Assembly: GCA_020052415.1 (NCBI GenBank)
Contig: JAGVPB010000029.1
Location: 1 to 56,718, forward strand
From: Bacteroidales bacterium
Lineage (GTDB): Bacteria; Bacteroidota; Bacteroidia; Bacteroidales; JAADJA01
Reading direction: 5' to 3'
DNA length: 56,718 nucleotides
A model generated the notes under the pieces. The model was not told where the DNA came from and made no database searches. It saw only the letters and a program-made list of their open reading frames with translations. Shown piece after piece: positions 1 to 56,718 of the stretch (position 1 is its first letter; each line of letters starts with the position of its first letter). The position numbers were made by a program, and so were the translations under genes.

Positions 1-457
1 CGGTCAATCCGCCAATCGTTCCATCCTCGAAGTCAGCACCAAAAATGAATGTATTTGGTGCACTGCTCGCAGAAGTTGAAGCCAAATTGCCATAGTACAG
101 GTAAACAGTAGTTCCTGAGGTTGGAATATCCGGCACTTTGGTCCAGATAGTTGCCTGTTGTGCAACGAAATTCCAATTCTCTATCCAGAAAGGGATGAGC
201 GTTGTCCCATCAGCATCTGTTATTCGGATGTCACTTCCATCAAAGGTAGAATTTGCGAAATTAAATGAGCTGCTGCTAAGAGTAATCTTTACCTGGTAGT
301 TTGAAAGTGCACTGGCATTCTGATTGGGAACTGTAACTGGCCGGCGGTACTGCCAATTCGCATCGTACCAGTCCTGAGCAGTCGCAAGTCCTGCTGTGAG
401 AAGAATAATTATTGTATTGAACAAAGTCAATTTAAAAAAAGGGTATTTTGTTTTCAT
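1..457 (-). CDS. Secreted DUF2341 protein, C-terminus cut by window edge
   Basis: Reading the minus strand from the ATG at 457 gives 152 uninterrupted codons running off the window at base 1. Residues 1-28 form a signal peptide (lysines, hydrophobic stretch, TAQ cleavage-like end). What follows is a DUF2341 domain: WYDANWQYRRPVTV near the start, then GSDIRITDADG, FWIENW and the typical LYYGN motif. The protein is closely similar to the N-terminus of the next gene (540-3323), and DNA bases 1-360 nearly match 2868-3240, so the two are tandem paralogues. DUF2341 is usually a sugar- or surface-binding beta-sandwich in secreted multidomain proteins; the rest of this protein lies outside the window, so its enzymatic role is unknown. 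Confidence 0.85.
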   Translation of the reverse strand, partial: MKTKYPFFKLTLFNTIIILLTAGLATAQDWYDANWQYRRPVTVPNQNASALSNYQVKITLSSSSFNFANSTFDGSDIRITDADGTTLIPFWIENWNFVAQQATIWTKVPDIPTSGTTVYLYYGNLASTSASSAPNTFIFGADFEDGTIGGLT

Positions 458-539
458 AATTGTTATTTTTATATATTCAGTATATGCTTTTATTTTTTAT
501 TCCTTATCTCTCTTTTCTGAAGTAGGAAATAAGTAGTAT

Positions 540-3323
540 TTATTCAGGTACCTGAGATTCATTATTAAGATTTTTAAGCCACCAATCATTTTTGTCCGGG
601 TTGTTCACCTGCCCATCAAGATCTGTATCTCCGTTAAGGTAACCCGCAGAACCAGCCTGAGGTATCCAGGTTTGAACAACATCAGATAAATTTATGATCC
701 CGTCAGCGTTGGCATCCCCGGCAGTCATTCCATAGAACTGATTTCCCAGGTGATTTTGTCCATCTCCATAAGCCTGCGAAACTGCCGTGGTGAAATCATA
801 AGTAGAAAGACTCCCGGGATCAATTGTCAAAGAATTGGCTGACATAATTCCCAGGTGGTTCCTGTGCCAGATAACAACGTAAGCTTGTTGAAGTATAGGA
901 GTGTTGATTTGAATAGTTGATATTCCATCCACCCCCACTACCATTCCATTATTGAGCAGCAAGGCTGCCTGTCGGGCAACCTGGGTTTCTGTAGTGGCAG
1001 AAGCAGCATCGGAAGCATCGCGAAGCTCCACCAATACCCATTCCGCAACATTCGTATTAGGCGGACCAGGCAATGTTTCTGTTCCTTCATAGTTCCAGGG
1101 CTCTGTGTTGTAAGGCTGGTTTGATGGTAAAAGGGTCAAATCGGTTAAATAAGTATCCATATCAGTTCCATTGAAAGCCCCTTCGAGGTAAATCTTTAAA
1201 TTCAGTGACTGGAGAAGCTGGCTTTCATCACCAACATTTATGGAGGGTTCATTGTCGGCTAATTTACGAACTATCCAGTTATCGAAGTTTGCATCAAGCG
1301 CATAGTAGTTAGTAAATGGCTCAGAAACTTCAATTACCCGGCCGAGATCGAACAGCCTTACTGAAGTTTTGGCAATTGAAGCAATATTCGGCAAGACGCT
1401 TGTCCCTGATGTTGTATTTATCAGGTCTGCTTTGTAATTTGTCCCATCATCCCAAATCCTGACCTTGTAGAGCCCCGGCCCTCCAAACCATGTCGCACCA
1501 CTTTGCCAGCCACTCCCATTCCAGAAGTAAGTTGGGCTGCCTCCCGTTGCTGTATACATAATGATGAATTTACCGGGGTTACTAGAATTTCCGGCAAGAC
1601 GTTGAATGTTTATGCCGTCGTGCGCATGCCACATACCATTGTCCATGGGCACAGGCACGCCAGCCCAGTTTCCAAGACCAATTTCCAATCCTGAGCTAAC
1701 ATTTATCGGATCCGTCGGAGTTTGTGTCAGAAATTCCCAAATAAACGGGGATGTTGCATCCAGCGTGGTTCCAACGACCCAACCAGCTGCAACTGCCGGG
1801 CTATTTGCATGCAGAACTTTTCCGGGCTCACCCGGGCTGTTAGTAGCCAGTCCGACCTGCGGGGCGCCGAAGCCATCAAATCCCTGAAAATAAAGCTGGC
1901 CAACCGATCCAATATCTGTCTTGACAAGGAAAGATGTTTCGGTGTGTGTAACATCCCAGGGAAGACTTGGTCCCAAAACTGGATTCTGAGCATATCGAGT
2001 CCAGTTTGCAAAATCTGTTGTTGACGCAAAGCCTATACGCCAGTTACTTCCTGCAGTCCCGCTATATGTCATGACGAATTGGTTGGGCGACATTTCTACA
2101 ATTCGGGGATTGGCCACACCCCAGCTTTCCCAGCCGGAACCTGTTTCCTGGAATACCGGGTAGCCACCATTGTAAGGTATCCAGGTTCCCGTGAAATCTG
2201 ATGATGTCGCAGCAAATATTCGCCACCGGCCAGACGCGCCGGACTTATTAGCATCGAACAGCAGAAAATAATCGCCATCGATAGATCGCTTGACTATAGA
2301 AGGAGCACCCATTTGATCAATCCCATTGCTTGCATCATAATGGAATTGGCTCAATGTAAGCTTCTGTCCCTGATCCGTCCAGTTCACCCCGTCTGTTGAG
2401 GTGAAAACACCCATGCTGCCACTGGTGTAAGCGCTGCTTGTCCACCCCGCTGCCATCATCATAAGGAGACTATCGCTACTTCTCCTGAGTACCGAAGATT
2501 GTTGTACACTCCATTGATACCATGATCCCGGCACTCCTGACGGACCAATAACAGGGTTGTCTAATCGTTCGTCCCACATATACCCGCCATCCGAACTTTT
2601 TGTGATGCCAATTGCCATAGGGTGACCGGGCGCCGTACTTATGCCCATATAGTATGCAGAGATCTTACCATCCGGACCTACTTCTACTTTTCCATCCGAT
2701 TCAGAAATTATAGGTGCAATTTCACGCGTTCCATAATCGTCCCATTTCCCGGGCCGTTTTGGCAAAACCGGATTAGGTTGTTTGACCCACCCGTCTACTT
2801 TTGTGCCATACATATATTGTGAAGGAGCTAGTGGAACATTAACTACAGCTGAATCCACAGTATTGACGGTCAATCCGCCAATTGTTCCATCCTCGAAGTC
2901 AGCACCAAAGATGAATGTGTTTGCTGCGCTGCTAGCAGAAGTTGCAGCCAAATTACCATAATACAGGTAAACAGTGGTTCCTTCTGTTGGAATACTTGGA
3001 ACTTTGGTCCAGATAATTGCCTGTTGTGTAACGAAATTCCAATTTTCAATCCAGAAAGAAATAAGTGTTATCCCATCAGTATCCGTTATTCGGATATCAC
3101 TTCCATCAACCTGTGTATTTGTGAAATCTAATGAATCATTATTCAGGGTTATGAGCACCTGGTAATCCGTCAGCATTATTCCTCCGGGATTAGCAACAGT
3201 AATTGGTCTCCGATACTGCCAATCCGGATCATACCAACCCTGAGAATTCGCAGTCTCAGTTATCAGGATACATGTCATTGCCATTAATATAGGCAGGATA
3301 AAAAAAGAATAATAATGTTTCAT
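540..3323 (-). CDS. Secreted DUF2341 / GH43-like propeller protein with shared C-terminal EF-hand module
   Basis: A 927-residue exported protein. Residues 1-28 are a signal peptide. Residues about 30-140 are a DUF2341 domain (WQYRRPITV, GSDIRITDTDG, FWIENW, LYYGN). Residues about 190-500 have the repeated blades of a five-bladed propeller of the GH32/43/117 type (SSDGGYMWDE, STDGVNWTD, TSSDFTGTW, STTDFANWT, QLYFQGFDG), suggesting action on or binding to a polysaccharide. Residues about 510-690 look like a concanavalin/LamG-type beta-sandwich. From about residue 706 to the end is the C-terminal module shared with the proteins at 16279, 20733 and 50839, with EF-hand-like loops DANADGIINLSD and DTDLDGQVNNPD and the terminus SQVPE. 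No T9SS-type domain is present. I could not assign catalytic residues, so whether it is a hydrolase or a binding protein is open. Confidence 0.85.
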   Translation of the reverse strand: MKHYYSFFILPILMAMTCILITETANSQGWYDPDWQYRRPITVANPGGIMLTDYQVLITLNNDSLDFTNTQVDGSDIRITDTDGITLISFWIENWNFVTQQAIIWTKVPSIPTEGTTVYLYYGNLAATSASSAANTFIFGADFEDGTIGGLTVNTVDSAVVNVPLAPSQYMYGTKVDGWVKQPNPVLPKRPGKWDDYGTREIAPIISESDGKVEVGPDGKISAYYMGISTAPGHPMAIGITKSSDGGYMWDERLDNPVIGPSGVPGSWYQWSVQQSSVLRRSSDSLLMMMAAGWTSSAYTSGSMGVFTSTDGVNWTDQGQKLTLSQFHYDASNGIDQMGAPSIVKRSIDGDYFLLFDANKSGASGRWRIFAATSSDFTGTWIPYNGGYPVFQETGSGWESWGVANPRIVEMSPNQFVMTYSGTAGSNWRIGFASTTDFANWTRYAQNPVLGPSLPWDVTHTETSFLVKTDIGSVGQLYFQGFDGFGAPQVGLATNSPGEPGKVLHANSPAVAAGWVVGTTLDATSPFIWEFLTQTPTDPINVSSGLEIGLGNWAGVPVPMDNGMWHAHDGINIQRLAGNSSNPGKFIIMYTATGGSPTYFWNGSGWQSGATWFGGPGLYKVRIWDDGTNYKADLINTTSGTSVLPNIASIAKTSVRLFDLGRVIEVSEPFTNYYALDANFDNWIVRKLADNEPSINVGDESQLLQSLNLKIYLEGAFNGTDMDTYLTDLTLLPSNQPYNTEPWNYEGTETLPGPPNTNVAEWVLVELRDASDAASATTETQVARQAALLLNNGMVVGVDGISTIQINTPILQQAYVVIWHRNHLGIMSANSLTIDPGSLSTYDFTTAVSQAYGDGQNHLGNQFYGMTAGDANADGIINLSDVVQTWIPQAGSAGYLNGDTDLDGQVNNPDKNDWWLKNLNNESQVPE

Positions 3324-3815
3324 ATGAGTAAAACTTTTTGTTACAAAATAATCGATCGAAAATTCAGATATGAATGAGTAGGAGCTGGATTGAAGAAAGG
3401 TTCTGACAAATAGAATTCAGTCCAAATGATTGCAAAATTCATCTGGAAAATAAGGATTAAACAACTATTTCTATAAAAGCTGTTCAATTCGACCTCACCA
3501 TTTCAGAATAATAAATTTATACCGATAAAATGTAAGAAAATCACTAATGATTGTTATTCTATATTGCAATTCTGTATCAGACAAATATTTTCATATTACA
3601 AGAAAATTGAAAAAGAACAGATTACTATATCATTATATGATTTTATCCAGGATTTTAAATAACTACTTTCGGTAATAAATGAGATCAAAATTATTGCCAA
3701 AAAGTTAAGTATCAGATTATTAGTATTATAAATTGATTTGATTTTTAAATGATTTTCATTTTGACACTTAATAAACTCAATAAGACATAGAAAACAACCA
3801 AAAAATTGAATATGA
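3324..3815. other. Gene-free AT-rich spacer
   Basis: About 490 bases separate the divergent DUF2341 protein and dnaX. The stretch is very AT-rich, with no reading frame that resembles a protein, no recognisable RNA gene and no strong hairpin. It probably holds the upstream promoter elements of the minus-strand gene. I see nothing else in it. Confidence 0.6.
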
Positions 3816-3878
3816 GTGAGTAGTCATAGTTTTTTTCAATACTCTTCAACAGGCTGGCGATCCATGAGAAAAAGTTTG

Positions 3879-3886
3879 TACTTTTG
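3879..3886 (+). promoter_or_regulatory. Predicted -7 element for dnaX
   Basis: TACTTTTG matches the Bacteroidota -7 consensus TAnnTTTG and lies about 35 bases before the ATG at 3921. Its position inside a possible GTG-initiated N-terminal extension from 3816 argues that translation starts at 3921 and not earlier. No clean TTG is seen at the -33 spacing. Confidence 0.5.
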
Positions 3887-3920
3887 GCTCGTAAGTAATC
3901 AATATATATTCTTCGTTCGG

Positions 3921-5603
3921 ATGGAGAACTTTATCGTTTCAGCACGCAAATACCGGCCACAGACTTTTAATACGGTTGTGGGTCAAAATACCATCACCAA
4001 TACACTAAAAAACGCTGTAAAAAACGACCAGCTTGCACAGGCTTTCCTGTTCTGCGGACCAAGAGGCATTGGGAAGACAACTTGTGCCCGCATCCTCGCA
4101 AAAACGATCAACTGCAGCAATCTTTCCGAAAACATAGAAGCATGCAACGAGTGCGAATCCTGTATTTCCTTTAACCGTTCGGCATCATTCAACATTCATG
4201 AACTGGATGCCGCTTCCAACAATTCGGTGGATGATATTCGTAATCTTGTGGACCAGGTAAGGATTCCGCCACAGATTGGAAAATACAAGGTTTACATAAT
4301 AGATGAAGTTCACATGCTTTCTCAGGCTGCTTTCAACGCTTTTCTTAAAACCCTTGAAGAACCACCGGCTTATGCCAAATTTATTCTTGCCACAACAGAA
4401 AAGCACAAAATTATTCCTACTATTTTATCCCGATGTCAGATTTATGATTTTAAAAGAATCACCGTTGAAGACATCGCGAACCACCTTGCTTTTGTTGCAG
4501 GCCAGGAAAATGTAACCGCAGAATCGGATGCCCTGCAGATTATTGGACAAAAATCGGATGGCGCTCTGCGTGATGCACTCTCGATTTTCGATCAGATCGT
4601 AAGTTTCGGCGGCAGGAACATTACCTATAAAAATGTGATCGAAAACCTGAATGTTCTCGATTACGACTATTATTTTAAGCTCGTGGAAACCATTGTTAAG
4701 GGAAATATTACCGACACACTGTTAATCATTAATGAAATCATTGATAACGGATTCGACGGTCAGCACTTTATTATTGGGTTTGGAGTTCATTTGCGGAACC
4801 TGCTGGTTTCAAAGGACACTGGTACACTTCACCTGCTCGAGGTTGGAGGGAGCATTAAAGACAAATATTATGAACAGTCTGTAATTTGTTCTTCCGACTT
4901 TTTATTACAGGCCCTCGAAATCAACAATAAATGCGATATTGACTATAAAAACAGCAACAATAAAAACCTGCACCTCGAACTGGCTCTCTTAAAAATGTGT
5001 ACGATAAACCAGGGTTCACCAGGATTTAATTTGCTGAACAAAACACCGTCAGAAAAAAGTGACATGCAGTATAAACCACCCATCACCTCAATCACCGAAA
5101 ATGTGAAGGAGCCCCAGAAAAAAATTATTGATAAAAAAACAAATACATCATATCCCCAAACAACTTCCATTAGAAAAAATATTTCACAAAAGGAAAGCAG
5201 TGATGCCGGATCGAAGGAATCTTTTCTTGAAAAACCTGCCAATGAATTTCTTCAGGATCAGCTTGAGATTGCATGGATAGAAGTCGCTCAAAAATACAAA
5301 TCCGACAACAATCTTTTTATTACTTTAACCACAGAGAAACCTGTTAAGGGTGAAAATTATAATATTGATTTTATTGTTAGCAATAAAATTCAGAAGAAAC
5401 AAATTGAGGATCGTTCGCTTGAGATTATACCAATGATTTCCGAAAAATTAAATAATTACAGCCTTCGGTTGAATATTACAGTAATGGAAAAGGTCACAGA
5501 TGCGAAACCTTATACACCGCAAGAGAAGTTCAATAAAATGTCAGAACAAAATCCGGAGTTGAAAAAGTTTAAAGATCAACTCGGGCTTGAAATAGATTTC
5601 TAA
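3921..5603 (+). CDS. dnaX: DNA polymerase III subunit gamma/tau
   Basis: A 560-residue AAA+ clamp-loader ATPase that loads the beta clamp at the replication fork. It begins MENFIVSARKYRP, the usual family start, followed by Walker A GPRGIGKTT (residues about 46-54), a four-cysteine zinc knuckle (C...CNECESC), Walker B/DEVH (VYIIDEVHMLS) and the sensor/arginine-finger motif ILSRCQ. Domain III follows to about residue 370, then a low-complexity lysine/serine linker and a tau-like C-terminal domain. An in-frame GTG at 3816 would add 35 residues unlike the family, and the promoter element at 3879 falls inside that extension, so the ATG at 3921 was chosen. The acyltransferase gene starts 3 bases after the stop, suggesting co-transcription. 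Confidence 0.96.
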   Translation: MENFIVSARKYRPQTFNTVVGQNTITNTLKNAVKNDQLAQAFLFCGPRGIGKTTCARILAKTINCSNLSENIEACNECESCISFNRSASFNIHELDAASNNSVDDIRNLVDQVRIPPQIGKYKVYIIDEVHMLSQAAFNAFLKTLEEPPAYAKFILATTEKHKIIPTILSRCQIYDFKRITVEDIANHLAFVAGQENVTAESDALQIIGQKSDGALRDALSIFDQIVSFGGRNITYKNVIENLNVLDYDYYFKLVETIVKGNITDTLLIINEIIDNGFDGQHFIIGFGVHLRNLLVSKDTGTLHLLEVGGSIKDKYYEQSVICSSDFLLQALEINNKCDIDYKNSNNKNLHLELALLKMCTINQGSPGFNLLNKTPSEKSDMQYKPPITSITENVKEPQKKIIDKKTNTSYPQTTSIRKNISQKESSDAGSKESFLEKPANEFLQDQLEIAWIEVAQKYKSDNNLFITLTTEKPVKGENYNIDFIVSNKIQKKQIEDRSLEIIPMISEKLNNYSLRLNITVMEKVTDAKPYTPQEKFNKMSEQNPELKKFKDQLGLEIDF

Positions 5604-5606
5604 ACA

Positions 5607-6155
5607 ATGCTCTATTTCCTTTCAAAACTTATCCTGAAGCTTAATGGTTGGAAGATCATTGGCGGTATTCCTTCCGGTGTGAAGAAATGCGTTGTCATTG
5701 TTGCCCCCCATACAAGCATGTGGGATTTCGTATGGGGCAGGCTGGCTTATTGGCAATTGGGTGTTAAAGTTAAATTTCTGATCAAAAAAGAAGTCTTTGT
5801 CTTTCCATACAAAAGGCTTTTGATAAGATTAGGAGGAATTCCAGTGGACAGGGGGAAAAGCTCCAATTTGGTTGAAGAAGTTGCAAAATTATTTAAACAG
5901 CACGATTCGCTGTTTATTACAATAACTCCTGAAGGAACACGACATTATGCATCCCACTGGAAAAAAGGATTTTATTATATAGCCCTTAAGGCAAAAGTAC
6001 CGATTGCATTAGGTATCCTCGATTATAAAAAGAAAGAAGGTGGAATCGGGATGATAATGAATCCTTCCGGTGACTTTGAGGCTGATTTTAAATTTATTGA
6101 GGATTTCTACAGGGGGCGTGGCGCCAAACATCCGCAAAATTACAATCTGAATTAA
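5607..6155 (+). CDS. 1-acylglycerol-3-phosphate acyltransferase-like protein (PlsC family)
   Basis: A 182-residue membrane-associated acyltransferase. The catalytic HX4D motif is visible as HTSMWD (residues about 32-37), and the substrate-binding motif as PEGTR (residues about 111-115); a VDRGK segment lies between, as in PlsC-family enzymes. An N-terminal hydrophobic stretch (LYFLSKLILKL) could anchor it to the inner membrane. The family transfers an acyl chain to lysophosphatidic acid or related acceptors. It is short compared with housekeeping PlsC (about 240 residues) and belongs to the compact 1-acyl-glycerol-3-phosphate acyltransferase-like group, whose true acceptor may differ. It begins 3 bases after dnaX and is convergent with buk. 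Confidence 0.85.
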   Translation: MLYFLSKLILKLNGWKIIGGIPSGVKKCVVIVAPHTSMWDFVWGRLAYWQLGVKVKFLIKKEVFVFPYKRLLIRLGGIPVDRGKSSNLVEEVAKLFKQHDSLFITITPEGTRHYASHWKKGFYYIALKAKVPIALGILDYKKKEGGIGMIMNPSGDFEADFKFIEDFYRGRGAKHPQNYNLN

Positions 6156-6178
6156 ATATTCTGAAATCATTAATCACA

Positions 6179-7258
6179 TCACCTGTATTCCTTAGCCTCT
6201 GTTTCACCCTTTAGAATACGAAGGCCATTAAAAGCGAGTGCCCGCATTTCGTCTTCACCCGGATAAATGTGTGTCGGTGCAATTTTGTGCACTCTTTCTG
6301 CAATGAGATTTACAAACCACTTGCTGTTTGCAACACCTCCCGTTATCAGGATTCCATCTACTTCCCCGCAGAGAACGGTGGACATTGCTCCTATTTCCTT
6401 TGCCACCTGGTACGCCATTGCCTGAAGTACCAGGCTTGCTGTTTCATTCCCTTCAAAAGCAAGAGCTTCAGCATCGTATGCGCTGTTGGTATTCAGATAT
6501 GCAACCAGTCCACCTTTGCCAACAATCATATTCATAACTTCCTTTTCGGTATATTTCCCACTGAAACATAATCTCACCAAATCGCCGACAGGTAATGTGC
6601 CGCTCCTTTCTGGAGAGAAAGGCCCTTCACCATCAAGCCCCTGGTTTACATCAATCACTCTTCCCTTGTGGTGTGCACCAATGGTAATCCCGCCTCCAAG
6701 ATGTACAACGATAAGATTTAAATCTTCATAAACCCGCATTATGGATTTGGCATGCTGGCGTGCAACTGCTTTCTGGTTCAGGGCATGAAAGATTGACTTT
6801 CTTTTAAATTTTGGATGGCCGGTAAACCTTGCAATATCTTCCATCTCATCCACCACAACCGGATTGGCAATATAAGCCTTTGCCGAAGCGAGCGATTTGG
6901 CAATGTCACCAGCAATCAAACCGCCAAGATTGCTTGCATGTGAACCATAAATACAACTTCGAAGGTCTTTGATCATTTTTGCATTTACAAGAAAAATTCC
7001 CGATTCGATAGGCTTCATTAATCCACCCCGGCCTACTATTATCCTGAGTGAATCCAGGTCAATTTCAGCTTCTTTCAATTGCTGAAGAATCAGATTTTTC
7101 CGGAATGAAAACTGATCGGTGATCTTATCAAATGCGGCTATTTGTTCCTGTGAATGTTTGATATTTTTTAGAAAGACAGGCATCTCACCTTCATACACAG
7201 CAATCTTCGTTGAAGTAGAACCGGGATTTATGGCTAAAATGCGGGGGATTGTATCCAT
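6179..7258 (-). CDS. buk: Butyrate kinase
   Basis: A 359-residue acetokinase-family enzyme that phosphorylates butyrate (or, in the reverse direction, makes ATP from butyryl phosphate). It starts MDTIPRILAINPGSTSTK, the phosphate-binding N-terminal motif of ASKHA kinases. It also has GRGGLMKPIESG, VVHLGGGITIGAHH, GPFSPERSGTLP and the C-terminal ITGGVANS motif. An upstream in-frame ATG at 7321 would add 21 residues lacking family similarity and would overlap ptb, so the ATG at 7258 was chosen; 359 residues is the usual family length. It follows ptb by 59 bases, forming a ptb-buk operon. Branched-chain carboxylate kinase activity is an equally possible substrate choice. Confidence 0.94.
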   Translation of the reverse strand: MDTIPRILAINPGSTSTKIAVYEGEMPVFLKNIKHSQEQIAAFDKITDQFSFRKNLILQQLKEAEIDLDSLRIIVGRGGLMKPIESGIFLVNAKMIKDLRSCIYGSHASNLGGLIAGDIAKSLASAKAYIANPVVVDEMEDIARFTGHPKFKRKSIFHALNQKAVARQHAKSIMRVYEDLNLIVVHLGGGITIGAHHKGRVIDVNQGLDGEGPFSPERSGTLPVGDLVRLCFSGKYTEKEVMNMIVGKGGLVAYLNTNSAYDAEALAFEGNETASLVLQAMAYQVAKEIGAMSTVLCGEVDGILITGGVANSKWFVNLIAERVHKIAPTHIYPGEDEMRALAFNGLRILKGETEAKEYR

Positions 7259-7317
7259 GGCAACTCCAACGTTAAATTGAGAAAATAAAATGGCACTAAA
7301 GTTAAGTAAATAAAGGT

Positions 7318-8214
7318 TCAACCAATTGCCGCAGCGAGTGCAATGGATAAAAATTTAGTTCTTTCAGAATCAGCGCGTGAAGTAAGAACGATAGGAACTC
7401 TTGCACCCATGATTACTGCGGCCGTTGAAGCTCCGCCCAGGAAATTCAATGCCTTATAAAGGAAATTGGCCCCATTGATATCCGGTGCAACCACTATATC
7501 AGCATTTCCTGCAACTTCGCTCTCAATATTTTTAATTGCACACGATTTCTTCGACACGGCATTGTCAAGAGCCAGAGGTCCATCAATGATACAACCGGTG
7601 ATCTGCTGCCGTTTATTCATCATTGACAGTGTAGCAGCATGCATGGTTGATTCCATGCGCATATTGACTGTTTCAACAGCACCCACTACAGCAACTTTTG
7701 GGTTTGGTTCACCAAGTAAATGAAACACCTCTACGGCGTTATTAATCAAAGCAATCTTTTCTTCAAAGGTAGGAGCCACATTCATAGCGGCATCGGTTAT
7801 ACCAAGCAACTTGTGATAAAAGGGTGATTCAAAAATAGCAACATGGCTGATTATACTCCCCTTCCTGAGTCCATTTTCCTTATCCAATACTGCCTTTAAC
7901 AATTGCCCGGTACTAACCATGCCTTTCATCAGAATCTCTGCTTTTCCATCGCGTACTAATTTTGCCGCCACCACTGCTGCTTCAAACTTGTCTCTGACAT
8001 CAATGAGTTCAAATTTACTGATATCATAACCAATCTCCTTTGCATATTGCTCAATTCTGGGTTGTATTCCAACAAGCACAGGTTCAATTATTCCAATGTC
8101 TTCTGCATTTTTTAAAGCCTCCAGCACATCGTAATCACCTGCTGCAGCCACAGCAATTCTCCTTTTCTGCTTGGCTTGAGCCATCCCGACAAGCTCAGCT
8201 AGTTTTTGGATCAT
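7318..8214 (-). CDS. ptb: Phosphate butyryltransferase
   Basis: A 298-residue cytoplasmic enzyme of the phosphate acetyl/butyryl transferase family, exchanging CoA and phosphate on butyryl (or isobutyryl/isovaleryl) groups. Visible family motifs are EILMKGMVSTGQLLKAVL, the GSIISHVAIFE segment and DAAMNVAPT, and the C-terminal part holds ADIVVAPDINGANFLYKAL and AAVIMGARVPIVLTSRAD. It is the first gene of the ptb-buk pair, behind a strong promoter (8250-8279). Together the pair allows ATP formation from short-chain acyl-CoA, or activation of imported short-chain acids for fatty acid priming. Confidence 0.94.
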   Translation of the reverse strand: MIQKLAELVGMAQAKQKRRIAVAAAGDYDVLEALKNAEDIGIIEPVLVGIQPRIEQYAKEIGYDISKFELIDVRDKFEAAVVAAKLVRDGKAEILMKGMVSTGQLLKAVLDKENGLRKGSIISHVAIFESPFYHKLLGITDAAMNVAPTFEEKIALINNAVEVFHLLGEPNPKVAVVGAVETVNMRMESTMHAATLSMMNKRQQITGCIIDGPLALDNAVSKKSCAIKNIESEVAGNADIVVAPDINGANFLYKALNFLGGASTAAVIMGARVPIVLTSRADSERTKFLSIALAAAIG

Positions 8215-8249
8215 ATTTTACAATTTAATTGTTTGAAAAAATTAGGCTG

Positions 8250-8279
8250 CAAAAGTAAAAATTGTTAAAGGATTCACAA
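8250..8279 (-). promoter_or_regulatory. Promoter of ptb-buk
   Basis: On the minus strand TTG (8279-8277) is followed after exactly 19 bases by TACTTTTG (8257-8250), a full match to the Bacteroidota housekeeping consensus TTG-N19-TAnnTTTG. The predicted transcription start lies about 30 bases before the ptb ATG. Confidence 0.7.
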
Positions 8280-8385
8280 CAAAATATTGTAAACATGACT
8301 ATCCTGGCTTCCAAAATTAGAAATCGAATTATAGCAATATATTTTTAAATCAGGAAGGCGCTATGAGGAAGGAAATAAGAAATTG

Positions 8386-9471
8386 CTATAATAGTGAAGA
8401 AAAGGAAAAAATTTGCAGGATCCTTTGCATTACAGTTGTTACAATTGATTTATTTATGCTTTTAAATCCAACCATTTTATTTGTTTTTTCATTCCATAGC
8501 CTGAGATTCATTGATTTAAGGCTACTGATAAAACTGAGTGTGCTTACACTATGAAACAGGGCATTCTCCTTATGACATTTTGGTAATTTGTAATTCGGTA
8601 TTTTAGGGCTCAGGTGATGAATATGATGAAATCCTATATTTCCGGTGAACCATTGTAATACTACGGGAAGTTTATAATAGGAACTTCCCTCCAATGCAAC
8701 AGTTTTATAATCCCAGTCATTGGTTTTTGTCCATGTTACATCCTCAAACTGATGCTGAACATAAAATAACCATAAACCAACCATGGTGGCCATATAAAAA
8801 ACCGGTAATTGGATCATTAAAAAGGCCTTAAGTCCTATTGCCCATATCATCAGGAAGACGATTGTTATTGCTGCAACAGAAGTCAGGTGAACATAAACCT
8901 TTTCCTTAAAACTCATATATTTTTTTGTAAACCTGGCCTGGATTGCAAAAAGGAACATGGGTGCAATTCCAAATAGAATTATTGGATTTCTGTAAACCCG
9001 ATAGGAAAATTTCTGCCATTTGGACAAGCTGAGATACTCTTCAATAGTCAGAGTTTTTACATCTCCAACTCCCCTCTTTTCGAGGTTGCCGACAGTGGCA
9101 TGATGTTCTTTGTGATCATGATGCCATTTATGGTAAGGAGTAAATGTAAATAATCCCGTAATAATTCCAACAATCATATTCAGGCGTTTGGATTTAAAAA
9201 ATGATCCGTGTCCGCAATCATGGAAAATTATGAATATTCTTACCATAAAACCTGTTGCAACAACCGCGAGTAATAAAGTCAGAAAGTAGGATACCTGTAA
9301 ACTTTGAACCATTAGAATCCACGTTAAAATAAATGGTACAACTGAATTAATTATTTGCCACCAGCTTCTGAAACGGCTTGGTGCGTTGTATTTAGAGACG
9401 ATTTGAATCCATGGTGATTTGTTTTCGTCTTTTTTTAATGTATTTGTAATCATATTATAATAACGGTTCAT
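8386..9471 (-). CDS. Membrane fatty acid desaturase
   Basis: A 361-residue integral membrane di-iron desaturase. The three histidine boxes are visible: HDCGHGS (residues about 86-92), HKWHHDHKEHH (about 118-128) and HHIHHL (about 277-282). Four to five hydrophobic segments lie between them (for example FILTWILMVQSLQV and LTLLLAVVATGFMV). The family introduces a double bond into acyl chains of membrane lipids, using a ferredoxin or cytochrome electron donor and oxygen, which fits an organism with a cbb3 oxidase. The ATG at 9471 is used; a second ATG six codons in (9453) is also possible. Box spacing resembles the acyl-lipid DesA/omega-type group, but regiospecificity cannot be read from sequence. 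Confidence 0.9.
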   Translation of the reverse strand: MNRYYNMITNTLKKDENKSPWIQIVSKYNAPSRFRSWWQIINSVVPFILTWILMVQSLQVSYFLTLLLAVVATGFMVRIFIIFHDCGHGSFFKSKRLNMIVGIITGLFTFTPYHKWHHDHKEHHATVGNLEKRGVGDVKTLTIEEYLSLSKWQKFSYRVYRNPIILFGIAPMFLFAIQARFTKKYMSFKEKVYVHLTSVAAITIVFLMIWAIGLKAFLMIQLPVFYMATMVGLWLFYVQHQFEDVTWTKTNDWDYKTVALEGSSYYKLPVVLQWFTGNIGFHHIHHLSPKIPNYKLPKCHKENALFHSVSTLSFISSLKSMNLRLWNEKTNKMVGFKSINKSIVTTVMQRILQIFSFSSLL

Positions 9472-9673
9472 TAGTAAATATATGTTTAGAACCCTGACTA
9501 ATTTTTGGAAAAAAGTTTATCATGCCTGTATTTCATGCAACATAAAGATTATATGATTTAAAATTATTAAAGAATGTAGGATATGATGTAACTTGCAGTG
9601 CTGCCAATACGACCAACATATTTAGTCATTATGAGCTAAAATGTTAATTTAACAGAAGTTAAAAATACCGTAA

Positions 9674-11068
9674 TCATTTACCATTTATGATAAATTTATT
9701 GCTTGCGACAAACCTGTTTCCCGAAAATACATGCAAGCAATAACAACCGGGATTGTAATTTGTTAAATTAATGATCAATTCATTTCGATTATTAAAATTT
9801 CCGTTCATCACCTCCCTTCCCGAATTGTCACAAATTTGTATGTAAAGGTCACACAGTTCAGAGTTAAAAAATAGTTTGATTTCTCCGGCTGATGGATTGG
9901 GATAAATATGACATCCATTCAGATATTCAGGTGTTTCTTTTGACCCGGTTGACGTTGTCAGATGGATGATCCGGATGGCATGGTTATTATAATCCACAAC
10001 ATAGAGCCGATTGAGGTTATAATCCATCGTACAACCCCTGGGAAAATTGAATGTCGAAAGTGTATCAGTTCCGTTTTCAAATCCAGTATCACCTGATCCT
10101 GCGAAAGTACTTACCATTAGATCGTTACTGATTTTACGAACCCGTTGGTTAATGCCATCCCCGACATAAATATTTCCATCATTGGCAATAAAAACTGCAG
10201 TCGGAGTATTAAACCGTGATTCAAGTGCCGGCCCGTTAAGAAAACCCCCGCTATCAGGTCCTGAGTCTCCGGTTCCTGCAACTGTTGATACGATCCTTTC
10301 CGGATCAATCATTCGAATCCTGTGATTGTAAGCATCTGCAACATATATATTATTTTCATTATCAATCGAAAGCTCACATGGTGTGTAAAATCTTGCCGAT
10401 GTATCACTTCCATCCAAATAATCTCCAACGCTTTGAACTCCGATTGATGTACCTCCGCCGGCCCAGGTACTTACAAAACCATCTGTTGAAATCTTCCGAA
10501 TGCGATGGTTCCAACTATCGCCAATATAAATATTATCTGTGTCGTCAAGACAAATACCACGAGGGTAATTAAATTTCGCCTCCAGGGCAGGTCCATCTAA
10601 CAAACCGGCTTGTCCGGTACCGGCAATAGTTGTGACAATACCATCAATGCTGATCTTTCTGATGCGTTGATTCAGAAAATCGGAAACATACATATTACCT
10701 TCCGGATCAAAGCAAATATTGATAGGCTGGTTGAATTTTGCCTGACTTGCTTCGCCGTCAAGGTAGCCAGCTATTCCTGAACCTGCATAAGTACTCACCT
10801 GCCCGTTTACACCGATTTTCCTTATTACATGGTTATATGCATCGGCAATAAACAGATTTCCTTCGGTATCAATGCAAATACCAAAAGGTTTATTAAAACT
10901 GGCCTCACTCGTATCCCCATTGATATATCCCGGATTACCTGTACCTGCATAGGTTGTAACATAATTTTGACCGATGGTTTGAGACATTGAAATAATCATA
11001 CAGTACATGATGATTATAAATCCTTTATTCAATTCCGGCAGGAAATGATAATTTCGATTTCTTTTCAT
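9674..11068 (-). CDS. Secreted NHL-repeat beta-propeller with T9SS sorting domain
   Basis: A 464-residue exported protein. Residues about 10-34 are a signal peptide-like hydrophobic stretch after a KRNRNYH start. Six NHL repeats follow, each with a TYAGTGxxGYxxG...ASFNxPxGI pattern and an IRKI strand, making a six-bladed propeller (about residues 38-370). Residues about 385-464 are a Por secretion C-terminal domain: IYPNPSAGEIKL, an SGREV turn, YNPGCYCLHV and a KFIING end. It is therefore predicted to be exported by the type IX system to the cell surface. NHL propellers mostly bind proteins or glycans; no enzyme motif is seen. Confidence 0.9.
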   Translation of the reverse strand: MKRNRNYHFLPELNKGFIIIMYCMIISMSQTIGQNYVTTYAGTGNPGYINGDTSEASFNKPFGICIDTEGNLFIADAYNHVIRKIGVNGQVSTYAGSGIAGYLDGEASQAKFNQPINICFDPEGNMYVSDFLNQRIRKISIDGIVTTIAGTGQAGLLDGPALEAKFNYPRGICLDDTDNIYIGDSWNHRIRKISTDGFVSTWAGGGTSIGVQSVGDYLDGSDTSARFYTPCELSIDNENNIYVADAYNHRIRMIDPERIVSTVAGTGDSGPDSGGFLNGPALESRFNTPTAVFIANDGNIYVGDGINQRVRKISNDLMVSTFAGSGDTGFENGTDTLSTFNFPRGCTMDYNLNRLYVVDYNNHAIRIIHLTTSTGSKETPEYLNGCHIYPNPSAGEIKLFFNSELCDLYIQICDNSGREVMNGNFNNRNELIINLTNYNPGCYCLHVFSGNRFVASNKFIINGK

Positions 11069-11184
11069 AAGTGGAACTTTAAAAAGTTAAAACTTGAGTA
11101 AAAGTACTCAAATCCGATGGTTTAAACTTATGAAGATAATAATGGAAGTGAAAAAATGATCAGGGTATTACAATTGAATGGATC

Positions 11185-11952
11185 TTAATTTCTGAGACCT
11201 CTTAGTTTCCTGTCATTATAAGCGATCCTTGCTTTATTTTTTAAAGGTGTGATTTTAAAATTTTGCATGTAATAGCTAAAACCCACGCTTGCATAAGTAT
11301 AATAATCAAAATTTCCATTTAAGAAGGTTACATCCAGCCAGTCATTTTCGCATTGGCGAATTCCAAAATCAAGAGTGATACCGAAGTTTGATTTATACCT
11401 GTAAAACAATCCACAACCGGCAAAATATACAAATTCCGGAACCCGTGAACCATGTGATATCTCTTCGACTTCTCCTTCAAGGTAGGTTGTCTTTACAGAA
11501 TTAAAAAGAAATTGTCCTAATCCTGCTTGTATATTAATTCCTATTTTGCCTTTATTGTCAGGTTTAATCAGGTTAAAAACATTGAACTTTAAATGAAGAT
11601 TATATTCCAAAAGTTTCGAATCAAAAGAAGTTGAGTTTTTTACACCCTGAAGTTTTCCATAGAGCATTTGACCGGAAATCCCGAAAAGTCTGCCAAAATG
11701 TTTTGTAAGTTTTACTCCTGCAGCCGGTCCGCTTTCATGAACCATTTTTTGGTAGTAGTTATCATCAAAACTGCTGATATCTCCATAAAAAGAAGTAAAA
11801 CCACTATGAATGTTAAATTCCCAAAGCTGCCAGTAAGCATTTTGAATTTTGATCACACTGTTTTGTGAATGCAAATATGCCGACGGCAGAATAAATAAAG
11901 AGGTCAGAACAAGTTTGGTCAGTAATTCAGCTATTGTTTTCATAACTAACAA
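11185..11952 (-). CDS. Outer-membrane beta-barrel protein, unknown function
   Basis: A 255-residue protein with a signal peptide (ATG at 11952, or the ATG at 11943 three codons later, giving MKTIAELLTK...LHSQ). The rest alternates polar and hydrophobic residues in beta-strand fashion (LFGISGQMLYGKL, YNLHLKFNVF, IGINIQAGLGQFLF, FGITLDFGIR, YASVGFSYYM), as in eight-stranded outer-membrane barrels of Bacteroidota. The C-terminus has a basic tail. The family is unknown to me. It sits 116 bases upstream of the NHL protein in the same orientation and may be co-expressed with it. Confidence 0.75.
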   Translation of the reverse strand: MLVMKTIAELLTKLVLTSLFILPSAYLHSQNSVIKIQNAYWQLWEFNIHSGFTSFYGDISSFDDNYYQKMVHESGPAAGVKLTKHFGRLFGISGQMLYGKLQGVKNSTSFDSKLLEYNLHLKFNVFNLIKPDNKGKIGINIQAGLGQFLFNSVKTTYLEGEVEEISHGSRVPEFVYFAGCGLFYRYKSNFGITLDFGIRQCENDWLDVTFLNGNFDYYTYASVGFSYYMQNFKITPLKNKARIAYNDRKLRGLRN

Positions 11953-12200
11953 TTTTGAATTTTTTTATATTAATTCAAAAATCCTCATACCGGAAGAGGC
12001 CAATCCTTCCTATTTTTGGAAAAAATTCCCAAAACAGCCGTTCATTATTCATATTCATTCTCAATAATGGCGCTATATTCGTGGTATTCCGCATCTATTG
12101 AATTAGTTTATATACCATTAAATGCAATTTGTCTGCCAACATTTGAAATGAAATTTTTTTGAATCTGCAGGATCGGTGAACGAATCGGATTATTGAGTCA

Positions 12201-12866
12201 TTATAGAATGAATTTCCGGGAATTTATTTCTCTGATGATTCCAGCATAAATGAATAAAAGGCCAGGAATCTGTAAAATGTGAAAAAGTCCGTTGTAGTTG
12301 AATTCCCAGATCAATGTGAGCTGAAAAGTACCCATAGCCTGGATGACTGATGCTAAAAGAGAGATCAGAATTCCGAACGTCATAAGCCAGGCACCCCTGA
12401 GTTTCCCGCCAAAAGAGAGTATCAGGTAACTTACGAGGGCGAATAACATTGCAAGCGCCTCATACAGGATAAAAATTAAAAAACTATCCGGGATTATCAG
12501 CGTAACAATAAAAAATAACAAGCTGCTTATGATCAATAATACAAGTATATAACCTGCAATATTAAAACGATTGATATCGTATATCACTCCGGCAGTAAAG
12601 AATGCAACTGTAAGACCCAGGCATAAATTTATAGGATGCCAGACTAAGGTATTTAATTCCTTAGTCATTTCAATTCCATGAGCTATGGCTCCTAATGCCG
12701 CAGCGAGTGCGAGAAATCCGAATGCGGCAATCCAGATCAGCGTTTTTTTTGAATCAGTTTTGATGCCTTTTGCCCTGATGAGAACTATAAATAAAGTTGC
12801 CGCCATTGCAAGAAGAACATCAGTGATGGCTGTAGTTTGCTCAGTTGGAATTTCTATAAAATGCAT
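12201..12866 (-). CDS. Seven-TM membrane protein of unknown function
   Basis: A 221-residue integral membrane protein with about seven hydrophobic helices (starting at residues near 13, 43, 78, 103, 128, 158 and 195). Histidines sit at helix ends (AIAHGIEM, LVWHPINL, NGLFHILQIPG), a pattern reminiscent of heptahelical CREST-type hydrolases or DUF6962-like proteins. The match is only by general pattern, and no catalytic set is proved. It is the last gene of the minus-strand run that begins with the GH57 protein, 34 bases after the DUF2185 gene, so it may be co-transcribed with the alpha-glucan genes. Confidence 0.75.
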   Translation of the reverse strand: MHFIEIPTEQTTAITDVLLAMAATLFIVLIRAKGIKTDSKKTLIWIAAFGFLALAAALGAIAHGIEMTKELNTLVWHPINLCLGLTVAFFTAGVIYDINRFNIAGYILVLLIISSLLFFIVTLIIPDSFLIFILYEALAMLFALVSYLILSFGGKLRGAWLMTFGILISLLASVIQAMGTFQLTLIWEFNYNGLFHILQIPGLLFIYAGIIREINSRKFIL

Positions 12867-12900
12867 AATTTATACAGAAGTAGCAATTGGGATGATTCCT

Positions 12901-13224
12901 TTATTCAGATTTCTCTTTTTTTTGTTGTTTTTCCAGCTCCGTTCCAACGGGCAAATTCAGATATGGGATGATATCGGGATCGTAATTTGCAATCACATTC
13001 ACTTCAAACATCATACTGTTTGCCGGATCGTCAATATAATCCTGTGATTCTGTTCCGGACATAAAACGCCATCCACTATCATTTTCATCCTGTGGTTCTT
13101 CCCGGTACATATAACCAACCGGCAAGCCTTCAATTGTAATTTTATCAGACGCGATGCATGTACCCATTAAGGGGATCAATTCCTTAATTTCATGGGGTTT
13201 AAGCTTAAATCTATTATTGCTCAT
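12901..13224 (-). CDS. DUF2185 (Imm33-like) small protein
   Basis: A 107-residue cytoplasmic protein with the DUF2185/Imm33 signature: CIASDKITIEGLPVGYMYRE, then SGWRFMSGTE and the C-terminal ANYDPDIIPYL. The tail is lysine/glutamate-rich. DUF2185 proteins are common single-domain proteins in bacteria. Some are listed as immunity proteins to polymorphic toxins, but most have no nearby toxin, and none is visible here. It lies 80 bases downstream of the alkaline phosphatase gene in the same orientation. Family assignment is confident from the conserved motifs; function is not known. Confidence 0.85.
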   Translation of the reverse strand: MSNNRFKLKPHEIKELIPLMGTCIASDKITIEGLPVGYMYREEPQDENDSGWRFMSGTESQDYIDDPANSMMFEVNVIANYDPDIIPYLNLPVGTELEKQQKKEKSE

Positions 13225-13304
13225 TTTATAAATTGATTTAGCAGTAAAATGACATGATTCCTTTTATTTATTTAAAACCAGCAGCAGGGCTTAAACGTTG
13301 GAAT

Positions 13305-14411
13305 TTATTCAACATTAAACCCAAATTCCTTCATCATTTTATAGAACAATTCAGTATTTTCGAAGATACCTTTGAAATTCTCCGATCCGGGTCCAAAAGA
13401 AAACACCGGAACCATAACGCCTGTATGATCTCCGCCGGTGTATTTTGCTTTAACATCCCCGGCGGAAATATTTCCATCAACCAATCCCATCCCGCCGGTT
13501 TCATGGTCCGCAGTAATAACTACTAATGTATTACCATCTTTTTCAGCAAAATCCAGGATTTTTCCTATGGTATTGTCAAAATCGAGCATTTCATCTATTA
13601 TATATTTTGTGTCGTTATCATGTCCGCCCCAATCAATTTGAGAGCCTTCAATCATCATAAAAAAACCATCATCATCTTTGCTTAATATTTCAATGGCTTT
13701 TAGCGATCCATCCATGAGCATGTTGCCCCTTCCTTCCGAATATTTAGGTGGTGAACCAGGATACAGAAGACCGGCGATTTTATTTCCATCCGCATATTTG
13801 ATACTATCAGGCGAATAAACCATTTGATAACCCTTTTGGATTAATTGCGCAGTTAAATCTTTTGCATCATTCCGTTTATTAAAATGATTTAATCCCCCGC
13901 CAAAAAAAACATCAATATCGGTTTTTAGAAAATCTTTTGCTATTTCTTCATCGTTTTTCCGGGATTTTTGGTGAGCAATAAAACTTGCCGGTGTAGCATG
14001 GGTGATGGTACTTGAAGCAATGAGTGCAGTTGATTTTCCATGATCCTCAGCATATTCCAGGATAGTTTTACACGGAATACTGTCTTTGTTTACTCCGATA
14101 GCACCATTGTAAGTTTTATTCCCGGTTGAAATTGCGGTTGCTCCGGCTCCTGAATCGGTGATATAGTCATTTGAAGAATAGGTTTTTGAAAATCCGATAT
14201 TTGTTATTCTTTCCAGATTCAGATGTCCTTTGTTGGCTGTTAAACCAGCATAAATCTGAGCAACGCCCATTCCGTCGCCGATCATTAAAATAATATTTCT
14301 GGCTTTTCGCTGATCCCTGTATTTTGATCCTTTGCCATCAATATCCAAATGCTCCTGGGCAATTCCATAAAAAGATAAAAACAGATATACAAATAAGGTA
14401 GATTTCTTCAT
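13305..14411 (-). CDS. Alkaline phosphatase
   Basis: A 368-residue periplasmic or secreted phosphomonoesterase with an N-terminal signal peptide (KKSTLFVYLFLSFYGIAQ). The metal- and nucleophile-bearing motifs of the alkaline phosphatase family are all visible: MIGDGMGVAQ near residue 42, TDSGAGATAISTG with the nucleophilic serine, HATPASFIAH, IEGSQIDWGGHDND and VVITADHETGG, plus a late GDHTG histidine. It is shorter than E. coli PhoA but typical for Bacteroidota forms. It begins one base after the stop of the GH13 gene, so translation is probably coupled. Its place behind two amylolytic enzymes suggests it scavenges phosphate from sugar phosphates or phosphorylated glucans (inference). Confidence 0.93.
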   Translation of the reverse strand: MKKSTLFVYLFLSFYGIAQEHLDIDGKGSKYRDQRKARNIILMIGDGMGVAQIYAGLTANKGHLNLERITNIGFSKTYSSNDYITDSGAGATAISTGNKTYNGAIGVNKDSIPCKTILEYAEDHGKSTALIASSTITHATPASFIAHQKSRKNDEEIAKDFLKTDIDVFFGGGLNHFNKRNDAKDLTAQLIQKGYQMVYSPDSIKYADGNKIAGLLYPGSPPKYSEGRGNMLMDGSLKAIEILSKDDDGFFMMIEGSQIDWGGHDNDTKYIIDEMLDFDNTIGKILDFAEKDGNTLVVITADHETGGMGLVDGNISAGDVKAKYTGGDHTGVMVPVFSFGPGSENFKGIFENTELFYKMMKEFGFNVE

Positions 14412-14412
14412 T

Positions 14413-16266
14413 TTATTTTTTCAGTTCAAGTATTAAAATGGACTTTGGCGGTAATGTAAGTACAGTTAAATAATTTATTACCTCCCCGGTAACTACATTT
14501 CTTGCATATTTATAATTTTTCATACATTCATCAAACCTTTCAGGTTTAAGTGCCTTCATCTCATTATTACTGTTGTTGAGGGCAACCATAACACATTCAT
14601 CATCAGTATATCTGAAATAGACATAGATTTCATTTTCAGGAATGAATTGCTTCAGCTTTCCATATTGTATCAGTTTATTATTTAAACGCCATTTTAACAG
14701 AGTTTTCAGGTAATTGAAAGCTTCGTTCTGTGCTTTATTCCTTCCGGCAGATGTAAACGCGTTTACCGAATCACCCGGCCAGCCGCCTGGAAAGTCCTTT
14801 CTGATGGAGCCATGCCCCTTTTTTTCTTCACCTGTCATCAATAACTCTGTTCCGTAATAAATGCATGGGATCCCCCTTGTCGTTAATAAAAAACCCATTC
14901 CCATTTTCCATTTTTTTATGTTTGAATTGACTTTGGGAAAGTACCGGTCCAGGTCATGATTATCACAAAAGATCAGATTATTATCTGGGTGGGCATACAA
15001 AAAGTCCTGGGCAAGGACATAATAAAGGCTCAGGAGACCCTCCGTCCAGCCATCCTTCTCATTAAAAGCTTTATTGAGCGCATAATACATTGGGAAATCC
15101 GTTACACTGGGTATCCCCGAATTATATCCATCTTTATTGAGTGCATCCTTCTGAAAATATGCTGTCATTGCCTCCTGCTGGAGCCACGTTTCCCCAACCA
15201 CATTAAATTTCGGATATTCGGTGAATATTGCGTTGCTCCACTCAGTCATGAAATTTCTATATGAATAAGGCTGGGTATCAATCCTGATTCCGTCAATCCC
15301 GGAAAATTCGATCCACCAGATTGTGTTTTGAATGAGGTACCTAGCAAGAAATTCATTCCGCTGATCGAGGTCAGCCATGTGTGTATCAAACCAGCCGGTA
15401 AGCATTTTATCCCGGTCATAAACCGAAGCATAGGGATCAGTAATCGTTGAAGCCCTGAAATTGGACCTGTAAAACTCATCATTATTGTTGATCCAATCAG
15501 TTCCCGGTAAATTTTGCATCAGCCAGTGGTGGATGCTGCAGTGATTAAATACCATATCCATAATTACCTTTAATCCCCGTTTATGGCTCTCATTGACCAA
15601 CCTTGTGTAATCATCATTTGTCCCGAACCTGGGATCTATCCTGTAAAAATCAGTAATTGCATAGCCATGGTAAGAATAAAAAGGATTGTTGTTTTCGACA
15701 AGAGGATTTGACCAAATAGCAGTAAAACCAAGGTCCCTGATATAATTAAGGTGATTTATTATCCCCGCAATATCCCCGCCATGTCTGCCGTCAGGATCAC
15801 TCCTGTCACACTGTTCAAGCATTTCAGGAATATTATCATTACTTGTATCCCCATTTGAAAAACGGTCGGGCATTAAAAGGTAAACAGCGTCCGACTTGTT
15901 GAAGCTCTTTCGTGAGGAAGAACCCTGTTTCCTTCCCCTTAGCTCGTACTTAAATGAAGTATAAACCGATTTTCCTTTTTTAAAGAAAATTTCAAATTCG
16001 CAAGGTGGGATATCCTTGCTGATTTCCAGTTCAACAAAAAGATAATTGGGATTGGTTACTTTCGAGACTCCCGTAATTACTATACCAGGATGATTTAATT
16101 CAGGAACCGTAACAGATATATCCTTTCCGTAAACCAGCAACTGAAGCTGCGGATTTGACATGCCTGTCCACCAGAAAGGAGGTTCAACCCTTTCAATTTT
16201 TGAATCGTCAGCCCAAACCGTCCCCTGCAACAGAAATAGCAGGACGATACTATATTTCAATTTCAT
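14413..16266 (-). CDS. GH13 alpha-amylase / cyclomaltodextrinase-like enzyme
   Basis: A 617-residue exported alpha-glucan hydrolase. A signal peptide (KLKYSIVLLFLLQGTVWA) is followed by an N-terminal immunoglobulin-like domain (about 20-125) as in neopullulanase/SusA-type enzymes. The (beta/alpha)8 barrel then carries the four GH13 motifs: DMVFNH, GIRIDTQPY (nucleophile Asp), VVGETWL (acid/base Glu) and FCDNHDLDR (third Asp). A C-terminal beta-domain closes the protein. It starts 12 bases after the GH57 stop and ends one base before the alkaline phosphatase start, so it is the middle gene of a tight operon. It likely cleaves maltooligosaccharides or pullulan released by the larger GH57 enzyme. 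Confidence 0.93.
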   Translation of the reverse strand: MKLKYSIVLLFLLQGTVWADDSKIERVEPPFWWTGMSNPQLQLLVYGKDISVTVPELNHPGIVITGVSKVTNPNYLFVELEISKDIPPCEFEIFFKKGKSVYTSFKYELRGRKQGSSSRKSFNKSDAVYLLMPDRFSNGDTSNDNIPEMLEQCDRSDPDGRHGGDIAGIINHLNYIRDLGFTAIWSNPLVENNNPFYSYHGYAITDFYRIDPRFGTNDDYTRLVNESHKRGLKVIMDMVFNHCSIHHWLMQNLPGTDWINNNDEFYRSNFRASTITDPYASVYDRDKMLTGWFDTHMADLDQRNEFLARYLIQNTIWWIEFSGIDGIRIDTQPYSYRNFMTEWSNAIFTEYPKFNVVGETWLQQEAMTAYFQKDALNKDGYNSGIPSVTDFPMYYALNKAFNEKDGWTEGLLSLYYVLAQDFLYAHPDNNLIFCDNHDLDRYFPKVNSNIKKWKMGMGFLLTTRGIPCIYYGTELLMTGEEKKGHGSIRKDFPGGWPGDSVNAFTSAGRNKAQNEAFNYLKTLLKWRLNNKLIQYGKLKQFIPENEIYVYFRYTDDECVMVALNNSNNEMKALKPERFDECMKNYKYARNVVTGEVINYLTVLTLPPKSILILELKK

Positions 16267-16278
16267 CGTTCTGTCCTT

Positions 16279-19200
16279 TTATTTGGGAACCTGAGAATGA
16301 TAACCGGTATTTGCCATACCTGAAACCTGAGTACCTGTGCCGGAATTAGGTATCCAGATATCGTTTTTATCCATATTATTCACCTGGCTGTCAAGGCTGT
16401 AATCGCTTTTTTTGTAACCGTAACTTCCTGTTTCCAATCCCCACCAGCCAGTCTGATCGGTTTCGTTTACTGTGCCATCGGCATTAGCATCGCCTCCAAC
16501 CAATCCCCAAATACCGGGGGCAAGTTCCTTATATCCCAAACTGCCGCCAAGTACCTGTGATGATGAAGTTGAGAAATCATAGTTGTAAATGCCTGCCGTT
16601 TGACTTATCGGATTTGCCGAAATTACTGCAAGATGATCCCGGTGACGCACCACAACGAATAGCTGTTCCTGTACTGAAACATCAAAATCAAGTACCGGTG
16701 AGCCACTGATTGTGATCACAGAACCATCTTTATTAATGAAAGCAGCCTGACGCGCAATGATGGTTGCACTTGTTGCCGACAGTACATCCGGGGCATCACG
16801 TAACTCAAGTAAAATCCAATCCACGACCTGAATCCCCGGTATTGAAATAACTTCTTCAGTTCCCGGATAATTCCACGGTGCAATTGAATAGGGTTGTATC
16901 AATGGTATTACAGCTTCTTCATTAAGGATAGCGTTCATCTGATTTATTTCGAAAGGGCCTTCAAGGAAGAATTTCAAACTTAATCTTACGGTTGGTTCCA
17001 TAACCTCAATATTCCATATCAGAGTATCAGCAATATTACCAGGTACATTATCGGTGACGGTTATTTCAAGATTATGATTACCTACATCCGCAACTCCCGG
17101 CTGATAAGTATATCCGGAAGTATTTCCTGACGGCAAACCATCAAGTCTCCAGGCATATTGAATTACATCATTTTCTGCGTCGGTTGCAGTGATGCTGAAA
17201 AGTTGCGAGGTTCCGGATTCCATGTTGAAATTTAATTCTATTGGATTAAATGTAATAATTTCCGGTGCAGTATTAGGAACCCTGTGAACCGTGCGTGGCT
17301 CCATTCCGGATAATGGCATTGGACCTGCAATATATGGCTGGAAAAAAGCATAGGCAAATTGTAGCACAGGATGAGTTCCGGTTGGATTCAAAGCCGGAAA
17401 AATTTCAGGTATAATTTGATTGTTCTCCTGTGAAATATGAACAGAGATTGCAATTCCTTCAGGACTTCCGAGCGCTGTCCATGGAATTGAAATTTCTGTA
17501 AGTCCGTTTGAAGCCCAGCCTTCGTAGGAACTACCAATAACTCCATTTCCCGGATAAATCCATTCTGTACCTGTCCAGTTATTCACCTGCATTGAACCAC
17601 CGCCTCCTTCAATGGCAACCTGGTACTCGGGCAAATAGTTACCTGCAAACCCAACCCTGCCCCATGAATCATTTATTGCTCCACTGCCGGTTGTTTGATC
17701 AGTATCAATGTTTACAAACAAATCTCCTCCACCATTCAGATTCAGAGAATAAAATCCCATATAAAGGTTTGAATTATCCCATGTAATATAGAGATTGTGA
17801 GCCTGGCTCTCGATTAATTCTGCAGGTGATATAAAATCATTTATTCCATCGTTTATGATTGTATGAGGCGTTATTCCAGTTGGAATTACAAGAACAGTTG
17901 TATTTTGATCTCCAATGACATTGTTATTCAGATCCTTTATATTAGAAATAACAATTTGACCATCATCACCGGCAACAAATTGTCCACTGATCGTTAACTT
18001 CACTTTTCTCCAGTCCGATTGCCTGACCGCACTTAAAAGAGTGTAAGTATTTGTAAAATTCTGAAAATCGTAGTTGGAAATTGTTTGTGCAGTCGTAAGA
18101 TCAACAGATTCGCTGAAGGTAAGCATGACCGCATTATTTGATGTCAGAGTTGAGGGGGAATAGACTTCAGGAGGGAATACATCCATATTTTGCGCTGCAA
18201 CCACGTTAAGCTCAGAAACCGCTGTACCCGTTGGAGTAGAAGTATAACCGGCAAATAATCTGACCTTAAACTGGTTATAGCCATGAATTTCATCACCTTT
18301 AACAAGTGTGCCTTCAAATTCTGCATTCTGTGAAGCGCCTCCATTACCAAGCACCAGTGCTGCCGTGGCTCCGGATGCAGAATTACGGTAACCGCAATAG
18401 GAACCATTACTCCCCCATACTCTCTGTAAATTCCCTTTTCCGCTCCATAGAATATCCATCAGGTCAGGGCTCCAGCCTGACTTCACATAGCCGGTCTGAT
18501 CGTAAAAGTCATAAATTACATCGAGGTAATCCATACCGGTATTCAGGATCAGCTGTTTCTGAACACCCCACTGATCAAGGGTTGCCATTACAGTATCGCC
18601 ATAGGATTGATTAATTGTAATATTATAAATGCTGTTCTGCTGATTCGGCCAAACTTCGGATAAGGCAGCAAAATGATTGGCCGAAGATTCGTTGAAATCG
18701 CCATCCGTTTCAGACCAATAGGCCATATCAGAACTGACCACTGAAAAAGCTTCTCCAAATCCATTTTTATAAAAAACCCAGTTGGCTTTTCCGCCGACAC
18801 TTTCAAAAACCATAAAAACCTTATCGTTATGCATCACCAATTCATCGGTTCCGTCATGGTCAATGTCGTCAAAATAACATGCTGTCGTAACAATATACTG
18901 TCCATCAGCCCAGCGTGAGGCCTGTGTATAAACATTTGCGTTTTTTATATGAGCAGAATAGCGGTGTTCCCAGTCAGCTATCGTGCCACCGGATTGCCAA
19001 CCTGTTTCATGCAGGTTGATCATCAAAGTGTACCAGGCAAGTTGGGCAAGGCTATTATCATTAACACTTGTAAGAAAGGAATATGCATCCCACCACACAG
19101 TGCCATAATCCCATTGAGGCGAATGCTGGTCGGAATGAGAAGGTGTTGAAGCCCAATTGATGTACCAACTGTTATTACTACCTCCATAACCGCCGGTTCC

Positions 19201-20574
19201 ACCGAGAAGCCCGTAAGTACCGTTGGTGAGATTGGCGCTGGTTCCGTTAAAGTCCGGATTTTGTATGGCATCTTCTAATTTCCAAACGTTTACTCCGGGA
19301 TAATTGTCGTGACAATACCACAATACATTTTCATAATTATCAAGCATGAATGTTCCATCGTGTTCATTCATTTCTGCAGCCGCCTCCCAGTCGGTTCCAT
19401 AAACGCAGATATTGTACTGACCCATTGATGCGATCAGATTTTTGGCTGCATTTGCATCATAGTGCATATTACCAACAAAGGTATTGTTTATGGGGACCAC
19501 CCTCAAGTCAACACCGGAACCATTGCTCATCCAATGAATTTTACGATTGTCATAACCATTGAGGTGAGGCCAGTCGTCCAAAACAACACCCCAAACACCG
19601 TTTTGAGTCCAGTTGTCACCGAGCCAGTCAATGACACCTGCGTCCGGATAATATCCCTGAGATAACCAAACACGTTCAGGAATCCAGGCAATGTGAGGCA
19701 CATAATTATATCTGAAATTGACCATTTGCGATTCAGTATATACCGACCATTCATTCATCGAGTTCTGCATAAATGGCATAATATGCTGCCCCAATGCTGA
19801 CGTCATCATCGAGACGAGGCCCTGGGATGCCATTGTTGTAAGCAGGTCGTTGAATTCGGGATTATGCCATTCAGCTGCAGGCATCAATGTTCCTGACATG
19901 TGAAAATTTCCGGGTAATCCTGTTGCCTGATGTATCTGGAGTACTTCGTCATACCCGCTGCCGTCAAGCCCGCTGATACCAAAGGCATTGCCATAATAAA
20001 CGTCAGTATAGGTAAGGCCCTGGTTACCGTGATGAACAAAAGCACAATTGCCGCCATCAAGAACTTCTTTACCATCGGATTTAAATTCATCAGCAATTTT
20101 ATTATCTATTAAAATCCTTATTTCATATTCCAGGCTTCTGTTGGATGGAATGGTTACCTTTTTTAACATGATTTCCAGCATATTACTTGGGGGAGTACGT
20201 AAATAATCATAGTTGACATTGCTGCCATTTATTTGAGCTATTTCGGCTGTTTTTGAGATTACTGCACTTTTGCCGGATAAATCTTTAATATTTATCATAG
20301 CACAGATTTCCTTTCCAAGGAAGTTGTCGCTGATAACCAGATTTGACTGCCTTGTAACCATATTGTCAAAGGTGATCCTGATCAGAAGTCCATTACTGGT
20401 CTGTCTCCTGAATACTGATGTGATATCTCCGGTGGCTCCCATACAATCACCCACAGGATCGAATCCGATTAAATCCGGTTTTGTCCAGGTTTTAGGGTCG
20501 CCGTCAAATTCAGTCGCCAGTAAACCGAATGATCCTAAGATCATTAAGTAAGGCAAAAGGTATAACTTTATCAT
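16279..20574 (-). CDS. Very large secreted GH57-like glucanase with shared C-terminal EF-hand module
   Basis: A 1431-residue exported protein. The ATG at 20574 gives a signal peptide (MIKLYLLPYLMILGSFGLLA); an in-frame ATG at 20718 adds 48 residues without export character. Residues about 60-650 resemble GH57 amylopullulanases: HQATGLPGNFHMSG, WIPERVW (candidate catalytic Glu near 300), YGTDWEAA (candidate Asp near 395) and an HLNGYDNRK segment. Beta-sandwich domains follow: an Ig-like domain with MLTFSESVDLT, a DOMON/CBM9-like domain (LYITWDNSNLYMGF) and a cadherin-like domain (about 1090-1190). Residues about 1197-1431 are the module shared with three other proteins (loops DANADGTVNETD and DSQVNNMDKND, terminus SQVPK). 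GH57 placement rests on motifs only. It is the first gene of the glucan operon and is divergent from the starch-binding protein. Confidence 0.85.
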   Translation of the reverse strand: MIKLYLLPYLMILGSFGLLATEFDGDPKTWTKPDLIGFDPVGDCMGATGDITSVFRRQTSNGLLIRITFDNMVTRQSNLVISDNFLGKEICAMINIKDLSGKSAVISKTAEIAQINGSNVNYDYLRTPPSNMLEIMLKKVTIPSNRSLEYEIRILIDNKIADEFKSDGKEVLDGGNCAFVHHGNQGLTYTDVYYGNAFGISGLDGSGYDEVLQIHQATGLPGNFHMSGTLMPAAEWHNPEFNDLLTTMASQGLVSMMTSALGQHIMPFMQNSMNEWSVYTESQMVNFRYNYVPHIAWIPERVWLSQGYYPDAGVIDWLGDNWTQNGVWGVVLDDWPHLNGYDNRKIHWMSNGSGVDLRVVPINNTFVGNMHYDANAAKNLIASMGQYNICVYGTDWEAAAEMNEHDGTFMLDNYENVLWYCHDNYPGVNVWKLEDAIQNPDFNGTSANLTNGTYGLLGGTGGYGGSNNSWYINWASTPSHSDQHSPQWDYGTVWWDAYSFLTSVNDNSLAQLAWYTLMINLHETGWQSGGTIADWEHRYSAHIKNANVYTQASRWADGQYIVTTACYFDDIDHDGTDELVMHNDKVFMVFESVGGKANWVFYKNGFGEAFSVVSSDMAYWSETDGDFNESSANHFAALSEVWPNQQNSIYNITINQSYGDTVMATLDQWGVQKQLILNTGMDYLDVIYDFYDQTGYVKSGWSPDLMDILWSGKGNLQRVWGSNGSYCGYRNSASGATAALVLGNGGASQNAEFEGTLVKGDEIHGYNQFKVRLFAGYTSTPTGTAVSELNVVAAQNMDVFPPEVYSPSTLTSNNAVMLTFSESVDLTTAQTISNYDFQNFTNTYTLLSAVRQSDWRKVKLTISGQFVAGDDGQIVISNIKDLNNNVIGDQNTTVLVIPTGITPHTIINDGINDFISPAELIESQAHNLYITWDNSNLYMGFYSLNLNGGGDLFVNIDTDQTTGSGAINDSWGRVGFAGNYLPEYQVAIEGGGGSMQVNNWTGTEWIYPGNGVIGSSYEGWASNGLTEISIPWTALGSPEGIAISVHISQENNQIIPEIFPALNPTGTHPVLQFAYAFFQPYIAGPMPLSGMEPRTVHRVPNTAPEIITFNPIELNFNMESGTSQLFSITATDAENDVIQYAWRLDGLPSGNTSGYTYQPGVADVGNHNLEITVTDNVPGNIADTLIWNIEVMEPTVRLSLKFFLEGPFEINQMNAILNEEAVIPLIQPYSIAPWNYPGTEEVISIPGIQVVDWILLELRDAPDVLSATSATIIARQAAFINKDGSVITISGSPVLDFDVSVQEQLFVVVRHRDHLAVISANPISQTAGIYNYDFSTSSSQVLGGSLGYKELAPGIWGLVGGDANADGTVNETDQTGWWGLETGSYGYKKSDYSLDSQVNNMDKNDIWIPNSGTGTQVSGMANTGYHSQVPK

Positions 20575-20732
20575 ATTGCTAATATTTGATGCGATAAAAT
20601 TAATATTTTCCCGACATCCCGGTTCATATATTGCTAATTTGATATACTTTTTCCTCAGTCCATTCTGATTTAATTTTATTTTGTAATTTCGTGCGCTAGC
20701 GAGAAAATAATAAAACATTAATTTATTACACT

Positions 20733-22760
20733 ATGAAAAAAATCAGACTTTCTATTTTTATCACAATTGTGTTGATGGCAAGTATCAGCCTAATGGCGCA
20801 GGTCAATGTGACTTTCAAGGTTGATATGCAGAATCAGGTAGTGCCACCGGAAGGCGTTCATATTGCAGGCAGTTTCCAGGGATGGAATCCTGCAGGTACA
20901 CCGATGACCAATCTCCTCGGCGATATTTATACTTATACTTATACCGCAACTTCAGGAGAAACACTCTATTGGAAATACGTTAACGGCGATGCATGGGGTG
21001 AAGATGAGAGTGTTCCGGGCGCATGTGCCTCTGGTGGTAACCGGTTTCTCACAGTTCCCGCCTCAGATACCATTTTACCAACAGTATGTTACGGTAGCTG
21101 TCTTCCCTGTGTTCTTCCACAGGTTGATATTACATTCCAGGTTGATATGTCGAACGAAACAGTTTCACCAACCGGGGTTTTCATTCAGGGTTCGTTTCAA
21201 ACGCCGTCGTGGAGCGGTCAACAATTGACAGATATGGGAAATGATATTTATGCAATCACCGTGACGATGGGTGTTGGTGAGTTTCATGAATATAAATTTC
21301 TGAACGGGGCAACTTATGAAACCGTACCTCCTGAATGCGGCTATGGTGGATTTTCAAACAGATCTATCACTGTTCCCGCAAGCAATACGACTTTACCTTT
21401 GGTTTGTTTTGGCAGTTGCGATCCATGTACTGTTGTAACAGATATAAATGTAACATTCAGAGTTGATATGTCTGAATCTGTTGTAGCTGTGGAAGGAGTT
21501 CATATCGCTGGTGGTTTCCAGGGTTGGAATCCGGCCACAACACTATTAACCGATATGGGAAACGGCATTTGGCAAACGACCTTTGTATTGCAATCAGGGA
21601 GTTACCACGAATATAAATTCGTTAACGGAGATGCATGGGGCGAGGATGAATCTGTGCCGTGGTACTGCAATAATAACGGAAACAGGTATATTACTGTGCC
21701 GGATGCTGATGTAATTTTGACGGCAGTTTGTTATGCCACTTGCCTTGTTTGCAATCCTCCACAGGTTGATATTACCTTCCAGGTTGATATGTCGCTTCAA
21801 AGTGTATCGCCCTTCGGCGTTCATCTGGCAGGAAGTATGCAGGGCTGGAACCCGGCTGCAACTGAAATGACAAATATCGGTAATAATATATATTCTGTAA
21901 CTGTAACTGTTGGTGAAGGAGAATTCCACGAATATAAATTTATCAACGGGAATGACTGGCCGGGAGCTGAGGCTGTACCGGCACCCTGTGCAAATTTTGG
22001 AGGCAATCGCGAGTTTTTTGTTCCAGCAGTAAATACAACCCTCGATTTGGTTTGTTTTGGTGAATGTGCACTTTGCGTCATTCCGACCCATACATTCGAT
22101 CTCAATGTATTTCTGGAAGGTCCCTTCAATGGAACAACAATGAACTATGATCTGGATGTGGCAGGGCAGTTGCCCGTCAATCAACCTTATAATACAGCAC
22201 CCTGGAATTATACCGGCAGCGAAAACATTTCAATAGCGCCAAATGCAAATATTACCGATTGGGTTTTGGTAGAGTTAAGAACTACTGATGGAGATGCATC
22301 AACAGCAACTTCCGATAAACGCATCCACAGACAGGCTGCATTGTTGCTTGCAGATGGGTCAATCGTTAAAACAGATGGATTAAGCCCGATTGATTTTACG
22401 GGAGCCATTTTAAACAATCTTTATGTCCTGATCTGGCACAGGGACCATCTCGCTGTGATGTCTGCTACTCCTTTAGCCCCGGCCGATGGAAACTATGTTT
22501 ATGACTTTACGGATGCACTTGCAAAAGCTTATCTTGATGGCCAAAAAAGTCTCGGCGGCGGGAAATTTGGCATGATGGCCGGTGATAGCGATGCAAGCGG
22601 TATGATTGACAACCTGGATAAGGATGTGAACTGGGATTCGGAAACTGGTAAAGCAGGATATTATAAGAGTGACCTGAATCTGGACTCACAGGTGAACAAT
22701 CCAGATAAAAATGATGTTTGGGTCCCAAACTTCGGAGCAACGACACAGGTTCCAAATTGA
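20733..22760 (+). CDS. Secreted protein of four CBM20/48-like starch-binding repeats with shared C-terminal module
   Basis: A 675-residue exported protein with a signal peptide (residues 1-22). Four repeats of about 105 residues follow, beginning near residues 23, 130, 237 and 344. Each opens with VxxTFxVDM, continues GVHIAGxFQGWNP and YKFxNG with a tryptophan (W replaced in repeat 2), and ends with four cysteines in a C-x(n)-CxxxCxxC tail. The pattern resembles the AMPK/CBM48 and CBM20 glycogen- and starch-binding folds. Residues 453-675 are the C-terminal module shared with the GH57, propeller and EEP proteins (loops DSDASGMIDNLD and NLDSQVNNPD, terminus TTQVPN). No catalytic domain is present. 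It is divergent from the GH57 gene across 158 bases and is followed by a strong terminator. A glucan-binding surface scaffold is the best inference. Confidence 0.88.
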   Translation: MKKIRLSIFITIVLMASISLMAQVNVTFKVDMQNQVVPPEGVHIAGSFQGWNPAGTPMTNLLGDIYTYTYTATSGETLYWKYVNGDAWGEDESVPGACASGGNRFLTVPASDTILPTVCYGSCLPCVLPQVDITFQVDMSNETVSPTGVFIQGSFQTPSWSGQQLTDMGNDIYAITVTMGVGEFHEYKFLNGATYETVPPECGYGGFSNRSITVPASNTTLPLVCFGSCDPCTVVTDINVTFRVDMSESVVAVEGVHIAGGFQGWNPATTLLTDMGNGIWQTTFVLQSGSYHEYKFVNGDAWGEDESVPWYCNNNGNRYITVPDADVILTAVCYATCLVCNPPQVDITFQVDMSLQSVSPFGVHLAGSMQGWNPAATEMTNIGNNIYSVTVTVGEGEFHEYKFINGNDWPGAEAVPAPCANFGGNREFFVPAVNTTLDLVCFGECALCVIPTHTFDLNVFLEGPFNGTTMNYDLDVAGQLPVNQPYNTAPWNYTGSENISIAPNANITDWVLVELRTTDGDASTATSDKRIHRQAALLLADGSIVKTDGLSPIDFTGAILNNLYVLIWHRDHLAVMSATPLAPADGNYVYDFTDALAKAYLDGQKSLGGGKFGMMAGDSDASGMIDNLDKDVNWDSETGKAGYYKSDLNLDSQVNNPDKNDVWVPNFGATTQVPN

Positions 22761-22807
22761 TTTTAACATCAAATGATAATATTGAGTTAAGCACTTTTGA
22801 CAAATCA

Positions 22808-22843
22808 AAAAAACGCAATCAGGAATACCTGATTGCGTTTTTT
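22808..22843 (+). terminator. Intrinsic terminator after the starch-binding protein gene
   Basis: A perfect 16-base-pair stem (left arm 22808-22823, right arm 22828-22843) with the loop AATA and a T-run at the end of the right arm. The A-rich left edge makes it potentially bidirectional. It lies 48 bases after the stop at 22760 and 25 bases before the next ATG, so it separates the two transcription units. Confidence 0.85.
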
Positions 22844-22867
22844 AATTGTTTCATAATATTCAGTCTT

Positions 22868-23761
22868 ATGAAAAGAAGTTCATTATTTCTGTTTTTTATT
22901 ATTTTCCAGGTTCTGATAATTGCTGTTCCGGGGTATTCAAAAGACAAAGGGCGAAGGCAGCAAAAAAAACTGGAGCGTAAGTCGCGGGATAAATACCTTG
23001 GGCTGGGTCTCGGATTTTCTTATATGAAGGTTATTGACAATGCCACTTCGCCCCTTCTTTATAAAGGGTTAAATATCCCTTTTGCATCATTAGGCTACTT
23101 CACCCATTCCGACAGGATTATTAAAACTTTTGAAACGGATTTTAGTTATGGCCAATTAAAGACAAGAACCGAAACACCCTGGTATGATCCCCGGAACACC
23201 AGTTATTATATAGCATTCAGATACGATATTTTGTACCGGATAAAAAAATTCGAAAAATTAAGCGTGAACTGGTATTTGGGTTCTGAAATTAACAGTAACA
23301 GCCATTTCAGGATCAATTATAAATATGAAAATTCGGCCTTTAATTTTGACAATTACAACGGAATAGGAATAGCAACCAGATTAGAGCTACCCTTCACTTA
23401 CAAAAGTACCCAGTTCAAATTCCTTGGTTTATACTTTAAAAGGCGCGACCGCGATCTTCGCCTTAGCTGGCAGCTTTCCTCACCGGTTCTCAGTTTGATG
23501 ATCAGGCCAACGTATGTCACCATCACCAACTTTATTGATCCTGAGCTTCAAACCAAAATAACCAGCGATAATACGGATGGCGGACTATTTGTACCTTTTA
23601 ACCTGCGTTCGCAAACGGAATTGCATTATAAACTACATAACGGCAATATGTTCAGGCTGACATACATCTGGAACTATTACCATCACGATCCCGGATACAA
23701 CAAGGTTCAGAGCGCCTTCCATGGTTTCTATTTTTCATTGGTTTTCAGGTTTAACAAATAA
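22868..23761 (+). CDS. Outer-membrane beta-barrel protein, unknown function
   Basis: A 297-residue protein starting at the ATG at 22868 (a longer frame from 22718 would run through the terminator and lacks a signal peptide). Residues 1-24 are a signal peptide (KRSSLFLFFIIFQVLIIAV). A very basic stretch follows (KDKGRRQQKKLERKSRDK), then alternating strands such as YLGLGLGFSYMKV, SYYIAFRYDILYRI, WYLGSEINSNS and FYFSLVFRFNK, the last ending in an aromatic outer-membrane barrel terminus. The family is not recognised. The protease gene follows 10 bases later, so the two are probably one unit. Confidence 0.8.
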   Translation: MKRSSLFLFFIIFQVLIIAVPGYSKDKGRRQQKKLERKSRDKYLGLGLGFSYMKVIDNATSPLLYKGLNIPFASLGYFTHSDRIIKTFETDFSYGQLKTRTETPWYDPRNTSYYIAFRYDILYRIKKFEKLSVNWYLGSEINSNSHFRINYKYENSAFNFDNYNGIGIATRLELPFTYKSTQFKFLGLYFKRRDRDLRLSWQLSSPVLSLMIRPTYVTITNFIDPELQTKITSDNTDGGLFVPFNLRSQTELHYKLHNGNMFRLTYIWNYYHHDPGYNKVQSAFHGFYFSLVFRFNK

Positions 23762-23771
23762 CTATTTATTC

Positions 23772-24794
23772 ATGAAAAAGTTGATTAAATTATTGCCTTT
23801 GGTTCTGATGCTTGCATCCTGCGAAAAGATATTGATGGAAAAAGAACCTGCAAATGAGCCGGTGACCAATTTTGAGTATTTGTGGAAAACAGCTGATGAA
23901 AAGTATTCTTTTTTTGAATACAAAGGAATTAACTGGGACGAAATCTACAATTCCTATCGTCCCCAGGTTAACACCGGGATGGATGATTATGAGCTTTTCG
24001 ATGTTTTAAAAAATATGTTGAATGAACTTAAAGATGGCCATGTAAATCTGATCGCCCCTTTTGATATTTCGAGGTATTCATTTGAATATAATTCTCCTGA
24101 AAATTTCGATTTCAGATTAATTAAAGATCATTATATCGGTTGGGATTACAGGATGACCGGTGCACTGGTTAATACTACCTTTATCAGAAACAATCAATAT
24201 ATTGGTTATATTTATTACAGCAGTTTTTCACAGTTTGTCGAAAACGCAGATATTGATTTTGTTATTGCAAGTCTTTGGCATTCGAAGGGAATTATTCTCG
24301 ATGTAAGAAGTAATGGAGGCGGGGACGTTTCAAATATCTATAAAATCGGTTCCCGCTTTGCAGATCAGAAAAGGCTGGTATATTCCTCTGCCATGAAAAA
24401 CGGTCCCGGGCATGAGGATTTCGGTGAACCGAAAGAAGTATCAATGGAACCTGGTGGCGCCTATCAATATGAAGGTCCTGTTGTCTTACTCACCAACAGA
24501 GGGTGTTTTAGCGCTACCTCTTTTTTTACAATCGCAATGAAGGCCTTTCCGAATGTAATTCAGGTTGGCGATACAACAGGCGGCGGACTTGGCGCTCCGG
24601 CTGGTTTTGAACTGCCCAATGGCTGGGGATACAGGTTTTCTGTTTCCCGAACCCTGACTCCTGAAGGTTTCAACTGGGAAAATGGAGTTCCTCCTGATAT
24701 TACCGTTTGGATGAACCCGGTTCATGAACTTGCAGGAATTGATGATATCATGGAGAAGGCGATTGAGGTCATACTGGAATCGGGAGCAGAATGA
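23772..24794 (+). CDS. S41-family C-terminal-processing peptidase, lipoprotein
   Basis: A 340-residue lipoprotein protease. The ATG at 23772 gives a type II signal peptide ending LMLASC, with the lipidated cysteine at 17. An N-terminal helical tricorn-core-like region follows (FEYLWKTADEKYSFFEYKGINW, DELKDGH style). The catalytic half contains GIILDVRSNGGGD, VVLLTNRGCFSATSFF with the likely nucleophilic serine, and GDTTGGGLGAP. A clear PDZ domain is not seen, as in many short S41 lipoproteins of Bacteroidota. It starts 10 bases after the upstream barrel gene, suggesting that it acts on envelope substrates together with that protein. The substrate is unknown. Confidence 0.9.
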   Translation: MKKLIKLLPLVLMLASCEKILMEKEPANEPVTNFEYLWKTADEKYSFFEYKGINWDEIYNSYRPQVNTGMDDYELFDVLKNMLNELKDGHVNLIAPFDISRYSFEYNSPENFDFRLIKDHYIGWDYRMTGALVNTTFIRNNQYIGYIYYSSFSQFVENADIDFVIASLWHSKGIILDVRSNGGGDVSNIYKIGSRFADQKRLVYSSAMKNGPGHEDFGEPKEVSMEPGGAYQYEGPVVLLTNRGCFSATSFFTIAMKAFPNVIQVGDTTGGGLGAPAGFELPNGWGYRFSVSRTLTPEGFNWENGVPPDITVWMNPVHELAGIDDIMEKAIEVILESGAE

Positions 24795-24883
24795 TTTGAG
24801 AAATTAGAAATTAGATATTAGATGTTAGATGTCTGTACCGATTAGGAACTCTGAACTCAAAACTGTTAACTGAGGACATGAAT
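24795..24883. repeat. Low-complexity intergenic block (TTAGA-rich)
   Basis: Between two convergent genes is a run of imperfect copies of a (A)TTAGA unit (ATTAGAAATTAGATATTAG and similar), followed by GAACTCTGAACTCAAAACTG-like text. It is not a hairpin terminator. It resembles decayed microsatellites also seen at 33391-33600 and 41035-41400. Confidence 0.6.
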
Positions 24884-26098
24884 TCAATCACTCAGCTTTA
24901 CAAGTTTAATGGATTGATTGTTAATCCCGGACTGCAAAGTACAAATGTAAATTCCCGGTTTTACAATTTGTCCTGAATCACTGCGGCTATCCCACAATAT
25001 CTCATGCTCTCCCTTGAATTTTATTTCATTAATGAGTGATCGGACCTTTATACCTTCCGGATCGCAGATGGATAATGAGACTTCCGCTGTCTGCGACAAG
25101 GTAAAGTGAATCTTTGTGTTCGTATCAAATGGATTGGGAGATACTGAGAGCTGGAAATTCATTGACAGCGGCTCAATATCAGAAACTGAATTCGGATTAA
25201 GTATTTCGGTGATGACTTCACCGGTTGCACTGGCAGGATTTATTCCAAGGATATAGGAAGCTGTAATAGCCATATCAGGCAATACGCGTGATTGGGAAGA
25301 AGTATAATTTTCCTTAACATTCGGACCCAGCGCCAAAAACATGATGTGCCGGCAACCTTCACAATTGCAGCCATGATTCTCGAATCCGCCGTGCTGGTCA
25401 TCGTGCCGCCCATGATCATTGGTAACTATCATAGTTGTGGTGTTCTGATAAAAAGAATCGGACTGAATTTTATCCCAAAGCTGACCCACAACCTGATCTG
25501 CATTCTGAATGGCAGATGTATATTCATTCCAGTTTCCGCTGTGTCCGGCATGGTTAACATCAGCAAGATAAACCCATAAAAAATGCGGATGGTAATTATC
25601 CATCACCCATTCCGTTTGCTCTGCCACATCCGAGTCGGTGCTTCCCTCGCTGTGGAACTGTGGCCAGTAATCCGGTCCGTAATCCTCATCGAAACTCGGC
25701 AACCAAAGATCCTGTATGAATTCGAGAACATAAAAACAGTCACCGGCAGGGACATTTTTATCCTTCCGGAAATACTCAAAGATCGTTGGCAACTTAGCAT
25801 AGCTTGTTGATGAGCCATTGTAAACGGTATCGAAAATATCCGTCCATGCTCCACACCACAAAGCCGGAATGGCACGGGAAGTATAGGTTGTTCCATCATT
25901 CCTGAATTCATCTATCACAGCACCCTGTGCCGAAATCCCCCACATTTCAGGGATGAACTGATGTGCAGGATCGCCGAAGGTTTCCGTATGGCGCGCTCCG
26001 TCAATGATCACGATCATCATTTTGTCCGATTGCTGGGAAAATATTGAAACTACAACTGGAACGCACAAAAAGAACAGGAATAAAAATCTAATTTTCAT
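24884..26098 (-). CDS. Secreted alkaline-phosphatase-superfamily hydrolase with T9SS domain
   Basis: A 404-residue exported protein with a signal peptide (KIRFLFLFFLCVPVVVSIFS). Residues about 26-300 are an alkaline phosphatase/sulfatase-fold domain: MMIVIIDGARHTETFGD with the metal aspartate and a threonine nucleophile candidate, DVNHAGHSGNW, and TNDHGRHDDQHGG with the C-terminal metal ligands. A CNCEGC cluster follows the last motif. Residues about 315-404 are a FlgD-like/Por T9SS sorting domain (VSPNPFDTNTKIHF, SICDPEG, KPGIYICTL). It may be a phosphodiesterase or phosphatase for extracellular substrates; type I phosphodiesterases share these motifs. The gene is convergent with the S41 protease gene. 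Confidence 0.88.
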   Translation of the reverse strand: MKIRFLFLFFLCVPVVVSIFSQQSDKMMIVIIDGARHTETFGDPAHQFIPEMWGISAQGAVIDEFRNDGTTYTSRAIPALWCGAWTDIFDTVYNGSSTSYAKLPTIFEYFRKDKNVPAGDCFYVLEFIQDLWLPSFDEDYGPDYWPQFHSEGSTDSDVAEQTEWVMDNYHPHFLWVYLADVNHAGHSGNWNEYTSAIQNADQVVGQLWDKIQSDSFYQNTTTMIVTNDHGRHDDQHGGFENHGCNCEGCRHIMFLALGPNVKENYTSSQSRVLPDMAITASYILGINPASATGEVITEILNPNSVSDIEPLSMNFQLSVSPNPFDTNTKIHFTLSQTAEVSLSICDPEGIKVRSLINEIKFKGEHEILWDSRSDSGQIVKPGIYICTLQSGINNQSIKLVKLSD

Positions 26099-26312
26099 TT
26101 TACTATTTTAACGAATCCTTATCTTATACGGCAAAGATAGACAATAGGTGAGGGATTGTTGATTTTAAATATGAAATGTTACCTTGTAAGCAAGAGTGGC
26201 TTTTATATACTTTCCATATTTTTTATTGATATATTTTCTTTTTGGTTTACAACTCAACCCTTTTAAAAAACAAAATGGAACAAGTCTCGCTACATCTTTA
26301 AAATTTAAATCT

Positions 26313-26903
26313 TTAGAGAATATCCTCATCATAAGAGATTTCTATTCCATCCTTTAATTTTTCGTAAAATATGAAAGGAATGTCAATCGTTTCGCTGAGA
26401 GATTTTTTTAGTTCATAAGAAGTAGGTTTAATGCTGACAGGTTTCTCGCCAATTAATCCATCAATTCCATGTGATTCTTCTTCCGGTGTAGCATTTCGAT
26501 ATGTTGAATTTAATTCTATTGCAACACTTTTCAAAATCGCTTCCTGAAATTTCAGTCCAATAAAAGTTTTTACAATCACCAAATCATTAACCCACCTGTT
26601 AACCATTTCCCTGTCAATCTTCGTCATCACATCTTTGAAGTTATCAACCATTTCAAAAATTTTAATTGCTGCAAGTGATAAAGATTCAGGATGCTTATTT
26701 AGATACCATTCTTCCCACTCTTTTAATTTGTTTCCGGGGAACTCCTGAATCAAATCACTCATTTGTCCGACAACAGATGGTCGTGTTCCCTGTGCGTTTT
26801 GATTGGCAAGGTTTAAAATCTGTGTAGCGTATTTGGGGAAGTTGGATGCTTCTGCATCAAGCAGCGTAAGAATTTCGTTATTTGAAATTTTTATTACCTT
26901 CAT
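26313..26903 (-). CDS. Type II restriction endonuclease, MjaI family (predicted CTAG)
   Basis: A 196-residue protein matching the MjaI restriction endonuclease family by its conserved text: QGTRPSVVGQMSDLIQEF, WEEWYLNKHPES, WVNDLVIVKTFIGLKFQEA, and the catalytic-type segment EESHGIDGLIGEKPVSIKP, which carries D and E/K residues of a PD-(D/E)XK-like core. Family members cut CTAG; specificity here is inferred. The start overlaps the end of the methyltransferase gene by 26 bases, the normal layout for such a pair, so the enzyme would be made only after protective methylation begins. Length is normal for the family, and no frameshift is seen. Confidence 0.85.
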   Translation of the reverse strand: MKVIKISNNEILTLLDAEASNFPKYATQILNLANQNAQGTRPSVVGQMSDLIQEFPGNKLKEWEEWYLNKHPESLSLAAIKIFEMVDNFKDVMTKIDREMVNRWVNDLVIVKTFIGLKFQEAILKSVAIELNSTYRNATPEEESHGIDGLIGEKPVSIKPTSYELKKSLSETIDIPFIFYEKLKDGIEISYDEDIL

Positions 26904-28197
26904 TTATATGCGTTTGATTAAATAATAGCAGAAACTTGTTTTTGTATTTGAAATCTGTTTTGCTGTCAACCTGAACCAATCCGTTTTTAATTAGGTGGGC
27001 ATTGATGAAAGTTTTATTTTCAAGATAGAGGTAGCAAAGAAGATTATTCTCATTGTCGTATTTTACACTATCGTATCTCAGAAAAATTCTCTTTCCTTTT
27101 GTTTTTTCTTTAAGGAAATTAATTGCATCACCATTGATTAACGGGTCTTCTTTGATACCGATGAGTTTTACAGTAAGGTTGTTGCCTAAACGAACTTTTT
27201 CAGGACTGATGATTTCCTTCACTGTGAAAAATTCCTCTCTCTTTTCAGAACTGTCTTTATCAATCCTGCTTCCGAACTGCAATTTCTTTATATCAATTTT
27301 CTTGTCAAGTGTATGTGGGTCTTTGAAAATGTAAGGCAATTTCTCAATCTCCTTTGCCAAATCTATTGCCACAGATTTTTGTTTTATAAATTCAAAATTT
27401 GTGTTGTGAATGTCATTCTGATCGGCTGAAAGTTTTTTCTTAATGATTGGAATAAATTCCGAATTTATTTCATAACCAACAGAGTTCCTTCCCAAATTTT
27501 TTGCGGCAAGGTTTGATGTTCCGCTTCCTGCAAATGGGTCAAGAACAGTGTCGCCAACAAACGAAAACATTTTTATCAATCGTTTAGGCAACTCCTCCGG
27601 AAACATTGCAATATGATGGTCTTGTCTTGCACCTGCAAAATTCCAATGCCCTGCAAAAAAAGCATTCCATTCTTCCGCTGTCATTTTTGAAAGTTCTTTA
27701 TTCTCTTTTGTCGGCTTTGGTGCATTGTCAAGTTTTTTGAAAATTAAAATGAATTCATAATCCAGTTTCAAAATTCCGTTTCTGGGATAAGGATACGAAC
27801 CCATCTGAACGCCTCCGCCGGTCGTATTACTGGTTGTGACTTTTTGCCAAATGATCGCACCCATATAATCAAAGCCGATATTCTCACAAAACTTAATAAT
27901 CTCTTCACGAATAGGAATTACTTTGTATCTTCCGTAATAAACTGCACGGGCAAACTGGTCTCCAATGTTGACACACAACCTGCAACCGTTGTGAAGAGTC
28001 CGGTAGCACTCTTTCCAAACCAAATTCAGGTTATTGATGTAGTTTTCGTAACTATCGTGGAAGCCAATCTGGTTGTCTGAACCGTAGTCCTTGAGCTGCC
28101 AATAGGGTGGAGAAGTTATTGCTAAATGTACTGAATTATCATGTAATTCCAACATTTGTCTGCTGTCACCATTTACGATTTTATGATTTGTTTTCAA
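26878..28197 (-). CDS. Type II DNA methyltransferase (beta class, N4-cytosine type) with SNase-like tail
   Basis: A 439-residue modification enzyme. Motif IV appears first as TSPPYW (residues 28-33) and motif I later as DPFAGSGT (residues 220-227), the beta-class order; SPPY is typical of N4-cytosine methylation, as in M.MjaI. Residues about 324-435 form a second domain resembling staphylococcal nuclease (TVKLIGIKEDP, GKRIFLRYD, INAHLIKNGLVQV). The usual catalytic Arg, Asp and Glu positions are replaced by Lys and other residues, so it is probably a DNA- or protein-binding module and not a nuclease. It overlaps the restriction gene by 26 bases. Confidence 0.88.
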   Translation of the reverse strand: MKTNHKIVNGDSRQMLELHDNSVHLAITSPPYWQLKDYGSDNQIGFHDSYENYINNLNLVWKECYRTLHNGCRLCVNIGDQFARAVYYGRYKVIPIREEIIKFCENIGFDYMGAIIWQKVTTSNTTGGGVQMGSYPYPRNGILKLDYEFILIFKKLDNAPKPTKENKELSKMTAEEWNAFFAGHWNFAGARQDHHIAMFPEELPKRLIKMFSFVGDTVLDPFAGSGTSNLAAKNLGRNSVGYEINSEFIPIIKKKLSADQNDIHNTNFEFIKQKSVAIDLAKEIEKLPYIFKDPHTLDKKIDIKKLQFGSRIDKDSSEKREEFFTVKEIISPEKVRLGNNLTVKLIGIKEDPLINGDAINFLKEKTKGKRIFLRYDSVKYDNENNLLCYLYLENKTFINAHLIKNGLVQVDSKTDFKYKNKFLLLFNQTHINEGNKNFK

Positions 28198-28299
28198 TAC
28201 TTTTAAATTTTACCAAACTTACTAAAAATTCAGATATATTTTTAAAAAGTTTTGAACTGGGTTCAGGAAAAATTGGAATTTCTTTTGTAAATTCGGAAT

Positions 28300-30927
28300 C
28301 TATAATAATTCAGATATCATTTTCCTGGCTTTCTCAAAAGCCTTGTTCAATCCATCCGGATTTTTACCACCAGCGGTTGCAAAATGAGACTGCCCACCTC
28401 CTCCGCCATTGATCTCTTTTGCGATCTCTCGGATCATCTGGCCGGCATTTAAACCTTTATCTGTGACTAGAGTATCTGAAATCAGGATTGTCAGTCCAAC
28501 TTTACCATCGGTGACAGATCCAAGAATCAGAAATAAATTTTCAATCTCATTCTTCATGCTGAAAGCAAGATCTTTAATTGTATCATTGTCAAGATCAACT
28601 TTGTAAGCGATAAAATTAATATCACCTATCTTTTGTGAACTTTTAATAAGGTCATTTTTGAGCATCAGCCCTTTTTCCTTATTCATAGCAGCGACTTGCT
28701 TCTGCAATAAAGAATTTTGTTCCGACAAGGACTGAACTGCCTTCACAATATCCTTCTGACCTTTAAAAATGGCTTTCAGATCATCAATAATTTTTAAATG
28801 ATCATTTATGAACTCCTCAGCTTTAATCGCTGTTATGGCCTCGATCCTGCGAACACCGGCGGCAATAGCGCCTTCCGAAACAATCCTGAACAAACCAATC
28901 TGTCCGGTAGCCGGAACATGAGTACCGCCGCATAATTCAACCGAATAACTTTTATCATATGTGATAACCCGTACCTCTTCACCGTACTTTTCCCCGAACA
29001 ATGCCATAGCGCCCATTTCAAGGGCTTCCTTCATCGGCACTTTTCTTTTCTCGGTCAGAGGAATATTCTCCCTGATTTTTTCATTGACGATTTTTTCAAT
29101 CTGTAGAATTTCTTCTTCAGATACTTTAGCAAAATGCGAAAAATCAAATCTCAGCCGGTTCTCATCGACCAATGAACCTTTTTGCCCGACATGAGTACCT
29201 AAAACATTCCTGAGAGCTGCATGCATCAGATGTGTTGCACTGTGGTTGTTCTCCGTTAGCAGACGTTTCTGCTTATCAACCACTGCAAGAAAATTTCCGG
29301 TTATATCTTCCGGAAGTTCAGATACCATGTGGATTATCAGATCATTTTCCTTTTGAGTATCTTCGATCATGGTCCTTTTACCATTTTGTTCAAGATATCC
29401 CCTGTCACCAACCTGGCCGCCGGATTCAGCATAAAAAGGGGTTTGATCAAGAACTATCTGATAGAATTCTTTTTTCTTTTCGGCAATTTTCCTGTACCGG
29501 ATAATTTGAGCATTGGCTTCGAGTTTATCATAACCGACAAATTCCGATTTTCCGGAAGTGTGTTTAAGAATGATCCAATCTCCCGTATTTTTTTGAGCAG
29601 CCTGTCGTGAACGGGCTTTTTGCTCCTCAAGTCCTTTATTAAAACTTTCCATATCCACTGTCCAGTCTTTTTCTTTCGCCATTAACTGAGTAAGGTCAAC
29701 AGGAAAACCATAAGTATCGAAAAGCTCAAAGGCAAATGCACCGTCAATAACCGATTTACCTGAGTGAGACTGAATGTATTGCTCGAACTTTTTTATGCCT
29801 AATGAAAGCGTTTTCAAAAATGCAATTTCCTCCTGTTCAATGACATTTATTATCAATTCTTTTTGGGAAGAAATTTCAGGGAAAGGTTCGCCCATTTTAT
29901 TTACAAGAGTCGGCACAAGCTTATAAATAAAGGGTTCCTGCATCCCGAGGAAAGTATAACCATAACGAATGGCCCGCCTTAAAATTCGCCGGATCACATA
30001 ACCGGCCCTGATATTGGAGGGTAATTGGCCGTCGGCAATGGCAAAAGCGACTGCACGCAAATGGTCGGCAATGACTCTCATGGCAATATTTACAGGCTCC
30101 TGCTCCCTATATTTTTTCCCGGTAATCACCGCGATTTCCTGAATGATTCCCTGGAAAATGTCGGTATCATAATTTGATTTTACACCCTGTAAAACCATGT
30201 TCAATCTTTCAAATCCCATCCCCGTATCCACATGCTGTGAAGGAAGTTTTTCAAGTGTATTGTCAGCTTTACGGTTAAATTCAATAAAAACCAGGTTCCA
30301 GATTTCAATAACTTCGGGATGGCCTGTATTCACAAGATCACGGCCGGGTATCTTCGTCTTTTCGGACTGTTCCCTCAGGTCAATATGAATTTCCGAACAA
30401 GGTCCGCAGGGACCGGTTTCGCCCATTTCCCAGAAATTGTCTTTTTTCGATCCGAATAATATTCTTTCTTCGGGTACAATGGATTTCCAGAAACCAAAAG
30501 CATCGGAATCAGGTTCCAGTCCGTCTTCCAAATCACCACCGAAAACAGTGACATAAAGATTTGGTTTTTCAATTTTATACACTTCAGTTAGCAACTCCCG
30601 GGCCCATGCGATGGCTTCCTTTTTAAAATAATCGCCGAATGACCAGTTGCCGAGCATTTCGAACATGGTGTGATGGTATGTATCATGCCCTACTTCTTCA
30701 AGATCGTTGTGTTTGCCCGAAACACGCAAACATTTCTGGGTATTTGCAACCCTCAAAGCTACCGGGGCAGAGTTCCCAAGAAAAATATTCTTAAACTGGT
30801 TCATACCCGCATTGGTGAACATCAATGTGGGATCATCCTTGATCACCATGGGTGCAGAAGGAAATATCTTATGTTTCTTCGATTCGAAAAATTCAAAAAA
30901 AGTTTTACGTACTAAGCCTGAATCCAT
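28300..30927 (-). CDS. alaS: Alanyl-tRNA synthetase
   Basis: An 875-residue class II synthetase charging tRNA-Ala. The N-terminal catalytic domain begins MDSGLVRKTFFEFFESK and contains the motif 1 region, DPTLMFTNAGMNQFK, the ATP-binding GPCGPCSEIH, VWIEFNR-like text and DTGMGFERL. Editing-domain zinc ligands are visible as HSATH and CGGTH. The C-terminal C-Ala domain has coiled-coil segments and ends with GGGGGQSHFATAGG. Length is normal for the family. It is divergent from the M23 peptidase gene, and its -7 element (30979-30986) overlaps that gene's promoter. Confidence 0.97.
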   Translation of the reverse strand: MDSGLVRKTFFEFFESKKHKIFPSAPMVIKDDPTLMFTNAGMNQFKNIFLGNSAPVALRVANTQKCLRVSGKHNDLEEVGHDTYHHTMFEMLGNWSFGDYFKKEAIAWARELLTEVYKIEKPNLYVTVFGGDLEDGLEPDSDAFGFWKSIVPEERILFGSKKDNFWEMGETGPCGPCSEIHIDLREQSEKTKIPGRDLVNTGHPEVIEIWNLVFIEFNRKADNTLEKLPSQHVDTGMGFERLNMVLQGVKSNYDTDIFQGIIQEIAVITGKKYREQEPVNIAMRVIADHLRAVAFAIADGQLPSNIRAGYVIRRILRRAIRYGYTFLGMQEPFIYKLVPTLVNKMGEPFPEISSQKELIINVIEQEEIAFLKTLSLGIKKFEQYIQSHSGKSVIDGAFAFELFDTYGFPVDLTQLMAKEKDWTVDMESFNKGLEEQKARSRQAAQKNTGDWIILKHTSGKSEFVGYDKLEANAQIIRYRKIAEKKKEFYQIVLDQTPFYAESGGQVGDRGYLEQNGKRTMIEDTQKENDLIIHMVSELPEDITGNFLAVVDKQKRLLTENNHSATHLMHAALRNVLGTHVGQKGSLVDENRLRFDFSHFAKVSEEEILQIEKIVNEKIRENIPLTEKRKVPMKEALEMGAMALFGEKYGEEVRVITYDKSYSVELCGGTHVPATGQIGLFRIVSEGAIAAGVRRIEAITAIKAEEFINDHLKIIDDLKAIFKGQKDIVKAVQSLSEQNSLLQKQVAAMNKEKGLMLKNDLIKSSQKIGDINFIAYKVDLDNDTIKDLAFSMKNEIENLFLILGSVTDGKVGLTILISDTLVTDKGLNAGQMIREIAKEINGGGGGQSHFATAGGKNPDGLNKAFEKARKMISELL

Positions 30928-30975
30928 TTTTAATAAATATTAACAATAATCCGTTGAATTCCTGGAAATAAAAGG

Positions 30976-31005
30976 TTGCAAAATTAATTTAATTACTTAA
31001 TTTTG
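30976..31005 (+). promoter_or_regulatory. Promoter of the M23 peptidase gene
   Basis: TTG (30976-30978), 19 bases, then TAATTTTG (30998-31005), a full consensus match for Bacteroidota. The -7 box forms one arm of an inverted repeat with the alaS -7 box. Confidence 0.7.
30979..30986 (-). promoter_or_regulatory. Predicted -7 element of alaS
   Basis: On the minus strand the sequence is TAATTTTG, about 52 bases before the alaS ATG. It is the mirror copy of the M23 gene's -7 box, the two making a perfect 10-base inverted repeat (30978-30987 and 30997-31006). No clean -33 TTG is seen at 19 bases. Confidence 0.5.
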
Positions 31006-31066
31006 CCTCCGCTAATGTTAATAATTTTTTGAATCCTGCCTTTGGAGTTAATCGTACAAGGATTTG

Positions 31067-32038
31067 ATGTCGAAAGCAAAATATAAGTTTAACAAGAAGT
31101 CGCTTCAGTTTGAAGTTGTAAAGCATAACTTTAAAACTATAGCGATCAAAGTTTTATCCTATCTTGCTACGGGTACCGTTTTCTCTGTAGTAGTTATATT
31201 CCTCGCATATACTTTCCTCGATTCTCCGAAAGAAAAGATTTTAAAACGCGAGATAGCTCAATACCAGCTTCAGTTCCAGATGATTAATGAAAGGGTGGAG
31301 CAATACGATAAAGTATTGGCCGACCTTGCCGACCGTGATGATAATATCTATCGTGTGATCTTCGAAGCCGAGCCTGTTTCGAGCGCAGTAAGGAAAGCAG
31401 GATTTGGCGGTTCCGACAGATATTCCAACCTTGAGGGATACGAAAACTCCGAAATTATCATCAACACGGTTAAAAAACTGGATAAGGTAAACAGTCAGCT
31501 TGTGGTTCAGTCAAAATCATTTGACGAAGTCTTTAACATGGCTAAGAGAAAGTCGGAGATGCTGGCATGCATACCTGCTATTCAGCCTGTAAATAATCAT
31601 GACCTGAGGCGGCTTTCATCGTATTTTGGCTACCGAACCGATCCAATTTATAAGGTAACAAAATTTCATCCCGGCATTGATTTTTCAGCGCCTAAAGGAA
31701 CCGAAATTTATGCAACCGGAGATGGTTTGGTAAAAGAAATTGTTCAGTCGCGGGGAGGTTACGGAAACTGCCTTGTACTTAATCACGGCTATGGCTACGA
31801 AACCATGTATGCCCACATTCATCAGTTTAAAGTGAAACAGGGCGAGAAAGTAAAGCGGGGCCAGCTTATAGCAACCATAGGAAATACCGGCAAATCAACG
31901 GCGCCTCACCTTCATTATGAGATTTGGAAAAACGGCAATAAAGTAAATCCGGTTTATTATCTCTTCAACGATCTGACACCCGAAGAATACGAAAAAGTTC
32001 TCGATCTTTCATCCCGCGCTACTCAATCAATGGATTGA
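31067..32038 (+). CDS. Membrane-anchored M23 (LytM-type) peptidase
   Basis: A 323-residue inner-membrane protein with one N-terminal transmembrane segment (residues about 32-52). A periplasmic coiled-coil region follows (about 60-105), then a C-terminal peptidase M23 domain (about 185-300). Zinc and catalytic residues are visible: HPGIDFS (His and Asp), and MYAHIH and HLHYEIW with their His-X-His patterns. The family cleaves peptide cross-links in peptidoglycan. The ATG at 31067 is used; a TTG directly before it would add one residue. The MerR gene follows 3 bases after the stop, suggesting co-transcription. Confidence 0.93.
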   Translation: MSKAKYKFNKKSLQFEVVKHNFKTIAIKVLSYLATGTVFSVVVIFLAYTFLDSPKEKILKREIAQYQLQFQMINERVEQYDKVLADLADRDDNIYRVIFEAEPVSSAVRKAGFGGSDRYSNLEGYENSEIIINTVKKLDKVNSQLVVQSKSFDEVFNMAKRKSEMLACIPAIQPVNNHDLRRLSSYFGYRTDPIYKVTKFHPGIDFSAPKGTEIYATGDGLVKEIVQSRGGYGNCLVLNHGYGYETMYAHIHQFKVKQGEKVKRGQLIATIGNTGKSTAPHLHYEIWKNGNKVNPVYYLFNDLTPEEYEKVLDLSSRATQSMD

Positions 32039-32041
32039 GCC

Positions 32042-32380
32042 ATGACTGAGAACAGCCGGCAACCGGGCAAACTCTTTTATTCCATCGGCGAAGTTTCAGG
32101 AATGTTTGATGTTAATGCCTCACTTATCCGCTTTTGGGAAAAGGAGTTCGATATAATCCGTCCACAAAAAAACAAGAAGGGAAACCGCTTATTTACGCAG
32201 CGCGATGTGGATAATTTTCACCTCATTTTTAATTTGGTAAAGGAGCGCGGATACACGCTGCAGGGAGCCAAAGCAAAATTAAAAGAAAACAAAAAGGAAG
32301 AAACCTTAAATGACTTTGAGATACTTCAAACTCTCGAAAAAATGAAAAGTTTTTTGCTGGAAATAAAAAAAGAGTTATGA
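32042..32380 (+). CDS. MerR-family transcriptional regulator
   Basis: A 112-residue DNA-binding protein. Residues about 10-80 are a MerR winged-helix domain (LFYSIGEVSGMFDVNASLIRFW, then RLFTQRDVDNFHLIFNLV and the GYTLQGAKAKL wing/helix). The short C-terminal part is lysine-rich and coiled-coil-like, with no ligand-binding cysteines. Short MerR proteins of this type are common next to the M23 peptidase gene in Bacteroidota. It starts 3 bases after the M23 stop and ends 3 bases before the hldD stop (convergent). Target genes are unknown. Confidence 0.9.
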   Translation: MTENSRQPGKLFYSIGEVSGMFDVNASLIRFWEKEFDIIRPQKNKKGNRLFTQRDVDNFHLIFNLVKERGYTLQGAKAKLKENKKEETLNDFEILQTLEKMKSFLLEIKKEL

Positions 32381-32383
32381 ACC

Positions 32384-33349
32384 TCAAAAGTATCTGCCGT
32401 TAATTAAAAATTCCTGAACATATTCCTCAATTCCTTCTTCCAGGCTGTAAAAACCTGAATCATACCCTGTGGATCGAAGCTTATCCATGCGGGCTTCGGT
32501 AAAATACTGGTATTTATCACGGATGTCGTCGGGCGTATCAATAAATTCAATGACAGGTTCACGGTTCATGGATTTAAAGGTTGAGGTTGCAAGATCAAGG
32601 AACGACCTGGCTTTGCCGGTTCCCAGATTATAGATTCCCGAATGGTCATGATGATTCATCAAATAGTACATTACATCTACAACATCTTTCACATAGATAA
32701 AATCACGAAGTTGTTTGCCGTCTTCAAAATCAGGACGATGGGAACGGAACAGTTTTACTTTTCCTGTTTTCACGATCTGCCGGTAAGCATGAAAAATCAC
32801 CGAAGCCATCCTGCCTTTGTGGTACTCATTGGGTCCGAATACATTGAAAAACTTCAGCCCTGCCCAATAAACAGGTTTGTGCTCCTGCAGCAATGACCAT
32901 TTATCGAAATCATTTTTTGAAACTCCGTAAGGATTCAGGGGTTTCAGGGCTGGGATAATCTCGTGATTATCGTCGTAGCCATGTTCGCCAAGGCCATAAG
33001 TGGCGGCAGATGAAGCATAGATCAGGGGGATTCCGTACCTGACACATAAATTCCAGAGCGATTTGGTATAATTCAGGTTCAGCCTGTCAAAAATCTCTAC
33101 ATCGAACTCCGCGGTGTCGGTGCGTGCACCGATATGGAATATAAAACTGACATCAGAATGATTCTGATCAATCCAGTAGAATAAATTATCCCGGTGAATT
33201 TTTTCCAGAAATATTTTACGTTCAAGGTTTTTGTTCTTTGCCGGATTTGAAAAGTCGTCGGCAACTAAGATGTCGCTGATTCCTTTGTTGTTCAGCTTGT
33301 TTACGAGGCAACTTCCGATGAAACCTGCGGCGCCGGTAACAATGATCAT
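32384..33349 (-). CDS. hldD: ADP-L-glycero-D-manno-heptose 6-epimerase
   Basis: A 321-residue NADP-dependent short-chain dehydrogenase/epimerase of LPS inner-core heptose synthesis. The Rossmann motif GAAGFIGS is at the N-terminus (residues about 6-13), and the catalytic YGVSK lies at residues about 140-144. Family-specific text includes FHIGARTDT, LKFFNVFGPNEYHKG and FIDTPDDIRDKYQYFTEA. Length and motif order match RfaD/HldD. A -7 element TATCTTTG (33375-33382) lies 26 bases upstream, and the 7-bp repeat array begins just beyond it. Confidence 0.93.
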   Translation of the reverse strand: MIIVTGAAGFIGSCLVNKLNNKGISDILVADDFSNPAKNKNLERKIFLEKIHRDNLFYWIDQNHSDVSFIFHIGARTDTAEFDVEIFDRLNLNYTKSLWNLCVRYGIPLIYASSAATYGLGEHGYDDNHEIIPALKPLNPYGVSKNDFDKWSLLQEHKPVYWAGLKFFNVFGPNEYHKGRMASVIFHAYRQIVKTGKVKLFRSHRPDFEDGKQLRDFIYVKDVVDVMYYLMNHHDHSGIYNLGTGKARSFLDLATSTFKSMNREPVIEFIDTPDDIRDKYQYFTEARMDKLRSTGYDSGFYSLEEGIEEYVQEFLINGRYF

Positions 33350-33374
33350 GATGTAATTATTTTAAATCGAATTG

Positions 33375-33382
33375 CAAAGATA
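33375..33382 (-). promoter_or_regulatory. Predicted -7 element of hldD
   Basis: TATCTTTG on the minus strand matches TAnnTTTG about 26 bases before the ATG. The -33 position falls inside the tandem repeat starting at 33391 and has no TTG. Confidence 0.45.
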
Positions 33383-33390
33383 AGGAATTG

Positions 33391-33505
33391 GTTTCAGGTT
33401 TCTGGTTTCTGGTTTCTGGTTTCTGGTTTCTGGTTTCTGGTTTCTGGTTTCTGGTTTCACAGTTCCGGGTGGTTTCTGGTTTCTGGTTTCTGGTTTCTGG
33501 TTTCA
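33391..33505. repeat. 7-bp tandem repeat array (GTTTCTG)n in two blocks
   Basis: About eight copies of GTTTCTG (first copy GTTTCAG) form block one (33391 to about 33458). A spacer CACAGTTCCGGGTG follows, then about four more copies (33471 to about 33503) and a second copy of the CACAGTTCCGGGT spacer. The unit also reads as an open frame (repeated SGFWFLV), but this follows only from the 7-mer and is not a gene. Confidence 0.85.
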
Positions 33506-33785
33506 CAGTTCCGGGTTTTGAGTTCCGGGTTCAATCCTTGTCGAATTATTCGTTATTCCTATTTCAATTGTTCTTCATTCGTTATTCAAGGGGCATGGAG
33601 CATGAAGCGTGGAGCGGGGAAAGTGAATTTAAGCATGAGACTGCGACTGCTGCTGCCACTGCCAGTACTCCTGCTGCTATTTCCCCTATACCTTTATACC
33701 CCTATTTCCCATATTTGTCCCGCATTGATGGATTTTCTTATTTTTCATTTTGAACTCCCGTTTTGGTCATTTAAGGAAAAAGGGC
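33506..33785. other. Gene-free spacer with low-complexity remnants
   Basis: Between the tandem repeat and the terminator lie short decayed repeats (TTCATTCGTTATTC, GCATGGAGCATGAAGCGTGGAGC, CTGCGACTGCTGCTGCCACTGCC, CCCTATACC-type) with no supported coding sequence. It looks like accumulated intergenic simple sequence. Small open frames here are repeat artefacts. Confidence 0.6.
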
Positions 33786-33815
33786 AAAACCCCCGGCCGG
33801 GTCAGCGGGGGTTTT
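33786..33815 (-). terminator. Intrinsic terminator of the 33834-36933 unit
   Basis: The arms AAAACCCCCG (33786-33795) and CGGGGGTTTT (33806-33815) form a 10-bp stem with a 10-base loop. On the minus strand it lies 18 bases past the stop of the T9SS protein gene at 33834 and ends in a T-run. Confidence 0.8.
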
Positions 33816-33833
33816 GAATGATGCGGGTCGGAA

Positions 33834-35447
33834 TTAATGGAGGTAAACCTTTTCTGTTTTCGAGAACCAGTCGTTGAAAACCTGCACAATGTAATATCCC
33901 CTGCCATTGCTGACATTGAACTTGTTCAGATTATCGCAAACCAAATCTCCTTTCATTATCTCTCTTCCCCAGAGATCATAAATTGCCATCATCGCCGGTG
34001 TATTCGACCGGTAATTGATGTACACATCTGTCCTTTCGGCGTGAATTTGAATTAAGCTTTCCATATCATCCGGTGTTAGTGTTTTGTACAAAGAATTATT
34101 GGTTGACATCATCATAAAATGAAGCAGGTAGCGGTCATCAACTGTACCTTCAACCAGATTCATCATGAATTCAGGATTTTTTGTCAGGCTTATCAGTTTT
34201 CCGGGGTAATATAGGTCTTCAATTAAGACCTCAACTCCGCTGTTTAAACCCTCGTATCCTTCAAACTTGAAGCTATATAGGCCTAAAGCGCCTGTGCGTA
34301 TGCCCACTGCCACGGTTTTTGTAAAATTATTGAAGGGCAGAAAGTTGACCGAATACTCAAAATTTTTCCTTAATGTGTACAACTGCGGAGCCTCTTCGAT
34401 GCCATAGAGCTTGAGGGCATCATATTCCTTATCGAAGCCATCCTTTGCAGCGCTGTAATATCCCACTTTCATATTGTCCTCGTATCCGTTTCCTGTTAGC
34501 GAAAAAGAAAACAGATCGCTGCTCGCGTCAGTACTTTTATAAAAAGCCTGTGAGCTATGAATTCTTTCGCTGTTCGGAAAGGTGAGAGAAGGGCTTGCGG
34601 CATTGGCATGAATCCAGAATCCCTGTGTTGATGGTATTGATCCGTCAGTTTTGGTTCCGTACCCTCCGAGGTTGTAATTCCAGGTAAGGTATTGGGTGCC
34701 GTCATAAACATAAATCGTTGCATCCACATTGGATTTTGTCCAGGAGCTGTTCCATTCAATCGCTGATGGATAAGGATTACCCACAAGGTTCCATCCTTGT
34801 CCGTTATGAACCGCTCCTGAAGTATAAGTTAGTGATGCGGATTTGTCGCCGGTATTGATAAGCCCCTTGAAATGAACATCCGTCGGGCTGCTGATACCGC
34901 TAGAAGGCCAGGCAAAGTAACCCTGGGTAACATTTAAAGGAGCCGTCAAAGAAGTAATGTATGACCAGGTGCTGTCAGGCTCATACCATTTCAAAAGATA
35001 AATGCCGGCATAAACTGCTGCCGCTCCTGTAGAAATGGGAGAGGAAATGATATTCCAGCGATCAGCAACTATATGTTGTTCAACCCTTGAGTAGCTCCCT
35101 GTTACGATTCCGTTTGTAATCAGGGAAGCCATTCCTGAGGATGAAGCTTTTATGAGGAGACTGTCGCTCAGAGTAAGATTACCATCAACCGTGATATAGG
35201 AATCATCGGGTACTGTAAGCTTATAGGTTCCTGAACCTGTAAAATTGACGTCCATGTTTCCTAATACTGTTCTGTCGGGAGTAATACTTTTCAGGTTCAT
35301 ATTTCCGCTTCCGCTGAATTTGATGTAATTCGAGGAAGATCCAGTGATATAGCCTCCGCTGTTTGTAATTCCCTGAGGAAATCCTGTTAGTGCAAGTCCG
35401 GTAAGTAACAGTATCAGGTAGAAGACTATGATTGTTTTTGTTTTCAT
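33834..35447 (-). CDS. Secreted T9SS-sorted surface protein, unknown function
   Basis: A 537-residue exported protein. The ATG at 35447 gives a clear signal peptide (KTKTIIVFYLILLLTGLALT); the in-frame ATG at 35561 would place 38 extra residues inside the neighbouring gene and was rejected. The N-terminal part (about 25-130) is beta-rich and glycine/serine-rich (SGGYITGSSSNYIKFSGSG). The middle has a conserved WNIISSPI...GWNLVGNPYPSAIEW pattern common in large Bacteroidota surface proteins. The C-terminal 70 residues form a degenerate T9SS domain (YDLWGREIMKG, GRGYYIVQVF, KTEKVYLH). It follows the C1q-like gene by 37 bases in one unit and ends at a terminator. Confidence 0.85.
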   Translation of the reverse strand: MKTKTIIVFYLILLLTGLALTGFPQGITNSGGYITGSSSNYIKFSGSGNMNLKSITPDRTVLGNMDVNFTGSGTYKLTVPDDSYITVDGNLTLSDSLLIKASSSGMASLITNGIVTGSYSRVEQHIVADRWNIISSPISTGAAAVYAGIYLLKWYEPDSTWSYITSLTAPLNVTQGYFAWPSSGISSPTDVHFKGLINTGDKSASLTYTSGAVHNGQGWNLVGNPYPSAIEWNSSWTKSNVDATIYVYDGTQYLTWNYNLGGYGTKTDGSIPSTQGFWIHANAASPSLTFPNSERIHSSQAFYKSTDASSDLFSFSLTGNGYEDNMKVGYYSAAKDGFDKEYDALKLYGIEEAPQLYTLRKNFEYSVNFLPFNNFTKTVAVGIRTGALGLYSFKFEGYEGLNSGVEVLIEDLYYPGKLISLTKNPEFMMNLVEGTVDDRYLLHFMMMSTNNSLYKTLTPDDMESLIQIHAERTDVYINYRSNTPAMMAIYDLWGREIMKGDLVCDNLNKFNVSNGRGYYIVQVFNDWFSKTEKVYLH

Positions 35448-35484
35448 TTCATTAGTTTTTAAAGAGTTTATCATACCTGATCTC

Positions 35485-36933
35485 TTAGCTCGATTTGTGA
35501 ATTGACACATAGGTCTGTGAAGGCATAGGGGCAAACAATCCGGGGTAAGCGAACGGACCAACGCGCAGAGGAAGGCCGGCTCCCCATAAGTCCTGCCATG
35601 TCCAGATACTGATCCTTTCGCCTTTCAACAGGTAAACTACATCGCTTACATTAGGTGCAAGGTTGTTTGGAAGGCTGTTTTGCTGAGCCAGCGGAGGGAT
35701 GCTGCCCTGGAGCTTATTTCCCTGGGCATACATAACCGTTACACCTGCCGTATTTGTAACTGCAATAGCAATTGAAACATGACCGGGATAATATACGCTA
35801 TAGAGTTCTTCCCCTGTTTCGTGATCCCGCAACCAGAAATCGGTACGGGCATTAACCTGGTAATATCCATCTTCAGTGGCTGTAAAATAAGCGGCTGCCG
35901 GTCCTCCACCGGGGCTGTAAGGAGGAGTAACAGCAAGGGTAAACTCCATTTGTTCATCATAGGAAATCATCTCAAAATCAATGGGAGTCCATACACTAAA
36001 AGGTATTATTTGGCCGGCACCAGAGAAAAGTGCCGGATTCTGCCTCTGATATGCCCTTATACGGCTCTGGTTGTTGAAATCAATAATACCGCTGTTGAAA
36101 GCACGGTACATTGTAGTGGCATCACTTTGTGCGGAAGGTGTAACTAAAGCGGGAGTATTGCAGAGTTTGAAACTGCTTTCGGTGTTATCAATCCCTTCGG
36201 AATAGTCCAAAGCCAGAGCAGAAGTATTGTAATTAACAGAAGTATTTCCAGCGCCTGCCAGTGAATTATTCTGGATTTGCACCTGTGCTGCCACCGTACC
36301 GGCATTATCATTAACATGAAGGAGCGACAAAGGATTTGTGTTACCAATACCAAAAAAACCACCATTGAAAAATGATTTGCCTCCGGAATACAGGCAAATT
36401 TGCTGAAGGCCGGCGCCATCATAAAGATTCATTATGCCATTATTGGCAGCGCTGAATTTATCAATCTCGGCCAGCATACCTCCGCCGGCAAGATTGAAGA
36501 ATTCCACTTTTCCGTCAAACCTTGAAATTTGAGGAGCGGCGCCATAAACATAAAACTTAAAATTGCTGGGATTGGTAGTGCTACCAATAACAACTTCATC
36601 ACCTGTATTAGAAAGATAAGTAAGGGTGTTGGCTGCATCTCTTTTCCAGAGATTTCCAAAAGAAAGTTCAGTCCAGTTGGTACCATCATAATACCAATAA
36701 CTGTTTGTAGAGGTGTCGTAAACCGTGAGACCGGTTGCCGGACTGGCGATTCCTGTCCGGGCGGATGTAGTCAGGCGTGGGAGTAACATGCCTAAGGAAG
36801 TTGAATACACATCAAGCACTGCCGAAGCATCTGCCGAATGAGAAACATCGCTGATTGCAATGTTTTGTGCCTGGATCGTTCCTGTCATCAGGATGAAGGC
36901 AACTGCTGCTGAGAAAAGTCTGAAATTTTTCAT
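35485..36933 (-). CDS. Secreted tail-fibre-like protein with C1q/TNF-like C-terminal domain
   Basis: A 482-residue exported protein with a signal peptide (residues 1-22, ending GTIQAQ). Residues 25-110 have the AVLDVYSTSLGMLLPRLTTSART and GLTVYDTSTNSYWYYDGTNW pattern found in many Bacteroidota secreted proteins with fibre-like trimer segments. A repeated beta-rich region follows (about 110-300). Residues about 310-475 resemble a C1q/TNF jelly roll (YFTATEDGYYQVNARTDFWL, VSIAIAV, VVYLLKGERISIWTWQD). Such proteins are presumed to be trimeric surface adhesins. It is the first gene of a two-gene unit with the T9SS protein downstream. It has no T9SS domain of its own, so its export route past the outer membrane is uncertain. 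Confidence 0.8.
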   Translation of the reverse strand: MKNFRLFSAAVAFILMTGTIQAQNIAISDVSHSADASAVLDVYSTSLGMLLPRLTTSARTGIASPATGLTVYDTSTNSYWYYDGTNWTELSFGNLWKRDAANTLTYLSNTGDEVVIGSTTNPSNFKFYVYGAAPQISRFDGKVEFFNLAGGGMLAEIDKFSAANNGIMNLYDGAGLQQICLYSGGKSFFNGGFFGIGNTNPLSLLHVNDNAGTVAAQVQIQNNSLAGAGNTSVNYNTSALALDYSEGIDNTESSFKLCNTPALVTPSAQSDATTMYRAFNSGIIDFNNQSRIRAYQRQNPALFSGAGQIIPFSVWTPIDFEMISYDEQMEFTLAVTPPYSPGGGPAAAYFTATEDGYYQVNARTDFWLRDHETGEELYSVYYPGHVSIAIAVTNTAGVTVMYAQGNKLQGSIPPLAQQNSLPNNLAPNVSDVVYLLKGERISIWTWQDLWGAGLPLRVGPFAYPGLFAPMPSQTYVSIHKSS

Positions 36934-37171
36934 GTTGTTAAGTTTAGAGGTTTAAAAATTCATGTATTAATTAATTTTTATATTGCGAAATTACTTTCCT
37001 GTACAAGCGAAATCAATGATGATTTAGGTTACGGCAGGCCTGAATGAGTTAAAGGGGGAAACAAATTATTTAATGGTAGAAATTTTTAAGGAATCTTCCC
37101 GGTGGATTTGTAGTTTATCCGGCACTTGAACAATTAGGATATTTTTCTGCCGGAAATTAATTCTCTCTTAT

Positions 37172-37179
37172 TACTTTTG
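37172..37179 (+). promoter_or_regulatory. Predicted -7 element for the 37192 gene
   Basis: TACTTTTG matches the Bacteroidota -7 consensus but ends only 12 bases before the ATG at 37192, implying a leader of only a few bases. The -33 region lacks a clean TTG. Confidence 0.4.
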
Positions 37180-37191
37180 TAAAAAAAAGCT

Positions 37192-38328
37192 ATGAGACAG
37201 ATCAGATTAATACTCTTTCTATCAGCCTTACCATATATTTCTTTGACTCAGACCACGTTTTCTTATCCGGTAGATGTTGTTTATCAGGAAGCTTCGGAGA
37301 GTTATTATGTTTCCAACTGGGCTGAAGGAAATGGTTATATCCTCCGGCTCAATTCAGCCGGGCAGGTAGTCGAAAATTTTTATAATGAGCTGCATTATCC
37401 CGGAGGATTATGCCTTGTAGGTGATACATTATATTTTACCGATAACCTGAGCATCTGGGATACTCTTATCACCCCTTCCTACTTAAAGGGAATCAATCTT
37501 AACAACGGCCTGGAGGTATTGAATTTTGAAATTTCAACTACAGGAACTTATCTCGATTTGATTGACACGGATAACCAGGGAAATCTATTTATCGGAAATA
37601 CACGCGAAGGAGGAACCGATGGTATCGTACATAAATTCAATATTGCCAGTCAGCAATTGTCGAATATTGCCACAGGAATTACCAAACCCTTTGGAATTTG
37701 CTATGATCATTTAAATGACCGGGTTTTGTTTGTTCAAAGTTCCGGAACACTTTCCTTTGTCAAATCGGTCAACCCTAACGGAGGAGTGGTGAATAATGTA
37801 TTCTATATTAACGGCTATCTCGAAGGTATCGAAATACATCCCAATGGAGATTTTTATCTTTCAAGCTGGGGAACTTTAGACGGAACCTGGGGTAATGAAC
37901 CGGTATATAAAACCAATAATGCAATGGATTGGTCGCAAATATTAACATCGGATCACGACAGGCCATTCGGCATGTGTATCGGAAAAGACAATCACCTTGT
38001 TGTATGCAACTGGGGAGAGAATAGCCTGAGCTTTATTGACCTTGACACTTATGGAACGGATGAATTTGCTTTAAGATCTTCTGAACTTCTGGTTTATCCG
38101 AATCCATCCGACGGAAATGTAACTTTAAGAATGGACAATGCAGGGTCAGTAAAAAGTGAAATACTGATCCAGGATATGATGGCGAATATTGTTTACTATG
38201 ATCAGCCGGCAATTCAAAATCCGACTTTTAAAACAGAAATAAACCTCAGCCATCTCAGGGCCGGGATTTATATAGTAAATTTGGTTAATGATAAAAGTGT
38301 TTTCAGAGAAAAGCTGATCATAAATTAA
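37192..38328 (+). CDS. Secreted SMP-30/NHL-like beta-propeller with T9SS sorting domain
   Basis: A 378-residue exported protein with a signal peptide (RQIRLILFLSALPYISLTQ). Residues about 25-290 form a six-bladed propeller of SMP-30/NHL type: repeated YPVDVVYQEASESYYVSNW, GLCLVGDTLYFTDN, GNLFIGNTREGG, PFGICYDHLNDRVLFV and PFGMCIGKDNHLVVCNWG. Residues about 298-378 are a Por T9SS domain (LLVYPNPSDGNVTL, AGIYIVNLV, KLIIN). It is probably placed on the cell surface. Enzyme motifs are not visible, and the ligand is unknown. Confidence 0.88.
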   Translation: MRQIRLILFLSALPYISLTQTTFSYPVDVVYQEASESYYVSNWAEGNGYILRLNSAGQVVENFYNELHYPGGLCLVGDTLYFTDNLSIWDTLITPSYLKGINLNNGLEVLNFEISTTGTYLDLIDTDNQGNLFIGNTREGGTDGIVHKFNIASQQLSNIATGITKPFGICYDHLNDRVLFVQSSGTLSFVKSVNPNGGVVNNVFYINGYLEGIEIHPNGDFYLSSWGTLDGTWGNEPVYKTNNAMDWSQILTSDHDRPFGMCIGKDNHLVVCNWGENSLSFIDLDTYGTDEFALRSSELLVYPNPSDGNVTLRMDNAGSVKSEILIQDMMANIVYYDQPAIQNPTFKTEINLSHLRAGIYIVNLVNDKSVFREKLIIN

Positions 38329-38390
38329 AGTGGTCCAATTTCACTTCTATTTCCAATATTGCTTTGTTTTGGAATTATACATTCTTAGTT

Positions 38391-39410
38391 TTATGGCTTG
38401 AATAAAATTTTTCCAGCCGACATGGATTTAATATAGGTTCGCAGAGCATCAACAACTTCACCGAATTTATAAACACCTTGAATTTTAGTTTTCATTTTGC
38501 CTTCGATCATCATTTCCTGGATATTTCTGGAAATGTCCTCAAACTCAACCTGGCATTTAAGTTTTTTCCAATCCGCAAGGTTAAATCCTGATAACTTCCT
38601 GTTCCTGAAAATAATGTCAAAAGGATCTAAATGGTTAAGTGTTCCACCGGCGAGGCCGCCATAAAGCACAACTTCAGAACGATCAGGCAAAGAATGTAAA
38701 AGCGCTGCTGTCATTTCACCACCTGCTGCATCAAAGGCCAGGTTCGCATTTAACTGGTGAGCCAGTACTTGTAATTCTTTATTGAAAGTATCGTTAGTTG
38801 AGTCAAGCACATATTTTAATCCTTTCCCTTTTAAATCAGTTGCCTGGTCTGGTTTCCTGACAATATTGATCACTTCAATTCCTTTATGATCAGCAAAAAT
38901 ACGTATGAAATGAGCTACCTGCCCGCCGGCGGCATTTTGAACAATTGCCTTACAATTCCTTAAAACAGCCGACTCCACAAGTGCAAAAGCAGTAAACGGA
39001 TTGATAGATAAACATGCAGCCTGATCAATATCCATGACCTCTTTAATCAGGATACAGTCCTTTGCACTGGCAATAAAATGCTCCGCCCACGTTCCATCGC
39101 CATCAGCCTGAACAAACGCACTCACCCTTTTATTCATATATTTTGCGGCACGAATACCGGTGTCAATTACAACCCCGGTTCCTTCGAAGCCCGGAACAGC
39201 CGGAAGAGTTCTCTGTACATTATAACCTCCTCTTATAAATGCGATATCTGACGGATTGCAGGGAACAGCATCTGTTCTTATTAAAACTTCGTACTCTTTC
39301 AGCTTTCTGATTTCCTTTTCAGTTACTTTAAGCCCTATAATTGCCCTTAACAGGTTACTGTTATATTCCAAAAGCTGAATTGCCTGTGATTTTTCTGGAG
39401 GCCGTGCCAT
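38391..39410 (-). CDS. Zinc-independent medium-chain dehydrogenase/reductase
   Basis: A 339-residue NAD(P)H-dependent MDR enzyme of the quinone-oxidoreductase type. The N-terminal GroES-like domain has VLIRTDAVPCNPSDIAFIRG and PAVPGFEGTGVVIDTG and lacks the catalytic and structural zinc cysteines of alcohol dehydrogenases. The nucleotide-binding domain follows, with NAAGGQVAHF and VVLYGGLAGG. The C-terminus ends KIQGVYKFGEV...SAGKILFKP. The substrate (enone or quinone) is unknown. It starts one base before the gmk stop, so it is likely translated from the same message. Confidence 0.88.
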   Translation of the reverse strand: MARPPEKSQAIQLLEYNSNLLRAIIGLKVTEKEIRKLKEYEVLIRTDAVPCNPSDIAFIRGGYNVQRTLPAVPGFEGTGVVIDTGIRAAKYMNKRVSAFVQADGDGTWAEHFIASAKDCILIKEVMDIDQAACLSINPFTAFALVESAVLRNCKAIVQNAAGGQVAHFIRIFADHKGIEVINIVRKPDQATDLKGKGLKYVLDSTNDTFNKELQVLAHQLNANLAFDAAGGEMTAALLHSLPDRSEVVLYGGLAGGTLNHLDPFDIIFRNRKLSGFNLADWKKLKCQVEFEDISRNIQEMMIEGKMKTKIQGVYKFGEVVDALRTYIKSMSAGKILFKP

Positions 39411-39411
39411 A

Positions 39412-40005
39412 TCAGGGAAGTTTCTTTAAAAAATTTGCTACTATTCTGCCGGCTTCAATCAATGTGGTTTTTAAATCATCATTGACAATTATTTTATCGA
39501 ACTGGTTGGCAAAAGTAAGTTCATCTTCAGCTTTTGACAATCTCTTTTGAAGGGATTCTGCTGATTCGGTTAACCTGCCGCGTAATCTTTCTTCCAGTTT
39601 TCCCATCCCCGGTGGCATCACAAAGACTGAGAGTGCTTTTTCTCCATAATATTTTTTGATATTTAATCCGCCCTTTACATCCAGATCAAAAATGGCATTA
39701 TGGCCATTTTCGAGGATACGTTCAACTTCCGATTTAAGGGTTCCGTAAAAATGATCTTTATAAACTTCCTCCCATTCAAGAAATTCATTGTTGTTTATCC
39801 TCCTCCTGAATTCAACGGGAGTAATAAAATAATAGTCTCTTCCGTCAACTTCATTCTGACGCTTTTCACGGCTTGCAGCAGAAATTGAAAATTCAAGGTT
39901 AAGGCCGGCATGAAGCAAATATTGAACAATTGTGGTTTTCCCGGCTCCGGAAGGAGCTGAAAAGATGATTAATTTACCCTTTGGTTTGATTTGACCCTTT
40001 GACAT
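39412..40005 (-). CDS. gmk: Guanylate kinase
   Basis: A 197-residue nucleotide kinase converting GMP and ATP to GDP and ADP. The P-loop SAPSGAGKTT is near residue 15. GMP-binding text SISAASREKRQNEVDGRDYYF and FLEWEEVYKDHFYGT follow, then NAIFDLDVKGG and the lid. It lies between yicC upstream and the MDR gene downstream in the same orientation. The yicC-gmk order is conserved in many bacteria. Confidence 0.96.
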   Translation of the reverse strand: MSKGQIKPKGKLIIFSAPSGAGKTTIVQYLLHAGLNLEFSISAASREKRQNEVDGRDYYFITPVEFRRRINNNEFLEWEEVYKDHFYGTLKSEVERILENGHNAIFDLDVKGGLNIKKYYGEKALSVFVMPPGMGKLEERLRGRLTESAESLQKRLSKAEDELTFANQFDKIIVNDDLKTTLIEAGRIVANFLKKLP

Positions 40006-40124
40006 TTAATTAAAATAATAGTTCCAAACTTTTTTTAGTTGCCAGGATAAAGGATCCTCTCTCAAGTAGTTCCAATATCTTATCCCAATTATTCTCAAAA
40101 TAACGAAAAATAAACATTAACTGT

Positions 40125-41000
40125 TTATAGAATATTAAACAATTGCTCTTTTATTTTTTCCAGTTCATCCTTCATCTGAACCACGATCTTTTGAATGTTT
40201 GCTTCACTTGCTTTTGAGCCCAGGGTATTGATCTCACGTCCCATTTCCTGGGTGATGAAGCTCAGTTTTTTTCCCTGGGATTCAGTTTCGTCAAGAGTTT
40301 CGTTAAAATATTCGCAATGCTTTTGCAGTCTGAATTTTTCTTCCGTTATATCCAGCTTATCCTGGTAATAAACAAGCTCCTGCTCAAAACGGTTTTTGTC
40401 AATATCTTCCTTTTTGGCAATGTCATACAGGTCTTTTGAAATTTTTAACTTCAGATTATCCATTCGTGTTTTTTCAAACGGTGCAATTTCATTCAGCAGG
40501 TTTAATATCTTTTCATTCCGGAAGCGGAGTTCTTTCGCAAGCGAATTTCCTTCGGCCGTCCTGAAGTTTTCTACCTCCTCTACAGCCGATTGAATGGTAT
40601 CAAATAATTTTAACCACTCCTTTTCATCAATTTCATCTTTTTCAGGAACAAGGACATCGGGCATTCTCATCACGACGAGAAGATAATCGGAAATGTCCTT
40701 TTCTTCAAAGTCTGATGTAAGTTCTTTTAATTCACGGTAGTATTTTTTTGCAATCTCTTTGTTAATTACATAATTTGACGAATCGCCGGCATTTTCAACG
40801 GAAATCAATAAGTCAATTTTACCACGCTGAAGTTTCTCCGAGACAAGGTTCCTGATCTCTATTTCCTTTTCTCTGAAGCCGTTGGCAATCCTGTAATTGA
40901 CATCCAGTTGCTTACTGTTAAGGGATTTGATTTCAATTACTATTTTACGGTTCCGGAGTTCGCATACAGATTTCCCAAAGCCTGTCATTGATTTGATCAT
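40125..41000 (-). CDS. YicC-family endoribonuclease
   Basis: A 291-residue cytoplasmic protein of the YicC family, for which ribonuclease activity has been reported in other bacteria. Family hallmarks are the start MIKSMTGFGKS, VEIKSLNSKQLD-like text (VIEIKSLNSKQLDVNYR), and the C-terminal FRLQKHCEYFNETL and GKKLSFITQEMGREINTLGSKA. A long charged central helix region (residues about 90-230) is typical. Length is normal. It is the upstream gene of the yicC-gmk-MDR unit. Confidence 0.94.
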   Translation of the reverse strand: MIKSMTGFGKSVCELRNRKIVIEIKSLNSKQLDVNYRIANGFREKEIEIRNLVSEKLQRGKIDLLISVENAGDSSNYVINKEIAKKYYRELKELTSDFEEKDISDYLLVVMRMPDVLVPEKDEIDEKEWLKLFDTIQSAVEEVENFRTAEGNSLAKELRFRNEKILNLLNEIAPFEKTRMDNLKLKISKDLYDIAKKEDIDKNRFEQELVYYQDKLDITEEKFRLQKHCEYFNETLDETESQGKKLSFITQEMGREINTLGSKASEANIQKIVVQMKDELEKIKEQLFNIL

Positions 41001-41017
41001 ACTATGAATATTTTGAG

Positions 41018-41025
41018 CAAAGATA
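41018..41025 (-). promoter_or_regulatory. Predicted -7 element of yicC
   Basis: TATCTTTG on the minus strand matches TAnnTTTG, about 18 bases before the yicC ATG. A TTG lies 16 bases further upstream (41044-41042), three short of the ideal spacing. Confidence 0.45.
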
Positions 41026-41406
41026 AGAATTAATCAGGGTTCAATGTTAAAGTTCAAGGTTTCAGGTTTAATGTTCCAGGTTGGGTGTCGGGATTGAAGA
41101 ATGGGCACGATCCATTACTTTAAAGATTCAGGTCAAGTCACCCTATACCCTTATTGCCTTATACCGTTTAAAGTTCAGAGTTTTGAGTTCAGAGTTCAGT
41201 GTTTCATGAGGACTTCAGGGTTTAACCCGCTAACGGCCGGACAAAATATAGTCATTCCTGCCTGCGGTTTTGCTCCGCTGAAACTATGCTAAAGCGATGC
41301 AGGCGGGTCAGTAATTCCAATATTCCTTGACCATCTGATCAAGCAGCCATTATTCCAGTATTCCACTATTCCATTTTCCCAGTGTTCTCGCTTGTTCCCT
41401 TTTTAA
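41026..41406. other. Gene-free spacer with low-complexity repeats and a REP-like palindrome
   Basis: The stretch contains imperfect copies of GTTCAAGGTTTCAGGTTT, AGTTCAGAGTTTTGAGTTCAG and ATTCCAGTATTCCACTATTCC, and the palindromic element at 41257-41307. Short open frames here lack protein character. Apart from these repeats and the two flanking promoters nothing is seen. Confidence 0.6.
41257..41307. repeat. REP-like palindromic element
   Basis: CCTGCCTGC (41257-41265) pairs with GCAGGCGGG (41299-41307) with one G-T wobble. The 33-base interior includes GCTCCGCTGAAAC and GCTAAAGCGATG, which are CG-rich against an AT-rich surround. It has no terminal T-run, so a terminator is unlikely. It resembles the short dispersed palindromes common in Bacteroidota spacers. 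Confidence 0.5.
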
Positions 41407-41414
41407 TACTTTTG
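41407..41414 (+). promoter_or_regulatory. Predicted -7 element for the M48 protease gene
   Basis: TACTTTTG matches the -7 consensus 23 bases before the ATG at 41438. A TTC, not TTG, sits at the 19-base -33 spacing. Confidence 0.45.
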
Positions 41415-41437
41415 CATTTTCTAACAATGTTTTAACA

Positions 41438-42673
41438 ATGGCTCAAACAATTTTCTATATCATCATCGGAATTTTACTTTTTGATTTTATTCTTGAAAGG
41501 ATACTCGATTATCTGAACAGCACTTACTGGAGTAGTGAACTTCCCACCGAACTGGCAGGAATTTATGACAGCGACAAATACAGAAAATCGCAGGAGTATG
41601 AAAAAGTAAGCACAAGATTCTCAATACTAACAAGCACACTGGGACTTGCAGCAATGCTGCTGATACTTTTCCTGAATGGATTTGCATGGCTCGATAATTT
41701 CGTAAGACAATACACTGAAAATCCCATACTTATCGCATTGATGTTTTTTGGCATACTTGGGTTGGCAGCAGATATTATTTCATCTCCTTTTTCAATTTAT
41801 GCCACTTTTGTTATTGAAGAAAAATTCGGGTTCAATAAAACAACTCCAAAAACCTATGTGCTGGATAAGCTCAAAGGCTGGCTGTTAGCTGCTGTTATCG
41901 GTGGCGGACTACTGGCGTTGATTGTCTGGATATATCTGATTTCAGGTAAATGGTTCTGGTTGATTGCATGGGTAGTTATCGGCCTGTTTACCATCTTTAT
42001 AACCATGTTTTATTCCAATATTATTGTACCATTATTTAATAAACAGAAACCGCTCGAAGGGGGAGATTTACGAAATGCCATTGAAAGCTTCGCTCAAAAG
42101 GTTGGATTCAAACTGAAAAATATATTTGTGATGGATGGTTCAAAACGTTCCACTAAAGCCAATGCTTATTTTACAGGTTTGGGTTCGAAGAAAAGAATTG
42201 TTTTGTTTGATACACTGATAAAAGATCATTCAATTGAAGAACTTGTTGGAGTTCTGGCACATGAGATCGGACATTATAAGAAAAAGCATACGCTGGCAGC
42301 TACCGTTATTTCCCTTTTCCAAACCGGGCTTATGCTGTTTATTTTATCTTTATTCATTGGGAATCCGGTATTATCGCAAGCGCTTGGTGCAACAGAAGGC
42401 AGCTTTCATCTGGGAATTCTTGCCTTTGGGTTGCTTTATAGTCCGTTATCTTTGATCCTGGGATTGATAATGAATGTAATCTCAAGGAAGAATGAATATA
42501 CAGCCGATCGCTATGCAGGTGAAAATTACCAGCCAAAAGCGTTGCAGGATGCGTTAAAAAAATTATCCGTAAATCAACTGAGTAATTTAAGGCCACACCC
42601 TGCCTATGTTTTTTTCTATTATTCGCATCCTCCTTTGCTGCAAAGATTGAAAGCGCTTAATGAACTTCATTAA
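41438..42673 (+). CDS. Ste24-type M48 CAAX-protease-like membrane metalloprotease
   Basis: A 411-residue integral membrane zinc protease. Several transmembrane segments flank the catalytic motif HEIGHYKKKHT (HEXXH, residues about 273-283); the third zinc ligand lies in NEYTADRYAGE (residues about 352-362). The N-terminal region carries the Ste24-like M48 N-domain with TFVIEEKFGFNKTTPKTYVLD. The C-terminus has LRPHPAYVFFYYSHPPLLQRLKAL, the usual ending. In bacteria this family probably takes part in membrane-protein quality control; prenylated CAAX substrates are not expected. Length matches the family. Confidence 0.95.
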   Translation: MAQTIFYIIIGILLFDFILERILDYLNSTYWSSELPTELAGIYDSDKYRKSQEYEKVSTRFSILTSTLGLAAMLLILFLNGFAWLDNFVRQYTENPILIALMFFGILGLAADIISSPFSIYATFVIEEKFGFNKTTPKTYVLDKLKGWLLAAVIGGGLLALIVWIYLISGKWFWLIAWVVIGLFTIFITMFYSNIIVPLFNKQKPLEGGDLRNAIESFAQKVGFKLKNIFVMDGSKRSTKANAYFTGLGSKKRIVLFDTLIKDHSIEELVGVLAHEIGHYKKKHTLAATVISLFQTGLMLFILSLFIGNPVLSQALGATEGSFHLGILAFGLLYSPLSLILGLIMNVISRKNEYTADRYAGENYQPKALQDALKKLSVNQLSNLRPHPAYVFFYYSHPPLLQRLKALNELH

Positions 42674-42723
42674 GCACTTTAATTGGAAGAAACGAATTGA
42701 AAGTGGCTGGGTAAATGATTTTC

Positions 42724-43347
42724 TTAAAATTTATAAATCATTCCCAAACCCTGTTCTGTTGCGCCAAGTTTGAGCTTCTGCTGATATCCTTTTATCTGAC
42801 TTTGCGACTCTTCGATAAGTATAACTTCCGGTATTGTCATTAATATACTGGCAGCCCAGCATCCAAAAAATACTTTTTCAAATTGTTCCCCGCCATCTTC
42901 TTCATATAAAAATAACCTTCCGGCCAGAATACCTGCAAATGGTAAAACTGTTCGAAAAATTGAAACCGTTTGTGCCGCCCTGATATTTTTTAATATTTTT
43001 TGTTTAACCAAAAGGTCTTCAGCCGGACAATCCCATCTTTTAATTTGCCTGTTAGCCCGGCTGATTAGGATAGGACTGTTGGTTTCCATACCAACTCCAC
43101 CAATTCCGATTAATAAGCCTATCCAGGTGGATTCAAAATTTTCAGCATTACTTTCATGCAATCCCGGATTGGTCATTATATATCCAATACCCTGGGTAAC
43201 GCCGGAAACAATACTCATTGCAGTAGCACCACCAAGACTTTTACGTGCATCTTCCAAAGGATTTCCAACCGGAACGGAGGCATAATTTTGTGAAAATCCG
43301 ATTAACGAGATTTGCACAAGAACCAAAAAACCAAATACTTTTTTCAT
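42724..43347 (-). CDS. Putative exported protein with membrane segments, unknown function
   Basis: A 207-residue protein with a signal peptide (KKVFGFLVLVQISLIGFSQ). Small hydrophobic segments follow (AMSIVSGVTQGIGYIMT, WIGLLIGIGGVGME, VLPFAGILAGRLFLY), with ILMTIPEVILIEE near the end. The C-terminus ATEQGLGMIYKF could be the closing strand of an outer-membrane structure. I do not recognise the family. It is convergent with the M48 protease gene and stands alone. Confidence 0.65.
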   Translation of the reverse strand: MKKVFGFLVLVQISLIGFSQNYASVPVGNPLEDARKSLGGATAMSIVSGVTQGIGYIMTNPGLHESNAENFESTWIGLLIGIGGVGMETNSPILISRANRQIKRWDCPAEDLLVKQKILKNIRAAQTVSIFRTVLPFAGILAGRLFLYEEDGGEQFEKVFFGCWAASILMTIPEVILIEESQSQIKGYQQKLKLGATEQGLGMIYKF

Positions 43348-43745
43348 AGCTTTACAATTTAATTTTGTTCATAGAATACAGTCATTTAAAAAATCATCCT
43401 TAGCTTTTGAGATATTTTAGAGCGATTGACTTTTTTTGTTTTCATGACATAAAATTTATGAACCAAAATTAATTTCGTTGGCAAGAGATTAGAAACGGGT
43501 TTTTGCTAATGTATTATTTGGTTATGCGAAGAGTAAAAGAATCTGGTTCGAAACAAGGGGTAAAGATTTTTTTCTTTTAAAAATTGCATTCAAGTACCGG
43601 ATTTTTTCCTTTTATTTTTAAATTTTGCAAAATTTAATCCGGCAATTTGCAATTTGTACAAATAATAAATACCTAAATTTACGATCTATATAAATCTCAG
43701 GGCATATTTGACAAATCTTTTGTATTAAACTTAAATTAATCAACG
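43348..43745. other. Gene-free spacer between divergent genes
   Basis: About 400 AT-rich bases lie between the exported protein and the HTH regulator. No hairpin, RNA or supported small frame was found. TTTGCAAAATTTAATCCGGC-like text and CAATTTGCAATTTGTAC recur but are too short to call. It presumably holds the two divergent promoters. Confidence 0.5.
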
Positions 43746-44744
43746 ATGGAACCCAAACCTAAAACCCAGGAACTTCTTTTCGAAAGCATCAGAAATGGAT
43801 TATCCCCGAATTTATCGCTCGTTCATGAAATTTCAGAATTATTGAAAATAAGCTACGACAGCGCCTACCGCAGGATCAGAAATGAAAAAGAACTGACACT
43901 GGATGAGTTTAAAATATTGTGCGGGCATTTTAAACTTTCGGCCGACAGTTTATTTAGCCTTGAAAGCAAAAACATTATTTTCAATTCATTGGGAATAAAT
44001 GAGGGAGGTGTTAGTTTTAAAGATTGGTTGCATGCAATTCTGAACGGAGTGAAGGCAATCAATCTATCCAAAGAAAAAGAGATCATCTATTCGGCAAAAG
44101 ACATCCCGATTTTTCATTATTTCGAATTCCCTGAGATTTTCGCATTCAAATTTTATTTCTGGCACAAGACACTTATTCCTTCGCATCAGTTTGATGATAT
44201 ACCGTTAAGTCTGGAACTTTCTGATGATCTTCGCGACACCGGCAGGCAAATAACTATGACTTACAATAAAATTCCTACTGCAGAATTATGGAATGAAGAA
44301 ACATTCAACAGTATCATACGACAGATTGAGTTTTGTCAGATTTCCGGGTTCTTTCAAAAGAAGGAAGAAGTATTCCGGTTATGTTCTGTACTGGAAACCA
44401 TGATACGGCATTTACAACGGCAGGCCGAATTGGGATTCCGATTCCTGTACGGCACAACTCCTGAAGGAATTGAAGGTTCTTACCGGCTGTATTATAATGA
44501 GGTTCTGCTTGGAGATAATACAATATATACAAAACTCGACAATAATCAAACTACGTATTTGACTTACAATGTCATAAATCTTCTCACGACAGCCAATCCA
44601 TTATTCTGCAATCAAATTGAAAGATCTTTAAAAGTCCTGATGCAGGAATCAACACTTATAAGTTCTACTTCGGCGAAAGAAAGGAACAGGTTTTTTAATC
44701 AGATAATTGACAAGATCAAAAGCCTCAGGGAAAGAATCTGCTAA
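43746..44744 (+). CDS. Helix-turn-helix transcriptional regulator, BetR-like type
   Basis: A 332-residue protein. Residues about 23-75 form a DNA-binding helix-turn-helix (SLVHEISELLKISYDSAYRR, then RNEKELTLDEFKILCGHF), as in a family of Bacteroidota regulators. The remaining 250 residues are mostly helical with no recognised ligand-binding domain; aromatic and charged residues are frequent (IFHYFEFPEIFAFKFYFWHK). The ligand and target are unknown. It stands upstream of, and convergent with, the cco operon end, which does not prove a regulatory link. Confidence 0.75.
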   Translation: MEPKPKTQELLFESIRNGLSPNLSLVHEISELLKISYDSAYRRIRNEKELTLDEFKILCGHFKLSADSLFSLESKNIIFNSLGINEGGVSFKDWLHAILNGVKAINLSKEKEIIYSAKDIPIFHYFEFPEIFAFKFYFWHKTLIPSHQFDDIPLSLELSDDLRDTGRQITMTYNKIPTAELWNEETFNSIIRQIEFCQISGFFQKKEEVFRLCSVLETMIRHLQRQAELGFRFLYGTTPEGIEGSYRLYYNEVLLGDNTIYTKLDNNQTTYLTYNVINLLTTANPLFCNQIERSLKVLMQESTLISSTSAKERNRFFNQIIDKIKSLRERIC

Positions 44745-44798
44745 AAATTAACAATAAATTTTCTTGTTTGATGTCCCAATTTCATCATTCAATAAAAA

Positions 44799-45512
44799 TC
44801 AATGACAACACGGTTCGTCCTTTCGCATTTCCTCTTTCACCTCAAGTTTTTCTGTCTTTGGGCTTACATAGGGAATTCCCAGGTTCATTCCCCTAAGGAT
44901 AAAGAGAAGTCCAAGTAATATTATAAATGCCGGAATCACTTTGCTCACTTTCCTTTTCCATCTCAGGCTGATCATACTTCCCATCAATGAAATACCAAGC
45001 AGTATGGGTGTGGTTCCCAGTCCGAAAAGCATCATAAAAGCGATTCCCAATAGGACTTCGTTTGTATTGATCGCGCCGGCGACTGCAAGATAAACCAATC
45101 CGCATGGCAATAAGCCATTTAGTAAACCTACGATGAACAATGCTCCCAGTGACTCCCTGGAAAATAATTTCCTGAATCCTCCTGTCAAACGCCCGGCATA
45201 ACTGTTTAAGAGAATATTAATTTTTCCTCTGAAAATAACCGGAAACAAAACAGACAAAATCATAATGATTCCGATGGCTATGGAAGCCCATTGCTGTAAT
45301 CCGGCAAGTTTTATTCCTCTTCCCAAAAGTCCAAATATAGCTCCCAGGGCGCCATAAGTTAAAATCCTGCCGAAATTGTAAAGCAAGCCGCCACTCAGCT
45401 TCTTCAGCCAGCTTTCTTTTGCAAGAGGTATTGCAATGGCAATCGGCCCGCACATCCCTGCACAATGCAAACTGCCGATGAGTCCTAATGTTAAAGCAGT
45501 AAATAAGTCCAT
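44799..45512 (-). CDS. Sulfite exporter TauE/SafE-family membrane protein (cbb3 cluster)
   Basis: A 237-residue protein with about six transmembrane segments. The start MDLFTALTLGLIGSLHCAGM is followed by CGPIAIAIPL; the HCAGMCGP cysteine/histidine motif is typical of the SafE/UreH-type family next to ccoGH in Bacteroidota. A second half-repeat has NGLLPCGLVYLAVAGA. The soluble tail ends EEMRKDEPCCH, a possible copper-binding site. By context it may help copper delivery or maturation of cbb3 oxidase; this is inference. It starts 37 bases after FixH and is the last gene of the cco operon. Confidence 0.88.
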   Translation of the reverse strand: MDLFTALTLGLIGSLHCAGMCGPIAIAIPLAKESWLKKLSGGLLYNFGRILTYGALGAIFGLLGRGIKLAGLQQWASIAIGIIMILSVLFPVIFRGKINILLNSYAGRLTGGFRKLFSRESLGALFIVGLLNGLLPCGLVYLAVAGAINTNEVLLGIAFMMLFGLGTTPILLGISLMGSMISLRWKRKVSKVIPAFIILLGLLFILRGMNLGIPYVSPKTEKLEVKEEMRKDEPCCH

Positions 45513-45549
45513 ATAATGCTATACCTGAATTCCAAATTTCCAAATCCTT

Positions 45550-46008
45550 TTAAGGTACCCGTAATGTCTCTTCCTGATAATATCCTGTATTCCCGTGGTT
45601 GTAATCCAACTTGACAAGGTAGTTACCTTTAATCAGGCCACTTAAAGGATATGATATAATCCCGGCAGAATCAAGCCTGATGAAAATATTCACATCTCCG
45701 TAAACTCCTGACGGTCGGTAAAACATGACTGTCCCGGAAACACTATCCGGATGAAACGCAGATGGAAAACGGATGATGACGGAATTCCCGGCAATTTCAA
45801 CCTTGGCTCTTTCCGGCAATTGAGCCGTGTTATTCAGCTTATCTATTTTTTGCTGATAAACCAGGGCTTTCGGGTAATAGTCCCTTTCCACGAGATCAAA
45901 GTTCTGCTGAAACATGAAATAAGCAAAAACGGCTATCATCAGGATAAATAGACTCGCTGCAATAAATAAACCGGTTCCCCAATTCCATTTTATGTTCATA
46001 ATTGGCAA
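45550..46008 (-). CDS. ccoH: FixH/CcoH-family protein of cbb3 oxidase assembly
   Basis: A 152-residue single-pass membrane protein. An N-terminal transmembrane segment (about residues 10-32, GLFIAASLFILMIAVFAYFMF) is followed by FDLVERDYYPKALVYQQKID, a FixH hallmark, and a periplasmic beta-sandwich (VIIRFPSAFHPDSVSGTVMFYRPS, GNYLVKLDYNH). FixH/CcoH stabilises the cbb3 complex during assembly. Its start is immediately after the CcoG stop with no gap, which supports coupled translation. Confidence 0.9.
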   Translation of the reverse strand: MPIMNIKWNWGTGLFIAASLFILMIAVFAYFMFQQNFDLVERDYYPKALVYQQKIDKLNNTAQLPERAKVEIAGNSVIIRFPSAFHPDSVSGTVMFYRPSGVYGDVNIFIRLDSAGIISYPLSGLIKGNYLVKLDYNHGNTGYYQEETLRVP

Positions 46009-47430
46009 TTATTTTTTATCGAGCGAATTAGGGCCGACAAATGAGGCTTCATATTCTTCGATCAGATCATTTTCGGAATAAACTCCAAACTTCAGCCGTG
46101 TGTTGGATGAACTGAGCAGATCCTTTCGTATTGCTACAAGAAAACTTCCCTTTCCGACACTTCCCCTTTTTGCAATGATCGGATCGCCCATTAGGATTAT
46201 ATCACCCTGCGGCTTCAGCAATTTAACCGAGACATTATGGTGACCCCGCGTTTTGTTCACAACTTCTATCTGGTAAATATTGCTGTAACTTTTTTCGCCG
46301 TATTCCTGGAACAAAGTACCTTTTTGCCTTAAAATGGTGGTTTCGAAATCCGTTCTGAACATTAACAGTGAAGCTACAATCAGAAGAAGTACGGTCAGAA
46401 CTGCAGAATATGCAATAGACCTGGGATTAAAGATTGACCGGATGCCTTCGGTAATCCCTTTTTCAGAATCATAACGGATCAGGCCACGCGGGCTGCCTGT
46501 CTTATCCATGATGGCATTGCAGGCATCAATGCAAGCAGTGCAATTGATACACTCTAATTGTGTTCCATTACGTATATCAATGTTGGTCGGACATACAACA
46601 ACACAGCTTAAACATTCAATGCAGTCTCCTTTACCCGTAACCGAACGATCTTCAAGCGGATTGTGTTTTCCTCTTGGCTCACCTCTTTTATGATCGTAGG
46701 CAACCACGATGGATTTACGGTCGAGCATAACACCTTGCAAACGGCCATAAGGGCAGGCAATCAAACAAACCTGTTCCCTGAAAAATGCAAAAATGAAATA
46801 GAAGGCACCGGTAAATATGATGATAGCCATAAAACTCGCCAGGTGAGCAGTCGGTCCATCTGTAATCAGAATTTTAAGCTTATCAGAACCAATGATATAG
46901 GAAAGAAATGTATTGGCAATTATAAATGATATAATAAAAAATACAGATTGTTTAATGGTTTTTTTCCAAATTTTTTCAAAGTTCCAGTCCTGCCTGTTCA
47001 GTTTCTTCTGTTCGCTGTAATCCCCTTCAATCAAGTATTCGATTTGCCTGAAAATAAATTCCATAAAAATGGTTTGCGGGCAAATCCATCCACAAAATAT
47101 CCTGCCGAATACCACTGTAAATAAAATAATAAAAACCAGCAGGGCTATGATAGATAAGACAATTATGTGAAAATCCTGTGGCCAGATAATAACCCCGAAA
47201 AGAATGAATTTACGTTCAAGAATATTTAGCAATATGAACGGGTCACCTTTATACCTGATATGCGGAGCAATGAATAAAAAGGCAAGAAGTATCGCCGAAA
47301 CAATCTTACGGTAGTTGGTGAGTTTTCCCCTTGATTTTTTTGGATATACCCAAACACGCTTACCATCGCTGCTAACCGTTGATAACCGATCACGAAAATA
47401 CACCCGGTCATTGGAGTTTTCCCGGCTCAT
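46009..47430 (-). CDS. ccoG: Cytochrome c oxidase accessory protein CcoG (polyferredoxin)
   Basis: A 473-residue membrane iron-sulfur protein. After a soluble start, transmembrane segments and GWICPQTIFMEFIF are followed by CPYGRLQGVMLD. The polyferredoxin part has two cluster motifs: CIECLSCVVVCP (CxxCxxCxxxCP) and CINCTACIDAC. The C-terminus forms an Ig-like periplasmic domain (GHHNVSVKLL). CcoG is a Cu(II) reductase in cbb3 assembly in studied bacteria. It lies after the ccoP hairpin (47465-47501) and directly upstream of ccoH. Confidence 0.93.
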   Translation of the reverse strand: MSRENSNDRVYFRDRLSTVSSDGKRVWVYPKKSRGKLTNYRKIVSAILLAFLFIAPHIRYKGDPFILLNILERKFILFGVIIWPQDFHIIVLSIIALLVFIILFTVVFGRIFCGWICPQTIFMEFIFRQIEYLIEGDYSEQKKLNRQDWNFEKIWKKTIKQSVFFIISFIIANTFLSYIIGSDKLKILITDGPTAHLASFMAIIIFTGAFYFIFAFFREQVCLIACPYGRLQGVMLDRKSIVVAYDHKRGEPRGKHNPLEDRSVTGKGDCIECLSCVVVCPTNIDIRNGTQLECINCTACIDACNAIMDKTGSPRGLIRYDSEKGITEGIRSIFNPRSIAYSAVLTVLLLIVASLLMFRTDFETTILRQKGTLFQEYGEKSYSNIYQIEVVNKTRGHHNVSVKLLKPQGDIILMGDPIIAKRGSVGKGSFLVAIRKDLLSSSNTRLKFGVYSENDLIEEYEASFVGPNSLDKK

Positions 47431-47464
47431 ATAACATTAAATTTTAATTATTGCGAATTAAACT

Positions 47465-47501
47465 AAAAATCCGGTCCTGGCAAAGCCAAAACCAGATTTT
47501 T
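47465..47501 (-). terminator. Imperfect hairpin between ccoP and ccoG
   Basis: Arms 47465-47481 and 47485-47501 pair over 17 positions with three mismatches (inner stem TGGC/GCCA, outer stem AAAAATC/GATTTTT) and a T-run on the minus strand. It lies 14 bases past the ccoP stop. It may act as a partial terminator or mRNA processing site that lowers ccoGH-safE expression relative to ccoNOQP. Confidence 0.5.
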
Positions 47502-47514
47502 TCATATTCCAAAA

Positions 47515-48132
47515 TTAATATGGCCACTCCTTCAGATCACCCTGAGGCGCTTTGGGATTGGCCGGTTTGGAACCGTGCAAAGTCAGGATATAACTAAGAA
47601 CTTCAAGCCTCTGCTGTGGCGAATATTGATCTTTGTACGAAATCATACCCTTATCCAAAACTCCGTTGGTAACAATATTAAACATTTCCTCCATAGTATT
47701 TCCATGAATCCAGTGATCATCTGTCATATTTGGACCAACAAGCCCGCCTCCATCCATCAGGTGACATACCGAACAGATTTTATCAAAAATTGTCTTTCCA
47801 TTTGTAAGGGAGGTCTGATCCGTAAGAACCTTAAACTCAATTGCGGAGGTTTGTATTTGCGAGGGTAACATGCTGGCAGCCTGTGCCATTTCCTTATTAT
47901 ACTCCGACTGCTGGATTAAATCATCAGAACTGAATACAAATAAACGGATAAGATAAACAATCGCAAAAACAATGGTAATAACAAATAACCATGTCCACCA
48001 CGGTGGCAGGTCGTTGTCCAGTTCACGAATACCATCGTATTCATGATCAGAGATCAACCTGTCATTGGTCAGGGTATCTATTTCATAATCCTGTTCCTGA
48101 CCTCTGTTTATTTTTTCATCTGCTGTGCTCAT
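47515..48132 (-). CDS. ccoP: cbb3 oxidase subunit CcoP, mono-haem type
   Basis: A 205-residue membrane-anchored cytochrome c. Residues about 40-75 carry the ELDNDLPPWWTW motif and one transmembrane segment (LFVITIVFAIVYLIRLFVF). One haem c site CSVCH (residues about 122-126) is seen, followed by GGGLVGPNMTDDHWIHG and the probable axial methionine (DKGMISYKD). Proteobacterial CcoP has two haems, so this is the shorter form often seen in Bacteroidota. It passes electrons to CcoNO. It starts 16 bases after ccoQ. Confidence 0.93.
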   Translation of the reverse strand: MSTADEKINRGQEQDYEIDTLTNDRLISDHEYDGIRELDNDLPPWWTWLFVITIVFAIVYLIRLFVFSSDDLIQQSEYNKEMAQAASMLPSQIQTSAIEFKVLTDQTSLTNGKTIFDKICSVCHLMDGGGLVGPNMTDDHWIHGNTMEEMFNIVTNGVLDKGMISYKDQYSPQQRLEVLSYILTLHGSKPANPKAPQGDLKEWPY

Positions 48133-48148
48133 ATTGTATTTTTATTAT

Positions 48149-48337
48149 TTAAAATTTGTCATTTAAATCGTGCTTTTCCAGAGGCATATTTTTCATCTCC
48201 TCTGCATGCTCTTTTCTCATTCTTATAACATTAATCATAATTATTATAAACAAGATAAAAAAGAAGGAGACGGAAATGGCAGATAATACATCCATTCCTT
48301 TAACATCCTCTAATAAACTTGAAATGACCTTATACAT
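48149..48337 (-). CDS. ccoQ: cbb3 oxidase small subunit CcoQ-like
   Basis: A 62-residue single-pass membrane protein. A transmembrane helix (about 18-40, LSAISVSFFFILFIIIMINVIRM) is followed by a charged cytoplasmic tail (RKEHAEEMKNMPLEKHDLND). It sits between ccoNO and ccoP, the usual CcoQ place. Sequence conservation of this subunit is low, so the call rests largely on position and topology. Confidence 0.7.
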   Translation of the reverse strand: MYKVISSLLEDVKGMDVLSAISVSFFFILFIIIMINVIRMRKEHAEEMKNMPLEKHDLNDKF

Positions 48338-48355
48338 AATAACTTATTAATAAAT

Positions 48356-50491
48356 TTATTTAATTACCATTTCGGGGTTTGCTCCTACATCGGTACCTAA
48401 CCTTTGTAGGTAAGCAATAAGTGCAATGATCTGTTTTTGATCCTCTACCTGAATTCCTGCATTTCTTAATCCGGAGGCAATCGCGCCTGCCTGTTTGTTA
48501 AGATCATCAACAGAGGATGATTCAAATCCGGCCGGATAAGGCACACCCAGACTACGCATAGCTTTTATTTTGGATGGTGTGCTTGCAATATCAATATCTT
48601 TTTTTGCAAGCCAGGGATAAGCAGGCATGATGGATTGAATATTTGTTTTCTGCGGATTGACCAAATGCTCATAATGCCAGGAGTCCGGTTTATAAATTTT
48701 TCCGGATTTAACCCCTTCCCTCGCCAAATCAGGGCCTGTTCTTCTTGATCCCCACTGGAAAGGATGATCGTAAACGCTTTCTCCCGATTTGGAATACTCG
48801 CCATAGCGTTCAACTTCCGAACGGAAAGGCCGTATCATTTGTGAGTGACAATTATAACATCCTTCTTTAAGGTAAATATCACGTCCCTGAAGTTCAAGGG
48901 GTGTATATGGTTTTACACTGGCAATCGTCTTTATATTCGATTTGATAACAAACAGTGGAACAAACTCTATTATAGTCCCGATAAGAACGGCAACAAGCGC
49001 CAGAATGGCGAAAGTTATGGGTTTGCCTTCAATTCTTCTGTGAAACTTTTCAGTTGAAGCCTTCTTTTCGAGAGGAGGAGCCTGATCTTCTTCGAACCTT
49101 GCAAACTTACCTGATTTAGCGGTTTTGATCAGGTTGATAACCATCAGTATTCCACCCGTCAGATAGAGAATACCTCCTACAACCCTCAGCAGGTGCATCG
49201 GCCGAATCTGAAGATAGGTTTCGAGAAAGTTGGGATATTTAAGGTAACCCTCAACGGTGAATTCTTTCCACATCAGTGCTTGCGTGAATCCGGCAAAATA
49301 AAGTGGAATAGCAAAGAACAGCATTCCGAGCGTTGCCAGCCAGAAATGAGTATTGGCCATTGCTTTTGAATAGAGTTTGACTTTAAAGAAACGCGGGAAT
49401 AACCAGTACAGCATTCCAAAGGTCATCATCCCGTTCCATCCGAGTGCGCCAATATGAACATGAGCAATCGTCCAATCGGTAAAATGACTGATCGCATTTA
49501 CGCTCTTTAATGAAAGCAGTGGGCCTTCGAGTGTGGCCATACCGTATGCTGTAACACCAACAACAAACATTTTTAAAACGGGATCTTCACGAACCTTATC
49601 CCATGCACCTCTTAGTGTCAATAAACCATTGATCATTCCTCCCCAGGATGGTGCGATCAAAACGACCGAAAAAACGACTCCAAGAGCCTGTACCCAATCG
49701 GGAGTTGAGGAATAAAGTAAATGATGAGGACCTGCCCAAATGTACAGGAAGATCAAAGCCCAGAAGTGAATAATTGAAAGTTTGTAAGAATAGATCGGAC
49801 GGTTGGCCGCTTTGGGAACAAAATAGTACATCAAGCCCAGGTAAGCAGCAGTAAGGAAAAATGCAACCGCATTGTGGCCATACCACCATTGTACAAATGC
49901 GTCCTGAACGCCGGCATAAATCGGATAACTTTTAAAGAATTTTACCGGCAATTCAAGCGAATTTGTAATGTGAAGAACAGCTACGGTAACCAGTGCTGCG
50001 ATATAGAACCAGATAGCAACATAAATGTGCCGTGTCCTCCTTTTAATAAGGGTACCAAACAAATTCCATCCAAATACAACCCAAATCAATGTGATAAGAA
50101 TGTCAATCGGGAATTCGAGTTCAGCATATTCTTTTCCGGTTGTAAGTCCAAGGGGAAGGGTAATTGCTGCGCATACAATAATGAATTGCCAGCCCCAAAA
50201 ATGAATCTTACTCAATAATTCGCTAAACATTGGTGTCTTAAGCAATCTTGGCACCGAATAATAGACAGCTGTAAAGATACCATTTCCAACAAATGCGAAA
50301 ATCACAGCATTGGTATGCAATGGTCTCAGCCGTCCGAAGGTGATAAACTCAAGATTCAGGTTCAACCAGGGAAAGACAAGCTCAATTGCGATGATAAGGC
50401 CAACTAATAAACCAACTACACCCCATAATACAGTTGCCACTGCAAAGTATTTCGCAATCCTGTTGTCGTACGTAAATTTTTCTACAGCCAT
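48356..50491 (-). CDS. ccoNO: cbb3-type cytochrome c oxidase, fused subunits CcoN-CcoO
   Basis: A 711-residue fusion of two subunits. Residues about 1-470 are the CcoN haem-copper subunit: RPLHTNAVIFAFVGNGIF and a WWYGHNAVAFFLTAAYLGL segment (haem and copper ligands), AGPHHLLYSS (CuB His-His) and HFTDWTIAHVHIGALGWNG. Residues about 495-711 are CcoO with an uncleaved transmembrane anchor and haem c site CYNCHSQMIRPF. The fusion is typical of Bacteroidota. The enzyme reduces oxygen with high affinity and pumps protons in the inner membrane. ccoS precedes it by 11 bases. Confidence 0.96.
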   Translation of the reverse strand: MAVEKFTYDNRIAKYFAVATVLWGVVGLLVGLIIAIELVFPWLNLNLEFITFGRLRPLHTNAVIFAFVGNGIFTAVYYSVPRLLKTPMFSELLSKIHFWGWQFIIVCAAITLPLGLTTGKEYAELEFPIDILITLIWVVFGWNLFGTLIKRRTRHIYVAIWFYIAALVTVAVLHITNSLELPVKFFKSYPIYAGVQDAFVQWWYGHNAVAFFLTAAYLGLMYYFVPKAANRPIYSYKLSIIHFWALIFLYIWAGPHHLLYSSTPDWVQALGVVFSVVLIAPSWGGMINGLLTLRGAWDKVREDPVLKMFVVGVTAYGMATLEGPLLSLKSVNAISHFTDWTIAHVHIGALGWNGMMTFGMLYWLFPRFFKVKLYSKAMANTHFWLATLGMLFFAIPLYFAGFTQALMWKEFTVEGYLKYPNFLETYLQIRPMHLLRVVGGILYLTGGILMVINLIKTAKSGKFARFEEDQAPPLEKKASTEKFHRRIEGKPITFAILALVAVLIGTIIEFVPLFVIKSNIKTIASVKPYTPLELQGRDIYLKEGCYNCHSQMIRPFRSEVERYGEYSKSGESVYDHPFQWGSRRTGPDLAREGVKSGKIYKPDSWHYEHLVNPQKTNIQSIMPAYPWLAKKDIDIASTPSKIKAMRSLGVPYPAGFESSSVDDLNKQAGAIASGLRNAGIQVEDQKQIIALIAYLQRLGTDVGANPEMVIK

Positions 50492-50502
50492 AAACGTAAA
50501 AT

Positions 50503-50727
50503 TTAATTAATATTGGATTTTTCCTTACTGTCCTGATTAATGATTTCAGCATTTTCCGATTTGGATGGATCATTCTCAGATCCGGATTTAAAGTCGTCGA
50601 ATAGCATTCGTACTGAAGGTGTATAAGAATCATCATACTGCCCGGACTTAACCGCCCAGATAAAGGCAACTAAAAAACCCCCGGCTACCAGTATTCCCAA
50701 ACCTATCAGAAAATAAATGACTGACAT
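50503..50727 (-). CDS. ccoS: cbb3 oxidase maturation protein CcoS
   Basis: A 74-residue small protein with an N-terminal transmembrane helix (MSVIYFLIGLGILVAGGFLV) and the CcoS hallmark FIWAVKSGQYDD followed by a serine/aspartate-rich tail. CcoS is needed for cofactor insertion into CcoN in studied bacteria. It is the first gene of the cco operon. A CcoI copper ATPase, often next to it, is not present in this window. Confidence 0.9.
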   Translation of the reverse strand: MSVIYFLIGLGILVAGGFLVAFIWAVKSGQYDDSYTPSVRMLFDDFKSGSENDPSKSENAEIINQDSKEKSNIN

Positions 50728-50752
50728 CCGAACCTATTTAAGTATTTCGTTA

Positions 50753-50782
50753 CAAAAATAAATTATCATCCCATTTTAACAA
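50753..50782 (-). promoter_or_regulatory. Promoter of the cco operon
   Basis: On the minus strand TTG (50782-50780), 19 bases, then TATTTTTG (50760-50753), a full Bacteroidota consensus. It lies 26 bases before the ccoS ATG. I found no FNR-type palindrome (TTGATnnnnATCAA) nearby. Confidence 0.7.
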
Positions 50783-50838
50783 CTATTTAACAAATTGAAG
50801 TTATTAACAATTGAAAAAAATGGAGGGATTGACCTGGT

Positions 50839-52473
50839 TTATTGAGGAATTTGTGATGAAAGCTGGTTGTTTTTAATCATAAAGTCATCCTTATCCCTGT
50901 TGTCAGTGATTCCGTCAAAATTAAAATCGGATGGAAAATAACCAGTCCATCCGGCCTGCAAATTCCAATAAAGGATTTTATCATCGGTATTGATAAATCC
51001 GCTTCCGTCGCTGTCGCCTGAGATCATTCCCCAAATGCCGGAAGCTATTTCCTTATGGCCGTTTATTCCGCCGTAAGCCAGACCGGAAGCGATTGAGAAG
51101 TCATAAGAAAAGATATTATCTGAGAGCTGTGCGGGAAATGCACTCATAACTCCAAGGTGATTGCGATGCATGACGACAACATATAACTGGTTCTGAACGG
51201 AAAGGTTGAAAGTCAGGTTTGAATAACCATTGGTATCAACAACCGAACCGTTGCTTAACAGGAAGGCTGCCCTGCGGGATAACCGTGTATCAGGAGTTGC
51301 AGAGACGGCGTCTTGTGCATCGCGCAATTCAATCAATACCCAATCTATGATTTCCGGGTTTGGAATAAAGTTCACGTTTTCATCCCCCTGGTAATTCCAT
51401 GGGGACTGGTCATACGGCTGATTTCCCGGAAGGAGGGAATTAATTTCATTGGACATAACCGGGTCATTAAACGGGCCTTCAAGAAAGACTTTGAGTGAAA
51501 GCGTAAAATTTTGCTGAGGTGCGGCTGATTCTATTGCAAATTTGCTGATTATAGGTATATGATCGGCCATGAAATAAAGTGCCTGAAGAATTGAATCGGG
51601 AACGGTTGTATTTACCGGAGGGCTAATGAGGGCTAAATTAAGGTGAAGGCCATCGTTGCCAACAGGTATATATGAACCGGGCACATAAGTGATTTTGTCA
51701 GTTCCGGAAAGCAGATCACCAGTAAAAAGCATGAAATCGAAGCGATCGTCGAGTCCGCCGGTGGCACCGCCACCAAACTGTGCGGTACGTGTACTTTGAG
51801 TATGGATAGGAGCAAATACAGGATCGTCGTGCCAGTTTCCTGCCCCCAGAACATCATTCAGCGGATAAAGACCTTCATTGAGCAAAGTACTGTATGCAGT
51901 TTCCGTTGATGAATAAAGGTTAAAATCACCTCCGATAATTAAATTTTCGATATTGGGCATTGAATTGACATGCTCCTTGAACCTCATCACCTCTGCAAGT
52001 CTCTTGTTTCTGTCTGTTGATGTATTGCCGGCTTTCAGATGCGCTGAATACAGGTAAAAGAATACAGTATCAGTAATACCGGGTGAATTATTATAATAGA
52101 GGACATATTCCTTGATTAACCTCAGGGCGGTTTGAATAGTATCCTGTGAGTACAATGTAAACATTTCGCTGTTATAAAACAACATATTGTCTGTATCTGG
52201 ACCATCAATAAATACTGCCTTCTGATATTTTGATTCACCAAATACGTTAAGTCCTTCTTCGAGCAAGAGTACTGCACCCACATCTGATAAGAGTTCATTT
52301 ACCAATAGTATATCGGGTTTAACATACTGGTTTATTGTCCTGAAATTTACGATCCGTTCAGGAGTAGTTCCGGGGAAGTTTAAAATATTGTAGTACATGA
52401 CAGTTGCCGTGTCTGTTTGGGACATGGCAGGCAGATAGCATAGCACAGCTATAAGTGAAATGATTCGTAACAT
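50839..52473 (-). CDS. Secreted EEP-type nuclease/phosphatase-like protein with shared C-terminal module
   Basis: A 544-residue exported protein; the ATG at 52473 gives a signal peptide (LRIISLIAVLCYLPAMS), whereas the in-frame ATG at 52500 adds nine polar residues. Residues about 25-310 resemble the endonuclease/exonuclease/phosphatase fold: VMYYNILNFPG, ILLVNELLSDVG (metal Glu), LIIGGDFNLYSS (GDFN motif) and ADHIPIISKF (the catalytic Asp-His). Residues about 322-544 are the C-terminal module shared with the GH57, starch-binding and propeller proteins (loops DSDGSGFINTDD and NFDGITDNRD, terminus SQIPQ). The substrate may be extracellular DNA or a phosphodiester; this is open. Confidence 0.85.
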   Translation of the reverse strand: MLRIISLIAVLCYLPAMSQTDTATVMYYNILNFPGTTPERIVNFRTINQYVKPDILLVNELLSDVGAVLLLEEGLNVFGESKYQKAVFIDGPDTDNMLFYNSEMFTLYSQDTIQTALRLIKEYVLYYNNSPGITDTVFFYLYSAHLKAGNTSTDRNKRLAEVMRFKEHVNSMPNIENLIIGGDFNLYSSTETAYSTLLNEGLYPLNDVLGAGNWHDDPVFAPIHTQSTRTAQFGGGATGGLDDRFDFMLFTGDLLSGTDKITYVPGSYIPVGNDGLHLNLALISPPVNTTVPDSILQALYFMADHIPIISKFAIESAAPQQNFTLSLKVFLEGPFNDPVMSNEINSLLPGNQPYDQSPWNYQGDENVNFIPNPEIIDWVLIELRDAQDAVSATPDTRLSRRAAFLLSNGSVVDTNGYSNLTFNLSVQNQLYVVVMHRNHLGVMSAFPAQLSDNIFSYDFSIASGLAYGGINGHKEIASGIWGMISGDSDGSGFINTDDKILYWNLQAGWTGYFPSDFNFDGITDNRDKDDFMIKNNQLSSQIPQ

Positions 52474-52497
52474 ATTTTTTCGACCTGAATGAAGCTG

Positions 52498-52505
52498 CAA
52501 AAGTA
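52498..52505 (-). promoter_or_regulatory. Predicted -7 element for the EEP protein gene
   Basis: TACTTTTG on the minus strand matches TAnnTTTG, 25 bases before the chosen ATG. No TTG is seen at the 19-base -33 spacing. It supports the ATG at 52473 over the one at 52500, which would overlap the element. Confidence 0.45.
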
Positions 52506-52590
52506 ATTGAAATACAATTAACTGAGATACAGCAATGGTATATACTTATGAAGTGCTATGAGGGTTACAATATGATTTTAGGAGCTAAAA

Positions 52591-52899
52591 TTAAAGGCAT
52601 ATTTGATATCCCTTAACCAAACGATGCCTGTCCTTATCCACCGAATCGAAGAGCAGTTGTATGAGTTCCTGATGTTGAAATCCAGCCTGAAGTTGCCTGA
52701 TGAGCCATCGCTTGAGGATGATGCGTTCTTCGAGAGTGTTGATGTTGACGGCGGCTTTGACATCTTCGATATAAACATATTCACGTTTAATGGTGATGTT
52801 ATGGTGGGTATTCAATTCGACAAACCCTCTTGCGGCACAGGATTTATTTTCCTCTTGTCTTGTATTCATTTGTGCCCTCCTGCCAATAGTGGATTTCAT
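52591..52899 (-). CDS. Small hypothetical protein (102 aa), uncertain
   Basis: A minus-strand frame of 102 codons. The N-terminal part is basic and polar, and the C-terminal two thirds look helical and protein-like (EYVYIEDVKAAVNINTLEER, then RQLQAGFQHQELIQLLFDSV). A plus-strand frame over the same bases (52603-52935) is equally long and acidic. The minus frame seems more plausible from residue composition, but I do not recognise either. It lies beside a truncated HTH gene (52960), so the block may be a decayed mobile or toxin-antitoxin region. Confidence 0.35.
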   Translation of the reverse strand: MKSTIGRRAQMNTRQEENKSCAARGFVELNTHHNITIKREYVYIEDVKAAVNINTLEERIILKRWLIRQLQAGFQHQELIQLLFDSVDKDRHRLVKGYQICL

Positions 52900-52959
52900 G
52901 ATTATAATTTAATCAAAGTTGAGGGTACAAGGTAAGGTAAAAAAAGTCAATCCTGGTAA

Positions 52960-53166
52960 ATGCTGTTAAAATTAAATATCCTGATTTTCCAGTATTATAA
53001 GGTTATCAATGCAAAGGCGCTTTCTGAACGTATCGGAATGAATCAAAGCCTTTTGGCTCAATATATCAAAGGAATTAAAAAACCCTCTGTTGCCCAAACC
53101 AAACGTATTTTGCAGGGTGTTCAGCAAATAGGCAGGGAACTTTCCGAAGTTCGGTTTTTGCTTTAA
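52960..53166 (+). pseudogene. HicB/XRE-type antitoxin C-terminal remnant
   Basis: A 68-codon frame whose residues about 12-67 are a complete XRE-like helix-turn-helix of the kind fused to HicB antitoxins in Bacteroidota: YYKVINAKALSERIGMNQSL, then LAQYIKGIKKPS, with the end LSEVRFLL. In HicB proteins a domain of about 70 residues precedes it, and no matching text is found upstream (52900-52959). The ATG is thus probably internal, and the gene is a truncated remnant. A stand-alone small HTH protein is the alternative. No HicA toxin was found. Confidence 0.55.
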
Positions 53167-53169
53167 TAT

Positions 53170-54534
53170 TTATACTGGCGCTGTTACTTTTTTGCCCAGA
53201 TCATTGAGATCCATGCCATCAAAATTCCCTGAACTCATCATTAAAAGGTTTTTATTTTTCCAGTCAATTCCATGAAGGTCGCTCAATAGTTTCTGAGAAT
53301 CTGTATAAACTTCAGCTCCGGAATTTCCAAAAGCATCCTTCACCTGATCCTTTGTTATTGGCGGCAGTTTCTTCAATGCAATTGTGTGAGGATTGAAATA
53401 GATTTTCGCAATATCTGCATTATCGAGACAACCTTTATAATGGCTGAGAAAATTACTGCTCAGGCTGCTGAATGTATGAAGTTCGATACATGCAACCAGT
53501 TTCCTTTCTGGAAATTGCTTTTTTACAGCATTGGTCGTTGCTATGAGCTTTGAAGGTGAATGGGCAAAATCCTTGAAAACAGTTGTGGTTTCATTTTGAG
53601 CAACCAGTTCAAGCCTCCTTGAGGCTCCCGCAAAGCTCTGAATGGCGGTATAAAAATCTTTATCGGCAATTCCCAGTTCATTGCAAATAAGTCTTGCTCC
53701 TTCCAGGTTCAGCAGGTTATGCTCACCAAAAACCTTCAATGCGAATTTCTTATCCCGGAAAAGAATCCATGTAATTCCATTTTCAATCACATATTCAGGA
53801 ATACTATAAGACAATGTATTGATGTCTTTTCTGGCATTAGACCCTATTTTGCGAACATTTTCATCGTTATTGCAATAAATCAATGTTCCTTTGGGAGAAA
53901 TCAGGTTCGCAAACTGCCGGAACTGGTTAATATAATTTTCGAAAGTCGGAAAAACGTTGATGTGATCCCATGCAATGCCGCTGATCAGGGCAATATCCGG
54001 TTTGTATAAATGGAATTTGGGCCGGCGGTCGAGAGGCGAAGTCAGGTACTCATCGCCTTCAAGGATCATGACTGGTGCATCTTCTGTAATTTTCACCATG
54101 ACTTCGAAACCTTCCAGCTGGGCTCCTACCATGTAATCGCAATCTTTTTGACAAAAGTTCATTACATGAAGGATCATTGAAGTTATTGTCGTCTTTCCAT
54201 GGCTTCCACCAATTACAACCCGTTTTTTATTTTTTGATTGTTCATAAAGGAATTGAGGGTAAGAAAATATTTTTAATCCCAATTCATTTGCTTTCAGCAA
54301 TTCGGGATTATCTGAACGGGCGTGCATTCCCAGGATGACCGCGTCCAGTTCATTTGTGATCTTATCAGGATTCCAGCCTTCGGTGGCGGGGAGAATATCA
54401 TACTTTTTCAACCTGCTTTTGGAGGGTTCAAAGATTTCGTCATCAGAACCGGTAATCTGATAGCCTTTCTTAACGAGAGCAATAGCAAGGTTGTGCATGG
54501 CGCTTCCACCAATGGCGATAAAATGTACTTTCAT
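53170..54534 (-). CDS. mpl: UDP-MurNAc : tripeptide ligase Mpl
   Basis: A 454-residue Mur-family ligase of cell-wall recycling that joins UDP-MurNAc to L-Ala-gamma-D-Glu-meso-DAP. The N-terminal Rossmann-like text IAIGGSAMHNLAIALVKKGY and ITGSDDEIF is followed by the ATP loop GSHGKTTITSM, then ILEGDEYLTS, SGIAWDHINVFPTFENY and FGEHNLLNLEGARLI, and the Mur ligase C-terminal FKDFAHSPSKL. The ATG at 54534 was chosen over the in-frame ATG at 54552, because MKVHFIAIGG is the family start. It is divergent from the MBL gene. Confidence 0.92.
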   Translation of the reverse strand: MKVHFIAIGGSAMHNLAIALVKKGYQITGSDDEIFEPSKSRLKKYDILPATEGWNPDKITNELDAVILGMHARSDNPELLKANELGLKIFSYPQFLYEQSKNKKRVVIGGSHGKTTITSMILHVMNFCQKDCDYMVGAQLEGFEVMVKITEDAPVMILEGDEYLTSPLDRRPKFHLYKPDIALISGIAWDHINVFPTFENYINQFRQFANLISPKGTLIYCNNDENVRKIGSNARKDINTLSYSIPEYVIENGITWILFRDKKFALKVFGEHNLLNLEGARLICNELGIADKDFYTAIQSFAGASRRLELVAQNETTTVFKDFAHSPSKLIATTNAVKKQFPERKLVACIELHTFSSLSSNFLSHYKGCLDNADIAKIYFNPHTIALKKLPPITKDQVKDAFGNSGAEVYTDSQKLLSDLHGIDWKNKNLLMMSSGNFDGMDLNDLGKKVTAPV

Positions 54535-54628
54535 GAAGTTCGTTTTCCGCAAAAATAGAAAATATGAGCCGCGAATGCACGAATAGCCGATTTTTATATT
54601 TGCTCATTCACTGCTAACCTTTTAGTGT

Positions 54629-54636
54629 TATTTTTG
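54629..54636 (+). promoter_or_regulatory. Predicted -7 element for the MBL-fold gene
   Basis: TATTTTTG matches TAnnTTTG 17 bases before the ATG at 54654. TTC, not TTG, sits at the 19-base spacing. Confidence 0.45.
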
Positions 54637-54653
54637 CCGGCAATTATTGAACT

Positions 54654-55496
54654 ATGAAAATATTTCCGATCATAGCCGAGAACTGGAAAATGGATGGCGG
54701 TGTGGCTTTCGGGGTAGTTCCTCAAACCATCTGGAAAAAGCTTGCTGAACCGGACGAGTTTAACCGGATTAAAATTACCAGCCGCTGTCTTTTGGTAGAA
54801 GATGGTAACAGGTTGGTTATAATTGATACGGGAATGGGAAGGAAGCAAAGCGAAAAGTATTATGGTTACCGTCATCTTTTTGGGGATGAAAATCTTGAGG
54901 TTTCATTCACGAAAGTCGGTTATAGCTTTGATGATGTTACCGACGTGCTTTTTACCCATCTTCACGATGATCATTGTGGAGGAGCCGTTAGATTAGATTC
55001 AAACAGAAATCCTGAACTGGTATTTAAAAATGCAGTTCATTATTGCTCGGAAGCGCAATGGAACTGGGCAATGAATCCCAACAAAAGGGAGATCGGTTCT
55101 TACTTTAAGGAAAACCTTCTGCCCATTGAAAAATCAGGAAAACTACAGTTGTTAAAGAAGGAAGGCAATCTCACTGAAAATATCAGTTACCGGTTTTTCA
55201 ACGGACATACTCAGGGCTTGATCGTTCCATTTATAAAATTCAAAGAAACAACGGTTGTCTTTCTGGCTGACTTCATTCCGGCATCATCGCATATTCCGAT
55301 TCCCTTTATTGCCAGTGTTGATATTCAACCGCTGGTTGCATTAAAAGAAAAGGAAATATTCCTGAAAGAAGCTGCCGATAAGAGTTACATTCTGGTGTTT
55401 GAACACGACCATGAAACGGAATGTTGTACGGTAAAGCATTCGGAGAAAGGAGTTATAATTGACAGGACGGGCCGGCTTAAAGAAATGTTGAATTAA
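54654..55496 (+). CDS. Metallo-beta-lactamase-fold hydrolase
   Basis: A 280-residue cytoplasmic MBL-fold enzyme. The metal motif THLHDDHCGG (HxHxDH) lies at residues about 101-110; later ligands appear as FNGHTQG and VFLADFIP, with VFEHDHETE near the end. The family includes quorum lactonase-like and other hydrolases, and the substrate is not identifiable from the sequence. It is divergent from mpl. cysH follows 66 bases later in the same direction but probably has its own start signals. Confidence 0.9.
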   Translation: MKIFPIIAENWKMDGGVAFGVVPQTIWKKLAEPDEFNRIKITSRCLLVEDGNRLVIIDTGMGRKQSEKYYGYRHLFGDENLEVSFTKVGYSFDDVTDVLFTHLHDDHCGGAVRLDSNRNPELVFKNAVHYCSEAQWNWAMNPNKREIGSYFKENLLPIEKSGKLQLLKKEGNLTENISYRFFNGHTQGLIVPFIKFKETTVVFLADFIPASSHIPIPFIASVDIQPLVALKEKEIFLKEAADKSYILVFEHDHETECCTVKHSEKGVIIDRTGRLKEMLN

Positions 55497-55562
55497 GAAC
55501 AGCAGAACAACCGAAATAAGAATGCAGAATTAATTCATTTCATAAAGTATAAATTAAATCAG

Positions 55563-56255
55563 ATGATCAAAGAGCTTAATAATAGATTCAGAAATAAACC
55601 GGTAAATGAGGTTTTAAGTTTCTTTCTGAAAGAGTACAAGGGGAAAATTGCGTTTGCCTCCAGTCTCGGCGCGGAGGACCAGGTTTTAACACATCTGATC
55701 GCAGCTATTGATCCTGAAATTAGGATATTTACTCTGGATACCGGGCGACTTTTTCAGGAAACTTATGACCTTATCGAACGGACAAACAGCCGGTATAAGA
55801 TTAGAATGGAAATCTATTTCCCGGAAGCACATCGGGTTGAAAAGATGGTTCATGAAAAAGGGATCAACCTGTTTTATGAAAGTGTTGAAAACAGGAAGTT
55901 GTGCTGTCATATCCGTAAAGTTGAGCCATTGCGTCGGGCATTGAATGGTATGGATATTTGGATCACCGGCCTTAGGCGGGAACAATCATTTAACAGAAAT
56001 AACATGGAGCTGGTGGAAGCCGATGAATCGCATAAGGGCTTGTTAAAGCTGAATCCTTTGATAGACTGGACTCATGAAATGGTCTGGGATTTTATCAAAG
56101 AGCGTAATATTCCTTATAACACACTTCATGATAAAGGATTTCCAAGCATCGGCTGCCTGCCTTGTACACGGGCCGTCGAACCCGGAGAAGACATTCGTGC
56201 GGGGCGCTGGTGGTGGGAAATGGAAGGGAAAAAGGAGTGCGGGCTGCATGAGTGA
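55563..56255 (+). CDS. cysH: Adenylyl-/phosphoadenylyl-sulfate reductase
   Basis: A 230-residue sulfonucleotide reductase of assimilatory sulfate reduction. The PP-loop region is IAFASSLGAEDQVLTHLI (residues about 29-46), followed by FTLDTGRLFQETYDL, RRALNGMDIWITGLRREQS and the C-terminal ECGLH with the catalytic cysteine. LCCHIRKVEPL and GCLPCTRAV supply the CC...CxxC cysteines that bind a [4Fe-4S] cluster, so the APS-reducing form is most likely. It yields sulfite from adenylyl sulfate using thioredoxin. Partner genes (cysDN and others) lie outside the window. Confidence 0.93.
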   Translation: MIKELNNRFRNKPVNEVLSFFLKEYKGKIAFASSLGAEDQVLTHLIAAIDPEIRIFTLDTGRLFQETYDLIERTNSRYKIRMEIYFPEAHRVEKMVHEKGINLFYESVENRKLCCHIRKVEPLRRALNGMDIWITGLRREQSFNRNNMELVEADESHKGLLKLNPLIDWTHEMVWDFIKERNIPYNTLHDKGFPSIGCLPCTRAVEPGEDIRAGRWWWEMEGKKECGLHE

Positions 56256-56269
56256 AAACTGAGTACTTT

Positions 56270-56484
56270 TTACTTTGTCCAACCTTCGATCTCAATCCCT
56301 TTTATTCCGTTGAATTCTTTAACACTATTTGTCACCTTCACCAGGTTATGAGTTATCGCTGTAGCTGCAATTAACAAATCAAATTCGTCAACAGGAGTTC
56401 TGGTTTTTCTTAATCGTGCTTTTTCAGATGCATAAAAATCTAATGAATGAGATAGAAAATACAATTATTGGTGTCAATTAAATA
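56270..56484 (-). pseudogene. Decayed vapC (PIN-domain toxin)
   Basis: Two pieces of one PIN-domain toxin remain on the minus strand. Bases 56484-56440 encode YLIDTNNCIFYLIH then a stop, matching the VapC N-terminus (LIDTN aspartate motif) but without a start codon. A different frame from 56464 down to 56270 encodes SLDFYASEKARLRK, DEFDLLIAATA (conserved PIN aspartates) and the end IKGIEIEGW. About 60 residues between the pieces are deleted, so the toxin should be inactive. Confidence 0.75.
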
Positions 56485-56489
56485 CCTGT

Positions 56490-56618
56490 TCAAAATCCTT
56501 CAGTTTTACGGTAAAATGTTCTGCTCTCCCGAATATTTGCAATCAGATTTTCGGCAGAATCACTTTTATCCCACCCTCCGAAAGCTTTTAAAAATAGTCT
56601 CTTTTTATCATCAATATT
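56490..56618 (-). pseudogene. Decayed vapB-like antitoxin C-terminus
   Basis: A 42-codon minus-strand frame ending at 56490 reads AFGGWDKSDSAENLIANIRE, then SRTFYRKTEGF, the typical C-terminus of Phd/VapB antitoxins that binds the PIN toxin. No start codon or N-terminal DNA-binding part is present in frame. It ends 5 bases before the vapC remnant, the normal antitoxin-toxin order. Confidence 0.65.
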
Positions 56619-56718
56619 TTACTCCCCATTTTTTAGACCACGAAATTACTTTTCTTAATTGAAATTAATAATATTAGTTGTTGTTGTATTGCTGTTAATA
56701 TCGGGAAATAACTCGGAG

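Follow-up and report, generated by a model that had tools for sequence, protein, structure and literature searches.

The stretch of DNA analysed here (the window, 56,718 nucleotides of contig JAGVPB010000029.1 from an uncultured member of the Bacteroidales) encodes four secreted proteins that end in the same module (Table 1). An earlier note on this DNA had described the module as a shared C-terminal tag on unrelated proteins. All four copies were found at the places it had indicated, with pairwise BLASTP identities of 41.6-48.9% (220-225 aligned residues; E between 1e-58 and 1e-72), which is far above chance. The sequence motifs listed at that time recurred with slight variation, as in HRDHLAVISA in one copy and QIPQ in another, and the N-terminal parts of the four carriers are indeed unrelated, their Pfam matches differing from protein to protein. 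The proposed ending of QVP or QIP plus one residue needs one amendment: in the protein at 16279-20574, 14 extra residues follow the module and again end in QVPK. A Por domain had also been ascribed to four other proteins of the window; this was confirmed for those at 37192-38328, 9674-11068 and 24884-26098, but the protein at 33834-35561 scores 20.2 bits and thus stays under the cut-off of 23. In the Por-tail search 150 of 323 candidates were scored.

Table 1. Modules, carrier proteins and conserved elements in the window.
Feature	Position	Strand	Basis
Secreted carrier: DUF2341, GH130-like stretch (both above Pfam cut-off), module	540..3323	-	Pfam
X-dockerin-like module with SQVPE end, at the C-terminus of the 540-3323 protein	543..1208	-	BLASTP, alignment, HMM
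Secreted carrier: GH57-like (E 0.0014) and Big_5-like (both below cut-off), module	16279..20574	-	Pfam
X-dockerin-like module with 14-residue extension (QVPK end), C-terminus of the GH57-like 16279-20574 protein	16282..16989	-	BLASTP
Secreted carrier: CBM20/48/X25-type starch-binding repeats, module	20733..22760	+	Pfam
X-dockerin-like module, C-terminus of the starch-binding-repeat protein 20733-22760; first row of structure model	22089..22757	+	BLASTP, AlphaFold model
First dockerin-type EF-hand calcium loop (D1, N/D3, D/N/S5, D12, mostly K13, W17)	22584..22619	+	Alignment A2
Second dockerin-type EF-hand calcium loop	22671..22706	+	Alignment A2
Extreme C-terminal QVPN (VPx motif)	22746..22757	+	C-terminus comparison
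Secreted carrier: endonuclease/exonuclease/phosphatase (EEP)-like (E 1.3e-4, just under cut-off), module	50839..52473	-	Pfam
X-dockerin-like module, C-terminus of the EEP-nuclease-like 50839-52473 protein, ends SQIPQ	50842..51510	-	BLASTP

Module copies and their carriers

A search of open reading frames of at least 120 amino acids at E <=1e-20 revealed 69 distinct module copies in the genome to which the window belongs (72 rows minus 3 duplicates, with the shorter remnants L066, L067 and L068 left out). Fifty-nine of these, including some incomplete modules (e.g., L049, L063) and the variant L064, run to the stop codon or nearly so and have no Por tail, and nine are followed by other domains, eight by FISUMP and one by a Por tail. 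These nine copies lie in the middle of proteins, a placement that the earlier note had named as refuting the tag idea, so that within this genus the module is not strictly C-terminal. Outside the genus the module was C-terminal in 23/23 copies read, which come from 20 stretches covering 16 of 26 further genomes with the module and belong to other families. Here no more than 34 residues separate it from the stop codon, which leaves no room for a Por tail.

Using a crude test we identified a signal peptide in 62 of the 69 carriers, and none of these 62 has a lipobox. For 64 of the 69 proteins the N-terminal part entered a survey of domains, given that cellulosome-type complexes have plant cell wall hydrolases as their chief cargo; the Pfam families among those listed (first 25 of 59 and of 58) include peptidases S8, M14, M28, C1, C25 and M1 as well as alpha-amylase, CBM20/48, PKD and GEVED. 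Judged by sequence, the carriers are otherwise unrelated exported proteins, namely predicted proteases, starch enzymes, nucleases, and adhesive and PKD/GEVED proteins. T9SS genes (SprA, PorP) are present; a known T9SS signal is missing from almost all of the tagged proteins. The module sets comprised 65 near full-length copies after removal of duplicates and, later, 102 of 113 copies kept by a similarity filter.

Fold and calcium loops

The AlphaFold model of the module has a pLDDT of 96.9 and a pTM of 0.93. A Foldseek search with this model gave zero matches at E <=0.001; type II chains, either X-dockerin or cohesin-X-dockerin, filled ranks 1-9 (E 3.5e-3 to 3.6e-2). In the VIA-align comparison seven type II X-dockerin chains reached Z 10.1-10.7 over 145-149 residues and an eighth 9.4 over 141, with 4fl4_C as the best match (Z 10.7, 148 residues, 3.5 A), whereas the next unrelated row had a Z of 5.0. 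These matches span the whole module at a sequence identity of 17-19%, and the only PDB sequence-profile matches at E <=1 were dockerins of C. cellulolyticum, which are weak (E 0.12, 0.39) and lie at the correct place. According to the model, the module is a beta-sandwich X-module directly followed by a dockerin, as in a type II XDoc dyad.

The paired dockerin- or EF-hand-like calcium loops recognized earlier in the four window copies were recovered throughout the family, with ligand positions 1, 3, 5 and 12 conserved across the 106 modules of alignment A2. In the first loop D1 is found in 106/106, N or D3 in 98/106, D12 in 105/106, K13 in 83/106 and W17 in 106/106 modules; the corresponding values for the second loop are 106/106, 90/106, 106/106, 103/106 and 101/106, and both loops contain a DK...W internal repeat. 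By sequence these are two duplicated EF-hand-type loops as in XDoc dyads, with predicted calcium binding. The Pfam model Dockerin_1 (PF00404) did not recognize the module (9/106 at E <=1, best 0.0028, none over the gathering cut-off), and therefore we call it X-dockerin-like instead of assigning it to PF00404.

As the earlier note had anticipated for a tag, the Pfam and NCBIfam searches yielded neither a catalytic domain nor a named sorting domain. None of the 106 modules matched the T9SS type A (TIGR04183) or type B (TIGR04131) model at E <=1. Type C (ChiA, cl41395, a tail of ~100 residues) gave zero module matches in NCBIfam or Pfam, libraries that may lack a type C model.

Cohesins, scaffoldin-like proteins and anchors

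A candidate for the cohesin-like partner that the earlier note had suggested to look for was found in the same genomes on scaffoldin-like proteins and T9SS-tailed anchors. In genome G000, PF00963 has 13 matches at E <=0.1, nine of them over the cut-off, and 10 of the 13 lie within module-bearing open reading frames. A scaffoldin-like protein of 1158-1169 amino acids with four cohesins and a terminal module is present in the source genome and in eight others, and directly upstream of it an anchor gene (second anchor type) was found in 9/9 genomes read. Another scaffoldin-like protein with three cohesins and a module is encoded within ~170 bases downstream of the first anchor type, which combines one cohesin with a TIGR04183 tail (in 9/9 anchors read). 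The anchors are large beta-helix or Kelch proteins with the cohesin or cohesin-like domain near the end and a T9SS type A tail. In the G000 copy of the second type, Dockerin_1 and Por_Secre_tail are both over the cut-off with a cohesin-like domain between them; this domain has no PF00963 match at E <=1 and matches the cohesins of the first anchor weakly (probability 70). An ordinary dockerin-like repeat also lies beside the cohesin of the anchors and could occupy it in cis. The 16 scaffoldin stretches were chosen by the length of the cohesin-bearing reading frame, so that the scaffoldin counts are lower bounds from this set. Some of the genes are cut or split, namely the scaffoldins of L175, L179 and L181 as well as the anchors of L089 and L181.

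The repeats of the four-cohesin protein alone gave a weak sequence match only (E 0.083), and the model of one of them matched cohesin entries in all 50 matches listed (Z up to 13.6). The proposed partners have profile matches to cohesins of known structure, and by PF00963 match and predicted fold they are cohesins. By sequence and Z they resemble type I cohesins, whereas the module has a type II appearance. In a tree of 190 modules the scaffoldin modules are clustered yet nested among carrier modules, so that a clean two-level split of specificity is not apparent. Taken at the level of predicted domains, enzyme tags, a multi-cohesin scaffoldin and a cohesin-bearing surface anchor are all encoded in one genome.

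Within the genus, modules occur in 17/17 genomes (3 to 70 matches per genome) and cohesins in 16/17; the other families of the order have modules in 0/24 and cohesins in 5/24 genomes, and the module is also scattered in other families of the phylum. PF00963 was detected in 18 of 20 module-bearing MAGs and in none of the remaining two (20 of 21 MAGs were searched, the Thermoplasmatota-labelled one being left out). PF00963 is common in Bacteroidota (62/198 genomes). In this phylum sample, for which the module search scored at most 14 candidates per genome, cohesins co-occur with the module (15/27 module genomes vs 47/171 others, p = 0.006), a supportive result that is confounded by kinship. Twelve of the 27 module-bearing genomes had no PF00963 match at E <=1e-4, among them G088 and G156 (partial matches) with six module matches each; thus, the module also exists without a recognizable cohesin.

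Probable docking, possible export and proposed cellulosome-like assembly

Sequence or prediction gave us the module itself with its fold match and calcium loops, the identity of the cohesins, the domain architectures, the T9SS tails and the conservation of the gene pairs. The predicted X-module-dockerin structure, together with cohesins on scaffoldin-like proteins and anchors, supports the docking half of the earlier interpretation. We consider it probable that the module serves as an X-module-dockerin-like docking tag for a T9SS-anchored, cellulosome-like surface complex devoted to proteolysis and starch. The module would most likely plug into cohesins: the carriers' modules would dock to the cohesins of the scaffoldin, and the scaffoldin's own module to the cohesin of the anchor, whose T9SS tail would take the place of the SLH domain found in the anchoring scaffoldins of Clostridia. 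This would yield a cellulosome-like complex on the cell surface whose repertoire is directed at protein and storage glucans. We infer the cohesin-module binding, this pairing scheme and the passage of the tail-less carriers across the outer membrane. Several results weigh against docking: the Foldseek E-values above 0.001, the lack of recognition by Dockerin_1, the contrast between type I-like cohesins and a type II-like module, the weak cohesin resemblance of the domain in the second anchor, the genomes with modules but without a PF00963 match, the frequency of PF00963 in Bacteroidota at large, the nested position of the scaffoldin modules and the dockerin-like repeat next to the anchor cohesin.

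The extreme C-terminus deserves separate consideration. In the genus and its near relatives, a VPx end is found in 140/153 unextended modules in comparison to 15/392 other open reading frames of the fetched loci, and it is rebuilt after short extensions (25/28 extended modules); among the 13 unextended modules without VPx, those in L175, L181, L183, L048 and L049 are cut by the end of the stretch or contig or broken. This ending, the C-terminal position of most copies, the signal peptides without lipobox, the presence of a Por tail on only 1/69 copies and the occurrence of SprA in 27/27 module-bearing genomes would fit a module that is chiefly a new T9SS or outer-membrane sorting signal, a fourth class beside A, B and C acting via fold and VPx, for which a dockerin-like fold would have been recruited for recognition by a shuttle protein. 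The known sorting domains of types A, B and C are likewise C-terminal on signal-peptide proteins of T9SS-positive Bacteroidota (PMC10202324, PMC12618676). However, the module differs from types A and B in matching neither model and in its 220 residues, paired calcium loops and dockerin-dyad fold; the eight copies that precede FISUMP domains and the drop of VPx to 11/23 copies outside the genus also speak against a role chiefly in sorting, which we regard as unlikely. The co-occurrence with SprA was rejected as proof of T9SS dependence: it appears significant by genome (27/27 vs 127/171, p = 0.0009) but not by genus (24/24 vs 76/79, Fisher p = 1), and says little since SprA is near-universal at this level (100/103 genera). 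Two further candidates were discarded. Unlike type B substrates, the module genes are not paired with PorP/SprF, as none of the five PorP-family genes lies within ~21 kb of a module gene, given the module positions on the shared contigs; and a type A 'long' C-terminal domain was rejected as the explanation, the Prevotella tails treated in PMC11969387 being ones with the usual type A motifs.

The consistent C-terminal position in other families and the VPx end that is kept or rebuilt in the genus indicate that the docking tag may also be an export signal. Tentatively, module and VPx might be both docking plug and unrecognized outer-membrane export signal for some sixty carriers without a known T9SS tail. 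Either the T9SS would recognize the X-dockerin/VPx end, which would then form a new sorting-domain class, or the carriers would bind T9SS-tailed cohesin proteins in the periplasm and be exported folded as their passengers. If this dual role were true, export and cellulosome-like assembly would be one step in a Gram-negative bacterium.

A passive calcium-stabilized cap or a carbohydrate-binding domain without a dedicated partner is improbable. In its favour, many surface proteins have beta-sandwich folds and the module occurs in genomes without recognizable cohesins; against it, the module matches X-dockerin dyads over its whole length with unrelated folds far lower in Z, its loop, helix and tail residues are strongly conserved, and it ends multi-cohesin proteins in conserved gene pairs.

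The proposed docking tag has close counterparts in Clostridia. Type II XDoc dyads of Clostridium thermocellum CipA/CipB and Acetivibrio cellulolyticus ScaA show the same C-terminal order of beta-sandwich and double EF-hand dockerin, and like them the module also ends cohesin-bearing scaffoldins. Clostridial XDoc dyads are located on one scaffoldin per system, whereas ~60 enzymes and other carriers are tagged here, with DK...W in both loops, a VPx end and a T9SS-bearing host from the Bacteroidota. Clostridial anchoring scaffoldins are SLH-anchored, carry the cohesin beside the surface-anchoring domain and receive the scaffoldin via its C-terminal X-dockerin; the anchors described here have the same combination, with a T9SS type A tail as anchoring domain (9/9 of the first type). 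According to PMC8542988, in which domains were assigned by InterProScan, Ca. Stygibacter (Cloacimonadota) has a complex of dockerin-bearing GH57, S8 and C25 enzymes and one cohesin scaffoldin of 3755 amino acids with a T9SS-type C-terminal domain; the planctosome of freshwater Planctomycetes, also named there, belongs to another phylum than the present system. In comparison to Ca. Stygibacter, we find two conserved scaffoldin/anchor gene pairs and a module family missed by Pfam and NCBIfam, in Bacteroidota.

Taken together, some 70 secreted tagged proteins and matching sockets in the genome of an uncultured member of the Bacteroidota suggest a cellulosome-like complex. Textbooks present cellulosomes as machines of Gram-positive Clostridia. 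In a word search of the 2024 survey of genomes from cellulosome-displaying bacteria (PMC11557425), the term 'bacteroid' appears only in two reference titles, which refer to the clostridial (Pseudo)Bacteroides cellulosolvens. The docking model poses a sharp and testable question, namely how dockerin-tagged enzymes without a tail pass through the outer membrane in bacteria with a T9SS. If it is true, dockerin-type surface complexes of Gram-negative bacteria would have been overlooked, as the X-dockerin-like family is invisible to Pfam and NCBIfam, and a function would be supplied for a large set of unannotated tails.

Fold, loops and chain end of the C-terminal module

The earlier note had proposed that four exported proteins of the window share a C-terminal module, and these modules are indeed present and mutually homologous (see table). 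In all four whole proteins the module region remained unmatched in Pfam and NCBIfam. A wider search with 106 modules against sorting and dockerin families, as suggested in that note, gave no NCBIfam sorting-domain match at E up to 1 and only sub-threshold Dockerin_1 matches in 9 of the 106 members (best E 0.0028). An AlphaFold model of the module (mean pLDDT 96.9, pTM 0.93) predicts the anticipated beta-sandwich together with two helices behind calcium-type loops. None of the Foldseek matches to this model reached E ≤0.001, and ranks one to nine against the PDB were all type II X-dockerin or cohesin-X-dockerin chains (E 3.5e-3 to 3.6e-2). VIA-align covered the whole module with eight chains of these two kinds at Z 9.4 to 10.7, the following row having Z 5.0. 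The sequence profile of the module found only two dockerins of C. cellulolyticum, weakly (E 0.12 and 0.39) and precisely at the two-loop region.

Like dockerins, the module has an internal repeat, with K at position 13 (83/106 in loop 1, 103/106 in loop 2) and W at position 17 (106/106 and 101/106) in both loops. Aspartate occupies position 1 of loop 1 in 106 and position 12 in 105 of the 106 modules, and both positions of loop 2 in all of them. A variant module with (Y/L)(S/L)GxxNDR-type loops instead of the usual EF-hand spacing (L064, L065; in other families L188, L189 and L200) keeps VP near the module end, and the L065 copy lies before a Por tail.

Of 153 unextended modules, 140 terminate in VP or VPx, versus 15 of 392 other ORFs in the fetched loci. 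Where at least nine extra residues follow the profile end (28 modules, variant L064 included), VPx is restored at the end in 25, as in ...QVPDNIPQGGFKCMVPK and, within the window, ...TQVSGMANTGYHSQVPK, which indicates that the motif is kept at the chain end itself. Such a placement would be expected of a C-terminal recognition signal. Of 23 modules from outside the genus, 11 end in VPx; another three carry VP two or three residues short of the terminus.

Copies, placement and distribution

With the starch-binding window protein as query, tblastn gave 74 matches in the own genome (G000; 4.67 Mb, 94 contigs). Once the stretches were read, these came to 69 distinct modules, in agreement with 70 profile matches. 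The assumption that the module is always C-terminal applies to 59 of these 69 and to all 23 modules read in 16 genomes of other families (stop at most 34 residues away), but not to nine copies in G000 that precede another domain, namely FISUMP in eight (TIGR02145, 8/8 over the cut-off) and a T9SS type A tail in one; the remaining copy is a fragment. FISUMP directly after the module recurs as an architecture (L069-L075), and the read stretch of the L074 protein contains five. A crude test found a signal peptide in 62 of the 69 carriers, none of these 62 with a lipobox. Module copies broken by stops or frameshifts, or reduced to short remnants (L048, L059, L049/L062, L067), suggest turnover of the family.

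At least 548 relatives occur in named genomes. The best 79 loci belong to Bacteroidales, 'Chlorobiota' and 'Bacteroidetes' MAGs and to one contig assigned to a Thermoplasmatota archaeon MAG (L102, JAFGML010000039.1). The three ORFs with modules on this contig are of a type characteristic of the Bacteroidales genus, and it is probably misbinned. These 79 loci contain 117 module matches, of which 106 were classed as C-terminal and 8 as internal, the other 3 being cut by the contig end. One of the eight (L148) is actually C-terminal with a 22-residue extension, and another (L125) precedes about 1000 residues with no apparent resemblance to FISUMP. In a sample of the phylum the module was matched in 27 of 198 genomes (E up to 1e-6), with one to six matches each except in G000. 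Within the genus every genome searched has it (17 of 17; 3 to 70 matches), and at E up to 1e-20 there was no match in 24 genomes representing other families of this order. As the module-rich MAGs among the best loci appear, from identical cohesin places, to be mostly same-genus genomes (G204, G209, G210, G212 and G213 were absent from this matching), the large number of copies is for the most part a property of this genus.

Putative cohesin scaffoldins and T9SS-tailed anchors

Cohesins, candidates for the cohesin-like partner sought in the earlier note, were matched by PF00963 in G000 and in 18 of 20 module-bearing MAGs. G000 has 13 cohesins up to E 0.1, a lenient threshold at which two of 14 control genomes were also positive; 9 exceed the cut-off and 10 lie within module-bearing ORFs. 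Within the genus 16 of 17 genomes have matches, versus 5 of 24 genomes drawn from the order's other families. A tuned HMM resolved two scaffoldin-like proteins in G000, a 1160-residue protein with four cohesins and a module and an 801-residue protein with three cohesins and a module.

No more than about 170 bases upstream of the three-cohesin form lies an anchor with a single cohesin immediately before a TIGR04183 tail, and both features were present in all nine anchors read. Anchor and three-cohesin profiles matched structurally characterised cohesins (E 2e-7 and 3e-7). The four-cohesin form recurs in eight other genomes (1158-1169 residues, identical spacing), each time with a homologous protein bearing a T9SS-type tail encoded directly upstream (9/9; the Pfam score for the tail comes from the G000 copy alone), and a four-cohesin protein with module is also found in another family (L198, G078). 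The four-cohesin profile matched only 2xdh among known structures (E 0.083). One four-cohesin repeat modelled from a nine-row alignment (pLDDT 89.5) had cohesin entries in 50 of 50 rows listed, with Z to 13.6 and type I cohesins on top, and on this model is clearly a cohesin.

The G000 protein upstream of the four-cohesin form contains Kelch repeats, a beta-helix, Dockerin_1 and Por_Secre_tail, with a domain lacking a Pfam name between the last two. The nine-genome profile of this domain aligns with the scaffoldin cohesins at an hhalign probability of 94.7 (E 5.9e-8) and, more weakly, with those of the three-cohesin-linked anchor (70.1, E 4e-5). In both anchor types an ordinary dockerin-like repeat (PF00404 E 0.0021, below the cut-off, and 5.5e-7) directly precedes the cohesin or cohesin-like domain, a cis dockerin-cohesin pair ahead of the T9SS tail.

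Features with coordinates
Location	Coordinates	Strand	Feature
Window	540-3323		Carrier
Window	14413-16266	-	Cyclomaltodextrinase-type GH13 gene
Window	16279-20574		Carrier, GH57-like
Window	20733-22760		Carrier, starch-binding repeats
Window	50839-52473		Carrier
L160	5842-11226		Anchor with dockerin-like repeat
L164	3096-8270		Anchor with dockerin-like repeat
C87 (contig of G000)	9904/119739	opposite	Por-tail pair, equal scores
C87 (contig of G000)	31400/98243	opposite	Por-tail pair, equal scores

Proposed docking, export and the putative surface complex

The most economical reading is that the module is a docking tag. Carriers would dock onto the multi-cohesin scaffoldins and these in turn onto the cohesin anchors with a T9SS tail; the tail would then substitute for the clostridial SLH anchor. 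G000 encodes a T9SS, with SprA, at least 150 type A tails and five PorP-family genes. The Por-tail matches on C87 form mirror pairs, so that this contig resembles an inverted duplication or an artefact of the assembly.

Against a docking tag stand the 12 of 27 module-bearing genomes with no recognisable cohesins and the mismatch between a module that looks type II and cohesins that look type I. A further weak point is the export of carriers without a T9SS tail, in which the module may have a sorting role as well; alternatively, such carriers may leave as passengers of proteins that combine a cohesin with a type A tail.

X-dockerin and cohesin as a kind are already known. For Ca. Stygibacter (Cloacimonadota), PMC8542988 proposes dockerin enzymes and a cohesin scaffoldin anchored through the T9SS, and a review lists T9SS sorting types A, B and C (PMC10202324; see also PMC12618676). 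For Bacteroidota we found no description of such a system among the full texts searched, a scope outside which most subscription papers lie.

In the window, the GH13 gene adjoins the tagged GH57-like and starch-binding proteins, forming a small starch locus. Among the domains at the N-termini of the carriers are peptidases (S8, M14, M28, C1, C25, M1), alpha-amylase, starch-binding modules, phosphoesterases, PKD, GEVED and lectin-like domains. On this repertoire, docking would more probably give a surface complex that breaks down protein and starch than a cellulolytic one.
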